Part shown: positions 1 through 64,000 of the stretch, piece after piece
How the letters are laid out: every line of letters begins with the position of its first letter
How positions within the stretch are numbered: the first letter of the stretch is position 1
NCBI RefSeq assembly: GCF_900459405.1
Contig: NZ_UHFN01000002.1
Location: 62,001-126,000 of the forward strand
DNA from: Streptococcus hyointestinalis
GTDB taxonomy: Bacteria; Bacillota; Bacilli; Lactobacillales; Streptococcaceae
Direction: 5' to 3'
DNA: 64,000 bases
Notes under the pieces: generated by a model
Database searches by the model: none
Told to the model about the DNA's origin: nothing
Seen by the model: only the letters and a program-made list of their open reading frames with translations
Program-made: the position numbers and the translations under genes

Positions 1-235
1 ATTTTCCTGCATCGTAAAAAGAAGCGTGTGATAAATCATTTTTAATTTTAGCAAACTCACTATCAGTTAGACGACCATCATTTAATTTAGCTTTGTTGTT
101 TTGTTCAAGAATATATCTGAAATTATCCCAAAGCTCCTCTTCTGTTCTAATATCTGGACGATAAGTCCATTGAGACTCGCCTTGACACAGTTGATCAATC
201 AGTTTTTGTTCTAAAACTGATTCTAATTCTGCCAT
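1..235 (-). CDS. hsdR: Type I restriction enzyme R subunit, N-terminus (runs off the window)
   Basis: The minus-strand reading starts at ATG 235 and stays open to the window edge. It encodes about 78 residues beginning MAELESVLEQKLIDQL, followed by WTYRPDIRTEEELWDNFRYIL and LTDSEFAKI, the conserved opening of HsdR (the translocase/endonuclease subunit). The start lies 6 nt after the hsdS stop, so hsdM-hsdS-hsdR formed one operon. With hsdS interrupted and hsdM truncated upstream, the system is probably inactive and hsdR may be poorly transcribed. Only the N-terminal tip is visible; nuclease and helicase motifs would lie outside the window. Confidence 0.85.
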   Translation of the reverse strand, partial: MAELESVLEQKLIDQLCQGESQWTYRPDIRTEEELWDNFRYILEQNNKAKLNDGRLTDSEFAKIKNDLSHASFYDAGK

Positions 236-241
236 AATCTC

Positions 242-312
242 TTATCCTTTCTTTGGAAACATGTTTTGTAACATGAATTTTTTCAATTCTTTTAACTGTT
301 CACACTTACGTT
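242..312 (-). pseudogene. hsdS: hsdS 3' fragment separated by an IS30 insertion
   Basis: The minus strand reads HQRKCEQLKELKKFMLQNMFPKKG then stop, the typical C-terminal coiled-coil tail of HsdS specificity subunits. The preceding codons are found at 1478-1490, on the far side of the IS30 element. Removing the element and one copy of the 13-bp direct repeat restores one open frame, so this is the detached 3' end of the gene at 1478-2043. Confidence 0.85.
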
Positions 313-1477
313 CCCGCGTTGTAAAATGAAGTGCAACAAAAAAAGACATGCTCGTCTGATATACTAGAATTCCCCAACTCAGTATAGAAAGCAGATGAAC
401 ATGTCCACTAATCATTCTACCAAAAAATCGTTATACTCACACCTTTCAGCCTCTGAACGCGGAGAAATCAGCGCCTATCTCAAGATGGGCAAGACCCCCT
501 CTGAGATTGCTCGTCTGCTTGGGCGTCATCGCTCAACCATCAGTCGGGAAATCAAACGAGGAAGTGTTTCTCAGGTTCAAGATAAGAACGGGAAACGAAT
601 CTACTCAACGGTTTACTTTCCAGATAGTGGTCAACGTGTTTATGAAACCAATCGTCGAAAAAGTGCCTATCATAAACTATCGTACTGCTCCCAGACCTTC
701 TTCAAGGAACTTGAGAAAGCCCTGAAAACGAAACCTCGTTGTCACAGTGTTGATAGCTTTGTTCAAACTTACCGAGAAAAACATCCACTGGAAGTTATCC
801 CTTCCACCAAGACAGTGTATCGGTACATCAAAGACGGACTGTTGAGGGTTAAACCGATTGATTTACCTAAGATGGTGAGCATCCGAAAACGGTCTAAAGT
901 AAGGCCTAAGGCCACGACGAAAATCTTAGGAAAATCCATTGAAGAACGTCCAGAAACTATTACTAATCGCTCTGAATTTGGACATTGGGAGATTGATTTG
1001 GTTCTTGGCAAGAAGACCAAAGGGGAAGCTGTTGTCATGACTCTAGTAGAGCGTCAAACACGATTTGCCATCGCTGTAAAACTGGCTAATAAACAAGCAG
1101 AAACTATCAATAGGGCTGTTAAGAGCCTACTATCACAGTACCCTATTCGCTCTATCACATCGGACAATGGCTCAGAGTTCAGTAGCTTGTCAGACTTAAA
1201 AGGTGTGGAAGTCTATTTTGCCCATCCTTATGCTTCTCATGAAAGAGGAACAAATGAAAATTTCAATGGTCTCTTGAGAGAGTTTCTCCCAAAAGGTGTC
1301 TCTCTTAACTCACTAACGACAGAAGAACTCAATCACTACGTCTCTGCTATCAATGACAGACCTAGACGACTTCACAAGTATAAAACCGCAAATATTTTGT
1401 TTGGGCTAGCCCAAACAGCTTAACCTCTGGAGCTCTAGTTATCAATGAACTTGTTGCACTTGACTTGACAAGTGGGG
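313..1477 (+). mobile_element. IS30-family insertion sequence inside hsdS
   Basis: About 1165 bp bounded by imperfect inverted ends (both about 27 bp, beginning CCC and ending AAGTGCAACAA). It is flanked by the direct repeat TCACACTTACGTT at 300-312 and 1478-1490. A 13-bp duplication is long for this family, but collapsing it restores the hsdS frame exactly, which supports these boundaries. Confidence 0.85.
395..1423 (+). CDS. IS30-family transposase
   Basis: 342 aa, full length. An N-terminal helix-turn-helix (residues about 20-60: LSASERGEISAYLKMGKTP, IARLLGRHRSTISREIKRG) is followed by a DDE integrase core from about residue 200: HWEIDLVLGKK (first Asp), ITSDNGSEF (second Asp) and HERGTNENFNGLLREFLPKG (Glu). 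This catalyses cut-and-paste movement of the surrounding element. No frameshift or stop is seen, so it is probably functional. Confidence 0.95.
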   Translation: MNMSTNHSTKKSLYSHLSASERGEISAYLKMGKTPSEIARLLGRHRSTISREIKRGSVSQVQDKNGKRIYSTVYFPDSGQRVYETNRRKSAYHKLSYCSQTFFKELEKALKTKPRCHSVDSFVQTYREKHPLEVIPSTKTVYRYIKDGLLRVKPIDLPKMVSIRKRSKVRPKATTKILGKSIEERPETITNRSEFGHWEIDLVLGKKTKGEAVVMTLVERQTRFAIAVKLANKQAETINRAVKSLLSQYPIRSITSDNGSEFSSLSDLKGVEVYFAHPYASHERGTNENFNGLLREFLPKGVSLNSLTTEELNHYVSAINDRPRRLHKYKTANILFGLAQTA

Positions 1478-2043
1478 TCACACTTACGTTGATGAAGGGT
1501 GATGAGGCGGTCTAAGTTTGAGAAATGATTTGATATTTTTTCTTGTTCTGATTTATTAGGAACAGTTAAATTTATCCCCATAAACTCATTAAAATTAATA
1601 TTTAGAAGTCCGTCCATTCTTGCTCCTGATGATACAAGTTTCGCAAGTTCTCTATCAGGAATTTTCGTTGCAAAATAATATTCAATAAATTTAGGATTTC
1701 CGTCAATTACTTTAAAACTGTGATAAACCCTAGGAACAAGAGCTTCTTTATAAGTTTCAAGAGAAAAAACCGCCCCGTATTTTGCAAGTTTTGAATTCCC
1801 GTGATTATATGATAATTCTCCTTTATGAAGAAGAGTGTAGTTTTTCTGCTCTCTACCAGCTATGTTACCAGAAAATCTTTCCTTTTGATTCATCCAACCA
1901 TTTGCTGCAGAGATAGTAAGAGTTGGTAAATCCATTCTTCCATCGTTCCCATGGACTCTTGCAGCGATCTCTCCCAACTTACGCTGTTCCCAATCATCAG
2001 TAAAACCTTTAAACCTTATTTTTGGTACGCTATTAGTTTTCAT
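1478..2043 (-). pseudogene. hsdS: Type I specificity subunit HsdS, 5' part (half-size, IS30-interrupted)
   Basis: Start taken at ATG 2043 (MKTNSVPKIRFKGFTDDWEQRKLGEI), the classic HsdS opening, preceded by GGGGG; a GTG at 2055 is an alternative. The protein holds one target-recognition domain and ends in SNLDRLITLHQRKC, the start of the central conserved helix, where the IS30 element cuts it. Joined to 242-312 it would encode about 207 aa, half of a usual two-domain HsdS (about 400 aa). It may always have been a half-size subunit or the product of recombination with the stub at 2033-2170. It is non-functional as it stands, because the C-terminal helix needed for HsdM contact is lost. Confidence 0.85.
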
Positions 2044-2170
2044 AGTTTCCCCCACTTACCCCGATTTTGCTTTTTGTTTTTAGAAAATCGCAGAAAACCT
2101 CCACTGGAGCTTTTCTCTCCCAATCGTCCGTAAATCCCTTAAATCTTATTTTTGGTACTTTATTTGCCAT
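2033..2170 (-). pseudogene. Second hsdS start, 45-codon remnant
   Basis: The minus-strand ORF of 45 aa begins MANKVPKIRFKGFTDDWERK, nearly identical to the first residues of the neighbouring hsdS, then diverges and stops. It begins directly after the hsdM stop with a good GGAGATGTAGT leader, the normal position for hsdS. Two HsdS starts in tandem are typical of recombining specificity loci; here the first gene is reduced to its opening. Confidence 0.75.
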
Positions 2171-2171
2171 A

Positions 2172-2948
2172 CTACATCTCCCCAAATACCTTCAAAAAGG
2201 CTTCCACAGACTCTTTTGTCTCACTATCCGCAAAGGTCAACTCTCCTAGCATATCAAGGAAAGTAGCGTTTGTTTCGTTAATGGCTTTATTGGTTTCCTC
2301 TATTTCTTTGGTTAATGCTTTTAGGTCAACTGGAATTTCTTCTTCGCTTGTATCAACATAGCGTGGGATGTTGAGGTTAAAGTCATTTTCCTTGATATCC
2401 TCAAAGGACGCTAGATACGCTTCTTTATCAACAGTTTCTCGGTTTTGATAAAGTTCAAGCACATGCTCGATATGCTCCTCTTTCATAACGTTTTGCTTTT
2501 TCTCTTTTTCAAATTGATTTGAGGCGTCAATGAAGAGCACGTCACGACCTTCACGGTGTTTTTTCAAAACGATGATACAAGTTGGGATAGATGTATTGTA
2601 AAACATATTTGCTGGCAAGCCAATGACAGCATAGATAGAACCATTTTTCAAAAGGGTTTCACGAATGGTCTTTTCAGCAGCACCACGGAATAAAACACCA
2701 TGCGGAAGAACGATAGCCATTGTTCCAGTTTGTTTCAAGTGATAAAACCCGTGTAACAAGAAAGCATAGTCTGCTTTTGATTTTGGCGCTAACTTACCAC
2801 CGTAATCCATGAAACGCTCATCTTGTAAGAAACCTTTTGCAGCAGACCATTTTGCAGAGTAAGGAGGGTTCATGGTCACCATATCAAAACCTGTCTCTAC
2901 ATCTGTCGGCCAATCCGCATCCAATGTATCGTAACCGCCCCATAACAA
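2172..2948 (-). pseudogene. hsdM: Type I methyltransferase HsdM, N-terminally truncated
   Basis: 258 residues of the C-terminal part of HsdM. It has the N6-adenine methylase motif NPPY (residues about 28-31), then SKADYAFLLHGFYHL, GTMAIVLPHGVLFRG and IPTCIIVLKK, with the usual coiled-coil C-terminus. The N-terminal helical domain and the SAM-binding motif upstream of NPPY are missing: similarity stops near 2948, where an in-frame stop and IS110-type noncoding sequence begin. No matching N-terminal piece follows the IS110/IS66 block, so this was a deletion and not a simple insertion. The methylase is almost certainly dead. Confidence 0.85.
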
Positions 2949-2954
2949 GGTATC

Positions 2955-3323
2955 TATCTAATCACTCCCTCCTCGTAAAATAAGTTTATGGGGATTTTTC
3001 AATCCCAAGTGTTAATAATTTTTTTATAACTTGACTATTGCAAGGTTTTCCAGAACAATAGAGTCATGGAATGGACTCAGGGTTGTTTCTACTACCTCCT
3101 TGTTGCCATGTCTTCAAAAAGGAGTCTGTTACCCAAACCTTGTTCCTACTTCCAACACACTAGCTGTTTCCACTAGACTCACTTCTGTATGTAGTAGCGT
3201 ACAGGCGGCAGGTGAGTTAGTGATGAGAATTCTCTTAGGCGAGGCTGTTGGTTCAAGGTGTTTCTGGGGAACCTTACAGTAGTCAAGAAAACTTCCAAAT
3301 ACAAATGAAAGGAGACCTTCCAA
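2955..3323 (+). other. Noncoding left end of an IS110 element; possible bridge-RNA region
   Basis: About 370 bp without a convincing gene between truncated hsdM and the IS110 transposase. In IS110-group elements the noncoding end upstream of the transposase encodes the bridge RNA that pairs with target and donor (established for IS621). Position and length fit, but no RNA fold was computed. The exact left boundary is not visible. Confidence 0.3.
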
Positions 3324-4577
3324 ATGAAATGTTTTGTCGGTTTAGACGTTAGTTCTACCAAACTTGATGTCTGTATCATGCTTAGTGATACGACTACTCC
3401 CTTCACAGCTTCTCTTTCCAATGATTTAACAGGCGCCTCTGAAATCAAGAAGCACATTCTTGAGCTCAATGAAACTTATTCCTTTGAGCGTATCGTTATT
3501 GGCATGGAAGCTACTAGTCTTTATAGCTTTCACCCTGCCATGTTCTTTAACGAGGATAGCCAGCTAAAAGCCCTAAACGTTGAAGTCATGGTGGAGCAAC
3601 CCAATAAGATTAAGAAATATCGGGAAACGTTTGAAGAAAGTAAAAATGATACCATTGATGCCTTCTACATTGCCGATTATTTCCGTATTGAGCGCTTCTC
3701 ACCTGCTTTTCTTAAAGAAGAGAAGTATCTAGCTCTCCAACACCTAACCAGAACAAGACTGCAACTCATTGAACAGTTGACAAGAACCAAACAGCACTTT
3801 ATTGAAAATATCTATTATAAGTGCAATACCTTATCAACTGAAATCAAGAATGAGAACCTCACAACTTCTCTATGGTCTAGCACTATGATCTCCTTGATGA
3901 CCAAAGACTATACTCTAGATGAATTAGCCACTGTTCCTCTCAAAGACCTTGCGGACTTTATCCAAAAATTGGGTAGAGGGCGATTCAAAGCTCCTGATAA
4001 ATTAGCTAAAGCCATTCAAGCAGCTATTCGAGGCTCTTATCGTCTTCCTAAGCTCCAGCAAGATTCGGTTAATGTCATTCTTGGTCTTCTCGCTCGAGAA
4101 ATCAGAAATCTTGAACAAATGATTAAGGATATTGATAAAGCCATTGAAGATATGGTCGAAGTCATCCCTGAATATCAGTGTTTAACTTCAATACCTGGTG
4201 TTGGCAAAGTTTACGCTGCAGGGATTATCGCTGAAATCGGACAGATTGAACGCTTTAAAGATCATCCTCAAGTCGCTAAATATGCGGGCTTGAATTGGAA
4301 ACAGAATCAATCTGGGAACGCTAACTCTCAAAATACTGACCTTGTGAAAAGAGGCAATCGCTATCTCCGTTATTACTTAGTTGAAGCCGCCAACTCTGTC
4401 AGACGACACGATAGTGAGTATCAAGCCTTTTACAAGAAGAAGTATCAAGAAGTTCCTAAACATCAACACAAACGAGCCATCGTCTTAACCGCTAGAAAAT
4501 TTGTGCGTCTGGTGGATGCGCTACTACGCAACCGCCAACTCTATACGCCACCAAGGAGGCTTATGGAAGATAAGTGA
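3324..4577 (+). CDS. IS110-family transposase (DEDD/RuvC-like recombinase)
   Basis: 417 aa. The N-terminal RuvC-like domain opens FVGLDVSSTKLDVCIML and includes IGMEATSLYSF and KNDTIDAFYIADY, supplying acidic catalytic residues. The C-terminal transposase-20 domain has LTSIPGVGKVYAAGIIAEIG and AKYAGLNW with the Ser-containing segment typical of the family. It is only distantly like the two other IS110 transposases in this window (23068-24270 and 45860-47062). Intact. Confidence 0.93.
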   Translation: MKCFVGLDVSSTKLDVCIMLSDTTTPFTASLSNDLTGASEIKKHILELNETYSFERIVIGMEATSLYSFHPAMFFNEDSQLKALNVEVMVEQPNKIKKYRETFEESKNDTIDAFYIADYFRIERFSPAFLKEEKYLALQHLTRTRLQLIEQLTRTKQHFIENIYYKCNTLSTEIKNENLTTSLWSSTMISLMTKDYTLDELATVPLKDLADFIQKLGRGRFKAPDKLAKAIQAAIRGSYRLPKLQQDSVNVILGLLAREIRNLEQMIKDIDKAIEDMVEVIPEYQCLTSIPGVGKVYAAGIIAEIGQIERFKDHPQVAKYAGLNWKQNQSGNANSQNTDLVKRGNRYLRYYLVEAANSVRRHDSEYQAFYKKKYQEVPKHQHKRAIVLTARKFVRLVDALLRNRQLYTPPRRLMEDK

Positions 4578-4746
4578 TTATCGGCACAAGTCCTTGGTTA
4601 GACTAGTGAAAAAAGCGTTTTTCGCTAGGTGTTTTTAGTGCACCCTTTTTTCTAGAAAATCAACTAAAGTTTAATCAACTTTATCTTGACTTTTTACCAC
4701 TAGACTCCTGTATACTGTTAGAAAAACATAACTGGAGGATTTTATT

Positions 4747-4932
4747 ATGTCACAGCCCATCGTCCCATTGACTATTCCCCAATCTCGCCGTGTTGAGAAG
4801 AAAGGTAGAAACGATATTCTGATGAAAATTCGTCTCGGAAAAGTAGAAGTCACATTCTTCCAATCTATCAACCATGAAGTAATGGAAACGATTTTGGATA
4901 AGGTACTGCACTATGACCATACGACTCAGTGA
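4747..4932 (+). CDS. IS66 accessory protein (small first ORF)
   Basis: 61 aa, with GGAGGATTTTATT before ATG. It contains RRVEKKGRNDILMKIRLGKVEVTF, a small basic protein as found upstream of tnpB in IS66 elements. It overlaps the tnpB start by 20 nt, implying translational coupling. Its precise role in transposition is not established. Confidence 0.7.
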   Translation: MSQPIVPLTIPQSRRVEKKGRNDILMKIRLGKVEVTFFQSINHEVMETILDKVLHYDHTTQ

Positions 4933-5263
4933 TTTAGGTCAAGTCTACTTGGTTTGTGGGAAAACGGACATGCGTCAAGGGATTGATTCTCTCGCCTACC
5001 TTGTCAAAAGTCAATTCAATCTGGATCCCTTTTCAGGTCAGGTCTATCTCTTCTGCGGAGGTCGAAAAGACCGATTCAAAGCTCTTTACTGGGACGGACA
5101 AGGATTTTGGTTACTTTACAAACGTTTTGAAAATGGAAAATTGACCTGGCCAAACAATGAAGAAGAGGTCAAGGCTCTAACTTCCGAACAAGTAGACTGG
5201 CTCATGAAAGGATTTTCGATCAATCCAAAAATAAATATTTCAAAAAGTCGTGATTTCTATTGA
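4913..5263 (+). CDS. tnpB: IS66 TnpB accessory protein
   Basis: 116 aa with the family signature: VYLVCGKTDMRQGIDSLAYLV near the start, VYLFCGGRKDRFKALYWDGQGFWLLYKRFENGKLTWP in the middle (given here in overlapping pieces of the family motif), and a lysine-rich tail. It is required for IS66 transposition but is not the catalytic subunit. Length is normal and the frame is intact. This TnpB is unrelated to the RNA-guided TnpB of the IS200/IS605 elements further right. Confidence 0.9.
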   Translation: MTIRLSDLGQVYLVCGKTDMRQGIDSLAYLVKSQFNLDPFSGQVYLFCGGRKDRFKALYWDGQGFWLLYKRFENGKLTWPNNEEEVKALTSEQVDWLMKGFSINPKINISKSRDFY

Positions 5264-5314
5264 AATCATGGCTTTTCTTTGTGTATAATGAGATAAAAAG
5301 AAGGAGGTAAGTCC

Positions 5315-6827
5315 ATGGAGTCACAAGATAAAGTGATTGAAAGTCTAACAAAAACCATTGAAATCATGACCAACGAGTTGACCCTTCTTCGTGAACAGGT
5401 TGAGTATCTGAGACAGAAACTCTACGGAAAATCATCAGAGAAGGTTGTGTATCAACCAGGTCAGCTGAGCTTGTTTGGGGATGAAATTCTCCCTGAAGAA
5501 GAAGCTGACTTACCCAGTTGAAACAGAAACGATTACCTATAAACGCAAGAAAGCTAAGGGAGTTCGTCAGGCTATTTTCAGCCAATTCACTCCAGAGATT
5601 GTTCATCACGAATTGCAGGGCGAAGATTGTACCTGTCCAGACTGTCATGGTCAGTTGAAGGAGATTGGCTCAGCTGTTCAACGACAAGAATTGGTCTTTA
5701 TTCCTGCACAATTAAAGCGGATTGACCATGTTCAACACGCATACAAGTGTCAGGCATGTAGTCAGAAGAATCTGAGCGATAAGATTATCAAGGCTCCTGT
5801 TCCTAAGGCACCTTTGGTACACAGCTTGGGCTCAGCCTCTATCATCGCCCACACCATTCACCAGAAGTTCAATCTGAAGGTGCCCAATTACCGTCAGGAA
5901 GAGGATTGGAACAAGCTTGGTCTGCCCATCAGTCGCAAGGAAATGGCCAACTGGCACATCAAGTCTAGTCAGTATTATTTCGAGCCGATTTATAATCTGT
6001 TACACGAGAAATTGTTGGAGCAGCCTATTCTCCATGCGGATGAAACTTCCTACAAGGTCTTAGAAAATGATAGCCAGTTGACCTTCTACTGGACTTTCTT
6101 GTCTGGGAAGCATGAGAAAAAGGGAATTACCCTCTATCATCATGACAAACGACGGAGTGGATTGGTTGTGGAGGAATTTCTTGGAGATTATGCGGGTTAT
6201 GTACACTGTGACATGTGGTCAGCCTATCGGCAGTTAGACAAGGCTCAGTTGGTTGGCTGTTGGGCTCATGTCAGAAGAAAATTCTTTGAGGCGACTCCTA
6301 AGAAGACAGACAAGACTTCTTTAGGAGCTAAGGGATTAGCTTATTGCGACCGCCTGTTTTCCTTGGAGAATGACTGGGCTGACTTGTCTACTGAGGAACG
6401 GCTACATAAACGCCAGACAGAGTTGGCACCCTTGATGGACGAGTTCTTTAATTGGTGTCGCAATCAGGCCGTTTTGCCAGGTTCCAAATTGGGTACTGCA
6501 ATGGAGTATAGCCTCAAATACGAAACCACCTTCCGAACCGTTCTCTCGGATGGCGATTTAGTCCTGTCCAACAATATGGCTGAGAGGGCTATGAAGACCT
6601 TGGTGATGGGACGTAAAAATTGGCTGTTCTCTCAAAGCTTTGAGGGGGCCAAGTCGACAGCTATCATTTTGAGTCTTTTGGAAACTGCTAAACGACACGG
6701 TCTTGATGCAGAGAAATATATGACCTATCTTCTAGAACACTTACCTAACGAAGAGACGCTCGCAAAAAAAGAAGTTCTGGAGGCTTATTTACCATGGGCT
6801 GAAAATATTCAAGAAAAGTGCAAATAG
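5315..6827 (+). pseudogene. tnpC: IS66 TnpC transposase with +1 frameshift
   Basis: The N-terminal coiled coil (MESQDKVIESLTKTIEIMTN ... QKLYGKSSEK) reads to EEADLPS and stop at 5521. The rest of the transposase (PVETETITYKRKKAKGV, zinc-binding CTCPDC and CQAC, then the DDE core with LHADETSY, VHCDMWSAYR, LSNNMAERAMK) continues in the next frame to 6827. The run CCC at 5513-5515 has one C too many: with two, LPVETE reads straight through. Alternatively this could be programmed slippage, but a CCC run is not a usual site. Confidence 0.88.
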
Positions 6828-7006
6828 AAAAAGGTTCCAGAGTCGACAGGACTTTGGAGCCTTTTCAACATACCTTGTTATTGGGCGGTTACGACTTTCC
6901 AACCATCGACCACCACGCTTATGAGCTTGGCAAATGCGCTTTTAGACAAGCCATCTCCCCAACTAAGCAAGAACGTCCCTTTACTTCTAAACTTATCTGG
7001 CGCTAA

Positions 7007-7034
7007 AAAACCACCTCCGCTTGGAGGTGGTTTT
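7007..7034 (-). terminator. Rho-independent terminator of the adhesin gene
   Basis: Stem AACCACCTCC / GGAGGTGGTT with a 4-nt loop, followed on the minus strand by a T run. It sits 27 nt after the adhesin stop codon. The A run on the other side makes it potentially bidirectional. Confidence 0.85.
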
Positions 7035-7060
7035 CTGTTACTCAATGATGAGTAGAGTGA

Positions 7061-10000
7061 TTAAGCTTCATCATCTGCTTTTTTCTTTTTCTTCTTACCA
7101 AGGAGGAAGGCTCCAAATAGAGCGCCACTTCCTAGAAGATCTGCACTAGAAGCGTCGTCACCTGTACTTGGCAATTTAGCATTTGCTGGTTTTTGACGTG
7201 GCGTTTCGCTTGTGCTGTGGTTGTTAGAAGATGACTCTGAGCTTGATACTGATACTGATTCTGATGATGAGACTGACTCATATGATGAAACTGATTCTGA
7301 GCTTGAGACTGACTCTGAACTGCTTACTGATTCTGAACTTGAGACTGATTCAGAACTTGAGACTGACTCTGAGCTTGATACTGATTCTGAGCTACTTACT
7401 GATTCAGATGTTGAGACAGATTCTGAGCTGCTTACTGATTCAGATGATGATACTGACTCTGAGCTACTTACTGATTCAGACGCTGATACTGATTCTGAGC
7501 TTGATACTGACTCAGACGTTGATACTGACTCTGAGCTTGAAACTGATTCTGAGCTTGATACTGATTCAGATGATGACACTGACTCTGAACTTGAAACAGA
7601 TTCTGAGCTTGATACTGATTCAGATGTTGATACTGATTCTGAGCTACTTACTGATTCAGATGATGACACTGACTCTGAGCTACTTACTGATTCAGACGTT
7701 GATACTGACTCTGAGCTACTTACTGATTCAGATGTTGAGACTGATTCTGAGCTACTTACTGATTCAGATGTTGATACTGATTCAGACGCTGATACTGATT
7801 CTGAGCTTGAAACAGATTCTGAGATGGATTCGGATACAGATTCGCTAACTGACTCGGAGATGGATTCAGATACAGATTCGCTAACTGACTCGGAGATTGA
7901 CTCTGATACTGATTCACTTACGGATTCTGAGATGGACTCGGATACAGATTCACTCACGGATTCTGAGATGGATTCTGAAACGGATTCAGACACAGATTCT
8001 GAAATTGATTCTGAGATGGATTCTGAAATTGACTCGGATACTGACTCGGATACAGATTCTGAGATTGACTCGGATACAGATTCTGAGACGGACTCTGACA
8101 CAGATTCTGAGATGGATTCTGAAACGGATTCAGACACAGATTCTGAAATTGATTCTGAGATGGATTCAGATACTGACTCAGACACGGATTCTGAAATTGA
8201 CTCGGATACTGACTCGGATACAGATTCTGAGATTGACTCAGATACGGATTCTGATACTGATTCTGAGATTGATTCTGAAACGGATTCTGAAACGGATTCA
8301 GACACAGATTCTGAAATTGATTCTGAGATGGATTCAGATACTGACTCAGACACGGATTCTGAAATTGACTCGGATACGGATTCTGAGACGGACTCTGACA
8401 CAGATTCTGAGATTGACTCAGATACTGATTCTGAAACGGATTCTGAAACGGATTCAGACGCAGATTCTGAAATTGATTCTGAGATGGATTCAGATACTGA
8501 CTCAGACACGGATTCTGAAATTGACTCTGATACTGACTCTGAAACGGACTCGGATACAGATTCTGAGATTGACTCTGATACTGATTCGGAGACGGATTCC
8601 GAAACGGACTCACTTACTGACTCGCTTACTGATTCTGATACTGACTCAGAGATTGACTCAGATACAGATTCTGAAACGGATTCAGACACTGACTCAGATA
8701 CTGATTCTGAAACGGACTCGGATACTGATTCTGAAATTGACTCAGACACGGATTCTGAGACTGACTCTGACACAGATTCTGAAATTGACTCAGACACGGA
8801 TTCTGAGACGGACTCACTTACTGACTCGGATACAGATTCTGACACTGACTCGCTTACTGACTCAGAAATTGACTCAGACACGGATTCTGAGACTGACTCT
8901 GACACAGATTCTGAAATTGACTCAGACACGGATTCTGAGACGGATTCAGACACTGACTCGCTTACTGATTCTGAGATTGACTCTGAAACGGATTCAGACA
9001 CTGACTCGCTGACTGATTCTGAGACGGACTCAGAGATTGACTCAGATACAGATTCTGAAATGGATTCTGAGACGGACTCTGAGACGGACTCAGACACAGA
9101 TTCTGAGATTGATTCTGAGACTGACTCGGATACAGATTCTGAGATTGACTCTGATACTGACTCAGACACGGATTCGGAGATTGACTCTGAGACGGATTCG
9201 GAAACGGACTCACTTACTGACTCGGATACAGATTCTGAGATTGATTCTGATACGGATTCAGACACTGACTCGGATACAGATTCTGAGATTGACTCAGATA
9301 CAGATTCTGAAATTGATTCTGATACGGATTCAGACACTGACTCGCTTACTGATTCAGATACTGACTCTGAGACTGACTCAGATACAGATTCTGAAATTGA
9401 TTCTGAGATTGACTCAGACACGGATTCTGATACTGACTCAGATACTGACTCGGATACAGATTCTGAAACTGACTCGGAAATTGATTCTGAGACTGACTCT
9501 GAGATTGACTCGGATACTGACTCAGAAATTGACTCGGATACGGATTCTGAAATTGATTCTGAAACGGATTCAGACACTGACTCAGAGATTGACTCTGAAA
9601 CGGACTCGGATACAGATTCTGAGATTGACTCTGAGACTGACTCGGATACAGATTCTGAGATTGACTCTGATACTGATTCTGAGACTGACTCAGACACAGA
9701 TTCTGAAATTGATTCTGATACGGATTCAGACACTGACTCGCTTACTGATTCAGATACTGACTCTGAGACTGACTCAGATACAGATTCTGAAATTGATTCT
9801 GATACGGATTCAGACACTGACTCGCTTACTGATTCAGATACTGACTCTGAGACTGACTCAGATACAGATTCTGAAATTGATTCTGAGACTGACTCAGATA
9901 CGGATTCTGAGACTGACTCTGACACAGATTCTGAAATTGATTCTGATACGGATTCAGACACTGACTCGCTTACTGATTCAGATACTGACTCAGATACGGA

Positions 10001-13000
10001 TTCTGAAATTGATTCTGATACGGATTCAGACACTGACTCGCTTACTGATTCAGATACTGACTCAGACATAGATTCTGAGATTGATTCTGATACGGATTCA
10101 GACACTGACTCGCTTACTGACTCTGATACTGACTCAGATACAGATTCTGAAATTGATTCTGATACGGACTCGGATACAGATTCGGAAACTGATTCAGATA
10201 CTGACTCAGACACGGATTCTGAGATTGATTCTGATACTGACTCAGATACAGATTCTGAGATTGATTCTGATACGGATTCAGACACTGACTCAGAGATTGA
10301 CTCTGATACAGATTCTGAAATTGATTCTGAAACGGACTCGGATACAGATTCTGAAACTGACTCAGATACTGACTCAGATACAGATTCTGAGATTGATTCT
10401 GAGACTGACTCAGATACAGATTCTGAGATTGACTCTGATACAGATTCTGAAATTGATTCTGAAATTGATTCTGATACGGACTCGGATACAGATTCGGAAA
10501 CTGACTCAGATACTGACTCAGACACGGATTCTGAGATAGATTCTGAGACTGACTCGCTTACTGATTCAGATACTGACTCAGACACAGATTCTGAGATTGA
10601 CTCTGATACTGACTCAGATACAGATTCTGAGATTGACTCTGATACTGATTCTGAGACTGACTCAGACACAGATTCTGAAATTGATTCTGAGACTGACTCA
10701 GATACAGATTCTGATACGGATTCAGACACTGACTCAGAGATTGACTCTGATACAGATTCTGAAATTGATTCTGAAATTGATTCTGATACGGACTCGGATA
10801 CAGATTCGGAAACTGACTCAGATACTGACTCAGACACGGATTCTGAGATAGATTCTGAGACTGACTCGCTTACTGATTCAGATACTGACTCAGACACAGA
10901 TTCTGAGATTGACTCTGAGACTGACTCAGATACAGATTCTGAGATTGACTCTGATACTGATTCTGAGACTGACTCAGACACAGATTCTGAAATTGATTCT
11001 GATACGGATTCAGACACTGACTCGCTTACTGATTCAGATACTGACTCTGAGACTGACTCAGATACAGATTCTGAAATTGATTCTGATACGGATTCAGACA
11101 CTGACTCGCTTACTGATTCAGATACTGACTCTGAGACTGACTCAGATACAGATTCTGAAATTGATTCTGAGACTGACTCAGATACGGATTCTGAGACTGA
11201 CTCAGACACAGATTCTGAAATTGATTCTGATACGGATTCAGACACTGACTCAGAGATTGACTCTGATACAGATTCTGAAATTGATTCTGAGATCGACTCT
11301 GAGACGGATTCTGATACAGACTCGCTCACTGATTCTGAGATTGACTCAGACACTGACTCGCTTACTGACTCTGAGATTGATTCAGACACTGATTCAGACA
11401 CTGACTCGGATACAGATTCTGAGATTGACTCAGATACAGATTCTGAAATTGATTCTGATACGGATTCAGACACTGACTCGCTTACTGATTCAGATACTGA
11501 CTCTGAGACTGACTCAGATACAGATTCTGAAATTGATTCTGAGATTGACTCAGACACGGATTCTGATACTGACTCAGATACTGACTCGGATACAGATTCT
11601 GAAACTGACTCGGAAATTGATTCTGAGACTGACTCTGAGATTGACTCGGATACTGACTCAGAAATTGACTCGGATACGGATTCTGAAATTGATTCTGAAA
11701 CGGATTCAGACACTGACTCAGAGATTGACTCTGAAACGGACTCGGATACAGATTCTGAGATTGACTCTGAGACTGACTCGGATACAGATTCTGAGATTGA
11801 CTCTGATACTGATTCTGAGACTGACTCAGACACAGATTCTGAAATTGATTCTGATACGGATTCAGACACTGACTCGCTTACTGATTCAGATACTGACTCT
11901 GAGACTGACTCAGATACAGATTCTGAAATTGATTCTGATACGGATTCAGACACTGACTCGCTTACTGATTCAGATACTGACTCTGAGACTGACTCAGATA
12001 CAGATTCTGAAATTGATTCTGAGACTGACTCAGATACGGATTCTGAGACTGACTCTGACACAGATTCTGAAATTGATTCTGATACGGATTCAGACACTGA
12101 CTCGCTTACTGATTCAGATACTGACTCAGATACGGATTCTGAAATTGATTCTGATACGGATTCAGACACTGACTCGCTTACTGATTCAGATACTGACTCA
12201 GACACAGATTCTGAGATTGATTCTGATACGGATTCAGACACTGACTCGCTTACTGACTCTGATACTGACTCAGATACAGATTCTGAAATTGATTCTGATA
12301 CGGACTCGGATACAGATTCGGAAACTGATTCAGATACTGACTCAGACACGGATTCTGAGATTGATTCTGATACTGACTCAGATACAGATTCTGAGATTGA
12401 TTCTGATACGGATTCAGACACTGACTCAGAGATTGACTCTGATACAGATTCTGAAATTGATTCTGAAACGGACTCGGATACAGATTCTGAAACTGACTCA
12501 GATACTGACTCAGATACAGATTCTGAGATTGATTCTGAGACTGACTCAGATACAGATTCTGAGATTGACTCTGATACAGATTCTGAAATTGATTCTGAAA
12601 TTGATTCTGATACGGACTCGGATACAGATTCGGAAACTGACTCAGATACTGACTCAGACACGGATTCTGAGATAGATTCTGAGACTGACTCGCTTACTGA
12701 TTCAGATACTGACTCAGACACAGATTCTGAGATTGACTCTGATACTGACTCAGATACAGATTCTGAGATTGACTCTGATACTGATTCTGAGACTGACTCA
12801 GACACAGATTCTGAAATTGATTCTGAGACTGACTCAGATACAGATTCTGAGATTGATTCTGATACGGATTCAGACACTGACTCAGAGATTGACTCTGATA
12901 CAGATTCTGAAATTGATTCTGAAATTGATTCTGATACGGACTCGGATACAGATTCGGAAACTGACTCAGATACTGACTCAGACACGGATTCTGAGATAGA

Positions 13001-16000
13001 TTCTGAGACTGACTCGCTTACTGATTCAGATACTGACTCAGACACAGATTCTGAGATTGACTCTGAGACTGACTCAGATACAGATTCTGAGATTGACTCT
13101 GATACTGATTCTGAGACTGACTCAGACACAGATTCTGAAATTGATTCTGATACGGATTCAGACACTGACTCGCTTACTGATTCAGATACTGACTCTGAGA
13201 CTGACTCAGATACAGATTCTGAAATTGATTCTGATACGGATTCAGACACTGACTCGCTTACTGATTCAGATACTGACTCTGAGACTGACTCAGATACAGA
13301 TTCTGAAATTGATTCTGAGACTGACTCAGATACGGATTCTGAGACTGACTCAGACACAGATTCTGAAATTGATTCTGATACGGATTCAGACACTGACTCA
13401 GAGATTGACTCTGATACAGATTCTGAAATTGATTCTGAGATCGACTCTGAGACGGATTCTGATACAGACTCGCTCACTGATTCTGAGATTGACTCAGACA
13501 CTGACTCGCTTACTGACTCTGAGATTGATTCAGACACTGATTCAGACACTGACTCTAAAATTGACTCAGACACTGATTCAGATACTGATTCAGATACTGA
13601 TTCTGAAATTGATTCTGAGACAGACTCGCTTACTGATTCTGAGATTGATTCTGAGACGGATTCAGATACTGACTCAGAGATTGATTCAGACACTGATTCA
13701 GACACTGACTCTGAAATTGACTCAGACACTGACTCTGAAATTGACTCAGACACTGATTCAGATACTGACTCGGAAATTGACTCTGATGTAGATTCAGAGA
13801 TAGACTCTGATACAGATTCTGAAATTGACTCACTTACTGACTCAGAAATTGATTCTGATACTGATTCTGAAATCGATTCGCTTACTGACTCTGAGATGGA
13901 CTCTGATGTAGATTCAGAAATGGATTCGCTTACTGACTCAGAGATGGACTCAGATGTAGATTCTGAAATCGACTCACTTACCGATTCAGAGATAGATTCT
14001 GATGTAGACTCAGAAATTGATTCACTCACTGACTCGGAGAGGGATTCTGATACGGATTCTGAAATCGACTCACTTACTGATTCTGAGATAGACTCTGATG
14101 TGGATTCAGAAATTGACTCGCTTACTGACTCGGAAATTGATTCAGATACGGATTCTGAAATCGACTCACGGACTGATTCTGAGACAGACTCAGACACGGA
14201 TTCTGAAATTGACTCGGATACTGACTCGGATACAGATTCTGAAATTGATTCGCTAACTGATTCTGAGATTGACTCTGATACTGACTCTGAAACGGACTCG
14301 GATACAGATTCTGAGATTGACTCTGATACTGATTCGGAGACGGATTCCGAAACGGACTCACTTACTGACTCGCTTACTGATTCTGATACTGACTCAGAGA
14401 TTGACTCAGATACAGATTCTGAAACGGATTCAGACACTGACTCAGATACGGATTCTGAAACGGACTCGGATACTGATTCTGAAATTGACTCAGACACGGA
14501 TTCTGAGACTGACTCTGACACAGATTCTGAAATTGACTCAGACACGGATTCTGAGACGGACTCACTTACTGACTCGGATACAGATTCTGACACTGACTCG
14601 CTTACTGACTCAGAAATTGACTCAGACACGGATTCTGAGACTGACTCTGACACAGATTCTGAAATTGACTCAGACACGGATTCTGAGACGGACTCACTTA
14701 CTGACTCGGATACAGATTCTGACACTGACTCGCTTACTGACTCAGAAATTGACTCAGACACGGATTCTGAGACTGACTCTGACACAGATTCTGAAATTGA
14801 CTCAGACACGGATTCTGAGACGGATTCTGAGATTGATTCTGAGACGGATTCGGAAATTGACTCGGATACTGACTCGGATACAGATTCTGAGATTGATTCT
14901 GAAACGGATTCAGACACTGACTCGGATACAGATTCTGAGATTGACTCAGATACAGATTCTGAAATTGATTCTGATACGGATTCAGACACTGACTCGCTTA
15001 CTGATTCAGATACTGACTCTGAGACTGACTCAGATACAGATTCTGAAATTGATTCTGAGATTGACTCAGACACGGATTCTGATACTGACTCAGATACTGA
15101 CTCGGATACAGATTCTGAAACTGACTCAGATACTGACTCAGATACAGATTCTGAGATTGATTCTGAGACTGACTCAGATACAGATTCTGAGATTGATTCT
15201 GATACGGATTCAGACACTGACTCAGAGATTGACTCTGATACAGATTCTGAAATTGATTCTGAAATTGATTCTGATACGGACTCGGATACAGATTCGGAAA
15301 CTGACTCAGATACTGACTCAGACACGGATTCTGAGATAGATTCTGAGACTGACTCGCTTACTGATTCAGATACTGACTCAGACACAGATTCTGAGATTGA
15401 CTCTGATACTGACTCAGATACAGATTCTGAGATTGACTCTGATACTGATTCTGAGACTGACTCAGACACAGATTCTGAAATTGATTCTGAGACTGACTCA
15501 GATACAGATTCTGAGATTGATTCTGATACGGATTCAGACACTGACTCAGAGATTGACTCTGATACAGATTCTGAAATTGATTCTGAAATTGATTCTGATA
15601 CGGACTCGGATACAGATTCGGAAACTGACTCAGATACTGACTCAGACACGGATTCTGAGATAGATTCTGAGACTGACTCGCTTACTGATTCAGATACTGA
15701 CTCAGACACAGATTCTGAGATTGACTCTGAGACTGACTCAGATACAGATTCTGAGATTGACTCTGATACTGATTCTGAGACTGACTCAGACACAGATTCT
15801 GAAATTGATTCTGATACGGATTCAGACACTGACTCGCTTACTGATTCAGATACTGACTCTGAGACTGACTCTGATACAGATTCTGAAATTGATTCTGAGA
15901 CTGACTCAGATACGGATTCTGATACTGACTCAGACACAGATTCTGAAATTGATTCTGATACGGATTCAGACACTGACTCAGAGATTGACTCTGATACAGA

Positions 16001-19000
16001 TTCTGAAATTGATTCTGAGATTGACTCAGACACGGATTCTGATACTGACTCTGATACTGACTCTGATACGGATTCTGAGACTGACTCAGACACAGATTCT
16101 GAAATTGATTCTGATACGGATTCAGACACTGACTCGCTTACTGATTCTGAGATTGATTCTGATACAGATTCAGACACAGATTCTGAGATTGATTCTGATA
16201 CGGATTCAGACACTGACTCGCTCACTGATTCTGAGATCGACTCTGAGACGGATTCTGATACAGACTCGCTCACTGATTCTGAGATTGACTCAGACACTGA
16301 CTCGCTTACTGACTCTGAGATTGATTCAGACACTGATTCAGACACTGACTCTAAAATTGACTCAGACACTGATTCAGATACTGATTCAGATACTGATTCT
16401 GAAATTGATTCTGAGACAGACTCGCTTACTGATTCTGAGATTGATTCTGAGACGGATTCAGATACTGACTCAGAGATTGATTCAGACACTGATTCAGACA
16501 CTGACTCTGAAATTGACTCAGACACTGACTCTGAAATTGACTCAGACACTGACTCTGAAATTGACTCAGACACTGATTCAGATACTGACTCGGAAATTGA
16601 CTCTGATGTAGATTCAGAGATAGACTCTGATACAGATTCTGAAATTGACTCACTTACTGACTCAGAAATTGATTCTGATACTGATTCTGAAATCGATTCG
16701 CTTACTGACTCTGAGATGGACTCTGATGTAGATTCAGAAATGGATTCGCTTACTGACTCAGAGATGGACTCAGATGTAGATTCTGAAATCGACTCACTTA
16801 CCGATTCAGAGATAGATTCTGATGTAGACTCAGAAATTGATTCACTCACTGACTCGGAGAGGGATTCTGATACGGATTCTGAAATCGACTCACTTACTGA
16901 TTCTGAGATAGACTCTGATGTGGATTCAGAAATTGACTCGCTTACTGACTCGGAAATTGATTCAGATACGGATTCTGAAATCGACTCACGGACTGATTCT
17001 GAGACAGACTCAGATGTGGATTCCGAAATCGACTCGCTTACTGACTCGGAAATTGATTCAGATACGGATTCTGAAATCGATTCACTTACCGACTCTGAGA
17101 TAGACTCTGATGTAGATTCAGAGATAGATTCTGATACCGATTCTGAAATCGATTCACTTACCGACTCGGAAATTGATTCAGATGTGAATTCAGAAATGGA
17201 TTCAGAAATAGATTCAGATACAGATTCTGAAATTGATTCGCTAACTGATTCTGATAGCGATTCAACTATTGACTCACGGACTGATTCCGACAAGGATTCA
17301 ACTACCGACTCACGAACCGATTCTGACAGCGATTCAACTACTGACTCACGGACTGATTCCGACAAGGATTCAACTACTGACTCACGAACCGATTCCGACA
17401 AGGATTCAACTACTGACTCACGAACCGATTCCGACAAGGATTCAACTACTGACTCACGGACTGATTCTGAAATAGACTCGGATACAGATTCTCTAACAGA
17501 TTCAGAAATCGAATTTGAAAGAGATTCTGAATTTGAAGTTGATTCAGAATTAGACAGTGACTCAGAGTTTGAGATAGATTCAGAATTAGACAGTGACTCA
17601 GAATTTGAGATAGATTCTGATTTAGAGGTCGATTCTGATACTGATTGCGATCCTGGTCTAGGGTCTAGACTGTCGATATCGATTCCTTTGAGCGGTGATT
17701 CATCATAACGTTGCGCATACAGAGTCCGTCCATCGCCCTTTAGGATACCCTCCAGTGTCGACTGAACAATAGCCGTTGCCGTACGAACATAGAAAGTCTT
17801 AGAATCTCCTTCTGTGACAAACGTCCATGTCATATTGTTAGCCACACCGCCACCAATCGTACGCCACTCTGTAATATTAATTGCGTAATTATTATAAACC
17901 AAATTATCAAATGATGACTTAGCGATGTAAGGTGTGTAATCACTATTACGAATTAAATTTCCATCTGAATAGTAAGTCATCTCACGCGAAATAATACTAT
18001 CATTTGTCGCAATCACAATACCAAACTGGTTGTTAGTTGCAAAGGCAGGTGATAAATCCACCTTCCAAGTCGTGCGATTAGTTCCTGTATCATAAGAGTA
18101 ACTAATGCTATCAATAATAGTATTAATAGCATTCTCAGAAGCATCACCACCTGTTAGTGTTCCTGAGTAAATGTACTGTGTTTTCCCATTGGAATCAATA
18201 TATGCCTGAGTACTATCAGTTGTTACAGCTAAATTAGTAAAAATGTAATCGCTAAGGCTCGCTTTCTGATACTCAGATGCTAATACTAAAACATCCGTAC
18301 GAAGCAGTTCTGTTTGATTAGCAATTACTTCCTGTGTTGCCGTCGGAGTATCAAGTAGTTGTTGAGACTGAGCTACTGTAGTACTAAGATTGGTAAGCAA
18401 TGATGATAGAGTCTCATTGCCAGAAGTAGCTTGCCGAGACACCATTTGCATTAGAACTCTAGCTTCTGATATGTTTTGCTCCAATACTATTCTTGAATCA
18501 TCAAGTGAAGCTGAGCCCGAATCTGGCACTAAGCCAGTATCAAACGTTGAATCTAGAGTCGTTGTTGTATCCCGCGCAAATGTAATAATGCTATCTTCAT
18601 CATCTTTGATAAGTAAAGCACCAAGTGCTTGGCTGCTGTTTTGAACAGAGTCAACTACTGTTTGAATCTCTTCTGCTGTCGCTTTAGTATTGCCCAAAAT
18701 TAGCTTAGCTGCTGCAATATCTTTGGTGCTAACTGCTACCGCATCTGTCAACTCTTGGCTAGGAGTCGTATGACCATTGGCAATCTGAACTAGAATCTCA
18801 GCTTCTGAAGTCACTTGTTCTAAGACTTCACGAGCGTCTGTCGAACTACTTGAACTGCTGGTATCAGCGCTGCTTGAGCTATTTGAGCTACTTGAACTTG
18901 CTGCTTCAGAGCTTGCCTCACTATTACTTGTTCCTATAGAGCCTGTTGTACTTGTCGTTCTCACACTTGTCAGACTGGCTGTCAATTCATTAGCTCTCTT

Positions 19001-19882
19001 CGTGACAGCATCAATCTCAGTTTGAGTGGCTGTCGCTGACTGCAAGAGGTTCTCCATAGTGGTATAAAGAGCTTTTGCTTCAGCGACTTTTGCTTGATAA
19101 GCCACCAGCTCATCACCTGTCAGTTTTTCGCCATTGACATCTGCAACGATAAAAGCATAATCTAGGTTCGCTTTAGCGACTACTAAAGCATCTGTATTGG
19201 TGCTGGTTTCTGAGGCAGTGCTTACGCTAGTCTCAGATGTGCTCGCTTCACTTGTGCTGGTTTCAGAAGCTACACTTGACTCAGACTGACTTTGTGATTC
19301 TGAGCTACTTACAGACTCTGACTCTGAGATAGACTCAGATGTAGACTCACTGATAGATTCTGAGACGGACTCAGAGAGTGAAGCACTGAGTGATTGCGAC
19401 TCAGACAAAGAGCTTGAGGTACTCAATGACTCTGAGCTTGATAGTGACAGTGATGCTTCATCAACAGCAGTTGTTGTCGTTGTAGCTTCTGTGACTGTTG
19501 CTGGCTGAGAAGCTGTGTCGTCTGCAATTGTGCTGCTTGATGACATAGCAACAACATCATTCCCAGCTAGCGTATCTGTAGAAGCCTCTGTCTCTACAGC
19601 AGGTGTCTCCTCAGCAAGAGCCGTCTGACTGGCTACACCCCCTGCAGCAATTGCACCCAGTGCCGCCGCACTTTTTAAGATATGATGTGAGACAGAAACA
19701 TCTTTTAATGTTTCTTCAACTTGACTGATAGCAACTTCTTCGACTTTAGCGCCTTTAAAAAGACGCATTAAGCCAATCTGCGACATGACCGTACGCACCC
19801 AGTGCTTACCGGACTTGTGCATCTTGACACGAGACTTGCGGGACGTCTCTTCAAAGTTGTTGCCAACTTTTTTACCTTTCAT
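7061..19882 (-). CDS. Giant serine-rich-repeat surface adhesin, 4273 aa, LPSTG-anchored
   Basis: Cell-wall-anchored, probably glycosylated adhesin of the GspB/Fap1/Srr type. Residues 1-90 form the long accessory-Sec-type signal peptide (KMHKSGKHW motif at about 20-28, hydrophobic segment, likely cleavage after ALA90). A short Ser-rich region (about 125-220) is followed by a non-repetitive binding region (about 225-730). Then come about 3490 residues of [15 protein letters not shown] repeats and, at the C-terminus, LPSTGDD, a hydrophobic stretch and KKKKKK (sortase A signal). Its dedicated partners (SecA2/SecY2, Asp proteins, GtfA/GtfB) are absent from the window; both flanks are IS elements, so they are either elsewhere or lost. 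The ATG at 19882 follows AGGAAAAT. The frame is unbroken over 12.8 kb, suggesting selection. Confidence 0.93.
7212..17640 (-). repeat. Serine-rich-repeat DNA with kilobase internal duplications
   Basis: About 10.4 kb of degenerate 6-, 12- and 24-bp units encoding SES-type repeats. Higher order: a block beginning at 9265 recurs at 11401 (offset 2136 bp, checked again at 9481/11617, drifting to 2148 after a 12-bp indel). A block with the rare TCTAAAATTGAC unit at 13551 recurs at 16347 (offset 2796). Segments near 8550 recur near 14300. This indicates successive segmental duplications within the gene. Confidence 0.85.
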
Positions 19883-19961
19883 ATTTTCCTATTTGCTCCA
19901 AATTCCTAAAATTTAGGTAAAACTTACTCTCTCTCATAAAAAGTGTAAAAATACCCATTAT

Positions 19962-19991
19962 ATTATACCATTAGAATATTTGCTAAGTCAA
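19962..19991 (-). promoter_or_regulatory. Sigma-A promoter of the adhesin gene
   Basis: On the minus strand, TTGACT (-35) is followed by an 18-nt spacer and TATAAT (-10), about 80 nt before the ATG. The IS at 20021 inserted immediately upstream and leaves the promoter intact. Confidence 0.65.
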
Positions 19992-20020
19992 TAATAGACA
20001 CTTTTCTATGTCCCAAAATT

Positions 20021-21134
20021 TGTAGCGTTACAATAGATGTGAGACTTCTAGAAGTCAAAAAGAAGATTCCCTGATATGATAAGAGTACCACCACTCATCA
20101 AAAAGGAATCTTCACATGACTAGTATATCACAAAATCTTCGCTATTTACCACATACTCTAGAAACACGTTACCACGCTGTTAAAACCTACCAAAACGGAG
20201 CATCTGTCGCCTTCATCTGTCGACGTTACAAAGTTTCAAAAGCCTCTCTCATGCGCTGGAATAAGCGTTTTGATGGCACAAAAGAATCTCTAAAAGACCG
20301 TTCTCATCGCCCTCTAACACCACATCCAAAGGCTCATACCCAGCAAGAGCTGACCTGGATTAAAAACTGCATCAAAAGAAATCCAAACGCAACCCTCATC
20401 GAAATCTTCTACAAGCTCAAAACCAATAAGGGATATGATAGGCACCCTTGCTCACTCTTTCGAATCTTGAGAAAGCTGGACTTCTTCAAATCCCCTAAAA
20501 CAAAGAACAAACCTTATGTCCCAAAACCATATGACACGCCGACTAAACTCGGTATCAAGTGGCAGATGGATGTCAAATACGTCCCAACTCACTGCTACAC
20601 AGGAAAACTACCTGACAAGTTCTACCAGTACACCGTTATTGATGAGGCCAGTCGAGAACGCTTTATATTCCCTTTCAAAGAGCAGTCGTCCTACTCAACG
20701 GTTCAATTTCTCAAAATGGCTATCAAACACTTTGGATACAAACCCAAAATCCTCCAAACGGATAATGGCTTTGAGTTCACTCATTTCAAAGAGACCAAAC
20801 AAGTTCACCCACTAGACTTGCTGTGTCAGGAACTTGGCATTGAGCACAAGCTGATTCGTCCTCGAACACCAAGACATAATGGCAAGGTTGAACGCAGTCA
20901 TCGAAATGACAATCGACGTCTCTACCAGCACCTGACCTTTTACTCCTATGACGACCTCATCAAGCAGATGAAAACCTATCTTTATCGTTCTAATCGACTC
21001 CCTATGCAAACTTTAGGATGGAAATCTCCTATCGATATCAGAAAAGCTTTACTAGAAGCTAGCTCCTAGTAAAGCTTAACAAATGGATAACTTCAAAATA
21101 ACATTTTAGGTCTCACATCATTGACAAAGGTACA
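20021..21134 (+). mobile_element. IS481/IS3-superfamily element with 25-bp flanking direct repeat
   Basis: 1114 bp bounded by 25-bp imperfect inverted repeats (both start TGTA and end ATGTGAGAC). It is flanked by an identical 25-bp direct repeat at 19996-20020 and 21135-21159 (contains ACTTTTCTATGTCCCAAAA). The long duplication is unusual for IS481 (a few to about 15 bp) and recalls the 24-29 bp duplications of the IS1202 group. Confidence 0.8.
20116..21069 (+). CDS. DDE transposase, IS481/IS3-like integrase core
   Basis: 317 aa, single ORF. The N-terminal helix-turn-helix (residues about 15-55: TRYHAVKTYQNGASVAFICR, VSKASLMRWNKRF) precedes an rve integrase core. That core has KWQMDVKYVPTHCY (first Asp), ILQTDNGFEFTHF (second Asp) and PRTPRHNGKVERSHRNDNRR (Glu). 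A one-ORF arrangement without frameshift argues for IS481-like and against classical two-ORF IS3. Intact and probably active. Confidence 0.88.
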   Translation: MTSISQNLRYLPHTLETRYHAVKTYQNGASVAFICRRYKVSKASLMRWNKRFDGTKESLKDRSHRPLTPHPKAHTQQELTWIKNCIKRNPNATLIEIFYKLKTNKGYDRHPCSLFRILRKLDFFKSPKTKNKPYVPKPYDTPTKLGIKWQMDVKYVPTHCYTGKLPDKFYQYTVIDEASRERFIFPFKEQSSYSTVQFLKMAIKHFGYKPKILQTDNGFEFTHFKETKQVHPLDLLCQELGIEHKLIRPRTPRHNGKVERSHRNDNRRLYQHLTFYSYDDLIKQMKTYLYRSNRLPMQTLGWKSPIDIRKALLEASS

Positions 21135-21159
21135 AGACACTTTTCTATGTCCCAAAATT

Positions 21160-22503
21160 CTCAAAGTAAGTTCTAGTCTGTCTTAAAAACTGGAAATTAG
21201 ACTGAGACAAAAAAATAAGGTAGAACTTACTATGGGACAAGTTGGTAACTAATAATGAAAAACAAACACTTAACTCTCTCTGATCGCAATGATATTCAAA
21301 TAGGAATTGAACAGCTAAAGACCTTTTCGGCTATAGCAGCTAAGTTAGGAAAAGACCCGTCCACAATCTCAAAAGAAGTTCGGAGGAATCGAGTGGTTAA
21401 AGAAAATTCTGTGACATCTAATTGCGAGGCCTGCCCTCTACTCAAAAAGGCTCCCTACGTTTGTAATGCCTGTCCGAAAAAGAGAAGCAATTGTGGATAC
21501 CAGAAACAGTTCTACTACGCAAAAAGAGCTCAGCTGGATTATGAAGCTAAGCTCTCAGATTCGAGAACAGGTGTTGCCCTAAACAAGGAAGAATTCTATC
21601 GCATGGACGAGATTGTCTCTTCTGCCATCAAAAAAGGACAACACCTCAACCACATCATCGCCTCAAATGAACTTTCGGCATCCAGAGCTTCTATCTACAG
21701 ATACCTTGAAAAGGGCTATCTGTCCACAAAGCCTATTGATTTCCCCCGTGTCGTGAAATTCAGAAAGCGGAGAACCAGAAATCTCCAACCCATTCCTAAA
21801 ACTGCTAGAGAAGGACGGTCTTACGAGGACTTCCAAGGCTTTCTTACTAAGAATGATATCAGCTACTGGCTGGAAATGGACACCGTTACTGGAAGGATTG
21901 GAGGAAAGGTACTTCTCACTTTTAACCTCTCCTACTGCAACTTTATTTTCGCTCAGTTACTGGATAATAAAACAGCTAATGAGGTCGCTAAACACCTCTA
22001 CGCTATCAAGAATGACCTACACCAGAAAGAGATGAGCTTCTGCGAACTATTCCCTGTCATTCTGACCGATAATGGCGGTGAATTCGCTAGAGTAGACGAT
22101 ATCGAAATGGATGTTCGTGGAGAATCTAAACTCTTCTTCTGTGACCCAAATCGTTCTGACCAGAAGGGGAGAATTGAGAAAAATCACACGCTTATCAGAG
22201 ATATTCTCCCTAAAGGAACTAGCTTCGATAACTTGACACAGGATGACATCAACCTAGTTTGTTCACATGTCAACAGCGTCAAACGAGCTTCTTTCAACGG
22301 AAAATCAGCCTATGAACTCTTTACCTTTACCTACGGTGAGGAAGTGGCAACACTTCTCGGTATCTCTAAAATTGACCCTGAAAACGTCATCCAATCACCT
22401 CGATTATTAGATAAATAATCGCTAGTTTTTATCAGAAAATAATTTCAAAATAGAAAGGAACTTGTCCCGTCCTAAATTCCAGATGACTAGAACTTACTTT
22501 GAG
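21160..22503 (+). mobile_element. IS30-family element (second type)
   Basis: The ends CTCAAAGTAAGTTCTAGTC (21160) and its inverse (22485-22503) flank a single transposase. Its left end abuts the 25-bp repeat of the previous element. A second copy of the same end occurs at 22662-22679, so the right boundary may instead be there. Confidence 0.75.
21255..22418 (+). CDS. IS30-family transposase with Cys-rich insertion
   Basis: 387 aa. The HTH (IQIGIEQLKTFSAIAAKLG, DPSTISKEVRRNR) is followed by a Cys-rich segment (CEACPLL, CNACPKKRSNCGYQK, probably zinc-binding) and a DDE core: YWLEMDTVTGRIGGKVLL, ILTDNGGEF and RSDQKGRIEKNHTLIRDILPKG. The zinc segment distinguishes it from the IS30 transposase at 395-1423. 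Frame intact. Confidence 0.92.
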   Translation: MKNKHLTLSDRNDIQIGIEQLKTFSAIAAKLGKDPSTISKEVRRNRVVKENSVTSNCEACPLLKKAPYVCNACPKKRSNCGYQKQFYYAKRAQLDYEAKLSDSRTGVALNKEEFYRMDEIVSSAIKKGQHLNHIIASNELSASRASIYRYLEKGYLSTKPIDFPRVVKFRKRRTRNLQPIPKTAREGRSYEDFQGFLTKNDISYWLEMDTVTGRIGGKVLLTFNLSYCNFIFAQLLDNKTANEVAKHLYAIKNDLHQKEMSFCELFPVILTDNGGEFARVDDIEMDVRGESKLFFCDPNRSDQKGRIEKNHTLIRDILPKGTSFDNLTQDDINLVCSHVNSVKRASFNGKSAYELFTFTYGEEVATLLGISKIDPENVIQSPRLLDK

Positions 22504-22758
22504 ACGTCTCAGAGCCAGTAACTTTAGTGTACCCTTTTTTCAATATTTTCAGGCCTAAAACTCACTATTATCAGCATTTTTAGTCAAAAAAGAACTTAGT
22601 CTGAGACTAAATTCTGTTGATTTTATGCAGTTTTCTCAGAGTAACTTCTGGAAGGACGGGAACTAGAACTTACTTTGAGAATTTACCAATATCTCTATTA
22701 TATTATCCTCATATTGGTGGCGCCTAAAATGAGTCCAACAAAAAAGTACTACCTTAAA
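22504..22758. other. Intergenic, IS-end debris
   Basis: No gene is seen. It contains a second IS30-type terminal repeat (22662-22679, ACTAGAACTTACTTTGAG) and A/T-rich sequence. It looks like remains of an older IS30 copy before the ISL3 left end. Confidence 0.5.
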
Positions 22759-22824
22759 GGCTCTATAATTTCTGTAGTGGGTAAATCCCAAGCAGAGATT
22801 ATGGAGCTTTTTTGAGTGTAGAAA

Positions 22825-23067
22825 AACATACTAAGATTAGTAGTGAGGAAATCTCCGGCGGGAGAGAGTAGTCACTACTTTTTCTTTATGTTAAAGTAGA
22901 GGTGTCTTGTTAAGTCGAGAACTCTTTTGACGCTAGACGTCGCATCAAAAACTGGCAAGACACCTGTTTTAGGAAGAATGTTATCAAAGTATGTGGGACG
23001 CCAGACGTCGAGTATTGAAAATGACATCGCTAAAACAAGGAATCATTCAAGACAAAGAGGTAATATC
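22825..23067 (+). ncRNA. Candidate IS110 bridge RNA in the left noncoding end
   Basis: About 240 nt before the transposase start, nearly identical to 45620-45859 in the second copy although both lack a gene. Potential stem-forming segments include GAGGAAATCTCC with its GGAGAGA-like partner, and CTAGACGTCGC / CCAGACGTCGAG. IS110-group elements encode a bridge RNA here; the identification is by position and conservation only. Confidence 0.4.
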
Positions 23068-24270
23068 ATGCGAGTAGTATTGGGAATTGACGTGAGTAAG
23101 GTAAGTTCAGAAGTAGCCATTCTAGTCAACGGCGAGAAGGTTCATGGCTATACCGTGGCCAATGATGCCATTGGCTTTTCTCGGCTACTTGGCGATTTGA
23201 AAACCGTCCAAAAGCCAGAAATCATCTTTGAAGCAACAGGCGTCTATTCTCGTCGTCTTCAAGCTTTTCTGGATGAACATAGCTACGCTTATACGCGACT
23301 CAATCCCTTAGAAGCCAAGAAGCAACTGGATAGCTTGCGTGTGCGAAAAACAGATCAAATTGACGCTGAAAAACTGGCTCAATCTCAATTTGTGCTGAAT
23401 CGTAAACCGACATATGTCCAAGAAGAAGTCTATCAAGATCTGCGAGATCTCAGTCGATTCTATCAGAACTTAACCGAGGACATCGTTCGGGCTAAAAACC
23501 GTCTGCACAAGGTCTTACAGGTCACTTTCCCTGAATTGGAAACTATCTTGTCAACACCAACTGGGGAACAATACTGGAACTTAGTTACTGCGTTTCCTTG
23601 CAAGGACTTGGTGCTTGAGTTAAGCAAGGATGAACTCTCAAAGAGCATCCGTCTGTCCACTTCAAAACGGATTTCTGACAAGCGTGTGGCTTACTTAGCA
23701 GAGAAGCTGACAGCACTAGCCAATCAATCTTATTGTGCCGTCAAGAAATCCTCTCCAATCATGGAAGAGGTGCGTTACTATGCAAAAGAATTGCTTAGAC
23801 TTTCTGAACAGAGACAAGCAGTCTTAGACAAAATGGTTACTCTAGCTAAGCCTTTACCAGAGTATGACATTCTGCTTTCTATTCCTGGTATCGCTGAGAC
23901 TACTGCAACAAGTATTATTGGTGAGCTGGGAGATATTCGCCGTTTTCAGTCTGCCAATCAAATCAATGCCTTTATCGGTATTGACCTAAGACACTATGAA
24001 TCTGGAAACTTCATCGCTAAGGAACACATTACTAAGCGTGGCAATCCCTACGCTAGAAAGATTCTGTTCAAGTGCATTCACAATATCGCCTCAGCTAGTC
24101 ACACTAATCCTTGCCATATCGCAGACTTTTATGAGAAACGAAAAAGACAATCGCAAACGACTTCAACCAAGCCACACACGATTGCCTCCATACACCGTCT
24201 CATTCGGACAATGTATTACCTCATTACGCATAACAAACTTTATGATTACACTTTAACCCAAAATCAGTAA
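23068..24270 (+). CDS. IS110-family transposase
   Basis: 400 aa from ATG 23068, chosen because AGAGGTAATATC precedes it and the RuvC-like domain begins at once (VVLGIDVSKVSSEVAILVNG); a longer reading to 22927 runs into the noncoding end. It contains EIIFEATGVYSRRL, KTDQIDAEKLAQ and, in the C-terminal domain, LLSIPGIAETTATSIIGELG and NAFIGIDLRHYESGNF. About 90 percent identical to 45860-47062. Intact. Confidence 0.93.
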   Translation: MRVVLGIDVSKVSSEVAILVNGEKVHGYTVANDAIGFSRLLGDLKTVQKPEIIFEATGVYSRRLQAFLDEHSYAYTRLNPLEAKKQLDSLRVRKTDQIDAEKLAQSQFVLNRKPTYVQEEVYQDLRDLSRFYQNLTEDIVRAKNRLHKVLQVTFPELETILSTPTGEQYWNLVTAFPCKDLVLELSKDELSKSIRLSTSKRISDKRVAYLAEKLTALANQSYCAVKKSSPIMEEVRYYAKELLRLSEQRQAVLDKMVTLAKPLPEYDILLSIPGIAETTATSIIGELGDIRRFQSANQINAFIGIDLRHYESGNFIAKEHITKRGNPYARKILFKCIHNIASASHTNPCHIADFYEKRKRQSQTTSTKPHTIASIHRLIRTMYYLITHNKLYDYTLTQNQ

Positions 24271-24503
24271 AATTGTTTATGCACTATCATTGTAACACCT
24301 TATCAAAAAATTTCAACATAAGGTGTTGCTTTTGTATACACTTTTTTACACTAAACTTTAGTCCAAAATAAAATAATTTCCTTATTTTGACTACTGAACT
24401 CAAAATAGTATTCATCAAATGCCTTGAAAGGCTTGACAAATAGTAGAAAAAAGTCCCATAAGACTTGTAATGAAAAGCGTAAACAACTCATTAGAAAGTA
24501 CTT

Positions 24504-25562
24504 ATGGAACCTATTAAGCATATCACAAAATTACTCGGAATAAAAGATCCGAATATCAACATCTTGTCTGTTCTGAAACATCAGACTCACATCGAGATAA
24601 AAGCTAAGCTGGACTATCCAGCTCCAGACTGCCCTCATTGTCAAGGAAAAATGATCAAGTACGACTTTCAAAGACCCTCTACCATCCCAATCTTAGACGT
24701 CCAAGGCATGGCGATTGTCCTAAAGCTTAAGAAACGCCGTTTTCAGTGTAAAATGTGTCGCAGGGTCTCTGTCGCCAAAACCAATCTGGTCAAGAAACAT
24801 TGCCAAATCTCCCAGCCTGTCTGGGTGAAATTCACACAGCTCCTCATCGAGAAACAGACTAATACAGACATCGCAAAACGCCTCCACGTCTCTGTTTCTA
24901 CAGTTCAAAGACAGCTAAATGCTTTCACTTTGAAAGACAATTTTGAGACTTTGCCAGAGATTTTATCATGGGATGAATTCGCAAGAAACAGGGGAAAACT
25001 GGCTTTCATCGCGCAAGATTTTAAGACCAAGAAAATCGTAACAGTGTTGGAGAATAATCGGCAAACGACCATCAAAAACCACTTTTACAAGTATTCCAGA
25101 CAGGCTAGAGAGAAAGTCAAAGTCGTGACTGTGGACATGTCTGGTGCCTATATTCCTCTCATTAGGAAACTATTTCCAAAGGCTGAGATTGTTCTCGACC
25201 GTTTCCACATCGTGCAGCACCTCAGTCGAGCAATGATGACCACTCGTATTGCCATTATAAAAACCTTTGACAAGAAATCTCTTCCTTATAGAGCTATGAA
25301 AAATCATTGGAAAATCCTGCAAAAAGACAGCAGGAAGCTCTCTGACAAGTCCTTCTACTTTAGAACCTTTCGACAGACTCTAACACCTAGAGAGATTGTC
25401 CAAAAGACCTTAGCTTTTTCGCCTGAACTACGCCATTACTACGAACTCTACCAGCTTCTACTTTTCCATTTTCAGGAGAAGCGTATAATTGAATTTTTCG
25501 GACTAATTCACGACAATATCGATACTTCAAAAACTTTAGAACCAAGATTTCCATCACTTTGA
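24504..25562 (+). pseudogene. ISL3-family transposase with internal deletion and shifted tail
   Basis: 352 residues. It has an N-terminal zinc ribbon (CPHCQGKM, FQCKMCRRVSV), HTH (NTDIAKRLHVSVSTVQRQL) and DDE core (LSWDEFARNRGKLAFI, VVTVDMSGAYIPLIRKLFPK, DRFHIVQHLSRAM). Compared with 29221-30477, a stretch encoding about 50 residues is missing after FFGLIHDN. Translation then ends in an unrelated frame (DTSKTLEPRFPSL), losing the last catalytic segment. Confidence 0.85.
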
Positions 25563-25662
25563 ACACACAAAGAGAGAGAACGAATCTCGTCCTCTCTCGT
25601 ACATAGCTTTTCATCAACCCACTACGGTTGACAAAGAGCACCTCTTACTTACACTTCTATTC

Positions 25663-26973
25663 TCATATTTTTCTCATTTCAATAAGTTGCTTGAAAGAAT
25701 GATTTCCACTTTTGGTCTTAATCGAAATAGCAGGATATTTATCTAAAATACTTTGAACATTTGCTAGACCAATGCCCCTTGCTTCTCCCTTAGAAGAGAA
25801 GCCACGATTAAAAATATTAGAAATATCTATTTTATCTTGTACAGTGGAATTTTCGACAATAACAATTTCCACACCCTTTTCTTCAAATATAGCAAAAAAT
25901 AAAGACGGTTTATCTGCTAATTCAGTTGCTTCAATAGCGTTATCTAATAGGATAGATAAAATAGTAATAAAATCTAAGGTATCCATATTAGCCAAGCGAG
26001 TTTTTTCATCAACTTCAATATGATAATTGATACCTTTATTTTGTGCCTCTAATAACTTAGCAGAAATAACACTTTTAACTGCTGGATTGGTAATCTTCGT
26101 TAAATTAGCAAAGTCATACCGACTATCTGAAAAATTCTTTTTTGTCTTTGCCAAAACATTTTGATAAACATCTTGAATGGCATCAATATCTTTTAATTCG
26201 ATTCCAGTCTGTATGCTAGTCAGAATATTGATATAATCATGCCTAAAACTTCTAATCTCGTCATAGAGCGACTCGATATGTTGACTATATACAGATAATT
26301 CTTCTAGTTGTTTATCTTTTTGGTAAAGCAATTCTTCTTCTAATTTCTCAGTAAATGTTGAATTCAAATAAATGAGCATAACAAAAAACATAACAACATA
26401 AGCCCCCACTAAATGCTCACGATATTCCAAGGCATGCGGAATAAACTTTTCTCCTATGACTAGAAATTGAAGTGCAAACAAATAGACAATCATAGATAAA
26501 TTTATCAAAACAAAGAAACGATTTAAATAATTTTTTTCAACCCCTCTTTTCAAGTTATCAAAATCAATTTTTACCAACTTTGTTAAATAGTAATATAACG
26601 GAAAAATTAAAATCTCAATTAAAAAATTAATTCTTCCGTCTGTACTGATAATTTTTGGGGCAAACCCAAGTATAGGAAATAGATAAAAAGCCAGCACACG
26701 GCCAAAGAGACTTTCTACCACAATAGGATATAAACCATGAAAAATATCTAACATTCTTTTATCATATTTGTTCAAATAGACTGAATAAATTGGCAGATAA
26801 AAAAAATAAATAATATATGCTAGAGGGGGGATAACGAAAAAGAGCGCTCTGAAGGTTAAAGGCAAAATAATAAACCAATACCACCTAAACCTATTTCCAC
26901 TAATTTGTTGATACAGCAGTAACACCACGACAATATGAGCAAAAAAATTCCAATTCTTAAATATCAATTCCAT
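25663..26973 (-). CDS. Peptide-sensing histidine kinase, ComD/BlpH/AgrC type
   Basis: 436 aa. The N-terminal half (residues 1-215) has about six hydrophobic membrane segments, the receptor module of peptide-pheromone kinases. A coiled coil leads to the dimerisation helix with the phospho-acceptor His in IRSFRHDYINIL (about residue 243). A GHKL ATPase domain follows, with N-box LLDNAIEA (about 343) and G-box RGIGLANVQSIL (about 408). It lies 31 nt downstream of the LytTR regulator gene, so the pair is co-transcribed. The signal is inferred to be a secreted peptide; the 11-residue peptide at 45235 is the best candidate in the window. Confidence 0.92.
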   Translation of the reverse strand: MELIFKNWNFFAHIVVVLLLYQQISGNRFRWYWFIILPLTFRALFFVIPPLAYIIYFFYLPIYSVYLNKYDKRMLDIFHGLYPIVVESLFGRVLAFYLFPILGFAPKIISTDGRINFLIEILIFPLYYYLTKLVKIDFDNLKRGVEKNYLNRFFVLINLSMIVYLFALQFLVIGEKFIPHALEYREHLVGAYVVMFFVMLIYLNSTFTEKLEEELLYQKDKQLEELSVYSQHIESLYDEIRSFRHDYINILTSIQTGIELKDIDAIQDVYQNVLAKTKKNFSDSRYDFANLTKITNPAVKSVISAKLLEAQNKGINYHIEVDEKTRLANMDTLDFITILSILLDNAIEATELADKPSLFFAIFEEKGVEIVIVENSTVQDKIDISNIFNRGFSSKGEARGIGLANVQSILDKYPAISIKTKSGNHSFKQLIEMRKI

Positions 26974-27004
26974 AAATTGTCCTACTATCTAATTTGTCTA
27001 TTGA

Positions 27005-27736
27005 TTACTGAAGTCGTTCTTTCAAACCTTTCATTTTTACACGAGACACCAAACAGTTCTCCCCACCATTAAAATAAACAATCTTCTGTTCTTTATCTAT
27101 TTTTTCAATATTATCTGGATTGACAACGAAAGATTTATGACAGCGATAGAGTCGTTCATCTGACTTTTCAATTTCCGAGATACCTGCATAAAACTCTAAA
27201 CGCTCATCTGTAGTATGTAAAATAACTTTATGAACTGTCGGAGAAGTCTCAAAATAAAGTATTTTATTAAAAGGAACCTGAACTTGTGACAACGATGTTT
27301 CAAACTTGAAAGCATCTTGAGCAACCGACATTCCAATTTTTTCCAGTGTATATTCAATAGCAGATTCGATCCGTTCAACAAAACGTTCATTTCCTAAAGC
27401 TTTATCAATGAAATCCAAAGCAGCTACTTTATATTTAAAAGTGATAGGCATAAATTCTGAATGCGTTGTAACAAATACAATCGTTGCATGAGGATCCTTA
27501 TTTCGAATTTGTTTGGCAATATCTAAACCTTTTTTTTCCTCCCCTTTTATTTCAATATCAAGAAAAAAAAGCTGGTGAGAACCACGCTCAGCAATTGCAT
27601 CTATCAGTTGAGCAGGTTTCCCAAAAATTTCGGGACCTTTGCATTTCCAAGAACGTTTCGATATTATATCTGATATAATTTTTTCAATACGTGATTGTTG
27701 TAAAATTTCATCTTCTAAAACAAAAATACTAATCAT
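27005..27736 (-). CDS. LytTR-family response regulator (ComE/BlpR type)
   Basis: 243 aa from ATG 27736, preferred over the upstream in-frame start at 27775 because AGGAGAAAAGA precedes it and the receiver domain begins immediately (MISIFVLEDEILQQSRIE). Receiver: acidic pocket ED, phospho-acceptor Asp in LFFLDIEIKGEEKKGLDIA, and Lys in ALDFIDKA. C-terminal LytTR DNA-binding domain (about 145-243: FNKILYFETS, RCHKSFVVNPDNIEKID, LVSRVKMKGLKE). It should bind direct repeats; such repeats with 21-bp period occur at three promoters in this window. First gene of an operon with the kinase. Confidence 0.93.
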   Translation of the reverse strand: MISIFVLEDEILQQSRIEKIISDIISKRSWKCKGPEIFGKPAQLIDAIAERGSHQLFFLDIEIKGEEKKGLDIAKQIRNKDPHATIVFVTTHSEFMPITFKYKVAALDFIDKALGNERFVERIESAIEYTLEKIGMSVAQDAFKFETSLSQVQVPFNKILYFETSPTVHKVILHTTDERLEFYAGISEIEKSDERLYRCHKSFVVNPDNIEKIDKEQKIVYFNGGENCLVSRVKMKGLKERLQ

Positions 27737-27761
27737 TCTTTTCTCCTGATATAAAGCGTCG

Positions 27762-27828
27762 ACTGATAATGACAATATAATATCCGTTTCTGATAAAAAG
27801 TGAATTTCTCTACTTTAAAAATTATAAT
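27762..27828 (+). promoter_or_regulatory. LytTR-type operator pair and promoter of the 129-aa gene
   Basis: Direct repeats ACTGATAATGACAA (27762-27775) and TCCGTTTCTGATAA (27783-27796) start exactly 21 bp apart. The -10 TATAAT is at 27823-27828, 40 bp after the start of the proximal repeat. There is no good -35 box, as expected for an activated promoter. It lies in the divergent gap and could also affect the response-regulator gene. Confidence 0.65.
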
Positions 27829-27858
27829 AGAGGTGTTCATATAGAATAGGAGAAAAAT

Positions 27859-28248
27859 ATGTTAAAATCATTTCGACAATTAATAAAGTCGCTAATACTA
27901 TTTTGGGACATCAAGCAATACTGTAAACAAAAGAAGGTTTATTGCAAAATAAATAACTTCTTCTATACAATAAAGATTTCACAGAAGACTCCTGCCCCTA
28001 GCCTATATTTTATCATAGTTCTTCAAAAAAACAACTACAAAACCAAGGTGAATCGTATAAGAAAAAAAGAGACAACTGCTCAAGTTGTACTCCTAACTTC
28101 TGAAATTGATTATCAATATCTCTTTAATAATCACTTGGAACTCTTGGGAGTCATCGACTTATCAGCCAACACTAGTTATACTAGTCAATTAAAACTATTA
28201 AAAGAATACATTGATACTTTTATAGCAACAACTGAAAAAAATATCTAA
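27859..28248 (+). CDS. Unknown 129-aa protein in the putative quorum-sensing regulon
   Basis: The start is preceded by AGGAGAAAAAT and the gene has its own promoter with a LytTR-type operator pair. The protein is Lys-rich and basic in its N-terminal half (MLKSFRQLIKSLILFWDIKQ), with no clear signal peptide or membrane helix. It includes a stretch SLYFIIVLQKNNY and a mixed C-terminal half (VVLLTSEIDYQYLFNNHLEL). I do not recognise the family. Co-regulation with the precursor operon suggests a role in immunity or peptide handling, which is inference only. It is followed within 60 bp by the IS30 left end, so downstream partners may have been lost. Confidence 0.6.
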   Translation: MLKSFRQLIKSLILFWDIKQYCKQKKVYCKINNFFYTIKISQKTPAPSLYFIIVLQKNNYKTKVNRIRKKETTAQVVLLTSEIDYQYLFNNHLELLGVIDLSANTSYTSQLKLLKEYIDTFIATTEKNI

Positions 28249-29099
28249 AAAGCATAACATGAAGAAAAATATTTTTTGTGTTTTAGCTTTTTTTTCACTG
28301 CTGAATTGTCAAATTAAGTGCACAGTCTTTCCATAGAATACTTCATAAGGTGTTTTCCAGTTTTGACATTTTCGAGGTCTGTTATTTAATTTATCTTCCC
28401 ACTCCTGAATCACTGACTGTTCAACCTCTGTCAAGTCGCTTCCTTTCGGGAAATATTCCCGTAATAAGCCATTTGTGTTCTCGTTTGTTCCTCGTTGCCA
28501 AAGGGCATGAGAATCTGGAAAGTAGACTTCAATAGCTAGTTGTTCAGTTAGTTCTCGATGTTTTGAGAATTCCTTACCCCTATCAGGAGTCACTGTTTCT
28601 TTCGCTAATGGCTTCTATGACCAATTGGCTTTTCTTGACAGCTACTTTCTGAATTTTGAGGAAGCGGGAATGCCTATCAGTGAGTGTTACTAGGCAAGCT
28701 TTTCCAGTCTTTCCAGCAACAGTATCGGCTTCCCAATCCCCTATTCTCAAGCGTTCATTAGCTGCTGTTGGTCTCTCGTAAATGGTATGAGAAATAGGAA
28801 TTTTTCCTCGCTTTTCTACATGGGATTTTGTATGGCGTGTTTTACCATGGTGACGAAGTTTGCGAACAACCCCACGAGCACCATGTGAAAGAGACGTGTC
28901 GTCAAAGTGACCGCGATAGATAGCTCTATAAATGGTTTGATAACTAATGACGTGTCTTTCTCGTTCTAAACGTAATCGCCCCTCAATTTCTTCTGGCGAC
29001 CATTGACACTCAAGAAAAAGATGCTTGACGGTCTGACTGAGTTCAGTGTCTATTTCTAATTTCCTTTTTCGTCCACAATGCGATTTAGCGAGATGATAA

Positions 29100-30510
29100 G
29101 GCTCTATAATATCTGTAGTGGGTAACGCCACCTCAGAGGTTATAGGGCTTTTTATCTGTATGAAAAAAGTCCCATAAGACTTATAATGAAAAGCGACTAA
29201 ACCATCATTAGGAGGTACTTATGGAACATATTAAGAATAGCACAAAACTCATTGGAATCAAAGACTTAAACATCAAAATATCAATTGTTCTCAAACATCA
29301 GACTCGCATCGAGATAAGAGCCGAGCTGGATTATCCCGCTCCAGCCTGTCCTCATTGTCAAGGGAAGATGATCAAATACGATTTTCAAAGACCTTCCACC
29401 ATCCCAATCTTAGACGTCCAAGGTATGGCAACTGTCCTAAAACTCAGAAAGAGACGCTTTCAATGTAAAGTGTGTCGCAGGGTTTCTGTCGCCAAAACTA
29501 GTCTGGTCAAGAAAAATTGCCAAATCTCACAGCCTGTCTGGGCGAAAATCACCCAACTTCTCATCGAGAAACAGACCAATACAGACATCGCAAGACGCCT
29601 CCACGTCTCTGTTTCTACCGTCCAGAGGCAGCTGAATGCTTTCACTTTTAAGGACAACTTTGAGACTTTACCAGAGGTCTTGAGCTGGGATGAATTCGCA
29701 AGAAACAAGGGGAAACTAGCTTTCATTGCGCAAGATTTTTAGACCAAGAAAATCATTGCTCTTCTTGAAAACAATCGGCAAACAACCATCAAGAAGCATT
29801 TCTACAAGTATTCCAGGCAAGCCAGAGAAGCAGTCAAAATCGTGACTGTTGACATGTCTGGTGCCTACATTCCTATCATTGGGAAACTATTTCCAAAGGC
29901 TGAGATTGTTCTTGACCGTTTCCACATTGCGCAGCACCTTAGTCGAGCCATGATGACCACTCGCATTGCCATCATGAAGGCATTTGACAAGACATCTCTG
30001 CCTTACAGAGCCATGAAAAATCACTGGAGAATCCTGCAAAAAGACAGCAGAAAACTCTCCGACAAGGCTTTCTACTCCAGAACCTTTCGACAAACTCTGA
30101 CACCTAGAGAAATTGTCCAGAAAACCTTAGCTTTTTCGCCTGAGTTACGCTATTACTATGAACTTTACCAGCTTTTGCTTTTCCATTTTCAAGAGAAGCG
30201 TGTCAAGGCTTTCTTTGGACTCATTCACGACAATTTGGGTACTGTCAACGCAAGTTTTTCAAGAGTTTTTCGGACTTTTCTAAAGCACGAAACTTATATT
30301 ACCAACGCTCTGAAGCAACCTTATTCCAATGCCAAACTGGAAGCCACTAACAAGCTTATTAAAGACATCAAACGACAAGCGTTTGGATTTCGTAACTTCA
30401 AGAACTTTAGAACCAAGATTCTCATCACTCTGAACATACAAAGAGAGAGAACGAAAATCGTTCTCTCTCGCACATAGCTTTTCATCACCCACTACAGTTG
30501 ACAAAGAGCC
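29100..30510 (+). mobile_element. ISL3-family element with exact 8-bp target duplication
   Basis: 1411 bp. The ends GGCTCTATAATATCTGTAGT and (right, inverted) GGCTCTTTGTCAACTGTAGT are flanked by GATGATAA at 29092-29099 and 30511-30518. An 8-bp duplication is the ISL3 norm, so the boundaries are secure. The host sequence is the IS30 transposase. Confidence 0.93.
29221..30477 (+). pseudogene. ISL3 transposase with one in-frame amber stop
   Basis: The frame is continuous from 29221 to 30477 except TAG at 29740-29742, where the sister copy has AAG (FIAQDFKTKK). It carries a zinc ribbon (CPHCQGKM, FQCKVCRRVSV), HTH, and DDE core (LSWDEFARNKGKLAFI, TVDMSGAYIPIIGKLFPKAE, and C-terminal KLEATNKLIKDIKRQAFGFR). 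Apart from the nonsense codon it is full length (418 codons), so the inactivation is recent. Confidence 0.9.
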
Positions 30511-30786
30511 GATGATAAGCTGTTTGTGCCCTACTAGGCGAATAGTTGCCTTGTTTTGAATGACGTTTTAATTCACGGCTAATACTTGAGGGGTGCCGAT
30601 GTAATAGTCGTGCTATTTGAGAAAAGGTCATCCCTTTAGTACGATAAATCAGAATACTTTCTCGTTCATCTATGGTAAAATGATGGTAGCTCATAAGATT
30701 TCCTTTCGTAAGATGTTTGTTCAGTTTTATTTTACTAGAAAATCTTATGAGTTTTTATTGTGCACTTATATTGTAAATTCAAGGTC

Positions 30787-30840
30787 AAAAAAGAGCCTAG
30801 GGCAAAACAATGATCACTAAAATCTTTTTGTCCTAGGCTC
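30787..30840 (-). terminator. Terminator of the peptide-biosynthesis operon
   Basis: On the minus strand, GAGCCTAGG is followed after a loop of about 30 nt by CCTAGGCTC and a T run. The outer stem is extended by CAAAA/TTTTG. It lies 22 nt after the last gene of the operon, which marks the operon end. Confidence 0.8.
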
Positions 30841-30861
30841 AATCCATACCGTGTTAAAAAT

Positions 30862-31608
30862 TTAATTGCGAGAAAAACTTTCGCATAAGTAAAGGCAATC
30901 TTGCCCCAGTGCTACTTTGCGATACATGAATGGTGAGGATGCTGTAATATAGTCAGAAAAATAGTCTGTAATAGCTGAAATTGCAGTATCTAATATAACT
31001 TCATCAATTGACCTCTCCCAGTACTCTTTGTTTTTCTTAACATTTTTTTCTACTTCTTTGTCTTTCAGGTAGTATTCTAAGTTTATTGTACCAGCATCCA
31101 TTTCAACAAAAGGCCCAACCCCAAGCAATTCTCCATCAGAAACTTCAAATAGCAGAACAAAACCCCGCTTGATAAGTGGTTGAATATCTTCAAGGTGACT
31201 ATTTTTATCATAGACAATAATAACGACATGATTTTCAGCTCCTAAATGCACTTCAAGCATATTCTTTAATTCTTCTAAATCAATTTGGCTATAATTTCTC
31301 AGTTCAATAGTTGCACCGTGTAATCTTAACATTAAGAACTTGGCCAACATCGCTTTATCTACCAATGAAGAACAAAGTGCTACATTCTCCTCCAACATTG
31401 AAAATAATTCCTTTTGATTATCTGAAATCGCAAAAGTATATTGGAGATGCTGGCTAATTTTTTTATTTAGTTGAGTATTCCTTACTAGTTCATCCAACCC
31501 TTTCGTAGTTTTTAAAGTAAGAAAGGGTTTTTGTGTTTTTACGTATTTCTCTGAAAAATAGTAGGTATTTTGTTTGTAGCTAACGGTCAAAAATGGGTTT
31601 AAATGCAT
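30862..31608 (-). CDS. E1/ThiF-like cyclodehydratase partner protein (putative)
   Basis: 248 aa from ATG 31608, chosen because GGAAGGATTGAAAAT precedes it; a longer reading overlaps sagB-like. Residues about 140-215 (NHVVIIVYDKNSHLEDIQPL, LLGVGPFVEMDAGTINLEYY) resemble the C-terminal part of ocin-ThiF-type proteins, the docking partners that present precursor to YcaO during azoline formation. No CxxC zinc pairs are evident. Last gene of the operon, after the SagB-like dehydrogenase. The family assignment is by pattern only; a more general maturation factor is possible. Confidence 0.55.
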   Translation of the reverse strand: MHLNPFLTVSYKQNTYYFSEKYVKTQKPFLTLKTTKGLDELVRNTQLNKKISQHLQYTFAISDNQKELFSMLEENVALCSSLVDKAMLAKFLMLRLHGATIELRNYSQIDLEELKNMLEVHLGAENHVVIIVYDKNSHLEDIQPLIKRGFVLLFEVSDGELLGVGPFVEMDAGTINLEYYLKDKEVEKNVKKNKEYWERSIDEVILDTAISAITDYFSDYITASSPFMYRKVALGQDCLYLCESFSRN

Positions 31609-31625
31609 ATTTTCAATCCTTCCTT

Positions 31626-32438
31626 TTATCCAAATAATATTCCATAGATACAATATTCCGTGTCGTTATTTTGGATTCCAATTTGTTTTTCAATCTCTTC
31701 GGGAAAGAGTCCACAAACTGGTAGTGACTTTTTATTGAGGTGGCTGGAAACAAGTTGCAAATTTTGTCCAACATGCCCTGCTTCAAAAAAGGCTAAACGC
31801 TCTGACAACTCACCATATTTTTTAAATGATTCTTTGAAATCAACAACCATGAAGACCGCAAAACTAAGTTTTTCTGTTGAATTACTAAGCGCATCTAATT
31901 TGTAAAGAGTCATTGGAAACAAATTATCCCATGTTATTTCTTTTTTACTTTCTACTTTGACTAATTTTTTTAACTGAGGACTGAGATAATAAACTCCTGG
32001 TTCAATCCCTTCTACATCCTTGACAAAAATATAAAGTTTTATCGGAAACAGCGCACCTCCCGAAGGATAATTTCTTAGGATTAAATCCTCTCCATGATAT
32101 ATCCTTTTTCGTGGATTTGGACCGATAGCAACTGTCAATAACTTAAATAATTCCTCTCGATTCCAGTTTCCTTCAAAAGAATTTAAAAGAGTTGACTGTC
32201 GATCTTCAAATAGTCTTCGAATTGGATCTTCTTCTGTTTTTTCTTGGTAGTAGTCATATTGTTTCATATCATCAAAATCCGTAATATTATCTTTTGGGAA
32301 TTGATAATCTTGTTTGGGACTGTTGTTCATAAACCAATTTATACGATTAGTCGCAAATTTCATTCGACGTTTTTTTATTTGCTCAAAATCAAAATTGGGT
32401 GTGTAATACACTTCTTTGTTTAATAATACTTTTTTCAT
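31626..32438 (-). CDS. SagB-type azoline dehydrogenase (nitroreductase fold)
   Basis: 270 aa. Signature segments are LRNYPSGGALFPIKLYIFVK (about residue 135), GIEPGVYYLSPQLKKLV (about 160) and ERLAFFEAGHVGQNLQLVSS (about 215), as in SagB/McbC FMN-dependent dehydrogenases. This enzyme oxidises thiazolines/oxazolines to aromatic thiazoles/oxazoles on the precursor peptide. The Gly-Gly-Ala-Leu-(F)-P motif normally includes the catalytic Lys/Tyr region of the family. It follows the 298-aa gene by 12 nt. Its presence implies that the product has aromatic azoles and not only azolines. Confidence 0.88.
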   Translation of the reverse strand: MKKVLLNKEVYYTPNFDFEQIKKRRMKFATNRINWFMNNSPKQDYQFPKDNITDFDDMKQYDYYQEKTEEDPIRRLFEDRQSTLLNSFEGNWNREELFKLLTVAIGPNPRKRIYHGEDLILRNYPSGGALFPIKLYIFVKDVEGIEPGVYYLSPQLKKLVKVESKKEITWDNLFPMTLYKLDALSNSTEKLSFAVFMVVDFKESFKKYGELSERLAFFEAGHVGQNLQLVSSHLNKKSLPVCGLFPEEIEKQIGIQNNDTEYCIYGILFG

Positions 32439-32450
32439 CTGTGCCCCTTT

Positions 32451-33347
32451 CTAGAGAGTTTTAGTTATCATTTTTTTGTGATAGTATCCATAGATAGCAC
32501 ATTCATATTCAATCGGGATACCTAGACGATTTGCAAACATGTGCATCTGAGAGAAGAGAACCGACCGCATCATTTTTTTACCCCTAAGTTGACAGACTTT
32601 TTCCAAATATTCCATTAAATTTGTAATAAATAAATCCCTAATTTCTGGTTGAATAATTGAGAAGATTGTCTTAATCTTTTCTTCCTTTTTTTCAAATGAA
32701 CGTTCAATAGAATCAATAACGTCTCCTATATAATGTTCATTCTTCAAGTCATATAGTTTATTCCAATAAGAGAAGCAATTCGCATAAAAATGTTCAAAAT
32801 CAAAGTCAATCTTCCTATCTATAATTGCTATTTTTACTTGCTCATAAACAAATATGTAAAATAGCATTCGAACCATCATGTGACAATTTATACAGTCTTC
32901 CAACATAGTAGACACTAGTCGGCTAGAGTGATAAAAAACAGTTTCTGCCTTCTCTATTACTTCACGTCCTCCGTATCTTTCATTTTCTCGAACATATGGT
33001 ATCGAAATAATAGAATTATTATCATACCAAGGCAAATTTTCTAATGGAATTTCTTTTCCATCTAGTTTATGTCCCTTATAATAATGCTCTTTTGTTAATA
33101 TCACATTGGAATTAGAGAGCTCTAACTCTAATAAATTCGATAGGATTTTACAATAATCTTTATTAGATGACTCTGCAGTCTTTATCCGAAAACGAATATG
33201 GGGACCGCCCTCCCAATAGCGAATGAAGAAAAAACATGTAAATTTTTCCTTAGACGCCCATTTATTTAAAGTACAGATAATACCATCATGAAGCATCATG
33301 TCATGACAAAAAATATGGTAGGATAACCACCGTTCAATTTCTTTCAT
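32451..33347 (-). CDS. LanB C-terminal-type elimination protein (stand-alone)
   Basis: 298 aa, the size of a free-standing elimination domain (Lant_dehydr_C / thiopeptide-type bacteriocin biosynthesis domain). Residues about 38-56 read CFFFIRYWEGGPHIRFRIK, the hallmark segment. PYVRENERYGGREVIEKAET (about 118-137) supplies the conserved YxxExxRYGG. In split dehydratases this protein removes glutamate from glutamylated Ser/Thr to give Dha/Dhb. It is encoded 6 nt after YcaO-1. The partner glutamylation protein is at 36630-39161. Confidence 0.85.
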   Translation of the reverse strand: MKEIERWLSYHIFCHDMMLHDGIICTLNKWASKEKFTCFFFIRYWEGGPHIRFRIKTAESSNKDYCKILSNLLELELSNSNVILTKEHYYKGHKLDGKEIPLENLPWYDNNSIISIPYVRENERYGGREVIEKAETVFYHSSRLVSTMLEDCINCHMMVRMLFYIFVYEQVKIAIIDRKIDFDFEHFYANCFSYWNKLYDLKNEHYIGDVIDSIERSFEKKEEKIKTIFSIIQPEIRDLFITNLMEYLEKVCQLRGKKMMRSVLFSQMHMFANRLGIPIEYECAIYGYYHKKMITKTL

Positions 33348-33353
33348 ATTTCG

Positions 33354-35033
33354 TTATGGAAAGGGATGAGGATATGAGTTGACCATTCCCATCTCCTTAA
33401 GCCCCCTCCTACTCCTTTCTCGATTGATACGGCTCATTGAAATTCGCTCATTTTGTACCCCAAAAGTTATAGGTAGTAGTCCTGGCACAATTACTTTCAC
33501 GGTATAGATGCCAAGTTCTTCCATTTCTTTTGAAGTCAGGTTGACCACGAAAACATCATCATATTTTTCCAATACTCGTTGAATTAATTCTTTCAAGTAT
33601 GACCTCGTGCTATTTTCCTGAATATATTTTTGTGGTGATAAATTAGTTACATGAGATGCCTCTAAAAAATCAAATGCCGCTTTATGCTGACTACTAGAAT
33701 AGTAATTTACATGATCTTCCATTTCAGTAACTTCGCTAGGAACCTCCATCCCAAATTCAGCATTCATATTATCGTGAATTTTAATTCCTACTAATGCCTC
33801 TAATAACGCTGATTCCGCTGCCTTATGGGGAATCGGATTACTTCCTGCTGCTGTATATGCGTACATCTTATGATCTTTCAAACTTCTTACCAAAGCCCAG
33901 AAGGAGGGAACACCTAACTCCATTGAAATATCAAAGACCCTTACATCGAAACCATCATGTTGTGCACGGTTAATTATTTTCAAAATATCCCCAGAGAGTC
34001 CCAGAGATTTTATTGTTACCTCTTCAACTGGAATGCGACCATACCACGTTGTTAAAAAGTTATCTCTCTCAATTAGTTCCAAAAGTCCATATAGAACCGC
34101 TTCCTCAAAGGTTCCTCCTAAAGAAACACCATTTGAACTATCATAAATAAAGCGATGTTGCTTCTTTTTATCTCTAAAGAATGAGTCCCCATATACTGCT
34201 AATTGTTCAGGAATTAATACGTTTTTATTGTTCTTCAAAGACTCTGCCTCTGTCCAATAAATCTCTAAGTCATTCCGATAAGGTGTAAATGGATTTTTAT
34301 CAGAGGAAGGTAGAATAAATTTTTCAGGATGAACAGCACTTGGTAAATCAGAAAACTTTCCATATATATCCTTTGTTTTGTATGGATAGTACATAGAGGA
34401 GAACCTCTCAATGGCTTCTAACTGTGCAATGTTGGTTGAATCTTGAAATGATGAAGAACGACCATACCCACACTCAGTATATTTATCTGTTACAGAATAT
34501 TCAATTCCCACACCTGGGAAATAATCCGAATCCAAATCAAAGAATTTACGATAGGCCACTGTTGTATCCAAAAAGTGTTGAGCATTTTTAGATAACTCTC
34601 CGATAGTTTTTACTCGAAACCCCTTTGATTCCTCAATATCTTTTTTTGCCAATAGCTGTTTTAGTTCTAATTGACTTCTTGTATAAGCATTTCTCTTCTT
34701 TTTAATATGGAAATAAAATGTATTTTGTTGTTCTAAATCTAATATTCCTACTTGTCCTTTTTTAAAAACAAGTTTTTCTAGGATAATTTTTGCCGACTTT
34801 TTTGCAGAATCACTATTCTGGTATTTTGCTGAAAACATACCTATTAGTAGATTCTTTGTTTTTGTTTTTTTGTACAGAGTAATAGTGTATAAAAAATTCT
34901 CAAGAAAGCCCTTTTCCTTTATGAAGAAAAAAATTTGGTCAGCCACCAAAATGGCGTACTTTATTCCATCTTCCAAAGTCCACAAATGCTCTTCATCAAA
35001 AAATGAATCATTGGTAATTAATTTCGTTTCCAT
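33354..35033 (-). CDS. YcaO cyclodehydratase 1
   Basis: 559 aa. The C-terminal two thirds form a YcaO domain: YTECGYGRSSSFQDST with LEAIERFSS (residues about 187-213), then IYDSSNGVSLGGTFEEAV and LELIERDNFL (about 297-328), carrying the Glu/Arg/Asn residues that bind ATP-Mg. The C-terminus is SYPHPFP, matching the Pro-rich PxPxP tail typical of azoline-forming YcaO enzymes. It uses ATP to cyclise Cys/Ser/Thr of the precursor into azolines. It overlaps the upstream 176-aa gene by 26 nt (translational coupling). Its residue-level similarity to YcaO-2 (41821) is limited, so they are paralogues of different task or specificity. Confidence 0.92.
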   Translation of the reverse strand: METKLITNDSFFDEEHLWTLEDGIKYAILVADQIFFFIKEKGFLENFLYTITLYKKTKTKNLLIGMFSAKYQNSDSAKKSAKIILEKLVFKKGQVGILDLEQQNTFYFHIKKKRNAYTRSQLELKQLLAKKDIEESKGFRVKTIGELSKNAQHFLDTTVAYRKFFDLDSDYFPGVGIEYSVTDKYTECGYGRSSSFQDSTNIAQLEAIERFSSMYYPYKTKDIYGKFSDLPSAVHPEKFILPSSDKNPFTPYRNDLEIYWTEAESLKNNKNVLIPEQLAVYGDSFFRDKKKQHRFIYDSSNGVSLGGTFEEAVLYGLLELIERDNFLTTWYGRIPVEEVTIKSLGLSGDILKIINRAQHDGFDVRVFDISMELGVPSFWALVRSLKDHKMYAYTAAGSNPIPHKAAESALLEALVGIKIHDNMNAEFGMEVPSEVTEMEDHVNYYSSSQHKAAFDFLEASHVTNLSPQKYIQENSTRSYLKELIQRVLEKYDDVFVVNLTSKEMEELGIYTVKVIVPGLLPITFGVQNERISMSRINRERSRRGLKEMGMVNSYPHPFP

Positions 35034-35538
35034 TTACTGCCTCACAATAAATATCTTTATCTTTTAAAAAGTTCAATTTTACGTACATACCTTTTCTTTT
35101 AGGCTTATGTTCAAAATCTACTAATACTTTTATCCCTTGCTCTCTTAAATAGGAACGCAATAGTTGAGCAGCTAATACTTTTACTATTGTTTTACCACTA
35201 GTTGTATCAATTCCATCTGAAAAAGTAGATGTTTCAATTTGGTTTAATTCTTGACTAACTGCCATTACTTTATCAAAGATTTTTGACATATTTTTTGCAA
35301 AAAATTCGACTATTTTTTTACAGTCATACTTATTTAATGTAGGAATATCAATAAGACTTTCTACGTTAACTAACTCAAAATTTATAGATGGTAGTTTTAC
35401 ATTTCGAGATTCCACTGAGTAGATAAAATTTTGATTGTTTACTTTATGTGATTTCACTTCCCTATTTTCTAACGAAAATTTTCTATAGTAAGTGCCATCG
35501 AAAAAATATTTTTTTCCATTTTCAACTAAAATATGCAT
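35008..35538 (-). CDS. Small protein coupled to YcaO-1, function unknown
   Basis: 176 aa, starts MHILVENGKKYFFDGTYYRK. The N-terminal 50 residues are beta-rich, the middle helical (YDCKKIVEFFAKNMSKIFDK), and the C-terminal part reads GKTIVKVLAAQLLRSYLREQ. No recognisable catalytic motif. Its 3' end overlaps the YcaO-1 start, so it is probably a partner of that enzyme, perhaps a precursor-recognition or E1-like fragment, which is inference from position. It follows the 356-aa gene by 3 nt. Confidence 0.8.
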   Translation of the reverse strand: MHILVENGKKYFFDGTYYRKFSLENREVKSHKVNNQNFIYSVESRNVKLPSINFELVNVESLIDIPTLNKYDCKKIVEFFAKNMSKIFDKVMAVSQELNQIETSTFSDGIDTTSGKTIVKVLAAQLLRSYLREQGIKVLVDFEHKPKRKGMYVKLNFLKDKDIYCEAVNGNEINYQ

Positions 35539-35541
35539 TTA

Positions 35542-36612
35542 CTACACCCTCTTCTTAAAAAGCTTTTGCATTATAGCATAGCTGTCCTCCCAGGTTATAT
35601 CATAACCTGTCTCAACTTTGTCACACACCATTTTAGTAATTTTCTGTTTACGTAACGGATTTACGTTTAATAGCGGTACTATCTGATAAAGAACATCAAC
35701 TGTGTAACGATAAAGGGCAAATGGAATTGAGGAATGTTGTGACAAAAAATCTCGGTTAGTAAAGAAATTTTTGTGAAATTCTGTTAACTGCCCATTCTCA
35801 CGCGCCCATTGGAGAAAGCTCTCTGCATCACTCATATTTTGGTAATATAAATGTCCCTTTTCCAATTCATCGGTGAAAAATTGGTAAAGTTCTTCAACAA
35901 ATACTTTAAAATAAGAATCTTCGTTTTCCTCTAAAAATGTTTCAATATTTTCATGAATGAATATCTGTTCATCTGAAGATAGAGAATTGACTAAATGATA
36001 ATAATGTTCATAATTTTCTTGATATTTTGTGTCCTTTAAGCTTTGAAGCTGTAGATTAAAGAATAAGATGTTTGACTTCATGGATAGATAACCCATTTTC
36101 AAATTATTATTAAAGAGCAAGCCCAAATTCAAAAAAAGTTTTGTCAATAAAATGTTTTGTTGGCTTTCACTTTTATTGAAAAAACCAATCTTCTCTAGAT
36201 AGAGAATAAGCTCCATTTTCTTCTCTTCAACAGCTAACACTGTCTTTGGCGAGCTCAAGCTACTTCCCTCTGTTGATGTCTTAATTTCTTCCAACAATAG
36301 CGTTCCATCTGGCTGAATGTCTAAATCAGCTTCTGTGTTTTCAACACTTGAAACAGTCATAATTTGTTTCTTCAATTTCGATTCTTCAATAGTAACAGGT
36401 GCATAGTTTTTCAGTGATTTCGCTAAAAAACTCTCTAGTTCCTTCAAATCTGATAAATTTGGACTGTATATTTCAATATGGTGCCCCCTTTGAATAGATT
36501 TCTTGATCCAAATATTGCTCAATTTTTTCTCATTAAGCAAAGAGTATATTTCAATAATCAATTTATTTGAAAAAGCTAAGTTATTGATAAATACTGATAA
36601 TTTATATTCCAT
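35542..36612 (-). CDS. Lant_dehydr_C-superfamily protein; candidate [4+2] pyridine synthase
   Basis: 356 aa. Residues about 18-55 (KLIIEIYSLLNEKKLSNIWI followed by KKSIQRGHHIEIYSP) align in pattern with the WFFIRYxxxGPHIRLR opening of LanB elimination domains. The canonical YxxExxRYGG motif seen in the 298-aa protein is absent. In thiopeptide clusters a second, diverged member of this superfamily (TclM/TbtD type) joins two dehydroalanines to the macrocycle-forming pyridine. Gene position, directly after the glutamylation protein, fits that or a second eliminase. The tail is helical with KHxxxR-like basic residues. Assignment is inferential. Confidence 0.6.
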   Translation of the reverse strand: MEYKLSVFINNLAFSNKLIIEIYSLLNEKKLSNIWIKKSIQRGHHIEIYSPNLSDLKELESFLAKSLKNYAPVTIEESKLKKQIMTVSSVENTEADLDIQPDGTLLLEEIKTSTEGSSLSSPKTVLAVEEKKMELILYLEKIGFFNKSESQQNILLTKLFLNLGLLFNNNLKMGYLSMKSNILFFNLQLQSLKDTKYQENYEHYYHLVNSLSSDEQIFIHENIETFLEENEDSYFKVFVEELYQFFTDELEKGHLYYQNMSDAESFLQWARENGQLTEFHKNFFTNRDFLSQHSSIPFALYRYTVDVLYQIVPLLNVNPLRKQKITKMVCDKVETGYDITWEDSYAIMQKLFKKRV

Positions 36613-36629
36613 GTTTACCCTCTGATTTC

Positions 36630-39161
36630 TTAATCATCTGTTTCAACAATCAATTCTGTAATTGTATCCGTTTCTGTATAAATACAGTCTGGTAAGGTTT
36701 CTTCAATTAAAATTTTTTCTTTCTTTTTCATAAACACTACAAAAGCTTTAAAACTCAAGAAAGACTCAAAATTAATATATAGTGGTTTCGTTTTTAATAA
36801 TTCAGAGTCTTGGTTGTAACTTTCAAAAAAATCTTTGATAAAGAAAGACAACGGTAGCCCTTCTTTTTCAAAATATCCTACTACCTCTAACCATTTTCTT
36901 CCCATTGAACTATCTTTATCAAGAATAACACGTAACTCCTTACAAGTGAAATACCACTTTTTTCTAGATAAAATCAAGTCTGTATTTTCAAAGCATATTC
37001 TAGGCAATATTACCTTCTCTTCTGATTTTTTCTCCAATTTTTGTCTTAATAACAATTCTCCAAAGTCAAAATAAATAGAGTCATTAAGAGTGATAGAGTT
37101 GAACACTGCGACTAACGAAGGAAGAGCAACAGTAATTAAACTACCTAAAAAATGCGGATAAACAATATTTCCTGTTGTCTTCTCAAATACTTCAATCTCT
37201 TTTGAACTTTTTGAAAGTCTAAATCCTAAATCTAACCACGTCAGCTGCTTAGGACTTTTCAAAGTCAAATCGCCTAATGGCAAATACAAAGTTCTATCAG
37301 TACTTTCCCGAATATTAGCATTAAAACCAAATGTCATTGGAATATCAACAATCTCTCCATCTAGCCTATAAGCATCTAATTCTTTTGGAAGATAATGATT
37401 GAATCTTCTTCTATAAACACCATATCCTTTATAAATATGATTGAAAATAATTTTATTTTCTGGACTCACTTGTAGAAAGTACCCACGGGATTTATGAGTC
37501 TGACCTACTAGTTTTTCTAATTGCGCCGTAGAATCTTTCAATAAATCATGCGAAATAACAAGAACCGAACCATCTCCCAAATCTTGTACTAATAATTGTT
37601 GCACAATGTCTTTCTTCAGTTTCAAGAGCTGGTTGTCAATCTGATGATCGTAGGAAGTTCCTAAATATCCAAAAGATTCCATCCAATAAGCATCTCTTTG
37701 AAAAAGTGTTGCTGCCAAATCTCGTAAAAATTTACTTACTTCTCTAGCATTTTTGGGAATAAACTCACTTCCATAATTCGTCTTGAGCATTTCATAAGCT
37801 AAATATTTACTGCGAGTTGAAATATCAAAGATTGAAATAAATTTTGATAAGTCCTCAATAATTTTCTGGTTTTCTTTTACTACTTTGACTTGTTCTTCCA
37901 AATAGATGCCATTTTGTGATGTAACCGTATCAATTGAAACATAGGTAGACTTATTAAAACCTTCTATACCATAAGCTTGAACGATTTGGTGAACTTCTTC
38001 TATCAATTGATCATAGATAGTCCAAGAAAACATTTCATTTTCTAGGTCAACTACTTTTTTAAGGATTGCAATCTCGTCTGAGAATAATTCTGAGGAAATT
38101 TCTTTTAATTTTTCAAGCAAGGCTTGTGAAATGCTTTGATTTCCGACAATGTTGATTTGTTCTGCTGGAAGTATTACTCGATTTTCCAACAATTTTGGAA
38201 GGTAACCCTCTTGAGCATTTTGTGATAAATATTTCAGAAGTGCACTTCCTGTTAACACTTGTTGACTCTTAAACAGTTCTAGAATTCCATTTAAGCTCCT
38301 ATTTTCAGAAAGAGTTACCAATTCTTGACGGTTACGATAAAGACTTTTCCCTGCAATATCATTAAATACCGTAATATAATACTTTCCGTCTTTATAGATA
38401 AGAGTCTCATTTAGTTTAAATGTTAACTTTGGCTGATATTTCGGATTTAGATAAATCCGATCAAACAACTTCAAAATAATAGATGAATTCACCGACATAA
38501 TAATATTTTTCTTTAGGTCAAACATTTCTCGTCCGTGTACACCAGTCGTTCCCAACAAACCTAATGGGCTTGTTTTAGTAGATATACGAGCATAGTAATT
38601 ATACAAGAAAACATCCATTTGACGTTGTTTTTTATTATGCTTTTCAACATTTGTTTTAAGTAGTTTTTCAATTTTTTGATAGAGACTTTGGTCAATCATC
38701 TTTGTATTTTGAATAAAATCAGGGTGTTTAGATAAGCCTTCCATAATTAACTGTTTCTCAGTTAAATACTGTTGATGAACCAACCCTTCAATCTTGTCTT
38801 CAATCTCTATAATTTGTCTTTGATATTCAAAATAAGAATCAAATATAACTATCAGTTTTTGTGGAATTAGTGAAGCTATTTTACTATATTTATTAGATAT
38901 ATCACCACGATTATTGTAAAAATCATGTGAAAATTTAAGTAATTGCTGTTTGTTTTTATTTTCTGGAAAATCCTGAATTGCAAGATTTAATTCCTGAATT
39001 CCTGTCTCGCGGGTCAATTCTAATTGTTCTACTAAGTGAGAGTATTTAGACTGATGTGTGCGCAATATTTTAAAAAAACCTTTTTGGAAAATATTTGAAA
39101 ATTCATTGTTTGGAAAATTTGTTTTTCTATAATATATATTTTTAACCATTGATTCGTTCAT
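36630..39161 (-). CDS. LanB-type glutamylation protein (split dehydratase, N-terminal domain)
   Basis: 843 aa, the usual length of free-standing glutamylation domains (Lant_dehydr_N). It contains NYYARISTKTSPLGLLGTTG (about residue 190), equivalent to the Y.R.S.K..PFG motif, and further conserved stretches such as GYGVYRRRFNHYLPKELDAY (about 590) and ITVALPSLVAVFNSI (about 690). It transfers glutamate from Glu-tRNA to Ser/Thr side chains of the precursor as the first step of dehydration. The elimination domain is encoded separately (32451-33347). It overlaps the M20 hydrolase gene by 20 nt. Confidence 0.9.
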   Translation of the reverse strand: MNESMVKNIYYRKTNFPNNEFSNIFQKGFFKILRTHQSKYSHLVEQLELTRETGIQELNLAIQDFPENKNKQQLLKFSHDFYNNRGDISNKYSKIASLIPQKLIVIFDSYFEYQRQIIEIEDKIEGLVHQQYLTEKQLIMEGLSKHPDFIQNTKMIDQSLYQKIEKLLKTNVEKHNKKQRQMDVFLYNYYARISTKTSPLGLLGTTGVHGREMFDLKKNIIMSVNSSIILKLFDRIYLNPKYQPKLTFKLNETLIYKDGKYYITVFNDIAGKSLYRNRQELVTLSENRSLNGILELFKSQQVLTGSALLKYLSQNAQEGYLPKLLENRVILPAEQINIVGNQSISQALLEKLKEISSELFSDEIAILKKVVDLENEMFSWTIYDQLIEEVHQIVQAYGIEGFNKSTYVSIDTVTSQNGIYLEEQVKVVKENQKIIEDLSKFISIFDISTRSKYLAYEMLKTNYGSEFIPKNAREVSKFLRDLAATLFQRDAYWMESFGYLGTSYDHQIDNQLLKLKKDIVQQLLVQDLGDGSVLVISHDLLKDSTAQLEKLVGQTHKSRGYFLQVSPENKIIFNHIYKGYGVYRRRFNHYLPKELDAYRLDGEIVDIPMTFGFNANIRESTDRTLYLPLGDLTLKSPKQLTWLDLGFRLSKSSKEIEVFEKTTGNIVYPHFLGSLITVALPSLVAVFNSITLNDSIYFDFGELLLRQKLEKKSEEKVILPRICFENTDLILSRKKWYFTCKELRVILDKDSSMGRKWLEVVGYFEKEGLPLSFFIKDFFESYNQDSELLKTKPLYINFESFLSFKAFVVFMKKKEKILIEETLPDCIYTETDTITELIVETDD

Positions 39162-40233
39162 TCTCCTTTTCCACCAATAACGTCATTACATACAATCCTC
39201 TTAGCAAGGTAGCTTTCGGTGTCACAAATTTCTTTGAATGGATAGCGTGACCACCATTATATGCACCAATAAAGAAATAACATGTCTCAGCATCCAATTC
39301 CTTACCATAAAATGAAAAATCATCACAGGAAAATAAGAACGGTGTTTCCAACACCTTTATAACTTCACTTTGAGATAAATTTTGATAGACCCATTCATAG
39401 AGCCTTGCATCATTGTGTAGTACAGGATAGTTCATAATGATTTCATTTTGATAATCAACATTTAACTGCTTCAAAAATATTTGCTGTTTTAGCTTGCACT
39501 TTTCAGCAGTTTTTCCTCTAAAAGTGATATTAAAAGATAGTTCTGTTGGAGATACATTGTGAGACCCGTTAGAAAAAAAATTTGTAATTTTACAACGAAA
39601 ATCTGATTCGTTCAATTTCATTGATAATAAAACTAACTTAGCAAATAGAGTTGCGGCACTTTCTCTTTGATGACTCACATGTCCACTATCTCTTAACGAG
39701 AGTTTTAAATGACATGTTAACCCTGCTGCTAGAACATCACCCTTATTAATTGATACATAATTAGAGTACAAATCAGAGGTGACATGGAGAGCATAAATTT
39801 TTGATATTGAAATTTTATTTTCCTTCAAAAATTTACAAACTTCTTTTGCTCCACCGTACTTCTCCTCACTAGCTTGAAAAATGAACAGTATATTTAATTT
39901 CGGTTTGTTTTGTGCTACATATGTTGCAAGCTCTAATTGAATACTAGTGTGAGCGTCATGACCACACCCATGATAATAAACTTGAGTGCTCTCGTTAATT
40001 TCTACTGCATCCAACTCAGAACGAAAAGCTAGGTCATAATGATTATCTCGTCCTTCTCGTCCTATATACTGATAAATCAACCCTAATTTCCCTTCATAAA
40101 TTTTTTTGATATTAATTCTGCATAAAACCCGCCTTACATAATCTTTTGTTTTTTTCTCAAAGAAGCCTGGTTCAGCCTGACGATGCAACAACTCATAGTG
40201 TGAAAACAACTGATTAGAAGTAAGCTTATTCAT
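39142..40233 (-). CDS. M20-family amidohydrolase/peptidase in the biosynthetic operon
   Basis: 363 aa. Zinc-ligand motifs of M20D amidohydrolases are visible: FRSELDAVEI (about residue 68), YYHGCGHDAHTSIQLELA (about 88-105), QASEEKYGGAKE (about 130, catalytic Glu) and, late, GGHAIHSKKF. Relatives cleave N-acyl amino acids or small peptides. It has a one-base overlap with the ABC permease stop (TAATG-type), so it belongs to the operon. Possible roles are trimming leader remnants, removing a protecting acyl group, or self-protection; the sequence does not decide. Confidence 0.88.
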   Translation of the reverse strand: MNKLTSNQLFSHYELLHRQAEPGFFEKKTKDYVRRVLCRINIKKIYEGKLGLIYQYIGREGRDNHYDLAFRSELDAVEINESTQVYYHGCGHDAHTSIQLELATYVAQNKPKLNILFIFQASEEKYGGAKEVCKFLKENKISISKIYALHVTSDLYSNYVSINKGDVLAAGLTCHLKLSLRDSGHVSHQRESAATLFAKLVLLSMKLNESDFRCKITNFFSNGSHNVSPTELSFNITFRGKTAEKCKLKQQIFLKQLNVDYQNEIIMNYPVLHNDARLYEWVYQNLSQSEVIKVLETPFLFSCDDFSFYGKELDAETCYFFIGAYNGGHAIHSKKFVTPKATLLRGLYVMTLLVEKENERING

Positions 40234-40952
40234 TATTGTCTCCTATTTACTTGTAGAGATTTACTTACAATGATTGTCACAAGCCCAGCGATAACAATAT
40301 ACAGAGAAATTACAAGAAAAGCTTGTAAGAACTTTTCAGCGGTATTGTTTAAAAGTACCTCATTATAATAAAAGCCAGGGAAAAATTTTTGTATTGTTAC
40401 GATGATATCTGGCATTTTCATTGTATTCATGATATTCGGTGTAATATTCAACATCATAAAAGCGAAGAAGATTGGCATAGAAGCAGAAGCTAGCGTTTCG
40501 TCATTAAAAATTGTTCCCAGTAGAAAACCGATTACTATATAACAAAAACCAAAATAGAGTAATAAACTAGCAATAAATAGATAGGAACCCGTTACTTTTA
40601 AACTCCCGACTAAAATCCCAGCCAAGGTTATAAAAAATAGAATCAAAATATTTAAAATCGTTTGAGCCATTACACTATCAAACATGTAATGTGCGTAAGA
40701 ATATGGGGAAATTTTATCCATAATACGGAAGTATCCCTTTTCCTTTGAAACCTTTTGACTAAAGGTGTTCAGACCACTTCCTGCAATGCCAAACATAGCT
40801 GAGAACAAAGCAATCATTCCATTATCCTCAGTATTTACGTAGTTCAGTTGTTTAATAAAAAAAATATAAAATGTTACTGGAAATAAAATAGTAAAAATAA
40901 CAAATCTTTTATTTTGTAGACTATTTTTTATCTGTTGTACAATTGAAATCAT
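40233..40952 (-). CDS. ABC-2 type permease of the peptide exporter/immunity pump
   Basis: 239 aa with about six hydrophobic helices (for example FVIFTILFPVTFYIFFI, ILNILILFFITLAGILVGSL, LFIASLLLYFGFCYIVIGFL, VISLYIVIAGLVTIIV). ABC-2 family membrane subunit. The start overlaps the ATPase stop by one base, so they are coupled. It probably exports the mature peptide or protects the producer. Confidence 0.88.
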   Translation of the reverse strand: MISIVQQIKNSLQNKRFVIFTILFPVTFYIFFIKQLNYVNTEDNGMIALFSAMFGIAGSGLNTFSQKVSKEKGYFRIMDKISPYSYAHYMFDSVMAQTILNILILFFITLAGILVGSLKVTGSYLFIASLLLYFGFCYIVIGFLLGTIFNDETLASASMPIFFAFMMLNITPNIMNTMKMPDIIVTIQKFFPGFYYNEVLLNNTAEKFLQAFLVISLYIVIAGLVTIIVSKSLQVNRRQ

Positions 40953-41794
40953 TATTTTTCTCCTTCTATAAATGAAATACGTTTAAAAATATCAACTACT
41001 TGCTTACGACGTTTGAAATTTTCTGGATTAGTAATTTCATTCGTTACAATTAATTCTTGAGCGCAGAGGGGATTTATTACCATACTTTTATCATCTGTAT
41101 AAAATAATTTCTCTTTTGGAACGTCATTTTTTATCATTTCTCTTGGAAATTCATATAACTCCTCTACAAACATATCATCTACTGAGATGTTTTCTTCAAA
41201 AATGCCTTCATTCAGTAGCAATATGTAGTCGGCGAATGACTCTATTTGATACAAATCATGCGTAATCAAAAGAATCGTCTTACCTTCAGCTTTTAACTTC
41301 TTAATTTGCTGTACAAATTTTTCCACGCTATCATAATCCATACCTGCAGTAGGCTCATCCAAAATCAATAACTTAGGATTATGTAATACAGCCAACAAAA
41401 TGGAAAGTTTCCGTTTTTGTCCACCAGATAGCGTCCCTGCTTTTTGATTTTTCTCCTTTTCCAATCCCATATTTTTCAGTTGTTCGTCAATATTAACTTT
41501 TTTATGGAAAAAAGAAGCCTGTAGCTTAATTAAATCCAAAACTGTAATATCTTTTGGAAAATAATCTTCTTGAAAGACAACTCCAATATCTTTTTTGATA
41601 TTTAGGTTCGTTGCTACATGCCCCCCATCTTGCTTGATAAGTTTGAGCAAAATACTGATAAAAGTTGTCTTTCCTGCACCATTTTTCCCAAGTAGAGTAT
41701 AAACTTTTCCTGATTCTAAATCTAAGTCCACACCTTTTAAGACAGCCTTTGTTCCAAAATTTTTTATCAAATTATTAATTTCAATTAAACTCAT
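40952..41794 (-). CDS. ABC transporter ATP-binding subunit
   Basis: 280 aa. Walker A LLGKNGAGKTTF (about residue 35), Q-loop VVFQEDYFP, signature LSGGQKRKLSILLAV (about 130), Walker B LLILDEPTAGMD (about 152) and switch His in LLITHDLYQIESFADY. The C-terminal extension (about 60 residues) is diverged. It partners the permease at 40233-40952. In peptide-antibiotic operons such pairs export the product or expel it as immunity. Confidence 0.93.
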   Translation of the reverse strand: MSLIEINNLIKNFGTKAVLKGVDLDLESGKVYTLLGKNGAGKTTFISILLKLIKQDGGHVATNLNIKKDIGVVFQEDYFPKDITVLDLIKLQASFFHKKVNIDEQLKNMGLEKEKNQKAGTLSGGQKRKLSILLAVLHNPKLLILDEPTAGMDYDSVEKFVQQIKKLKAEGKTILLITHDLYQIESFADYILLLNEGIFEENISVDDMFVEELYEFPREMIKNDVPKEKLFYTDDKSMVINPLCAQELIVTNEITNPENFKRRKQVVDIFKRISFIEGEK

Positions 41795-41820
41795 TTGTTT
41801 TCCTTTCTAAGTTTAGAATA

Positions 41821-43551
41821 TTAAGGGAAGGGGTGTATTGGAATTTCGCTATAGTTAGAGACTTGAATTCTTCGATGATTGATGTATTGATTTTCATAAC
41901 CAAAATTCATATCCTGCATTCCTGGAGCAAAAACCTTTACCTCACATAAACCGATCTCCTTTAAACCAATTGGAGTATTTTCTACAATATAGAAATTCCC
42001 AAATTTTTTATTTGTAAACTCAAGTAATTCTGAATAGTAAGCATCTATATCAATACTATAGTCACTCTCAACATCAAAATCTATAATCTCTGCTTCCTTC
42101 AAAAAATTAAAATTTTGACTTCTTTCCTCCACTGAGTAATAAATCGCATGATCTGCTACTGTAGTAACATCTTGAGGAAGCATACGTTGGCTATTTTTCT
42201 GAATATCTCCTACATCTTGATCATAAGCATAAAGCGCAAAATATAACTCTTTTAAAGCTGAAATAATTGCAGACTTTCCAAACAAATGTGCTCCTGCCGT
42301 TGAGTAAGTTGCAAACTTATTGCTACCTTTTCCACGAGCAATTGTCCAATAAATGTTCATTACTTGGCTGGAAAGTAATTGATAAATTGATACTTCATAA
42401 TCTAAATTCTTGATCAACATCAAATAGTAGCTTATCTCTGCATCGTAAATGCTTGTTTGATTTATCTCTTTAGGTACTCTCTTTTCATACCAATGAAGCA
42501 AAAAATTATCTCGTTCATACATCTCAAAAAGCGAGAAGATAACAGCCTCCTTAAAACTGTTACCAATAGCATGTCCATTAGAACTCACGTTTATTAATTT
42601 TTTACTTGTAGACTGTCTTTTTGCCTTGTAAATGATAAAATCTTCGGGTATTAAAACGTATTTTTGAGATTGATAGTTATACGCTACTAGCCAATAAATT
42701 TTTGTTTCCTGATTTAACAATGTCTTACCAAGACCAGACAAGTATTCATTAGGATTTAAGTAATCCATTGCTTCTCGATTTAGGTCATTTAGAGAAAAAA
42801 GAAAACGTTTTTGCCCCTTTGAAACAATTCCACTATACCGCTCCATAGCTTCCAAAAACGCTTTTGATCTGGCTTTTTTATAGCTAATATCAATCCCAAT
42901 ACCTGAAACCATCTCACTTTGAGAAAACGGGTACTGCAATTCAACAGTTACTGCATTTTTTAAAAAAGTTGTTAGCTCTCGCCTAAAAAGGCCAGTATCT
43001 TTATTATCTAGTTGAATATAGCAAGAATAGTCTCCTAATTTCTCTCTTAAAGAAGATGCCATACACTGATAATTACTATTAATAATGCTGCTATCAAATC
43101 TTTTATTATTAGAAATACAAGTATTACAATTTGCTATTCTAAAAAATTTGTATCTAGAAATTTGATAATCCTCAATGACAAAGTAATCAAACAAAGGAGA
43201 TTCTGAATTGAGGCGAATTAGTTGAGAGATAGCATATTGCAATTTTTCTTCATATAGATTATTTCCATCAATATCTATCACTTCATTTCCTTGTCCAAAA
43301 AAATCTGCCAGTTTAAATTGACTACGATGTTCCAAAAAACAGTGACTACAGATCTTATCCTTTTTATTAAATAGAGGACTGACAAATAGCTTCTTTTCAT
43401 CCCAAAATATAATTATCCCCTCTTCAACTCTCTGAGAACGAAAATAATCTAAAGTTCCAAAATATAAGTTCACGTTCTGATAAACAATCTTCATAGGTTG
43501 ACTCCTATGGGAATTCATAACTATTTCCTGTACAAATTGCCAAATTCGCAT
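41821..43551 (-). CDS. YcaO cyclodehydratase 2 with N-terminal zinc-tetrad domain
   Basis: 576 aa. Residues 1-200 carry two CxxC pairs (CSHC at 68-71, CNTC at 142-145), like the structural zinc site of E1-like domains fused to YcaO in linear azole peptide enzymes. The YcaO domain follows: IDISYKKARSKAFLEAMERY (about 220-239), VSSNGHAIGNSFKEAV (about 322) and FEMYERDNFLLHWY (about 342). The C-terminus IPIHPFP matches the Pro-rich tail of cyclodehydratases. It is encoded 4 nt after the putative leader-binding protein; together they look like a split RRE/E1-YcaO enzyme. Having two azoline-type YcaO proteins in one operon is unusual. Confidence 0.9.
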   Translation of the reverse strand: MRIWQFVQEIVMNSHRSQPMKIVYQNVNLYFGTLDYFRSQRVEEGIIIFWDEKKLFVSPLFNKKDKICSHCFLEHRSQFKLADFFGQGNEVIDIDGNNLYEEKLQYAISQLIRLNSESPLFDYFVIEDYQISRYKFFRIANCNTCISNNKRFDSSIINSNYQCMASSLREKLGDYSCYIQLDNKDTGLFRRELTTFLKNAVTVELQYPFSQSEMVSGIGIDISYKKARSKAFLEAMERYSGIVSKGQKRFLFSLNDLNREAMDYLNPNEYLSGLGKTLLNQETKIYWLVAYNYQSQKYVLIPEDFIIYKAKRQSTSKKLINVSSNGHAIGNSFKEAVIFSLFEMYERDNFLLHWYEKRVPKEINQTSIYDAEISYYLMLIKNLDYEVSIYQLLSSQVMNIYWTIARGKGSNKFATYSTAGAHLFGKSAIISALKELYFALYAYDQDVGDIQKNSQRMLPQDVTTVADHAIYYSVEERSQNFNFLKEAEIIDFDVESDYSIDIDAYYSELLEFTNKKFGNFYIVENTPIGLKEIGLCEVKVFAPGMQDMNFGYENQYINHRRIQVSNYSEIPIHPFP

Positions 43552-43555
43552 GTTT

Positions 43556-44320
43556 CTACCTCATGGTAAGCACAAGTCCTAGATGTCGAGCAAGGCTATC
43601 TTGACAATAGATATGTGCACCTCTATTGCCTTGCTTGTTACAAAAATCTTCATAAGACTCTGCTTTACTTCTTCCTATACCAATACTGCCATAACTCAAT
43701 TTAGACTCCATCATCCCTTTTATTGTCTTAAATACAAGTTCATCTATATTAGTATCTTCAAAACTATATACCTCTTTTTCAGGAGTTTGAATTTTCATTT
43801 TAAATTTTTTCTGATCGTAAATAATATCAAATACCTCTATTAAGCTTTCAAAATATATATTTTTCAAAATATTAATATCTAGAAAATGATTAATAGTTGG
43901 TAGTATTAATTCTGTCTCAACCTTATCTAACACATGATAAATAGAAATTCCTTCTTGCAATTGTTTAATTTCCTGATGTTCAGTAATTTCAACATAATAA
44001 GGTCCTTTTAGATGACTTAGTAACAGATTTTGCCTATATATATTCTCTTCTTTTGTAGACAACCGTACTGCCCTTGGGAAAAAGCGTTTTAGTGACTTTT
44101 CCTCATGCTGTGGAAGTCGAAATAACTGTTTTCCAGCTTTATATATAGAGAGCTGTTCTGATAAAGCCTGCTTTATTCCAAAAATTTTATCTGTATTTAC
44201 ACTAATAGATTGAATCAGATCTTCTACAGAGTGACACTTAGGGAGTCCTACCTTCCGAGTTCTTCCAAGATAGGATACTAACACACTATCCTCTTGAATC
44301 ACATATTTTAAGTTTACCAT
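43556..44320 (-). CDS. Putative precursor-leader-binding (RRE/E1-like) protein
   Basis: 254 aa, with GAGGAATAG before ATG 44320. The N-terminus (LKYVIQEDSVLVSYLGRTRK ... HSVEDLIQSISVN) has the beta-strand then helix pattern of the RiPP recognition element found at the start of E1-like cyclodehydratase partners. The C-terminal part (YGSIGIGRSKAESYEDFCNK, GAHIYCQDSLARHLGLVLTM) is unassigned. First enzyme gene after the precursors and nearly contiguous with YcaO-2, so it most likely presents the leader to that enzyme. The assignment is by pattern and position. Confidence 0.6.
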   Translation of the reverse strand: MVNLKYVIQEDSVLVSYLGRTRKVGLPKCHSVEDLIQSISVNTDKIFGIKQALSEQLSIYKAGKQLFRLPQHEEKSLKRFFPRAVRLSTKEENIYRQNLLLSHLKGPYYVEITEHQEIKQLQEGISIYHVLDKVETELILPTINHFLDINILKNIYFESLIEVFDIIYDQKKFKMKIQTPEKEVYSFEDTNIDELVFKTIKGMMESKLSYGSIGIGRSKAESYEDFCNKQGNRGAHIYCQDSLARHLGLVLTMR

Positions 44321-44337
44321 CTATTCCTCACCACGAT

Positions 44338-44386
44338 AAAAAACAAACAGAACTATACAGAATTATATATAGCTGTATAATTCTGT
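44338..44386 (-). terminator. Attenuator between precursor genes and enzyme genes
   Basis: Minus-strand stem ACAGAATTATA / TATAATTCTGT (44357-44386) followed after about 13 nt by TTTTTT (44338-44343). A leaky terminator here would give abundant precursor and less enzyme mRNA, as is common in RiPP operons. The distance from stem to T run is larger than ideal, so strength is uncertain. Confidence 0.55.
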
Positions 44387-44414
44387 TTATTCGATTCAAA
44401 TGTTAAATTATTGT

Positions 44415-44573
44415 TTAAGCACAACTAGATGAACATGATGAACATGAAGTTGAACCACATGTACTGTGACCACCACTTCCACTTGTGGCTGCTGTAGCTG
44501 GTACTCCTTCTACATCGTCCAATTCTAAAATGTCAATTTCTAGCTCTTCGAGTAAGTTTTTTTCATCTTTCAT
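44415..44573 (-). CDS. Precursor peptide, copy 3 (promoter-distal)
   Basis: 52 aa, identical to the other two copies. The acidic leader (MKDEKNLLEELEIDILELDD, then VEGVPATAAT) is followed by a Ser/Cys-rich C-terminus ending STSCSSCSSSCA. The last 22 residues hold ten Ser, two Thr and four Cys, with Cys in SC, SSC and SSSC settings. These are substrates for azole formation and dehydration by the operon enzymes. Start is ATG 44573 after GAAAGGAAATC; the longer in-frame reading enters the tail of the preceding repeat and is rejected. The leader style (LEELEIDILELDD) resembles thiopeptide precursors. Confidence 0.9.
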   Translation of the reverse strand: MKDEKNLLEELEIDILELDDVEGVPATAATSGSGGHSTCGSTSCSSCSSSCA

Positions 44574-44620
44574 TTTTTTGATTTCCTTTCTTTTACATAT
44601 TGAAATGCTGCCTCTGTATC

Positions 44621-44779
44621 TTATGCACAACTAGACGAACATGATGAACATGAAGTTGAACCACATGTACTGTGACCACCACTTCCACTTGTGGCTGCTG
44701 TAGCTGGTACTCCTTCTACATCATCCAATTCTAAAATGTCAATTTCTAGCTCTTCGAGTAAGTTTTTTTCATCTTTCAT
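44621..44779 (-). CDS. Precursor peptide, copy 2
   Basis: 52 aa, residue-for-residue the same as the flanking copies, with the same GAAAGGAAATC ribosome site. It lies exactly 206 bp from each neighbour. DNA differences from the other copies are only a few silent or intergenic bases, so the triplication is recent or homogenised. Confidence 0.9.
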   Translation of the reverse strand: MKDEKNLLEELEIDILELDDVEGVPATAATSGSGGHSTCGSTSCSSCSSSCA

Positions 44780-44826
44780 TTTTTTGATTTCCTTTCTTTT
44801 ACATATTGAAATGCTGCCTCTGTATC

Positions 44827-44985
44827 TTATGCACAACTAGACGAACATGATGAACATGAAGTTGAACCACATGTACTGTGACCACCACTTCCACTTGTGG
44901 CCGCTGTAGCTGGTACTCCTTCTACATCATCCAATTCTAAAATGTCAATTTCTAGCTCTTCGAGCAAGTTTTTTTCATCTTTCAT
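44827..44985 (-). CDS. Precursor peptide, copy 1 (promoter-proximal)
   Basis: 52 aa, identical peptide. Start ATG 44985 is preceded by GGGAGGAGAAACAAA, stronger than the sites of copies 2 and 3. It was established by reading the minus strand, where stop TAA lies at 44827-44829. It carries silent changes (GCC/GCG wobble in the Ala-Ala pair, one in the leader). First gene after the operator-bearing promoter at 45043-45110. Confidence 0.9.
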   Translation of the reverse strand: MKDEKNLLEELEIDILELDDVEGVPATAATSGSGGHSTCGSTSCSSCSSSCA

Positions 44986-45042
44986 TTTGTTTCTCCTCCC
45001 ATTATTTATTTGTCATTATTAGTCTCGCTAACTGACAGATAC

Positions 45043-45110
45043 ATTATAGTCTAGTAGCCTATCAATTTCACACAATTATCATAAACGGTATATAATTAAT
45101 CATTTCCTAG
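45043..45110 (-). promoter_or_regulatory. Operator pair and promoter of the precursor operon
   Basis: On the minus strand, direct repeats CTAGGAAATGATTA (45110-45097) and ACCGTTTATGATAA (45089-45076) start 21 bp apart. The proximal one matches the published LytTR half-site pattern (A/C-rich, GTT, then A/G and T/G). The -10 TATAAT is at 45048-45043, 41 bp after the proximal repeat start. No consensus -35 is present, which fits activator dependence. Confidence 0.7.
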
Positions 45111-45130
45111 AATCTCAATCTTTTTTTTTT

Positions 45131-45197
45131 ACCGATTTTGATTATAAAGCAACCGCTAGTGACATTGAACGATAAAATAATTTTAGAGTGATATACT
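45131..45197 (+). promoter_or_regulatory. Operator pair and promoter of the 11-residue peptide gene
   Basis: Direct repeats ACCGATTTTGATTA (45131-45144) and ACCGCTAGTGACAT (45152-45165) start 21 bp apart. The -10 TATACT is at 45192-45197, 40 bp after the proximal repeat start. The layout is the same as at the precursor operon and at 27762, but pointing the other way from the precursors. Confidence 0.65.
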
Positions 45198-45234
45198 TAA
45201 GCTTGTAGAAAATAATGAAAAGGAGTTACAAACT

Positions 45235-45270
45235 ATGTGGGACTGGACAAAATGGTTTTTAGGTCATTAA
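45235..45270 (+). CDS. Leaderless 11-residue Trp-rich peptide; candidate pheromone
   Basis: ATG 45235 to TAA 45268-45270 encodes MWDWTKWFLGH. The strong ribosome site AAAAGGAG lies 9 nt upstream, a promoter with a LytTR-type operator precedes it, and a rho-independent terminator follows at 45336, so this is a complete mini-gene. There is no signal or double-glycine leader, which recalls the leaderless SIP peptide of Streptococcus pyogenes, although that one acts on an Rgg regulator. Here the natural receptor candidate is the kinase at 25663. Alternatives are a membrane-active peptide or an RNA whose ORF is incidental. Confidence 0.6.
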   Translation: MWDWTKWFLGH

Positions 45271-45335
45271 TCAAATTTTGATTTGATTATAGTAGGACAC
45301 TACAAATCAAAAAAATAATAATTCTTACTATTTTT

Positions 45336-45362
45336 ATCAACACACTTTGTGTTGATTTTTTA
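45336..45362 (+). terminator. Terminator of the short-peptide gene
   Basis: Stem ATCAACACA / TGTGTTGAT with a 3-nt loop followed by TTTTTT. It lies 66 nt after the peptide stop codon. Confidence 0.85.
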
Positions 45363-45418
45363 TATTTCACTTGAGACAATATTCAACCACCTCCAAAACT
45401 ATTATAGGAAGAAATGAG

Positions 45419-45482
45419 CATACTAAGATTAGTAGTGAGAAAATCTCGACGAGGAAAAGCACTTACTACTAATCTTAGTATG
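45419..45482. repeat. 64-bp hairpin with perfect 18-bp arms, IS110-end-like
   Basis: CATACTAAGATTAGTAGT and its exact reverse complement enclose 28 bp. The first arm and start of the loop match the left ends of the two IS110 copies (22826 and 45627), so it is either an IS110 remnant or the target-like relative. It could also act as a bidirectional terminator (T run follows). Confidence 0.7.
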
Positions 45483-45617
45483 TTTTATTTGTCATATCAT
45501 GTCTCTAGATCATTTTTTCTAAACCAATCTAATCATCAAACCTTAAGTATCTCTAAGCCAACTGGTAGATGGACAGAATTTTTTAGGTAAACACAATATC
45601 CGAGAAAAAGGCAAAAA
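45483..45617. other. Intergenic, no gene seen
   Basis: A/T-rich sequence between the hairpin and the IS110 element. It includes a stretch (CCAACTGGTAGATGG near 45556) with a loose match near 52930, upstream of array C. No ORF or promoter is convincing. Confidence 0.4.
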
Positions 45618-45619
45618 AA

Positions 45620-45859
45620 ACATACTAAGATTAGTAGTGAAGAAATCTCCGACGGGAGAGAGTACTCACTACTTTTTCTTTATGTTAAAGTAGAGGTGTC
45701 TTGTTAAGTCGTGGGGCTTTTTGACGCTAGACGTCGCAATAAAAACTGGCAAGACACCTGTTTTAGGAAGAATGTTATCAAAGTATGTGGGACGCCAGAC
45801 GTCGAGTATTGAAAATGACATCGCTAAAACAAGGAATTTCAAGACAAAGAGGTAATATC
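45620..45859 (+). ncRNA. Candidate IS110 bridge RNA in the left noncoding end (second copy)
   Basis: Conserved noncoding 240 nt preceding the transposase, nearly identical to 22825-23067. Differences cluster in a few places (for example GTGGGGCTTT against GAGAACTCTT near 45712), which could mark guide-loop changes. Fold and loops were not computed. Confidence 0.4.
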
Positions 45860-47062
45860 ATGCGTTCAGTTTTCGGGATTGATGTGAGTAAGGCAAGTTC
45901 AGAAGTGGCTATTCTAGTCAATGGCGAGAAGGTTCATAGCTACACCATGTCCAATGATGCCATTGGCTTTTCTAGGCTACTTGGTGATTTGAAAACCGTC
46001 CACAAGCCAGAAATCATCTTTGAAGCAACAGGTGTCTATTCTCGTCGTCTTCAAGCTTTTCTAGAAGATAATGGCTACGCTTATACACGGCTCAATCCCT
46101 TAGAAGCTAAGAAGCAACTGGATAGCTTGCGTGTGCGGAAAACCGATCAAATTGACGCTGAAAAACTGGCTCAGTCTCAGTTTGTACTGAATCGTAAACC
46201 GACATATGTCCAAGAAGAAGTCTACCAAAACTTGCGGGATCTCAGCCGTTTCTATCAGAACTTAACAGAGGACATCGTTCGGGCTAAAAATCGCCTACAC
46301 AAGGTCTTACAAGTCACTTTCCCTGAATTGGAAACTATCTTATCAACACCAACTGGGGAACAATACTGGAACTTAGTTATAGCTTTTCCTTGTAAGGACT
46401 TCGTGCTTGAGTTAAGCAAGGATAAACTCTCAAAGAGAATCCGTCTGTCCACTTCAAAACGGATTTCTGACAAACGTGTGGTTTACTTAGCAGAGAAGCT
46501 GACAGAACTAGCCAATCAGTCTTATTGTGCCGTTAAGAAAACCTCTCCAATGCTGGAAGAGGTGCGTTACTATGCAAAAGAATTGCTTAGACTTTCTGAA
46601 CAGAGACAAGCAGTCTTAGACGAAATGGTGGAACTAGCTCAGCCATTACCTGAATATGACATTCTGTTCTCTATTCCTGGAATAGCTGAAACCACAGCGA
46701 CCAGTATCATTGGTGAACTGGGAGATATTCGCCGTTTTCAGTCTGCCAATCAAATCAATGCCTTTATCGGTATTGACCTGAGACACTATGAATCTGGAAA
46801 CTTCATCGCTAAGGAACACATTACCAAGCGTGGCAATCCCTATGCTAGAAAGATTCTGTTCAAATGCATTCACAATATCGCTTCAGCTAGTCACACCAAT
46901 CCTTGCCATATCGCAGACTTTTATGAGAAACGAAAAAGACAATCGCAAACGACTTCAACAAAGCCACACACGATTGCCTCCATACATCGTCTCATTCGGA
47001 CAATGTATTACCTCATTATGCATAACAAACTTTACGATTATACTTCAACCCAAAATCAGTAA
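45860..47062 (+). CDS. IS110-family transposase (second copy)
   Basis: 400 aa from ATG 45860 (AGAGGTAATATC before it). The RuvC-like domain opens SVFGIDVSKASSEVAILVNG, then EIIFEATGVYSRRL and KTDQIDAEKLAQ. The C-terminal domain has LFSIPGIAETTATSIIGELG and NAFIGIDLRHYESGNF. Differences from the copy at 23068 are scattered, so the two are related but not a fresh duplication. Intact. Confidence 0.93.
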   Translation: MRSVFGIDVSKASSEVAILVNGEKVHSYTMSNDAIGFSRLLGDLKTVHKPEIIFEATGVYSRRLQAFLEDNGYAYTRLNPLEAKKQLDSLRVRKTDQIDAEKLAQSQFVLNRKPTYVQEEVYQNLRDLSRFYQNLTEDIVRAKNRLHKVLQVTFPELETILSTPTGEQYWNLVIAFPCKDFVLELSKDKLSKRIRLSTSKRISDKRVVYLAEKLTELANQSYCAVKKTSPMLEEVRYYAKELLRLSEQRQAVLDEMVELAQPLPEYDILFSIPGIAETTATSIIGELGDIRRFQSANQINAFIGIDLRHYESGNFIAKEHITKRGNPYARKILFKCIHNIASASHTNPCHIADFYEKRKRQSQTTSTKPHTIASIHRLIRTMYYLIMHNKLYDYTSTQNQ

Positions 47063-47238
47063 AATTGTTTATGCCATATCATTGTAACACCTTATTTCAA
47101 AAATCACAAAATAAGGTGTTGGTTTTGTATACACTTTTTACACTAAACTTCAGTCCAAAATAAAACAATTTCCTTATTTTAACTATTGAACTCAAAATAT
47201 TGTTCATCAAATGCCTTGAAAGGCTTGACAAATAGTAG

Positions 47239-47585
47239 AAAAAAGCAACTTGAAGTTGCTACCACTTGTTATTCTCAAACTATTTCCTCAAAAAACAGGA
47301 AAGAGGGATAGTTTCAACACCATATTAATTCTTAGGTTCTCAAATCTAACTATCTCCATAGCGAATAAATGACAAGTTTCAGTACCACGTTATAATAAAA
47401 GGTTTTCTGACTGAAACAAAAAGTGACTTACTTATGTAATAAACGTCTCAGCATCGATTTAACATGGTCAAGCCCCCTTACCTTCTTTCCGCAGATTCCG
47501 ACAGAGTAACTTGAGGTTCTCGCTTAAACGATGGTCTCTGAATTGACCTTGTCTATAGTGTAGCAAACTTCGACCCTTTTAGCAA
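47239..47585 (-). CRISPR. Mini-array A (CRISPR-like, degenerate repeats)
   Basis: Reading on the minus strand: -35 TTGCTA (47585-47580), 17-nt spacer, -10 TACACT (47562-47557), then a conserved leader of about 145 nt. Next come a decayed repeat (47411-47376), a 30-nt spacer (47375-47346), a decayed 35-nt repeat (47345-47311) and a 30-nt spacer (47310-47281). A terminal partial repeat and terminator GCAACTTGAAGTTGC with T run (47259-47239) follow. Repeats keep the GTTTC...GAAAC-type ends but have lost their centres. No cas genes nearby. Confidence 0.7.
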
Positions 47586-47687
47586 TTCACATGGCAGCTA
47601 CCACGTACAAAAGTTTTTTTATCAGATCCGATACTAAAAAACCAAAAGTAATCTCGACAATTCCTGCATAACACAAGAAAAGAAAAA

Positions 47688-47893
47688 GCACCCACTTCTA
47701 CTATGGATGCCTTTGGAAAGGAAAGAAATTCGTTTTAGCAATCTATCACTGATTGCTTCTTATTTTCATATTTTGTGAAAGGAGTCCAAAATACGAAAAT
47801 AAGATTATAGACCGCAAAACATAGTCTTAACTAATCTGCTGCACAGGTTTTCCTGTACATTTTCATTTTAGCACAATAGTTCAAATTGAAAAG
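47688..47893 (-). ncRNA. Small transcription unit with TGTACAGG-type operator (unit 2)
   Basis: Minus strand: a TAAAAT -10 (47870-47865) precedes the palindrome GTACAGGAAAACCTGTGC (47858-47841). About 150 nt without a convincing ORF follow, ending in a hairpin GCATCC...GGGTGC (47710-47688) and T run. Same plan as the units at 47935-48126 and 61572-61720. The operator position just after the -10 suggests repression, perhaps by the S24 repressor encoded at 58805. Confidence 0.5.
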
Positions 47894-47934
47894 ACTACCA
47901 TAGCCTATGCTTACTTCATTTGACTACAAAAAGA

Positions 47935-48126
47935 CTCCCACCTGAGAAGGTGGGAGAACAGGAAATTTTAAATGATTTTTTAAAGAAAAATCAACCGAAA
48001 ACATGGTGCTCCTCGTGCCATAAATAGCATGACAAAGGCAGAGGAAACATGTTTATTGATGTAGCATATATACAGGTAGGAGATTCCTGTACAATTCTAT
48101 TATAACATGTTTTTTTAGATTGACAA
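47935..48126 (-). ncRNA. Small transcription unit with TGTACAGG-type operator (unit 1)
   Basis: Minus strand: TTGTCA (48126-48121), 16-nt spacer, TATAAT (48104-48099), then half-sites TACAGG and CCTGTA (48091-48071) and about 110 nt. The terminator stem CTCCCACC / GGTGGGAG (47956-47935) with TTTTT follows. Short readings exist (for example a 19-codon ORF from MFPLPLSCYL and one starting after GAGGAGCACC), but none is convincing, so RNA is the default call. Confidence 0.5.
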
Positions 48127-48136
48127 GACTACCATA

Positions 48137-49466
48137 CCCTATGGCACGCCGTACGCATGAAAACTTTCTCTTCATCCTTTTGTCCCCGTAAATAACTGCT
48201 TTAAACTTGGTATCTACCTTTGTACAAGCACCTTATCCTCGATTTCCAAATAATTGTGGCAAATAATGCTCCAAATGGACAGAAATATAGCGTTGTTTGC
48301 GGCGGTAACTCAGCTTTTCCTTAGGGAATGTCATAGTTTGTAAAAGATAAAGACAGACCTTACGAATAGCATTTAAATTGAAAGCAGCTCGTTTATCTAA
48401 GGTCTGGTTCTTATCTTCTCGGTAAACCACATCTAACAACCAATGCAGGCTCTCAACTGACCAATGACCGCGAACTACCTGTGAAAAAGTCTGTACATCA
48501 CCCTTGAAACTGAGGATAAAATAACGAACTTCTTCCGTAATGACGCCATCTTTATCAATGGTATTCTTAGTCATACCAATCCCACGAAGTTTTTTCCATT
48601 TTGGGTGTCGTTGGCTCAGCCATCTCACATCGTGAGAAACCCAGTAGTCCCTCACCTCAAGCTGACTGCGTGCCTTTTCAATGGTCTGATAATGACAGCC
48701 TTTCTCTGTCAACTTAGATAATAATTTGGCATCACTAAAATAAAGGTCAATATCCTCATGGAGAGTTCCTTGATTTCCTTTGACTGCCAAGCAGTAATCA
48801 CCCTTACCTCCTATAATTACGTCCGCAATGTCTGTCTGAGTTCCCATGGCATCAATCGTGACAACACTCTTACGAAGGTCTAGCTGACGCAAGAGACGAG
48901 GAACGGCAGTAATTTCATTGCTTTTATCCTCAACAGCTACCTGCCCAAGACTAATCCGATTGCCACCATCATAGGCAGTGACAATATGAGTAGGGGATTG
49001 GTGTTTTCCTCGGTTCCCCCGAATCGTTTTTCCGTCAACGGCTATCAATTTTGAAAAATCAGTTGTTTCCGAACTAGCTTCGAAGGACAATTTCAGTTCT
49101 TTTATGAAATCTGGATTGACCATACTCACAACACGTTCCAAGGTGTCATGAGAAGGACAACCGACACTCAAGTCAACGTACTCTCCCAGGACAGATTCAT
49201 TCATTTCTATAAAATCTTCCATCTCTTTCCACGTTTCAATCCCTGCTAATTGACAAGAGAAAACTAGAAAGAGAATGGTAGAGAGAGGATAGCGGATTTT
49301 CCAAGCTTGACGGCTATCATACTCTTCTTTGTGCTCTTCTATGGATAAAAGAAAATCAATCATTGTAGTTCACCTCTATTCTAGTGTACTACTTTGATTG
49401 ATCTTTGATTATGATTTCCGATTTCTGAAAACGTTTTTTTCTTCATGCGTTTGGCGTGACCCTATG
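48137..49466 (-). mobile_element. ISAs1-family element
   Basis: The inverted ends share CACGCC..ACGCATGAA (48137-48161 and 49442-49466). One transposase on the minus strand. No clear target duplication could be read. Confidence 0.75.
48233..49363 (-). CDS. ISAs1-family DDE transposase
   Basis: 376 aa. It has the N-terminal DUF4338-like region (YPLSTILFLVFSCQLAGIET, CPSHDTLERVVSM), then a DDE core: KLIAVDGKTIRGNRGKHQSP (first Asp), VVTIDAMGTQTDIADVIIGG (second Asp) and GHWSVESLHWLLDVVYREDK (Glu). This is the full length for the family and is intact. Confidence 0.93.
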   Translation of the reverse strand: MIDFLLSIEEHKEEYDSRQAWKIRYPLSTILFLVFSCQLAGIETWKEMEDFIEMNESVLGEYVDLSVGCPSHDTLERVVSMVNPDFIKELKLSFEASSETTDFSKLIAVDGKTIRGNRGKHQSPTHIVTAYDGGNRISLGQVAVEDKSNEITAVPRLLRQLDLRKSVVTIDAMGTQTDIADVIIGGKGDYCLAVKGNQGTLHEDIDLYFSDAKLLSKLTEKGCHYQTIEKARSQLEVRDYWVSHDVRWLSQRHPKWKKLRGIGMTKNTIDKDGVITEEVRYFILSFKGDVQTFSQVVRGHWSVESLHWLLDVVYREDKNQTLDKRAAFNLNAIRKVCLYLLQTMTFPKEKLSYRRKQRYISVHLEHYLPQLFGNRG

Positions 49467-49479
49467 GTGGTCTTAACAA

Positions 49480-49914
49480 CTACTGCCCACGCTCTTCAAA
49501 TTGATGTGAAGCCAAATATTGTGCAACGATGACACTGACACGTCTTGGTTGTTTTCTCACTCTTTTAGCAGTTCGGAGCGTTTCATCCCACAATCTTGGG
49601 TTGTAAAATGTTCTACTGGACGCTACCATAGCCAACACCCATTGAGCGAAATATTCGGCAGCTACTTCTCTTGCTGCTTCTGGCTTTAAGTCCTTTGCTT
49701 CCTTTGGCAGTAGTCCTAAAAATTCTAAATTAGCGTACAGAGACTCTAAGAAGGTAGCATTACTCTTAGGGTCTTTTTCTATCATCAAACAGATAAGGAT
49801 ATAGCGATACCAGTCAGTACGACTATATTCCCATTCATTTTCTGGTAATTGTTGATAGGTTTCTCTTGCTACGCTTTTAGCAATACCTCTTATCGGTAGT
49901 TTGTTTAGCGACAT
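49480..49914 (-). CDS. Hypothetical 144-aa protein downstream of the disrupted antitoxin
   Basis: Mostly helical protein (MSLNKLPIRGIAKSVARETY; VAAEYFAQWVLAMVASSRTF; RTAKRVRKQPRRVSVIVAQY). A basic C-terminal stretch might bind nucleic acid. It starts 26 nt after the antitoxin stop, so they form one operon. It does not look like a RelE or YafQ toxin (too long, no such motif). I do not recognise the family. The ISAs1 element ends 14 bp past its stop codon. Confidence 0.7.
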   Translation of the reverse strand: MSLNKLPIRGIAKSVARETYQQLPENEWEYSRTDWYRYILICLMIEKDPKSNATFLESLYANLEFLGLLPKEAKDLKPEAAREVAAEYFAQWVLAMVASSRTFYNPRLWDETLRTAKRVRKQPRRVSVIVAQYLASHQFEERGQ

Positions 49915-49940
49915 CCCCTATATCCTTTCTAAAACAAGCA

Positions 49941-50057
49941 CTAGCTTTTCTTAATGTTTTCGTCCGCTTCTGATACTTCTTGTTTCTGTTTAAGCAGGTC
50001 AATGTTTGAACTACGTGTACTTATTATGAATGGGATACCTTGCTCTTTAATTGCTTG
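49941..50057 (-). pseudogene. RelB/DinJ-type antitoxin, C-terminal fragment
   Basis: The minus strand reads QAIKEQGIPFIISTRSSNID then LLKQKQEVSEADENIKKS and stop. QAI.EQ.IPF is the typical continuation of RelB/DinJ antitoxins. Its N-terminal half is at 51510-51635 on the far side of an IS200/IS605 element; removing the element joins FLT to QAIKEQ. Confidence 0.8.
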
Positions 50058-50059
50058 CT

Positions 50060-50210
50060 GTGAACCACCCCTACCTACGCATACGCTAAGAGGTAGGGGC
50101 TTCTTGGGTAGAGTGCAGACTTATTGATTAGCTGACTAACCAACAGAGGTTACACTATTTTACCAAGCTATCCCCGTAGTTCCTACGGTTCATTTGTTTT
50201 GGACTAGGCT
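50060..50210 (-). ncRNA. Candidate omega RNA at the right end of the tnpB element
   Basis: TnpB elements transcribe a guide RNA spanning the 3' end of tnpB and the right end; the guide is the sequence just outside. This segment is almost identical to 60955-61104 of the second copy (GGTTACACTATTTTACC, GCTAACCAATAAG-type stretches and terminal hairpin), although noncoding. Identified by position and conservation. Confidence 0.45.
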
Positions 50211-51313
50211 AATCTCAATCCTTCATTTAGGATATTGATACTAGCGTTGATATCTCTATCATGATGAGAACCACAATTCTCGCAAGTCCAATTTCGGATA
50301 TTGAGTGGTTTCTTTCCAGAGTTGTGACCGCAATCTGAACATAGTTGAGATGATGGATACCAACGACTGATTTTTGATACTTGTTTCTCGTACCATTCAG
50401 CCTTATATTCCAACATTCTCACAAACTCAGACCAAGACACATCTCCGATAGTTTTAGCCAACCTATGGTTTTTCATGAGATTTTTACTCGCTAAGTTCTC
50501 AATACAGATAATATCGTGGTTCTTGATAATGTCTGTACTTAGCTTATTGAGGAAATCTCGTCGCTTATTGGCTATCTTTTCGTGTATTTTTGCCACTTTG
50601 AGACGTTGTTTTTGGTAATTCATACTTTCCGATAGTTTCTTACCTGCTTTTTTGGCTACCAAGGCACGCCTTGACAAGATTTTTTGTTCCTTAGCTAACT
50701 TCTTAGATAGGTTCTTCAGAAACCGCTCATTACCGATTTTCTCACCAGTGGATAGAATGGCGAAGTTTTCAATACCTAGGTCGATACCAACAGAAGTACC
50801 TGTCTTTGGAAGGGGCTGGACATCGCTTTCACAGAGAATAGAAATGTAATACTTTCCAGTTTCTGTCATGGAGATAGTTGCACTTTTTATTGTACCAATC
50901 ATTTGACGATGTTGTTCCAATCTAACCCAACCAATCTTAGGGAGCTTGACTTTACCGTCAGAAACGGCTATTGTACCATTTTGGTTATTTGTTCGATAAG
51001 ACTGACGGTGGCGTTTTGACTTGAATTTAGGAAAGCCAAATCCAGAGTTGAAGAATGATTTATAGGCTTTTTGCAAGTTGAGCTGAACATTGGCAAGTGC
51101 CAAACTGTCAACCTCTTTCAGCCAAGGGAACTCTTTCTTATACTGAGCTGGTGTGTTTTTGAGCGTTTTACCAGTCTCCTCGTAATACTTGATTTTATCT
51201 GCAAGCATCATATTCCAGATAGCACGAGATGAACCAAAGGTTTTAGTGAACATGTGTTTCTGTTCTCGATTGGGAGATAATCTAAATTTATAGGCTTTTT
51301 GCTTAACAGTCAC
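50204..51313 (-). CDS. tnpB: TnpB, RNA-guided nuclease of IS200/IS605
   Basis: 369 aa, start GTG 51313 after GGGAAGGAGTTCTGT. The N-terminal OrfB HTH domain ([33 protein letters not shown]) precedes a RuvC-like nuclease with [12 protein letters not shown] (Asp), [11 protein letters not shown] (Glu) and [12 protein letters not shown] (Asp). The zinc finger [19 protein letters not shown] lies between. About 95 percent identical to the copy at 59850. All catalytic residues are visible, so it is probably active. Confidence 0.93.
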
Positions 51314-51509
51314 ACAGAACTCCTTCCCAAGTTTTTTATACTACTATTATACCTCTAGTAGCCTCAATACTCCAAGTCGGTTGGACGATACTATCCTACG
51401 AATTTGACTGATTATACTTTAACCTCTATTTTTGGGGGCGATGATTACACATTGAGTCCTATGCCATATCCAAGCCCTTACATCCCACCACCTAAGAGAG
51501 GTGGGGGAA

Positions 51510-51635
51510 TTACGGGCTGTTAGTTAAAAAGATATTGATTGCCGTTGTCATTCTAATTCCTAGGCTATCGAAAAGTTTTTCTGCTTCTTTTTTTGTTTCA
51601 ATATCCATGCGGATGTTAACGTTTGTAGATGGCAT
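51510..51635 (-). pseudogene. RelB/DinJ-type antitoxin, N-terminal fragment
   Basis: ATG 51635 follows GGAGGAATCCC. It reads [20 protein letters not shown] then [18 protein letters not shown], the ribbon-helix-helix DNA-binding part of RelB/DinJ. It then runs into the IS200/IS605 left end and stops after a few foreign codons. The C-terminal half is at 49941-50057. Loss of the antitoxin implies that the toxin is absent or silent here. Confidence 0.85.
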
Positions 51636-51750
51636 GGGATTCCTCCTTTTTTCTTTTCTATATACATTTTATCACCTATGCTTTACAGTGACAATACTAC
51701 CATAGACAATGTAATGACAAATAGGGCATATAAGCGGAAAAAAAGAGTAC

Positions 51751-52079
51751 AAAAAAAACAACCTTTAGGGTTGCTGTTTTAGTATTCTTTATGGTTCTCA
51801 AACACAAAATCAGTTTGGTTTTCAAGATGCGGAGTTTCAGTACCATGCTAATCTTTATGGTTCTCAAACAATTACAATCAGACAGCTGCCGCTAGCGGTT
51901 GTTTCAGTACCATGCTAATCTTTATGGTTCTCAAACCTCAATAGCTGATACCATCTAACATAGTCAAGCACCCTTGCTTTCTTTCCGCAGATTCGAGCAG
52001 AGCCACTTGAAGTTCTCGCAAGCGACGGTCTCTGAATTGACCTTGATTATAGTATAGCAAAATCTACCCTAATTAGCAA
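51751..52079 (-). CRISPR. Mini-array B (2 full repeats plus terminal partial)
   Basis: Minus strand: TTGCTA (52079-52074), 17 nt, TATACT (52056-52051), then a conserved leader of about 114 nt ending CTATTGAG. Repeat 51936-51901, 31-nt spacer, repeat 51869-51834, 30-nt spacer and a terminal half-repeat follow. The terminator CAACCCTAAAGGTTG with T run is at 51773-51751. Repeats are 36 bp, identical to each other, start GTTTGAGAACCAT and end ATGGTACTGAAAC, with array-specific centre AAAGATTAGC. Confidence 0.8.
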
Positions 52080-52238
52080 TTTTCATGGTATACCTCTACC
52101 ACTTCTATCCTGGTCTTGACGGTTTTGGAGTGCGTGATATAATGGATATACTCCTAAAGTCATTACAGTCAATTAGGAGTTACAGTTTCTCGTTTTAAAA
52201 CAGTGCAAAGCTCTAGCAATAAGCTAGGGCTTTTGTTT

Positions 52239-52814
52239 TCAGCAAAGCCCTTCCACAATTGGATAAAATGTCGTCTCCATCGTGAAATTATTCCGTTCCT
52301 CAAAGAACACATCACGTTTATTATCTAACCATTGGACTGGCTTATATAGCTGCTGCGAGGTTACAATGTAGACCATATTGTCCATTAAGTAACATTCTTC
52401 GGACATGTCATAGACCATACCCTCAAAGGTGTCGTATTCAAAGATAGTAACATTCAAGATTGTATTGCTAAAGATGTTATCCCTCTCATCTATGAAGCGC
52501 TGAATGAGTTTATCGCCTTTTCCATAGATAACCTCTGTAAATGTTTTGTTCCCGTTATCAGTGATTTTCTTGGTTACCTCATAGCGATAGTATTTATCTA
52601 CTTTCATCTCTGAAACACTCTTTTCGATGGGCACAACGTAGAAATAAGCATCTTTTTCGAGAGCTATTTTTACGAGTTCAAAAACTTCTTGACGTGTCAT
52701 CGCTTTTGAAATATCACTATGAATAACATCAAGTGCTTTATTGAGTGTTTTATCAACGGTATCTTCTTTATTTTTGTCGAGCCATTCACCGACATAGCGA
52801 CTAAGTTGGATCAT
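52239..52814 (-). CDS. Hypothetical 191-aa protein
   Basis: Starts MIQLSRYVGEWLDKNKEDTV, preceded by GAGGAAAAGGT. The N-terminal 60 residues are helical and acidic/basic mixed; the rest is beta-rich with aromatic residues (DAYFYVVPIEKSV, YYRYEVTKKITDNGNKTFTE, YLMDNMVYIVTSQQLYKPV). No signal peptide or membrane helix. No family recognised. It stands alone between mini-arrays B and C. Confidence 0.8.
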   Translation of the reverse strand: MIQLSRYVGEWLDKNKEDTVDKTLNKALDVIHSDISKAMTRQEVFELVKIALEKDAYFYVVPIEKSVSEMKVDKYYRYEVTKKITDNGNKTFTEVIYGKGDKLIQRFIDERDNIFSNTILNVTIFEYDTFEGMVYDMSEECYLMDNMVYIVTSQQLYKPVQWLDNKRDVFFEERNNFTMETTFYPIVEGLC

Positions 52815-52992
52815 ACCTTTTCCTCCTCATTTTCATCTAGTAATTAAGTCAAAACGTCATATGGTTTTATGATATTCTCCTAGACGTTTCAATCTAAATT
52901 CATTATATCATCACACCCTAGCATTCTCCAAGTCGACTGGCAGATGGGTAGCAAATTTTTTAGATCGCTTAATGTGCGTGAAATTAGGGCAA

Positions 52993-53321
52993 GAAAAAAA
53001 CAACCGTTGAGTGGTTGCTTGTGCAGGATTCTAGTGGTTCTCAAACTTGTCTTGTAGATACTCTATACCACATTGGTTTCAGTACCATGCTAACCTAGAT
53101 GGTTCTCAAACGTTTGTAGAGTCTCTTCGTTGTAAAGATTTGTTTCAGTACCATGCTAACCTAGATGGTTCTCAAACCTCAATAGCTGATACCATCTAAC
53201 ATAGTCAAGCACCCTTACTATCTTTCCGCAGATTCGATCAGAGCCACTTGAAGTTCTCGCTATACGACGGTCTCTGAATTGACCTTAACGTTAGTATAGC
53301 AGAACACCACTCTTTTTGAAA
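52993..53321 (-). CRISPR. Mini-array C (2 full repeats plus terminal partial)
   Basis: Minus strand: TTTCAA (53321-53316), 17 nt, TATACT (53298-53293), then a conserved leader of about 115 nt. Repeat 53177-53142, 30-nt spacer, repeat 53111-53076, 29-nt spacer and a partial repeat ending at about 53018 follow. The terminator CAACCACTCAACGGTTG with T run is at 53017-52993. Repeats share the GTTTGAGAACCAT and ATGGTACTGAAAC ends of array B but have centre CTAGGTTAGC. Confidence 0.8.
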
Positions 53322-53389
53322 TTGGTGAGGACTTTTAGAGCAACTACTACCATAGGTAATCAAGCTATTGTAGTTTGTGCCTTGTTTTG

Positions 53390-53645
53390 CTACAATAGCC
53401 ATAGGAGTTGATAGTCACCTATCCTATCAACTCTCTTCGTGACTCTCTTCCCTAAAGTTATATTGTATATTGCAAGTAGGTTCTCTCCTAAGCCTACCTG
53501 CAGCAAGTATTCCCTGTATGGTAATGTTTCCCTTAAGTTTTTCCTTACACCATACATCGCCGTACAACCTATACAGGCTTGGACTTCCCCTTCGTTTACC
53601 AAAACGTAATACTCCTTGGCTTGTAAGAGGAAAGTATTTCCTTCT
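53390..53645 (-). pseudogene. Fragment of an unidentified small protein
   Basis: The minus frame reads KKQEGNTFLLQAKEYYVLVN, then EGEVQACIGCTAMYGVRKNL and further to LGKRVTKRVDRIGDYQLL before the stop at 53390. It looks protein-like (C..C pair, amphipathic helices), but an in-frame stop precedes it and only a TTG at 53602 could start it. It is probably a decayed gene. No family recognised. Confidence 0.35.
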
Positions 53646-53668
53646 TGTTTTTTCTACATTTAGGAAAT

Positions 53669-53700
53669 GCACTCTCTGTTAATTACAGAGAGTGTTTTTT
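53669..53700 (+). terminator. Strong hairpin with T run
   Basis: CACTCTCTG / CAGAGAGTG stem with a short loop followed by TTTTTTT on the plus strand. No plausible plus-strand gene precedes it, so what it terminates is unclear. Confidence 0.65.
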
Positions 53701-53705
53701 TGCAC

Positions 53706-53757
53706 AAAAAAACAACCAATAGGGTTGCTGCTACATTATTAAGCTGATTCTCGAACC
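53706..53757 (-). CRISPR. Mini-array remnant F (terminal half-repeat and terminator only)
   Basis: Minus strand: GGTTCGAGAATCAG, resembling the start of a terminal repeat, is followed by GTAGCAGCAACCC and the CAACCCTATTGGTTG terminator with T run. This matches the 3' ends of the other arrays. Leader and spacers are gone, replaced by the 48-bp palindrome next to it. Confidence 0.5.
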
Positions 53758-53782
53758 GAGAGTAAAATTGAGACTCCTAATC

Positions 53783-53830
53783 GTGAACCACCCCTACCTC
53801 TTAGCGTATGCGTAGGTAGGGGTGGTTCAC
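53783..53830. repeat. 48-bp palindrome derived from IS200/IS605 right ends
   Basis: GTGAACCACCCCTACCT and its reverse complement enclose TCTTAGCGTATGCG. The same 48 bp occurs at 62107-62154. One half matches the right end of the tnpB elements, so it is a small palindrome-type MITE of that family. Confidence 0.75.
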
Positions 53831-53856
53831 TTAGCTCTCGATTACTATAATTCATA

Positions 53857-54093
53857 TTATTTAGCTGTATGACGAGTCAAATAACGATTGTAATGAACAT
53901 CGCTAGAAGCAACCTTTTGCAATAAATACAAGTGTTTATTGGTACGCTCATCAAGTTCTCGGCCTCGAAGTAGGTTATAAGCTACTTGAGGACTAAATAA
54001 ACTACGCATCACTTTACGCTGTTCTTTTAAACGCTCGCCTTCAACGTTCATGTTTAATCGCTGCAGTTTAAAAACTCTTAGCCAATTATTCAT
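53857..54093 (-). CDS. Hypothetical 78-aa basic protein
   Basis: Starts MNNWLRVFKLQRLNMNVEGE with GAAAGGGGCGAAATGTA upstream. Rich in Arg/Lys and Leu, helical (RLKEQRKVMRSLFSPQVAYN; NKHLYLLQKVASSDVHYNRY). No family recognised. The good ribosome site and spacing favour a real gene. Confidence 0.6.
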   Translation of the reverse strand: MNNWLRVFKLQRLNMNVEGERLKEQRKVMRSLFSPQVAYNLLRGRELDERTNKHLYLLQKVASSDVHYNRYLTRHTAK

Positions 54094-54269
54094 TACATTT
54101 CGCCCCTTTCTTACATCTATCTGTACTCTTAACTATTATACCACTTTTTTAAGCTTTTGTATTTGCTTTATGTAGAAAAAACAATACAAAAGCTTGCACC
54201 AAAACCAATAAAGTGATAGGGGATTCAATATGACGCCTCATACTTTCTGTAAGTGCCTTTTCAAAAAAA

Positions 54270-54729
54270 CAAAAAAAGCAACGTAACTTGTTGCTACAGC
54301 GATATTCAAATGTTTCTCAAACCTTCCACTAAGTAACGCGAACTTAGACTGGGTTTCAGTACCATGCTATCTTTGATGGTTCTCAAACACTGACGTTAAT
54401 ACGACTCTTGACCTCGAAGTTTCAGTACCATGCTATCTTTGATGGTTCTCAAACTCTAGGTATTTCATTATTATTAGGTTTCAAGTTTCAGTACCATGCT
54501 ATCTTTGATGGTTCTCAAACATCAAATCTCTGAAAAAAGGGGAATAACCAGTTTCAGTACCATGCTATCTTTGATGGTTCTCAAACCTCAATAGTTGATA
54601 CCATTGCATGGTCAAGCACCCTTGCTTTCTTTCCGTAGATTTCAGCAGAGCCACTTGAGGTTTTCGCTTAAACGATGGTCTCTGAATTGACCTTGTCTAT
54701 AGTATAGCAAAATCTACCCTATTTAGCAA
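54270..54729 (-). CRISPR. Mini-array D (4 identical repeats plus terminal partial)
   Basis: The best-preserved array. Minus strand: TTGCTA (54729-54724), 17 nt, TATACT (54706-54701), then a leader of about 114 nt ending CTATTGAG. Repeats at 54586-54551, 54520-54485, 54454-54419 and 54388-54353 follow: a 66-bp period of 36-bp repeats and 30-bp spacers, all different. A terminal partial repeat ending at 54322 and the terminator AGCAACAAGTTACGTTGCT with T run (54295-54270) complete it. Repeat ends are as in array B; the centre is CAAAGATAGC. Confidence 0.88.
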
Positions 54730-54829
54730 TCTACATGGCATTCAGAATAAAGAATGGCCAGTCCACTTTTTTGGGGAGATTTTTAGACCACTATACCCCT
54801 AACTAACAAAGAAGAGGAAAACACCTCTT

Positions 54830-55129
54830 TTAGCAATCCTCCTTTTCTTTATCCATATCCAAGGTGTATTGATGACCGAGATACTTATAGCTGCGAGTGG
54901 ACTCGATCATCGTCACTTCAAAGACAAAATAGTGGTTCTTGTTATCCTTAGCTTGCTGCTGATTTAGCCGGAAGTAATCTCTCTGATTAGCTGTCATCAT
55001 ACGCAATATATCATCAGTAATAAAGGTGAGAGGGATGTCAAGAGCTGAATACTTGTAGTAGTCCTGTTCAAAACGCTTGAAATTCTCGCTAAAATAGTCA
55101 AATTGTGTCTCACTCCGGTTCATAGTCAT
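54830..55129 (-). CDS. Small protein at the end of the Y-polymerase operon
   Basis: 99 aa (start 55129, or in-frame ATG 55123), overlapping the YolD-like gene by 20 nt. Rich in Tyr/Phe/Gln (FDYFSENFKRFEQDYYKYSA, ITDDILRMMTANQRDYFRLN). No catalytic motif. It is the last gene of the SOS-type operon, so it is probably an accessory of the same mobile element. Function unknown. Confidence 0.75.
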   Translation of the reverse strand: MTMNRSETQFDYFSENFKRFEQDYYKYSALDIPLTFITDDILRMMTANQRDYFRLNQQQAKDNKNHYFVFEVTMIESTRSYKYLGHQYTLDMDKEKEDC

Positions 55130-55466
55130 CCTCCTCCGCTAATGCCACGCTCACTATATCGCCTATTTTAATCGACTTAAAACATCCTTTTCCATGAATA
55201 CCAATACTATCACCATGAATGTCACTTATCTCTCCAGTGATTAGCCCTCCAGATGTGACAAAGTTTGCTCTTAACCTGTTTAAATACACTTGATTAAGCA
55301 ATACTAGCTTTTCATCTAGTGAAAGTTGCTCACCAAACACTACTGTATCACCGGTATCGTTGAGCGCTGCCGTATGCTCAGATAAGAAAAAGCCAAGCCA
55401 CTTTGCCATTTTCCTATCCTGGTATTCTCTTGCTGCTTTGTAGGGCAAATAGCTTCTATCAATCAT
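55110..55466 (-). CDS. YolD-like partner of the Y-family polymerase
   Basis: 118 aa: YQDRKMAKWLGFFLSEHTAA is the signature seen in YolD-like proteins encoded next to plasmid UvrX/UmuC-type polymerases in Gram-positives. It is thought to be the functional equivalent of UmuD. It overlaps the polymerase stop by 4 nt. Confidence 0.8.
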   Translation of the reverse strand: MIDRSYLPYKAAREYQDRKMAKWLGFFLSEHTAALNDTGDTVVFGEQLSLDEKLVLLNQVYLNRLRANFVTSGGLITGEISDIHGDSIGIHGKGCFKSIKIGDIVSVALAEEDDYEPE

Positions 55467-56878
55467 GTTAGTCCGTCCAATCCTCCTGCTGAATGTCCAC
55501 CAATTAGTTTTGAACGCTCTATTGTGCGTGATCCTTCTGCCAAGGCAGACGCTTTTTGTATAGCTAGAAAACCAAAACGCTCTCTAACACCATCAATCGT
55601 GCGCTCTAGTCTTTCTGTTTTCTCTATTGACTCTACATCATCAAAAAGAGAGTAGGTCACAATATCCTCTGATACAAAATTCTCATAGCGTACACCAATT
55701 GAGCGTACAGCTCCACCTGTATACTTCTTTCGAAAGAGTGCTATAACTACCTCACTAAGTGTTTTTGTGCTTTGTGTTGGCTCTATTTTCATTTGGGTGT
55801 TAATGGGTCTTTTTTGTTCGCTCTTAGAATAGCCTATAAAAATAGCGACGTTCGTTGTTTTCTTTCTAGCACGGCGCAATCTAATAGCTACTTGCTCTGC
55901 CATTTCTTTTAGGACGAGCTCTATTTCGTATTGTACTACATAATCTCTAGGAAGTACCTGCGAGTTTCCTAAGCCTTTTGACTTTGGTCTGTAAGGCTCT
56001 TTGACATTACTCTCATCAACACCGTTTGCATGAAACCAGTGCTGCACCCCAATAACACCAAATTCCTTTTTTAAGAGGTCTGGATTGCTGCTTGCAAGGT
56101 CTTTGACGGTGTAGATACCTAACTTATTTAGTCGTTTTTCTGTACGCTTTCCAATCCCCCAAAAGTCTGTTAGCTTAGCAATCCCCCACACCTTCGTCTC
56201 AACATCTTCATAAGACCAGTTGGCACGCATGGTGGGGGTCTTTTTAGCTTCGTTATCCAGTGCTAGCTTAGCAAGTAAGGGATTACTATTAGACATCCCT
56301 ACGGTTGAGTAGATACCTGTTTTAGCCCATACATCATGTTGAATGCGTGAGGACACTAAATCCAGTTTATCTTTTCTTGATAAGGTCTTGTCATGGACAA
56401 AGTAATTCAGAGATGAGGTTAAGTCTATAAAGCCTTCGTCGATAGAATAAGGCAGTATTTCATCTTTCGTCGCATACTCCTCAAAGATTTTTTGGATTTC
56501 CATGTTCTTTTCTATGTACAAGCCCATACGAGGAGGGACAATGAGTGTTCTTTTGGCCCATTCTTCGATATAGCGCACATATTGTGGGGTTATCTCTATT
56601 CCTTGGCGTTTAGCATTGTAATAACTAAACTTTCTAGTCTCAATATCAAAGGGTAAATCATAGCTGCGCCCTACGTTTTCTTTACCAAACACTTTTTTAA
56701 AGGTTGGCGAGGACGCAAGGATCAACCCATTAGCATTATCTGCTCGGCTCATCACGCACAAGGAAGTGGTCAAAGGGTGTTTCCCACGCTCCACGCACTC
56801 AACACTCGCATAAAAGGATTTCATATCAATAAAGGCAATATCTGCGCGTGGTTCTCTTGAGTAATCAATGAGTCCCAT
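55463..56878 (-). CDS. Y-family translesion DNA polymerase (UmuC/ImpB type)
   Basis: 471 aa from ATG 56878 (AGGTGATTGAT upstream; a GTG at 56887 is an alternative). Palm motifs are IAFIDMKSFYASVECVERG (catalytic Asp) and LPYSIDEGFIDLTSSL (Asp-Glu). YSTVGMSNSNPLLAKLALD and the helix-hairpin-helix FWGIGKRTEKRLNKLGIYTV follow, then the little-finger domain. It performs error-prone synthesis over lesions. It sits in an operon under the S24 repressor gene, the usual SOS arrangement on streptococcal plasmids and ICEs. Confidence 0.95.
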   Translation of the reverse strand: MGLIDYSREPRADIAFIDMKSFYASVECVERGKHPLTTSLCVMSRADNANGLILASSPTFKKVFGKENVGRSYDLPFDIETRKFSYYNAKRQGIEITPQYVRYIEEWAKRTLIVPPRMGLYIEKNMEIQKIFEEYATKDEILPYSIDEGFIDLTSSLNYFVHDKTLSRKDKLDLVSSRIQHDVWAKTGIYSTVGMSNSNPLLAKLALDNEAKKTPTMRANWSYEDVETKVWGIAKLTDFWGIGKRTEKRLNKLGIYTVKDLASSNPDLLKKEFGVIGVQHWFHANGVDESNVKEPYRPKSKGLGNSQVLPRDYVVQYEIELVLKEMAEQVAIRLRRARKKTTNVAIFIGYSKSEQKRPINTQMKIEPTQSTKTLSEVVIALFRKKYTGGAVRSIGVRYENFVSEDIVTYSLFDDVESIEKTERLERTIDGVRERFGFLAIQKASALAEGSRTIERSKLIGGHSAGGLDGLT

Positions 56879-56887
56879 ATCAATCAC

Positions 56888-57022
56888 CTACCGTTTCATC
56901 TTTTCCAGTTCTTCAACAAGCTCTTTCACGTGTTCTGTGACATCATATTCTTTGATATAGGGCTTCATATAGATACGCTCACCCTTCAGATAAATCATAT
57001 CATTATGGTTCATTGAGTTCAT
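56888..57022 (-). CDS. Small 44-aa protein upstream of the polymerase
   Basis: MNSMNHNDMIYLKGERIYMK then PYIKEYDVTEHVKELVEELEKMKR and stop. Preceded by AAGGAGGAG. Its stop codon overlaps the ribosome site of the polymerase gene, and its start overlaps the stop of the interrupted upstream gene (ATGA), so it is translationally coupled on both sides. Short acidic/basic helical protein, function unknown. Confidence 0.75.
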   Translation of the reverse strand: MNSMNHNDMIYLKGERIYMKPYIKEYDVTEHVKELVEELEKMKR

Positions 57023-57062
57023 TTGCTTGAGTTCTCCTCCTTTTCTTCATCAGGCATTGCAA
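57019..57062 (-). pseudogene. 3' tip of an operon gene cut by IS200/IS605
   Basis: The minus frame reads AMPDEEKEENSSK and stop, followed at once by the coupled 44-aa gene. The IS right end begins at 57063. The likely 5' end of the same gene is the [20 protein letters not shown] stretch at 58733-58808, just after the repressor gene. Confidence 0.6.
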
Positions 57063-57212
57063 GTGAACTACTCCTACCTACGCTATCGCTAAGAGGTAGG
57101 AGCTTCTTGGGTAATGTGCTGACTTGTTGCTTAGCTTTCTAACCAACAGCGGTTACACAAATTGATCAAGCTATCTCCCTAGTTCCTAAGGTTCATGTTA
57201 GTTTTTATTAGG
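57063..57212 (-). ncRNA. Candidate omega RNA (tnpA/tnpB element)
   Basis: Noncoding segment from the tnpB stop to the right end, matching in order the conserved blocks of the other two TnpB elements (GGTTACAC, TCAAGCTATCTCCCTAG-type stretch, terminal hairpin) but diverged, as its protein is. Guide sequence would begin beyond 57063. Confidence 0.4.
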
Positions 57213-58317
57213 CTAGACGTAACCCCTCTTTGAGGATATTGATACTAGCATTGATGTCTCTATCATGGTGACACCCACAATTATCACACGTCCATTCTCT
57301 GATATGAAGCGGTTTCTTACCAGAAGAAAAACCACAATCGGAACAGAGTTGAGAAGATGGATACCAACGACTAATTTTAGAGACCGTCTTTCCGTACCAA
57401 TCAGCTTTGTATTCTAGCATTCTCACAAATTCAGACCAAGAGACATCACCAATAGCTTTAGCCAGCTTGTGATTTTTCATGAGATTTTGACTCGATAAGT
57501 CCTCGATACAGATAATATCGTGGTTCTTGATAATCTCCGTACTTAGCTTATGGAGGAAATCTCGGCGTTTATTAGCTATCTTTTCGTGAATCTTAGCCAC
57601 TTTGATACGTTGCTTTTGGTAATTCATACTATCAGATAGTTTCCTACCTGACTTTTTGGAAACCAAGGCACGACGTGATAAGATTTTCTGTTCTTTGGCT
57701 AGTTTCTTTGACAGTTGTTTGAGAAAACGCTCGTTACCAATCTTCTCACCGGTTGAGAGAATAACAAAATCAGAAATACCAAGGTCAATCCCTACATTAG
57801 AACCTGTTTTAGGAAATGGTACTACCTCGCTTTCACACAAAATGGAAACGTAGTATTTACCTGTTTCTGTCATTGAGATAGTTGCACTCTTAATGATACC
57901 GTTGATTCGACGATGGTCTTTGACTTTTACCCAACCGATTTTAGGTAGTTTAATAGCGCCATTTTCAAGAGCGATACTCCCTTTTTGATTGTTGGTTTTA
58001 TAAGATTGACGATAGCGCTTTTTCTTGAATTTAGGAAAACCAAAACCAGACTGAAAGAAGGATTTATAAGCTTTCTGAAGATTAAGCTGTACATTAGCCA
58101 GAGCTAAACTGTCAACCTCTTTTAGCCAAGGAAAGTCCTTTTTGTATTGTGCAGGCGTATTTCTAAGCATCTTCCCTGTTTCCTCATAATATGTGATTTT
58201 ATCTGCCAACATCATGTTCCAGATAGCTCGTGATGAGCCGAATGTTTTAACGAACATGATTTCTTGCTCTTTATTAGGGTATAACCTAAATTTATAGGCT
58301 TTTTGCTTAATTGTCAT
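57208..58317 (-). CDS. tnpB: TnpB, RNA-guided nuclease (third type)
   Basis: 369 aa from ATG 58317, which overlaps the tnpA stop (ATGA); the longer reading to 58419 lies inside tnpA and is rejected. RuvC motifs [23 protein letters not shown] and [12 protein letters not shown]; zinc finger [19 protein letters not shown]. About 80 percent similar to the two other TnpB proteins in the window. Intact. Confidence 0.93.
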
Positions 58318-58808
58318 TTTTTCTGTCCTTGTTTTTCGATATATTGTCGAATAATTTCTATGGGAGTACCACCACTTGATAACAAACAGAACGATTGAGA
58401 CCAGAACATCTCTTTCCATAGCTTCTGACGAATACTTGGAAATTCTTTCTTTAGTAGTCGGCTAGAAGCCGATTTATAAGCGTTGATGAACTTACTCATT
58501 TCTGTCATGGGCTGACCTTTGAATAGAATATGGACGTGGTCTTTGTCGTGATTCCACTCAAGCAATTCTATTTTATATTTTGGGGCGATGTACTCAAAGA
58601 TTTCTTTTGCTCGTTCAGAAACCTCATCAGTGAATACTGGTCGTCTATATTTGACAACTAAAATCAGATGGTAATGTAATGAGAAAACTGAATGTGCATT
58701 TGTATCTAATTTTAAGCGCTTCTCAAAGTTAGCCATATCAAAGATGTCTACCTTACAGTCTGGGTTATAGCCGTATGTTCCAAGCTCGAGTATATCCTTT
58801 AGTTTCAT
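58314..58808 (-). CDS. tnpA: TnpA, IS200/IS605 Y1 transposase, fused in frame to a host N-terminus
   Basis: 164 aa as read from 58808. The HUH transposase part begins about residue 26 ([35 protein letters not shown]) with the metal motif [10 protein letters not shown]; the C-terminal helix [20 protein letters not shown] should carry the catalytic Tyr. Residues 1-25 ([20 protein letters not shown]) look like the start of the operon gene after the repressor (overlap ATGA at 58805), not transposase. The element start may therefore be at 58733, with the host frame running on into tnpA, placing it under the repressor's operon. Confidence 0.85.
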
Positions 58809-59515
58809 GATACACCTCCTGCACCTACCACCGGCATAAAGTGACTGATGACTTTGCCAACAATACGGAATTCATCTTCTTGATAAGCATACTTGTCCTC
58901 ATACTCATCGTTAAGGGACACAATCCGATAGTGAGCATCCTCTTTGTAGACCTTTTTGATAAAGGTTTGGCCATTAAGATAAATAGCATAGACCGCACCG
59001 CTATAATCAAACCCTGTCTCATTGATAAGCGCTACTTCTCCATCTAAGTAATCTGGCAACATGGAGTCTCCCTTGATATAAGCAGCGACATCATAGCTAA
59101 CCTCTCTATCAGTATAGACGGTCTCGTAGTCGTATTCATCATAGTAACTCTCACCTAGACCAGCTGACAGTGGGACGTCTCTTAGCACACGCACCGGAAA
59201 GAGTTCCAATACCTTACGCTCACGCTCTTCTTGCAACTGCTTAGAAAGCAGCTTATTCACAAACGCACTCGCTTTTAGCTGGTTCTCTTCGCTAAGTTTT
59301 AGGTAGCTTGCTACAATAGCATGTTCTGACTCAAAATAGCTAGGGTCTACTTCTAGCAGCTGCGAAAGTAGCACTAGGTTCTTTTGATTGGGCTTTGATA
59401 CACCTGTTTCCCATTTATTGTAGGATGAGCGGTTAATATGAAGTTTTTCTGCTATATCGGTCTGTGATAGTTGCTTTTCTTCTCTTATTTTCTTTAGTCT
59501 TTTACCAGAAAACAT
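58805..59515 (-). CDS. XRE/S24 self-cleaving repressor (HdiR/LexA-like)
   Basis: 236 aa from ATG 59515 (AAAAGGAGGTGCTCG upstream; the reading to 59614 has no such site). The N-terminal HTH (RLKKIREEKQLSQTDIAEKL, NRSSYNKWETGVSKP) precedes an S24 peptidase domain. Likely cleavage is at Ala-Gly in PLSAGLGE (about residue 126), nucleophile Ser in KGDSMLPDYLDGEVA and general-base Lys in FIKKVYKED. It controls the Y-polymerase operon downstream and is inactivated by DNA damage via RecA. The palindrome at 59531-59550 over its own promoter suggests autorepression. Confidence 0.93.
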   Translation of the reverse strand: MFSGKRLKKIREEKQLSQTDIAEKLHINRSSYNKWETGVSKPNQKNLVLLSQLLEVDPSYFESEHAIVASYLKLSEENQLKASAFVNKLLSKQLQEERERKVLELFPVRVLRDVPLSAGLGESYYDEYDYETVYTDREVSYDVAAYIKGDSMLPDYLDGEVALINETGFDYSGAVYAIYLNGQTFIKKVYKEDAHYRIVSLNDEYEDKYAYQEDEFRIVGKVISHFMPVVGAGGVS

Positions 59516-59530
59516 CCGAGCACCTCCTTT

Positions 59531-59558
59531 TGTTGCTTTATAATGCAACATTATTATA
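59531..59558 (-). promoter_or_regulatory. Operator and -10 box of the S24 repressor operon
   Basis: The palindrome TGTTGCTTTATAATGCAACA (59531-59550) lies between the -10 TATAAT (minus, 59558-59553) and the ribosome site. Bound repressor would block transcription. It differs from the TGTACAGG palindromes elsewhere in the window. Confidence 0.65.
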
Positions 59559-59849
59559 ACACAACATTCCCTATTAGTGGACAAAATAGAAAAATTTTTA
59601 CAGAATGAAGTCAATAGATGCCAATCGCCTTCCCTGCTTAACTAACAGCACGTAATTCCCCTACCTCTTAGGTGGTGGGATGTTAGGGCTTGGATATGGC
59701 ATAGGACTCAATGTGTAATCATCGCCCCCAAAAATAGAGGTTAAAGTATAAGCAGTCAAATTCGTAGGATAGTATCGTCCAAGCGACTTGGAGTATTGAG
59801 GCTACTAGAGGTATAATAGTAGTATAAAAAACTTGGGAAGGAGTTCTGT

Positions 59850-60959
59850 GTGACTGTTAAGCAAAAATCCTATAAATTTCGCTTATATCCCAACCTTGAC
59901 CAGCGTATCATGTTTGCGAAAACATTCGGTTCATCTCGTGCTATCTGGAATATGATGCTTGCAGATAAAATCAAGTATTACGAGGAGACTGGTAAAACGC
60001 TCAAAAACACACCAGCTCAGTATAAGAAAGAGTTCCCTTGGCTGAAAGAGGTTGACAGTTTGGCACTTGCTAATGTTCAGCTCAACTTGCAAAAAGCCTA
60101 TAAATCATTCTTCAACTCTGGATTTGGCTTTCCTAAATTCAAGTCAAAACGCCACCGTCAGTCTTATCGAACAAATAACCAAAATGGTACAATAGCCGTT
60201 TCTGACGGTAAAGTCAAGCTCCCTAAGATTGGTTGGGTTAGATTGGAACAACATCGTCAAATGATTGGTACAATCAAAAGTGCAACTATCTCCATGACAG
60301 AAACTGGAAAGTATTACATTTCTATTCTCTGTGAAAGCGATGTCCAGCCCCTTCCAAAGACAGGTACTTCTGTTGGTATCGACCTAGGTATCGAGAACTT
60401 CGCTATTCTCTCCACCGGTGAAAAAGTTGGTAATGAACGGTTTCTGAAGAACCTGTCTAAGAAGTTAGCTAAGGAACAAAAAATACTATCTCGACGTGCC
60501 TTGGTAGCCAAAAAAGCAGGTAAGAAACTATCCGAGAGTGCTAATTACCAAAAGCAACGTATCAAGGTTGCTAAAATCCATGAAAAGATTGCCAATAAGC
60601 GTAAGGACTTTCTCAATAAGCTCAGTATGGAGATTATCAAGAACCACGATATTATCTGTATTGAGGACTTATCGAGTAAAAACCTGATGACTAATCACAA
60701 GTTAGCGAAATCTATTGGCGATGTCTCATGGTCTGAATTTGTGAGAATGTTGGAATATAAGGCTGAATGGTACGAGAAACAAGTATCAAAAATCAGTCGT
60801 TGGTATCCATCATCTCAACTATGTTCAGATTGCGGTCACAACTCTGGAAAGAAACCACTCAATATCCGAAATTGGACTTGCGAGAATTGTGGTTCTCATC
60901 ATGATAGAGACATCAACGCTAGTATCAATATCCTAAATGAAGGATTGAGATTAGCCTAG
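59850..60959 (+). CDS. tnpB: TnpB, RNA-guided nuclease (second copy)
   Basis: 369 aa, GTG start with GGGAAGGAGTTCTGT upstream. RuvC residues in [23 protein letters not shown] and [12 protein letters not shown]; zinc finger [19 protein letters not shown]. Nearly identical to 50204-51313 except for a different N-terminal stretch ([15 protein letters not shown]) and a mosaic block around residues 220-275 that matches the 57208 copy better, suggesting gene conversion among the three. Confidence 0.93.
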
Positions 60960-61104
60960 TCCAAAACAAATGAACCGTAGGAACTACGGGGATAGCTTGG
61001 TAAAATAGTGTAACCTCTGTTGGTTAGTCAGCTAATCAATAAGTCTGCACTCTACCCAAGAAGCCCCTACCTCTTAGCGTATGCGTAGGTAGGGGTGGTT
61101 CACA
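60955..61104 (+). ncRNA. Candidate omega RNA (second tnpB copy)
   Basis: Runs from the tnpB stop to the right end, nearly identical to 50060-50210 in inverse orientation. The guide would be the bases after 61104 (ATGCACAGACATG...). Confidence 0.45.
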
Positions 61105-61178
61105 TGCACAGACATGATCTGATGGAAGGTTTTTTCTTTTGCACAATATTGTGCGTGATACTTATTTTTGACTAATAG

Positions 61179-61526
61179 GTGCGTGGGCTAAAATTTTTTT
61201 TGAAATATTTTAATACAACACTCGATACTTTCCTAGGAAATAAGAACGAAGAAAGAGACACCGTAGCAAAAACTATCAAGTGTATCCGAGAGCTTAACAA
61301 AGCAGGTACATACGGTGAGCATAGCGATATTGCTAAACTATTATGCCGACGGATTGCTGAAGCCTATAGCTGCAAGGAAGGACTTGAGTTTGAGTTAATC
61401 ACACGCTTACCTTTTCTAGAAGATCCAGTAGAAAAACAAAGTGTCATAGCAGATTTTGATAATGAGTTAGCAAAGTGCAAAGCGTTCTTAGCAGAGTGCT
61501 TGGATGAAGCGTATAAGTTGATGTGA
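61179..61526 (+). CDS. Hypothetical 115-aa helical protein
   Basis: GTG start at 61179 (an in-frame TTG follows near 61200); the ribosome site is weak. Helical and charged (GNKNEERDTVAKTIKCIREL, SDIAKLLCRRIAEAYSCKEG, DNELAKCKAFLAECLDEAYK). No family recognised. It lies between the tnpB element and small RNA unit 3; its N-terminal end may have been altered by the IS. Confidence 0.6.
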   Translation: MRGLKFFLKYFNTTLDTFLGNKNEERDTVAKTIKCIRELNKAGTYGEHSDIAKLLCRRIAEAYSCKEGLEFELITRLPFLEDPVEKQSVIADFDNELAKCKAFLAECLDEAYKLM

Positions 61527-61571
61527 ACTGCTCCTGCTGTTACTAATGCCAGAAGCAAAGGTATGGTAGTC

Positions 61572-61720
61572 TTGTTTTTCTAGCAATAAGTGCTACAATA
61601 GGTATGTACAGGTAAACCTGTACACTGAATAGCCTGTTTTGTTACCTTCTTTATGGTTATTCATTATTAAAAACCTTTCTTATATTTTAAGCCCTCACCT
61701 GTATTCGGTGAGAGCTTTTT
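61572..61720 (+). ncRNA. Small transcription unit with TGTACAGG-type operator (unit 3)
   Basis: -35 TTGTTT (61572-61577), 16 nt, -10 TACAAT (61594-61599), then the palindrome TGTACAGGTAAACCTGTACA (61605-61624) with perfect 9-bp arms. About 70 nt without a convincing ORF and the terminator CTCACC..GGTGAG with T run (61694-61720) follow. Upstream ATGGTAGTCTTGTTTTT matches the promoter region of units 1 and 2. Confidence 0.55.
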
Positions 61721-61764
61721 GTTGTAGAGGGTGTCCCTCATGTGCGTGGTAGCTGCCATTGTGA

Positions 61765-62047
61765 TTGCAAAAAAAGTGGTGTTCTGCTATACTATAATAA
61801 AGGTCAATTCAGAGACCATCGTTTAGCGAGAACTTCAAGTGACTCTGTCTGAATCTGCGGAAAGAGGACAAGGGTGCTTGACCATGTTTGATGGTACTGA
61901 AACTGTTGATGAGTATGTTTGCTCGTGAAGTGGGTTTGAGAACTATCCAAATTAACATGGTACTGAAATGGGATTACAATGGAGGTTACAGTTAACTGAC
62001 TTGAGAACCTTCTGAATATTGCAGCAGCAACACCATGCTGCTTTTTT
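61765..62047 (+). CRISPR. Mini-array E (one full repeat, one half at leader, terminal partial)
   Basis: Plus strand: TTGCAA (61765-61770), 17 nt, TATACT (61788-61793), then a conserved leader that merges into a half repeat ending GATGGTACTGAAAC (61903). A 30-nt spacer, a 36-bp repeat (61934-61969, centre CCAAATTAAC, last base T), a 30-nt spacer, a terminal partial repeat from 62000 and the terminator GCAGCAACACCATGCTGC with T run (62024-62047) follow. The only array on this strand. Confidence 0.78.
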
Positions 62048-62106
62048 GCTTTCCATAAAGTAAACTAAAAAAGACACTAGCTCAAACTAGCACCTCTTTT
62101 GTTTAG

Positions 62107-62154
62107 GTGAACCACCCCTACCTCTTAGCGTATGCGTAGGTAGGGGTGGTTCAC
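62107..62154. repeat. 48-bp palindrome, second copy
   Basis: Identical to 53783-53830. Two exact copies of a palindrome related to tnpB-element right ends imply mobilisation in trans by TnpA. Confidence 0.75.
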
Positions 62155-62308
62155 AATAGATACTTATACCCCAATCTTATAAATCATGGGTTACCATTAG
62201 ATTACCAAAATTATGTTTTCGGAGCTTATGTTATTGAGAAACAATGTGTATTCACTTTACTTTTTTGTAAGTTCATTTTATAATGTATATACAAACGGAG
62301 GTAGAACC

Positions 62309-62530
62309 ATGAATGTTATCTTGAGAAAAACAGGAAATAGTACTGTCATTACAATTCCCAATAAAATTAAAGAAACTCTTGGAGCAGAAATTGGAGAAGA
62401 AATTGAATTCGTCACTTCAGGAAATAATGTCATCATTCGTAAAGCTGAGCCAAAATTTGATTTCGACAGAGAACTAGAAAAAGCTATGAACCAATACGAT
62501 GAACTCCTGAAAGAATTAGTGAATAAATGA
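62309..62530 (+). CDS. AbrB/MazE-type antitoxin
   Basis: 73 aa from ATG 62309, chosen for ACGGAGGTAGAACC before it; the longer reading from 62213 is leader sequence. The N-terminal swapped-hairpin DNA-binding fold reads MNVILRKTGNSTVITIPNKI and EIGEEIEFVTSGNNVIIRKA. The C-terminal tail (KFDFDRELEKAMNQYDELLK) would wrap the toxin. It overlaps the toxin start by 4 nt (ATGA). Confidence 0.88.
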   Translation: MNVILRKTGNSTVITIPNKIKETLGAEIGEEIEFVTSGNNVIIRKAEPKFDFDRELEKAMNQYDELLKELVNK

Positions 62531-62934
62531 GATATCTCACTGTTGAAGATATAATCAAAATCAATGTCATGGTAATCGGTAAGTATTCTCCGAAAGAACC
62601 CATTGGTATTGCTGATTTAAATAGCCTTCAGATGATTGTTGAACAACCGAAACAAGAAATTTTTGGAAAAACTCTCTATCCAGATATTTACAGTAAAGCT
62701 GCTATCATCTGGATTAACTTGATTAAAAAACATCCATTTTACAATGCCAACAAACGAACTGCTGTTCTTGCTTTACATATGTTCTTGGCTATGAACGGCT
62801 ATCAATCCAATCTTTCCTTACATGACGGACTTGAAAAGACAGTTGAAATTGCTACCTTTCAAGGAGATTTTGAAGATTTAAAGAAAACAATTATTCACTT
62901 CCTCAAGCAAGATGGAAACATAACAAAATTATAA
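62527..62934 (+). CDS. doc: Doc-type Fic-fold toxin
   Basis: 135 aa. HPFYNANKRTAVLALHMFLA contains the Fic/Doc motif HPFxxxNKR. Its N-terminal part (LTVEDIIKINVMVIGKYSPK) is typical of Doc. Doc kinases phosphorylate EF-Tu and stop translation. Paired with an AbrB-like antitoxin instead of the usual Phd; stabilises mobile elements. Confidence 0.92.
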   Translation: MRYLTVEDIIKINVMVIGKYSPKEPIGIADLNSLQMIVEQPKQEIFGKTLYPDIYSKAAIIWINLIKKHPFYNANKRTAVLALHMFLAMNGYQSNLSLHDGLEKTVEIATFQGDFEDLKKTIIHFLKQDGNITKL

Positions 62935-62936
62935 TT

Positions 62937-62974
62937 AAAAAGTGGTTATCAACCTTTCGTTGAAGACCACTTTT
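62937..62974 (+). terminator. Terminator of the toxin-antitoxin operon
   Basis: AAAAGTGGT ... ACCACTTTT stem directly after the toxin stop; A and T runs on both sides make it potentially bidirectional. Confidence 0.75.
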
Positions 62975-62980
62975 ATGTTC

Positions 62981-63100
62981 TACTGTATTCTACTGTATTC
63001 TACTGTATTCTACTGTATTCTACTGTATTCTACTGTATTCTACTGTATTCTACTGTATTCTACTGTATTCTACTGTATTCTACTGTATTCTACTGTATTC
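62981..63100. repeat. Twelve exact tandem copies of a 10-bp unit
   Basis: TACTGTATTC repeated 12 times without a mismatch, preceded by GTTC. The 10-bp period equals about one DNA turn. It lies between the convergent toxin gene and the AlbA/HATPase-type gene. It could be a partition/iteron-like protein-binding array or simple slippage expansion. Confidence 0.9.
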
Positions 63101-63127
63101 TTATTACTAATAGTACCCTGACTGTAA

Positions 63128-64000
63128 TCATTTATCAATTAAAAGATAATATTGATTGCGGTCATTTTTACTTGATCCAAACCAAGTGATGATTTCTAAA
63201 TCACGAAGATGATGCAACATTTTAACAACAAACGAGCGACTTCTTCCCGTCAGCTCAATGGCTTTTGCGGTGGTCATCTTCTCACCAGAATTGTACATAT
63301 AGTGAACCAGCAATTGTTCATCAGCATTGAGGTCTCCAAAATCAGTAAACTGTTTCTCCAAACTATCTCGGGTCCGTAGGTGTCAGCTGACAATATTATT
63401 TTCAAGCGTCAGAACAACCTTGTTCCCAGGTTCAGAGTATTTTGGTTCATGGAGAAAGGCTGATTCCATCTCAGAGTAAATCCGTTTAACACCTTCATTC
63501 ATCTCACGGACCCATCCAAACTCCGTCAGGGTTCTGGCAATCCGAGGATTTCTTGAAAACCGTTCATGCTTGATATTGTCAACGGTGACGATATTGGGCA
63601 ATTTCCCTGGGCTATGAATTTCCAAGCGGTCATCAAACATGAGCACACGAATATGGTCGCCATAGACAGAGTAATCGCGGTGAGTGACGGCATTGACCAG
63701 ACCTTCAAACCAAGCAAATTCAGGATACTCAGGCAAAATTTGGAATTGCCCATTGTCATCCAGATATTGGAACTCACGCAGCTGAGTACGAATAAAGTCA
63801 CGAGCCTTGATAATCAGGGTTGGCAGAGCATCATCAAACGTCACCTCTTTGATGACGTTAAAGCTAGTCCCTGTCCCCATGTCCGTGCCATCAAACCGTT
63901 GGAATCGGACACGCGCTTGAGGGAAGAATGCTGACGGATATTTTCCAAAGAGGAGAATCGCTGCCTTGGTTAGTTTGCCATTCACGAGAAAACGCCGTGC
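63128..64000 (-). pseudogene. AlbA_2/HATPase-type transcriptional regulator, broken by an in-frame stop; runs off the window
   Basis: The frame is open from the right edge (ARRFLVNGKLTKAAILLFGK) and contains FAWFEGLVNAVTHRDYSVYG and DDRLEIHSPGKLPNIVTVDN, the ATPase-like C-terminal part of Schlafen/AlbA_2 ATP-binding proteins. It then meets TGA at 63385-63383 after NNIVS. The same frame continues with a winged-helix tail (FTDFGDLNADEQLLVHYMYN, RSRSFVVKMLHHLRDLEIIT) to 63128. TGA probably replaced CGA. The N-terminal AlbA_2 domain lies beyond the window. Confidence 0.8.

Follow-up and report, generated by a model that had tools for sequence, protein, structure and literature searches.

Known natural thiopeptide macrocycles fall within a published range of 26- to 35-membered rings. 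The micrococcin/thiocillin type (Staphylococcus hominis plasmid; core SCTTCVCTCSCCTT) and the lactocillin type (Lactobacillus paragasseri plasmid) combine a single YcaO protein with split LanB proteins, a dehydrogenase and a pyridine synthase, and their cores start with Ser-Cys and are dense in Cys. The S. hominis cluster also carries an annotated spare L11 gene. Lactazole A is described, in the available text of PMC7210931, as the product of a compact five-enzyme Streptomyces cluster (LazA-F), with a 32-membered ring, the tail SSSCA and a pyridine synthase weakly similar to TclM and TbtD. For clusters of the TP-1161/berninamycin type, the available text of PMC4603692 describes a discrete cyclodehydratase and occasionally an additional fused one. 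The predicted Th1 locus of Carnobacterium divergens (precursor ...SGSTSCSASSTCGSTSCCGSC) is reported, in the available text of PMC7409045, with a cycloaddition enzyme and two LanB-like proteins, and one cyclodehydratase is named there. On two circular megaplasmids of Streptococcus salivarius, pSAL813 (NZ_CP040803) and pIKMIN-B501 (NZ_CP054154, strain DB-B5), seven and six precursors, respectively, are annotated as 'thiazolylpeptide-type bacteriocin', and the DB-B5 genome paper mentions that BAGEL4 predicted a thiazolyl peptide bacteriocin locus on pIKMIN-B501 (PMC7530928, available text).

We analysed a 64,000-nucleotide window of Streptococcus hyointestinalis (contig NZ_UHFN01000002.1, positions 62,001 to 126,000). 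Its cluster shares the enzyme set of the micrococcin/thiocillin and lactocillin types, but differs in core composition, in having two YcaO genes and in lacking the spare L11 gene of the S. hominis cluster. It resembles lactazole A in the tail motif and in having a pyridine synthase homologue weakly similar to TclM, the TP-1161/berninamycin type in that the latter can hold two cyclodehydratases, and Th1 in precursor family, although Th1 has the shorter tail CGSC. Both S. salivarius loci (pSAL813 core SGSGGSSTCGSTSCSSCSSSCA) share all 12 enzyme, transport and partner genes and their order with the window, as well as the regulator pair that follows, and four compared enzymes are 66-74% identical to those of the window. 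G036, another species of the genus, has the cluster too. A locus from another family (G563; core SGSGSSSTCGSSSCSSCSSSCA) keeps the order of the two YcaO, ABC, M20, K, M, L and SagB genes, but has an additional 805-aa gene weakly similar to the glutamylation family, and at the positions of the 254- and 176-aa genes it has longer ones (386 and 436 aa). Systems of this kind are thus already known, from the cluster on the megaplasmids and the core gene order in another family. A sequence-only reading had called the operon uncharacterised; that holds for its product, as far as the literature was searched, but the locus type is already annotated on pSAL813 and pIKMIN-B501. Because these close relatives sit on oral-origin megaplasmids, the cluster could matter when bacteria of this kind compete with one another.

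Layout and integrity of the cluster

Table 1. Features of the locus in window coordinates; scores in bits, with cut-offs in brackets.
Feature	Position	Strand	Evidence or remark
Biosynthetic cluster	30862-44985	-	12 enzyme/transport/partner genes and 3 precursor genes
GHKL sensor kinase	25663..26973	-	PF14501 60.6
LytTR response regulator	27005..27775	-	PF04397 78.3
263-aa protein	30862..31653	-	no family; conserved last gene
SagB-type azoline dehydrogenase	31626..32438	-	TIGR03605 97.2 (78.4)
Elimination protein, 298 aa, LanB C-terminal type, TclL-like	32451..33347	-	PF14028 (Lant_dehydr_C) 127.1 (24.4); TIGR03891 85.6 (48.45)
YcaO-1 cyclodehydratase, 559 aa	33354..35033	-	TIGR03604 248.7 (219.25)
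176-aa protein	35008..35538	-	no family; precedes YcaO-1
Putative pyridine synthase homologue, 356 aa ([4+2] enzyme, TclM/TbtD family)	35542..36612	-	NF045556 weak; intermediates
Glutamylation protein, 843 aa, LanB N-terminal type, TclK/TbtB-like	36630..39161	-	PF04738 (Lant_dehydr_N) 40.4 (28)
M20-family metallohydrolase	39142..40233	-	PF01546 76.1
ABC-2 permease	40233..40952	-	PF12698 39.1; PF01061 30.9
ABC transporter ATPase	40952..41794	-	PF00005 101.7
YcaO-2, second cyclodehydratase, 576 aa	41821..43551	-	PF02624 136
254-aa protein	43556..44320	-	no family; adjoins YcaO-2
Long hairpin region, then T-run	44325..44415	-	RNA fold; between precursors and enzyme genes
Precursor copy 3	44415..44573	-	peptide identical to copy 1
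Precursor copy 2	44621..44779	-	peptide identical to copy 1
Precursor copy 1, 52 aa, ends ...TAATSGSGGHSTCGSTSCSSCSSSCA	44827..44985	-	TIGR03892 41.2 (25); NF033400 36.8 (30); PF19409 45.3 (23.5)
Promoter-like site, 5' of precursor 1	45043..45071	-	consensus match alone, 10/12 positions

Gene content, intactness, selection and the family membership of enzymes and precursor were read from the sequence. The named ORFs lie at the coordinates of Table 1 and contain no internal stops. The 12 non-precursor genes are syntenic with those of the second species, with dN/dS values of 0.067-0.292. One 52-aa peptide is encoded three times, as had been noted earlier; its genes lie within a direct repeat of 206 bp (identity of the copies to the reference 100%, 99% and 84%) and differ pairwise by 2, 3 and 5 bases, every one synonymous. 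The cluster thus appears complete and maintained. The reading as an island remnant, decayed or silent and enclosed by insertion sequences, would fit the transposase genes that flank the cluster on both sides, the transposase-like ORFs between enzymes and regulators, and the truncated or recombined precursors of relatives (P0016-P0020), but the intact ORFs, the dN/dS of 0.07-0.29 and the purely synonymous precursor changes make it highly improbable.

The hairpin between precursors and enzyme genes (-23.8 kcal/mol, z -4.69, matched by none of 200 shuffles) is a probable attenuator judging from its predicted fold; a simple terminator scan did not pick it up. Promoter-like sites as good as the one upstream of precursor 1 number 16 in the region against 9.6 expected. 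The LytTR/GHKL pair (25663-27775) is assigned to the cluster system by sequence comparison; regulator and kinase are 81.9% and 68.6% identical to their counterparts after the pSAL813 cluster. Transposase-like ORFs separate the pair from the enzyme genes in the window. Both the regulators and the strong hairpin had been missed by the sequence-only reading.

The window lies within a 213,008-base contig, comparable in size to the megaplasmids of S. salivarius. On this contig, the replication initiation protein of pSAL813 had no good match, and a RepA_N match was found on another contig alone. A ParA-like match is present on the window's contig (30% identity, E 1.4e-9). Positions 47100-64000, searched against plasmids, gave short pieces only, mostly TnpB regions.

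Predicted pathway

The cluster very probably makes a ribosomal thiopeptide (thiazolyl peptide). Its precursor passes the thiopeptide precursor models; across the genus, TIGR03892 finds matches in 83 of 284 genomes at E up to 10, and above cut-off in only five. The genes reported in the sequence-only reading (precursors, two YcaOs, SagB, 843- and 298-aa proteins, M20 hydrolase and ABC exporter) are present and match the corresponding profiles. The YcaO motifs E/ER, SNG and ERD and a proline-rich C-terminus, HPFP, are kept in both YcaO-1 and YcaO-2 (14 YcaOs aligned), and an azoline dehydrogenase accompanies them. MusD and TruD are the best solved relatives of YcaO-2 by sequence. TIGR03882 matches the N-termini of both G563 YcaOs, and no such match is listed for those of the window. 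Separate glutamylation and elimination proteins, matching PF04738 and PF14028, support the split LanB-type dehydration proposed earlier; the sole solved relative found for the 843-aa protein is 6ec7, a lantibiotic dehydratase domain protein (E 1.2e-4).

From the named families we infer each chemical step, the step order, export, trimming, regulation and antibacterial use. Leader-guided YcaO enzymes would convert core Cys and some Ser/Thr to azolines, which SagB would oxidise to azoles. The 843-aa protein would glutamylate Ser, and the 298-aa protein would eliminate glutamate to give dehydroalanines. From two of these, the 356-aa protein would build a pyridine by a formal [4+2] reaction, a step that would both form the macrocycle and set the leader free as an amide. 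Export would fall to the ABC-2 transporter and possibly trimming to the M20 hydrolase, and the LytTR/GHKL pair presumably controls expression.

The 254-, 176- and 263-aa proteins had been labelled E1/RRE-like, a label that the profiles do not confirm; none of them reaches a Pfam or NCBIfam cut-off, and no leader-binding protein, whether an ocin-ThiF-like F protein or another, was recognised among them. The 254-aa gene adjoins YcaO-2 also in G036, pSAL813 and pIKMIN-B501, where the position of the 176-aa gene is conserved as well; possibly, they are partners of YcaO-2 and YcaO-1, respectively. The 263-aa protein has relatives of 247 and 252 aa in sister loci (hhalign 71%). A connection between M20 and cores ending in Cys-Ala was considered and dropped, for the lactocillin precursor ends in Cys-Ala and no M20 is annotated there. 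L11 and EF-Tu are each present in one true copy, with no spare for self-protection.

The 356-aa protein

The 356-aa protein had been taken as the extra member of the elimination superfamily expected for [4+2] ring formation, and profile searches had been proposed as a check. The 298-aa protein passes Lant_dehydr_C; the 356-aa protein has no Pfam match and reaches 23.6 bits with NF045556 (TbtD_PbtD_pyrid; E 2.7e-5), below the equivalog cut-off of 325 bits. Because S. hominis TclM (68.5 bits) and the scanned bridging proteins described below (43.8-277.5) also miss this cut-off, it marks a subfamily. The G563 counterpart matches NF045556 over its full length (1.4e-17).

Direct comparisons were weak. 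Alignment of the 356-aa family with TclM+LclM by hhalign gave 7% one way and 21% reversed, and with elimination proteins 55%. BLASTP against the 298-aa protein gave nothing, phmmer against solved structures gave taxadiene hydroxylase alone (E 0.46-0.49), and the named genome contigs, scanned with the protein and its alignment, contained no relative. A profile of the 356-aa family (A1) had PbtD as its best solved chain, but at E 0.94. Intermediates, however, link the families and so overcome this weakness. In a small ORF set, A1 found six proteins of other genera (E 5e-12 to 2.7e-6; hhalign 97.3% over 308 columns), all adjoining precursors of the window's type, and listed no elimination protein at E 0.05. 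The TclM+LclM profile recovered these six as well (E 5e-11 to 5e-4), again without any elimination protein in that set. Five of these bridging proteins were scanned with NF045556; four scored 262-278 bits and one 43.8. The bridging profile also finds elimination proteins in the small ORF set (the window's 298-aa protein at 4.3e-7 versus 1.7e-15 for the 356-aa protein) and aligns with their family at 97.2%. Conserved residues are G174, S177, S180, F279, H280, R302 and E334, among which Ser180, Phe279, His280 and Arg302 are invariant in all 17 aligned members, TclM and LclM included. These sequence relationships make the 356-aa protein a divergent homologue of the pyridine synthases of the TbtD/PbtD-like and TclM family, which bears out the expected superfamily member through intermediates.

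Alternatively, the product could be a linear azole/dehydroamino-acid peptide like goadsporin, with the 356-aa protein as a second elimination enzyme or in another role. Goadsporin- and coryneazolisin-type clusters do combine azole and split-LanB enzymes without a cyclising enzyme (PMC4603692, available text), the 356-aa family shows weak hhalign similarity to elimination proteins, and these share a superfamily with the bridging proteins. Nevertheless, the A1 and TclM+LclM profiles meet in the same six proteins, the cluster already has a separate elimination protein, and a 356-aa homologue is present in 18 of 19 inspected loci of this precursor type (G577, whose precursor has the thiocillin core, lies outside the 19), which makes a linear product very unlikely.

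Core comparison and candidate macrocycles

We compared 138 precursor proteins (98 distinct cores), one source search contributing the best 120 of 229 proteins; P0069 was omitted from the counts. The block S-x-C-x-x-x-S-x, defined by Ser at position 1, Cys at 3 and Ser or Thr at 7, fits 131 of them, with Thr never at position 7. The seven without it (P0014, P0016-P0020, P0126) appear to be truncated, recombined or read out of frame. Two serines alone, Ser37 and Ser43 of the window precursor, are invariant in the 98 cores, an invariance that is conditional because the precursors were found with profiles containing the block and the pattern demands it. The comparison sharpens the question of the family product to one invariant serine pair.

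A pyridine between Ser37 and Ser43 would close a 17-membered macrocycle (computed). We regard it as possible rather than probable that the STCGS-type family forms this ring and that the second YcaO and the 254-aa protein are an added module, making azoles in the long tail. The leader amide would comprise all residues before Ser37, and beyond Cys44 the tail would be linear. The tail SSCSSSCA is found in all four loci with two YcaOs for which the core was read (window, G036, pSAL813, G563). Use of the invariant pair would take natural thiopeptides well below the published size range.

It is rather unlikely that the same pathway instead joins an upstream SGS serine (Ser31 or Ser33) to Ser43. The resulting 35- or 29-membered ring lies inside the known natural range, the boundary motif is most often SGS (68 of the 96 cores in which a tripeptide was found, five of these, AAT and AAS, off register), and a classical Ser-Cys precedes the block in 43 of 98 cores. 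Residue 2 would stay unmodified, as does Trp2 of lactazole, whose enzymes tolerate many ring sizes (PMC7210931, available text). However, each of the SGS serines is replaced in some cores (as SGI, SGG, SGT, SGA, SGF, SGV, SGN, SGE, IGS or GGS), Ser stands at any one upstream offset in at most 82 of the 98 cores, and the spacer from SGS to the block is 3, 5 or 6 residues long in nine core types and varies in composition. Invariance of the SGS serines was true for ten sequences and failed across the 98 cores. The 22-residue core starting at SGSGG, as drawn in the earlier reading, is possibly misplaced: because the SGS-STC stretch varies in length and composition across the wider family, the core may start at Ser37.

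Closure from Ser37 to tail Ser49 or Ser50, giving a 35- or 38-membered ring with a micrococcin- or lactazole-like tail, is unlikely. It would yield 26- to 35-membered rings for several core types, and SSSCA corresponds to lactazole Ser10-Ser11-Ser12-Cys13-Ala14, described as important for ring closure (PMC7210931, available text). Ser at -4 from the C-terminus, seen in 8 of 9 core types, was found in just 57 of the 98 cores. Because 41 cores lack it and 33 lack a further Ser beyond the block flanked on both sides by S, T or C, this closure cannot be a family-wide rule.

The mass of the released leader amide would tell which ring forms. For the Ser37-Ser43 ring, the amide ending ...SGSGGH-NH2 has a computed monoisotopic mass of 3793.86; for a ring from an upstream SGS serine, it is 3311.67 or 3455.72.

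Gene content, conservation and associated regulators of the cluster

In transcription order, the cluster consists of three precursor genes followed by genes for a 254-aa protein, YcaO-2 (576 aa), an ABC ATPase, an ABC-2 permease, an M20 hydrolase, an 843-aa glutamylation-type protein, the 356-aa protein, a 176-aa protein, YcaO-1 (559 aa), a 298-aa elimination-type protein, a SagB dehydrogenase and a 263-aa protein. The precursor genes are held in a 206-bp direct repeat and differ from each other by 2-5 bases, synonymous only; the encoded 52-aa peptide is identical in all and scores above three thiopeptide precursor models. ORFs, profiles, the repeat and the precursor models bear out the three identical precursors and the enzyme and transport gene set claimed by the sequence-only reading. 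One of the 284 genomes of the genus searched, G036, has all 12 genes in an unchanged order, together with two precursors. The dN/dS values between the window and G036 were 0.067 to 0.292 for each of the 12 genes, and internal stops were absent. We consider it very probable that this is a real, complete and conserved cluster of thiopeptide type, ordinary in kind.

A long hairpin with a T-run (z -4.69), absent from the list of a simple terminator scan, lies between the precursors and the enzyme genes and would raise precursor transcripts relative to enzyme transcripts. As for self-protection, no spare L11 or EF-Tu gene was found, each having one true copy in the genome.

A LytTR response regulator and a GHKL kinase (25663-27775) lie near the cluster. 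The corresponding pair is placed after the cluster in pSAL813, a Streptococcus salivarius megaplasmid carrying the same cluster, and such a pair occupies the same place in pIKMIN-B501, the megaplasmid of strain DB-B5; in G036, none was present within 19.9 kb around the cluster. The pair is part of the system, which exceeds the reported span.

Features of the window and their positions
Feature	Position	Strand	Remarks
Thiopeptide-type cluster	30862-44985	-	
LytTR response regulator	27005-27775	-	same strand as cluster, downstream; 81.9% identical to pSAL813 counterpart
GHKL kinase	25663-26973	-	same strand as cluster, downstream; 68.6% identical to pSAL813 counterpart
Transposase-like ORFs	28309-30694		between enzymes and regulators; looks like an insertion within an insertion (sequence reading)
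Transposase-like gene, apparently split	28309-29131 and 30485-30694	-	by sequence reading
Transposase-like ORFs apparently splitting it	29221-30477	+	by sequence reading
4273-aa surface protein	7061-19882	-	KxYKxGKxW signal, LPXTG anchor; resembles serine-rich repeat adhesin
Short tandem repeats in the 4273-aa gene	~7250-17635		
TnpB-like gene	50204-51313		OrfB_IS605 by profile
TnpB-like gene	57208-58419		by sequence likeness
TnpB-like gene	59850-60959		OrfB_IS605 by profile
MazE-type antitoxin gene, then Fic/Doc gene	62213-62934	+	probable toxin-antitoxin pair

The candidate pyridine synthase

The 356-aa protein alone had no Pfam match and no solved relative was found; its score against NF045556 (TbtD/PbtD pyridine synthase) was 23.6 bits (E 2.7e-5). 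This is below the curated cut-off of 325 bits, which TclM also misses (68.5 bits). Nine homologues besides itself were taken from the protein database, and other loci that bear a precursor supplied more distant ones. In a small ORF set, the profile of the close family (A1) picked out, at E 5e-12 to 2.7e-6, six proteins from other genera, all of which adjoin a precursor of the same type, and hhalign of A1 against the alignment of the six gave 97.3% over 308 columns. Five of the six were scanned with NF045556, yielding 262-278 bits for those at loci L092, L093, L094 and L099 and 43.8 for that at L091. The same six were recovered by a second profile built on TclM (micrococcin-type locus, S. hominis plasmid) and LclM (lactocillin plasmid). 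The counterpart in G563, a genome of another family, matched NF045556 along its length (E 1.4e-17). Ser180, Phe279, His280 and Arg302 (window numbering) were invariant in all 17 aligned family members, TclM and LclM included, and Gly174, Ser177 (16/17) and Glu334 (15/17) were nearly so. The linking profiles, the G563 counterpart and the residues shared with TclM and LclM argue that the 356-aa protein is a pyridine synthase homologue, so the earlier proposal of a [4+2] enzyme gains support through intermediates and shared residues.

At E 0.05, neither A1 nor the TclM and LclM profile listed any elimination protein. The profile built on the six intermediates is a superfamily bridge that also matches elimination proteins; in the window, it gave 1.7e-15 for the 356-aa protein versus 4.3e-7 for the 298-aa elimination protein. 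This reach slightly raises the chance that the peptide is linear and the 356-aa protein a second elimination enzyme or something else, and slightly lowers that of the thiopeptide pathway; we still regard a linear product as improbable.

A homologue of the candidate pyridine synthase was present in 18 of the 19 inspected loci with an STCGS-type precursor, the type of the window (the window, G036, pSAL813, G056, G098, Latilactobacillus curvatus, G088, Lactobacillus johnsonii, G043, G422, G430, G427, G386, G563, G619, G536, G437 and G456). The weakest assignments were G043 and G536, which were missed by A1 and matched the bridging profile at E 2.8e-23 and 3.3e-12 and NF045556 at E 3.6e-5 and 9.4e-8, respectively. 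In the exception, G246 (L047), the precursor is accompanied by an ABC ATPase gene, and no modification enzyme lies within 19.9 kb. G577 was found by TIGR03892 but left out of the count for its thiocillin core, SCTTCVCTCSCCTT; its pyridine synthase scored 143.5 bits to NF045556.

Several precursors had unusual settings. That of G246 looks like an orphan or remnant; pSAL813 (L015:2300-4300) has a degenerate precursor leader after seven intact copies; and in precursor P0017 the leader seems to run directly into the end of the 263-aa gene, as would result from loss of a cluster by deletion between short repeats.

The YcaO pair, the pathway and the ring

In YcaO-1 and YcaO-2 alike, the conserved Glu/Arg residues and the SNG and ERD motifs are retained and the protein ends with HPFP, a C-terminus linked to azoline formation in YcaO proteins; both are therefore probably azoline-forming. 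The two-YcaO order is common to G036, pSAL813 and pIKMIN-B501 and, outside the family, to G563; the core ends in SSCSSSCA in all four two-YcaO loci with a core read, including the window. Among sister loci with other cores, the more completely covered ones each had a single YcaO. Having two is not new in kind, because thiopeptide clusters with a discrete cyclodehydratase are described, in part of one source, as occasionally holding a further fused one (PMC4603692). Unlike the window, with its single glutamylation-type gene, the G563 cluster has two: the additional one, at L095:10005-12422, is diverged and glutamylation-like (805 aa; E 9e-18 with the K profile).

With these genes present, and each chemical step read from a named enzyme family, the pathway would most likely run from leader-guided azole formation, through dehydration by glutamylation and then elimination, to pyridine formation with leader loss; the product would be exported and the two-component pair would control the system.

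The one sharp structural question left by the cluster is which ring is made. The block S-x-C-[GAL]-x-[STC]-S-[CST] was found without indels in 131 of 138 related precursor proteins, giving 98 distinct cores. In all 98, both position 1 and position 7 of the block were serine, an invariance that is conditional, since the pattern demands position 1 and the search profiles hold the block. These serines are Ser37 and Ser43 of the precursor in the window. The second serine of the pyridine is usually flanked by residues able to become azoles, and Ser43 has azole-capable neighbours, Thr42 and Cys44; lactazole is a precedent (PMC7210931, in part). It is possible that the ring comes instead from upstream or tail serines, because natural cores may differ in the serine used. 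No upstream offset had serine in all 98 cores (best 82/98), and the SGS serines were substituted in a minority; at -4 from the C-terminus, serine was present in 57/98. Ring size is 3n-4, where n counts residues from the first to the second serine, which yields 32 for lactazole Ser1-Ser12. By this rule the Ser37-Ser43 pair would give a 17-membered macrocycle, the boldest reading compatible with the evidence. Known thiopeptide rings are given as 26- to 35-membered, and lactazole enzymes as able to make 14- to 62-membered ones, in portions of one paper (PMC7210931).

Earlier records and surroundings

PGAP labels the S. salivarius precursors 'thiazolylpeptide-type bacteriocin', and the DB-B5 genome paper places a thiazolyl peptide bacteriocin locus, predicted with BAGEL4, on that strain's megaplasmid (PMC7530928). 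Large thiopeptide surveys, such as Schwalen 2018 (cited in PMC8120280), may include these loci. Within the portions covered, the LAB813 announcement, which likewise used BAGEL4, reports for pSAL813 a lantibiotic locus and no thiopeptide (PMC6787328); Carnobacterium divergens is described as having a related predicted cluster, Th1 (PMC7409045); and a thiazolylpeptide-type bacteriocin gene, which may be of the type in the window, is listed for pneumococci (PMC11261835). One G088-type precursor, P0021, carries the pneumococcal name. No report of a product of this cluster type was found in the full-text literature, as far as its text was covered and with subscription papers outside the scope.

The contig of the window (213,008 bases) is apart from the main contig and of streptococcal-megaplasmid size; it gave a ParA-like match, but none of the kinds of replication protein looked for. 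The three TnpB-like genes lie within 11 kb, and a 3498-aa open frame runs on the strand opposite the surface protein gene.
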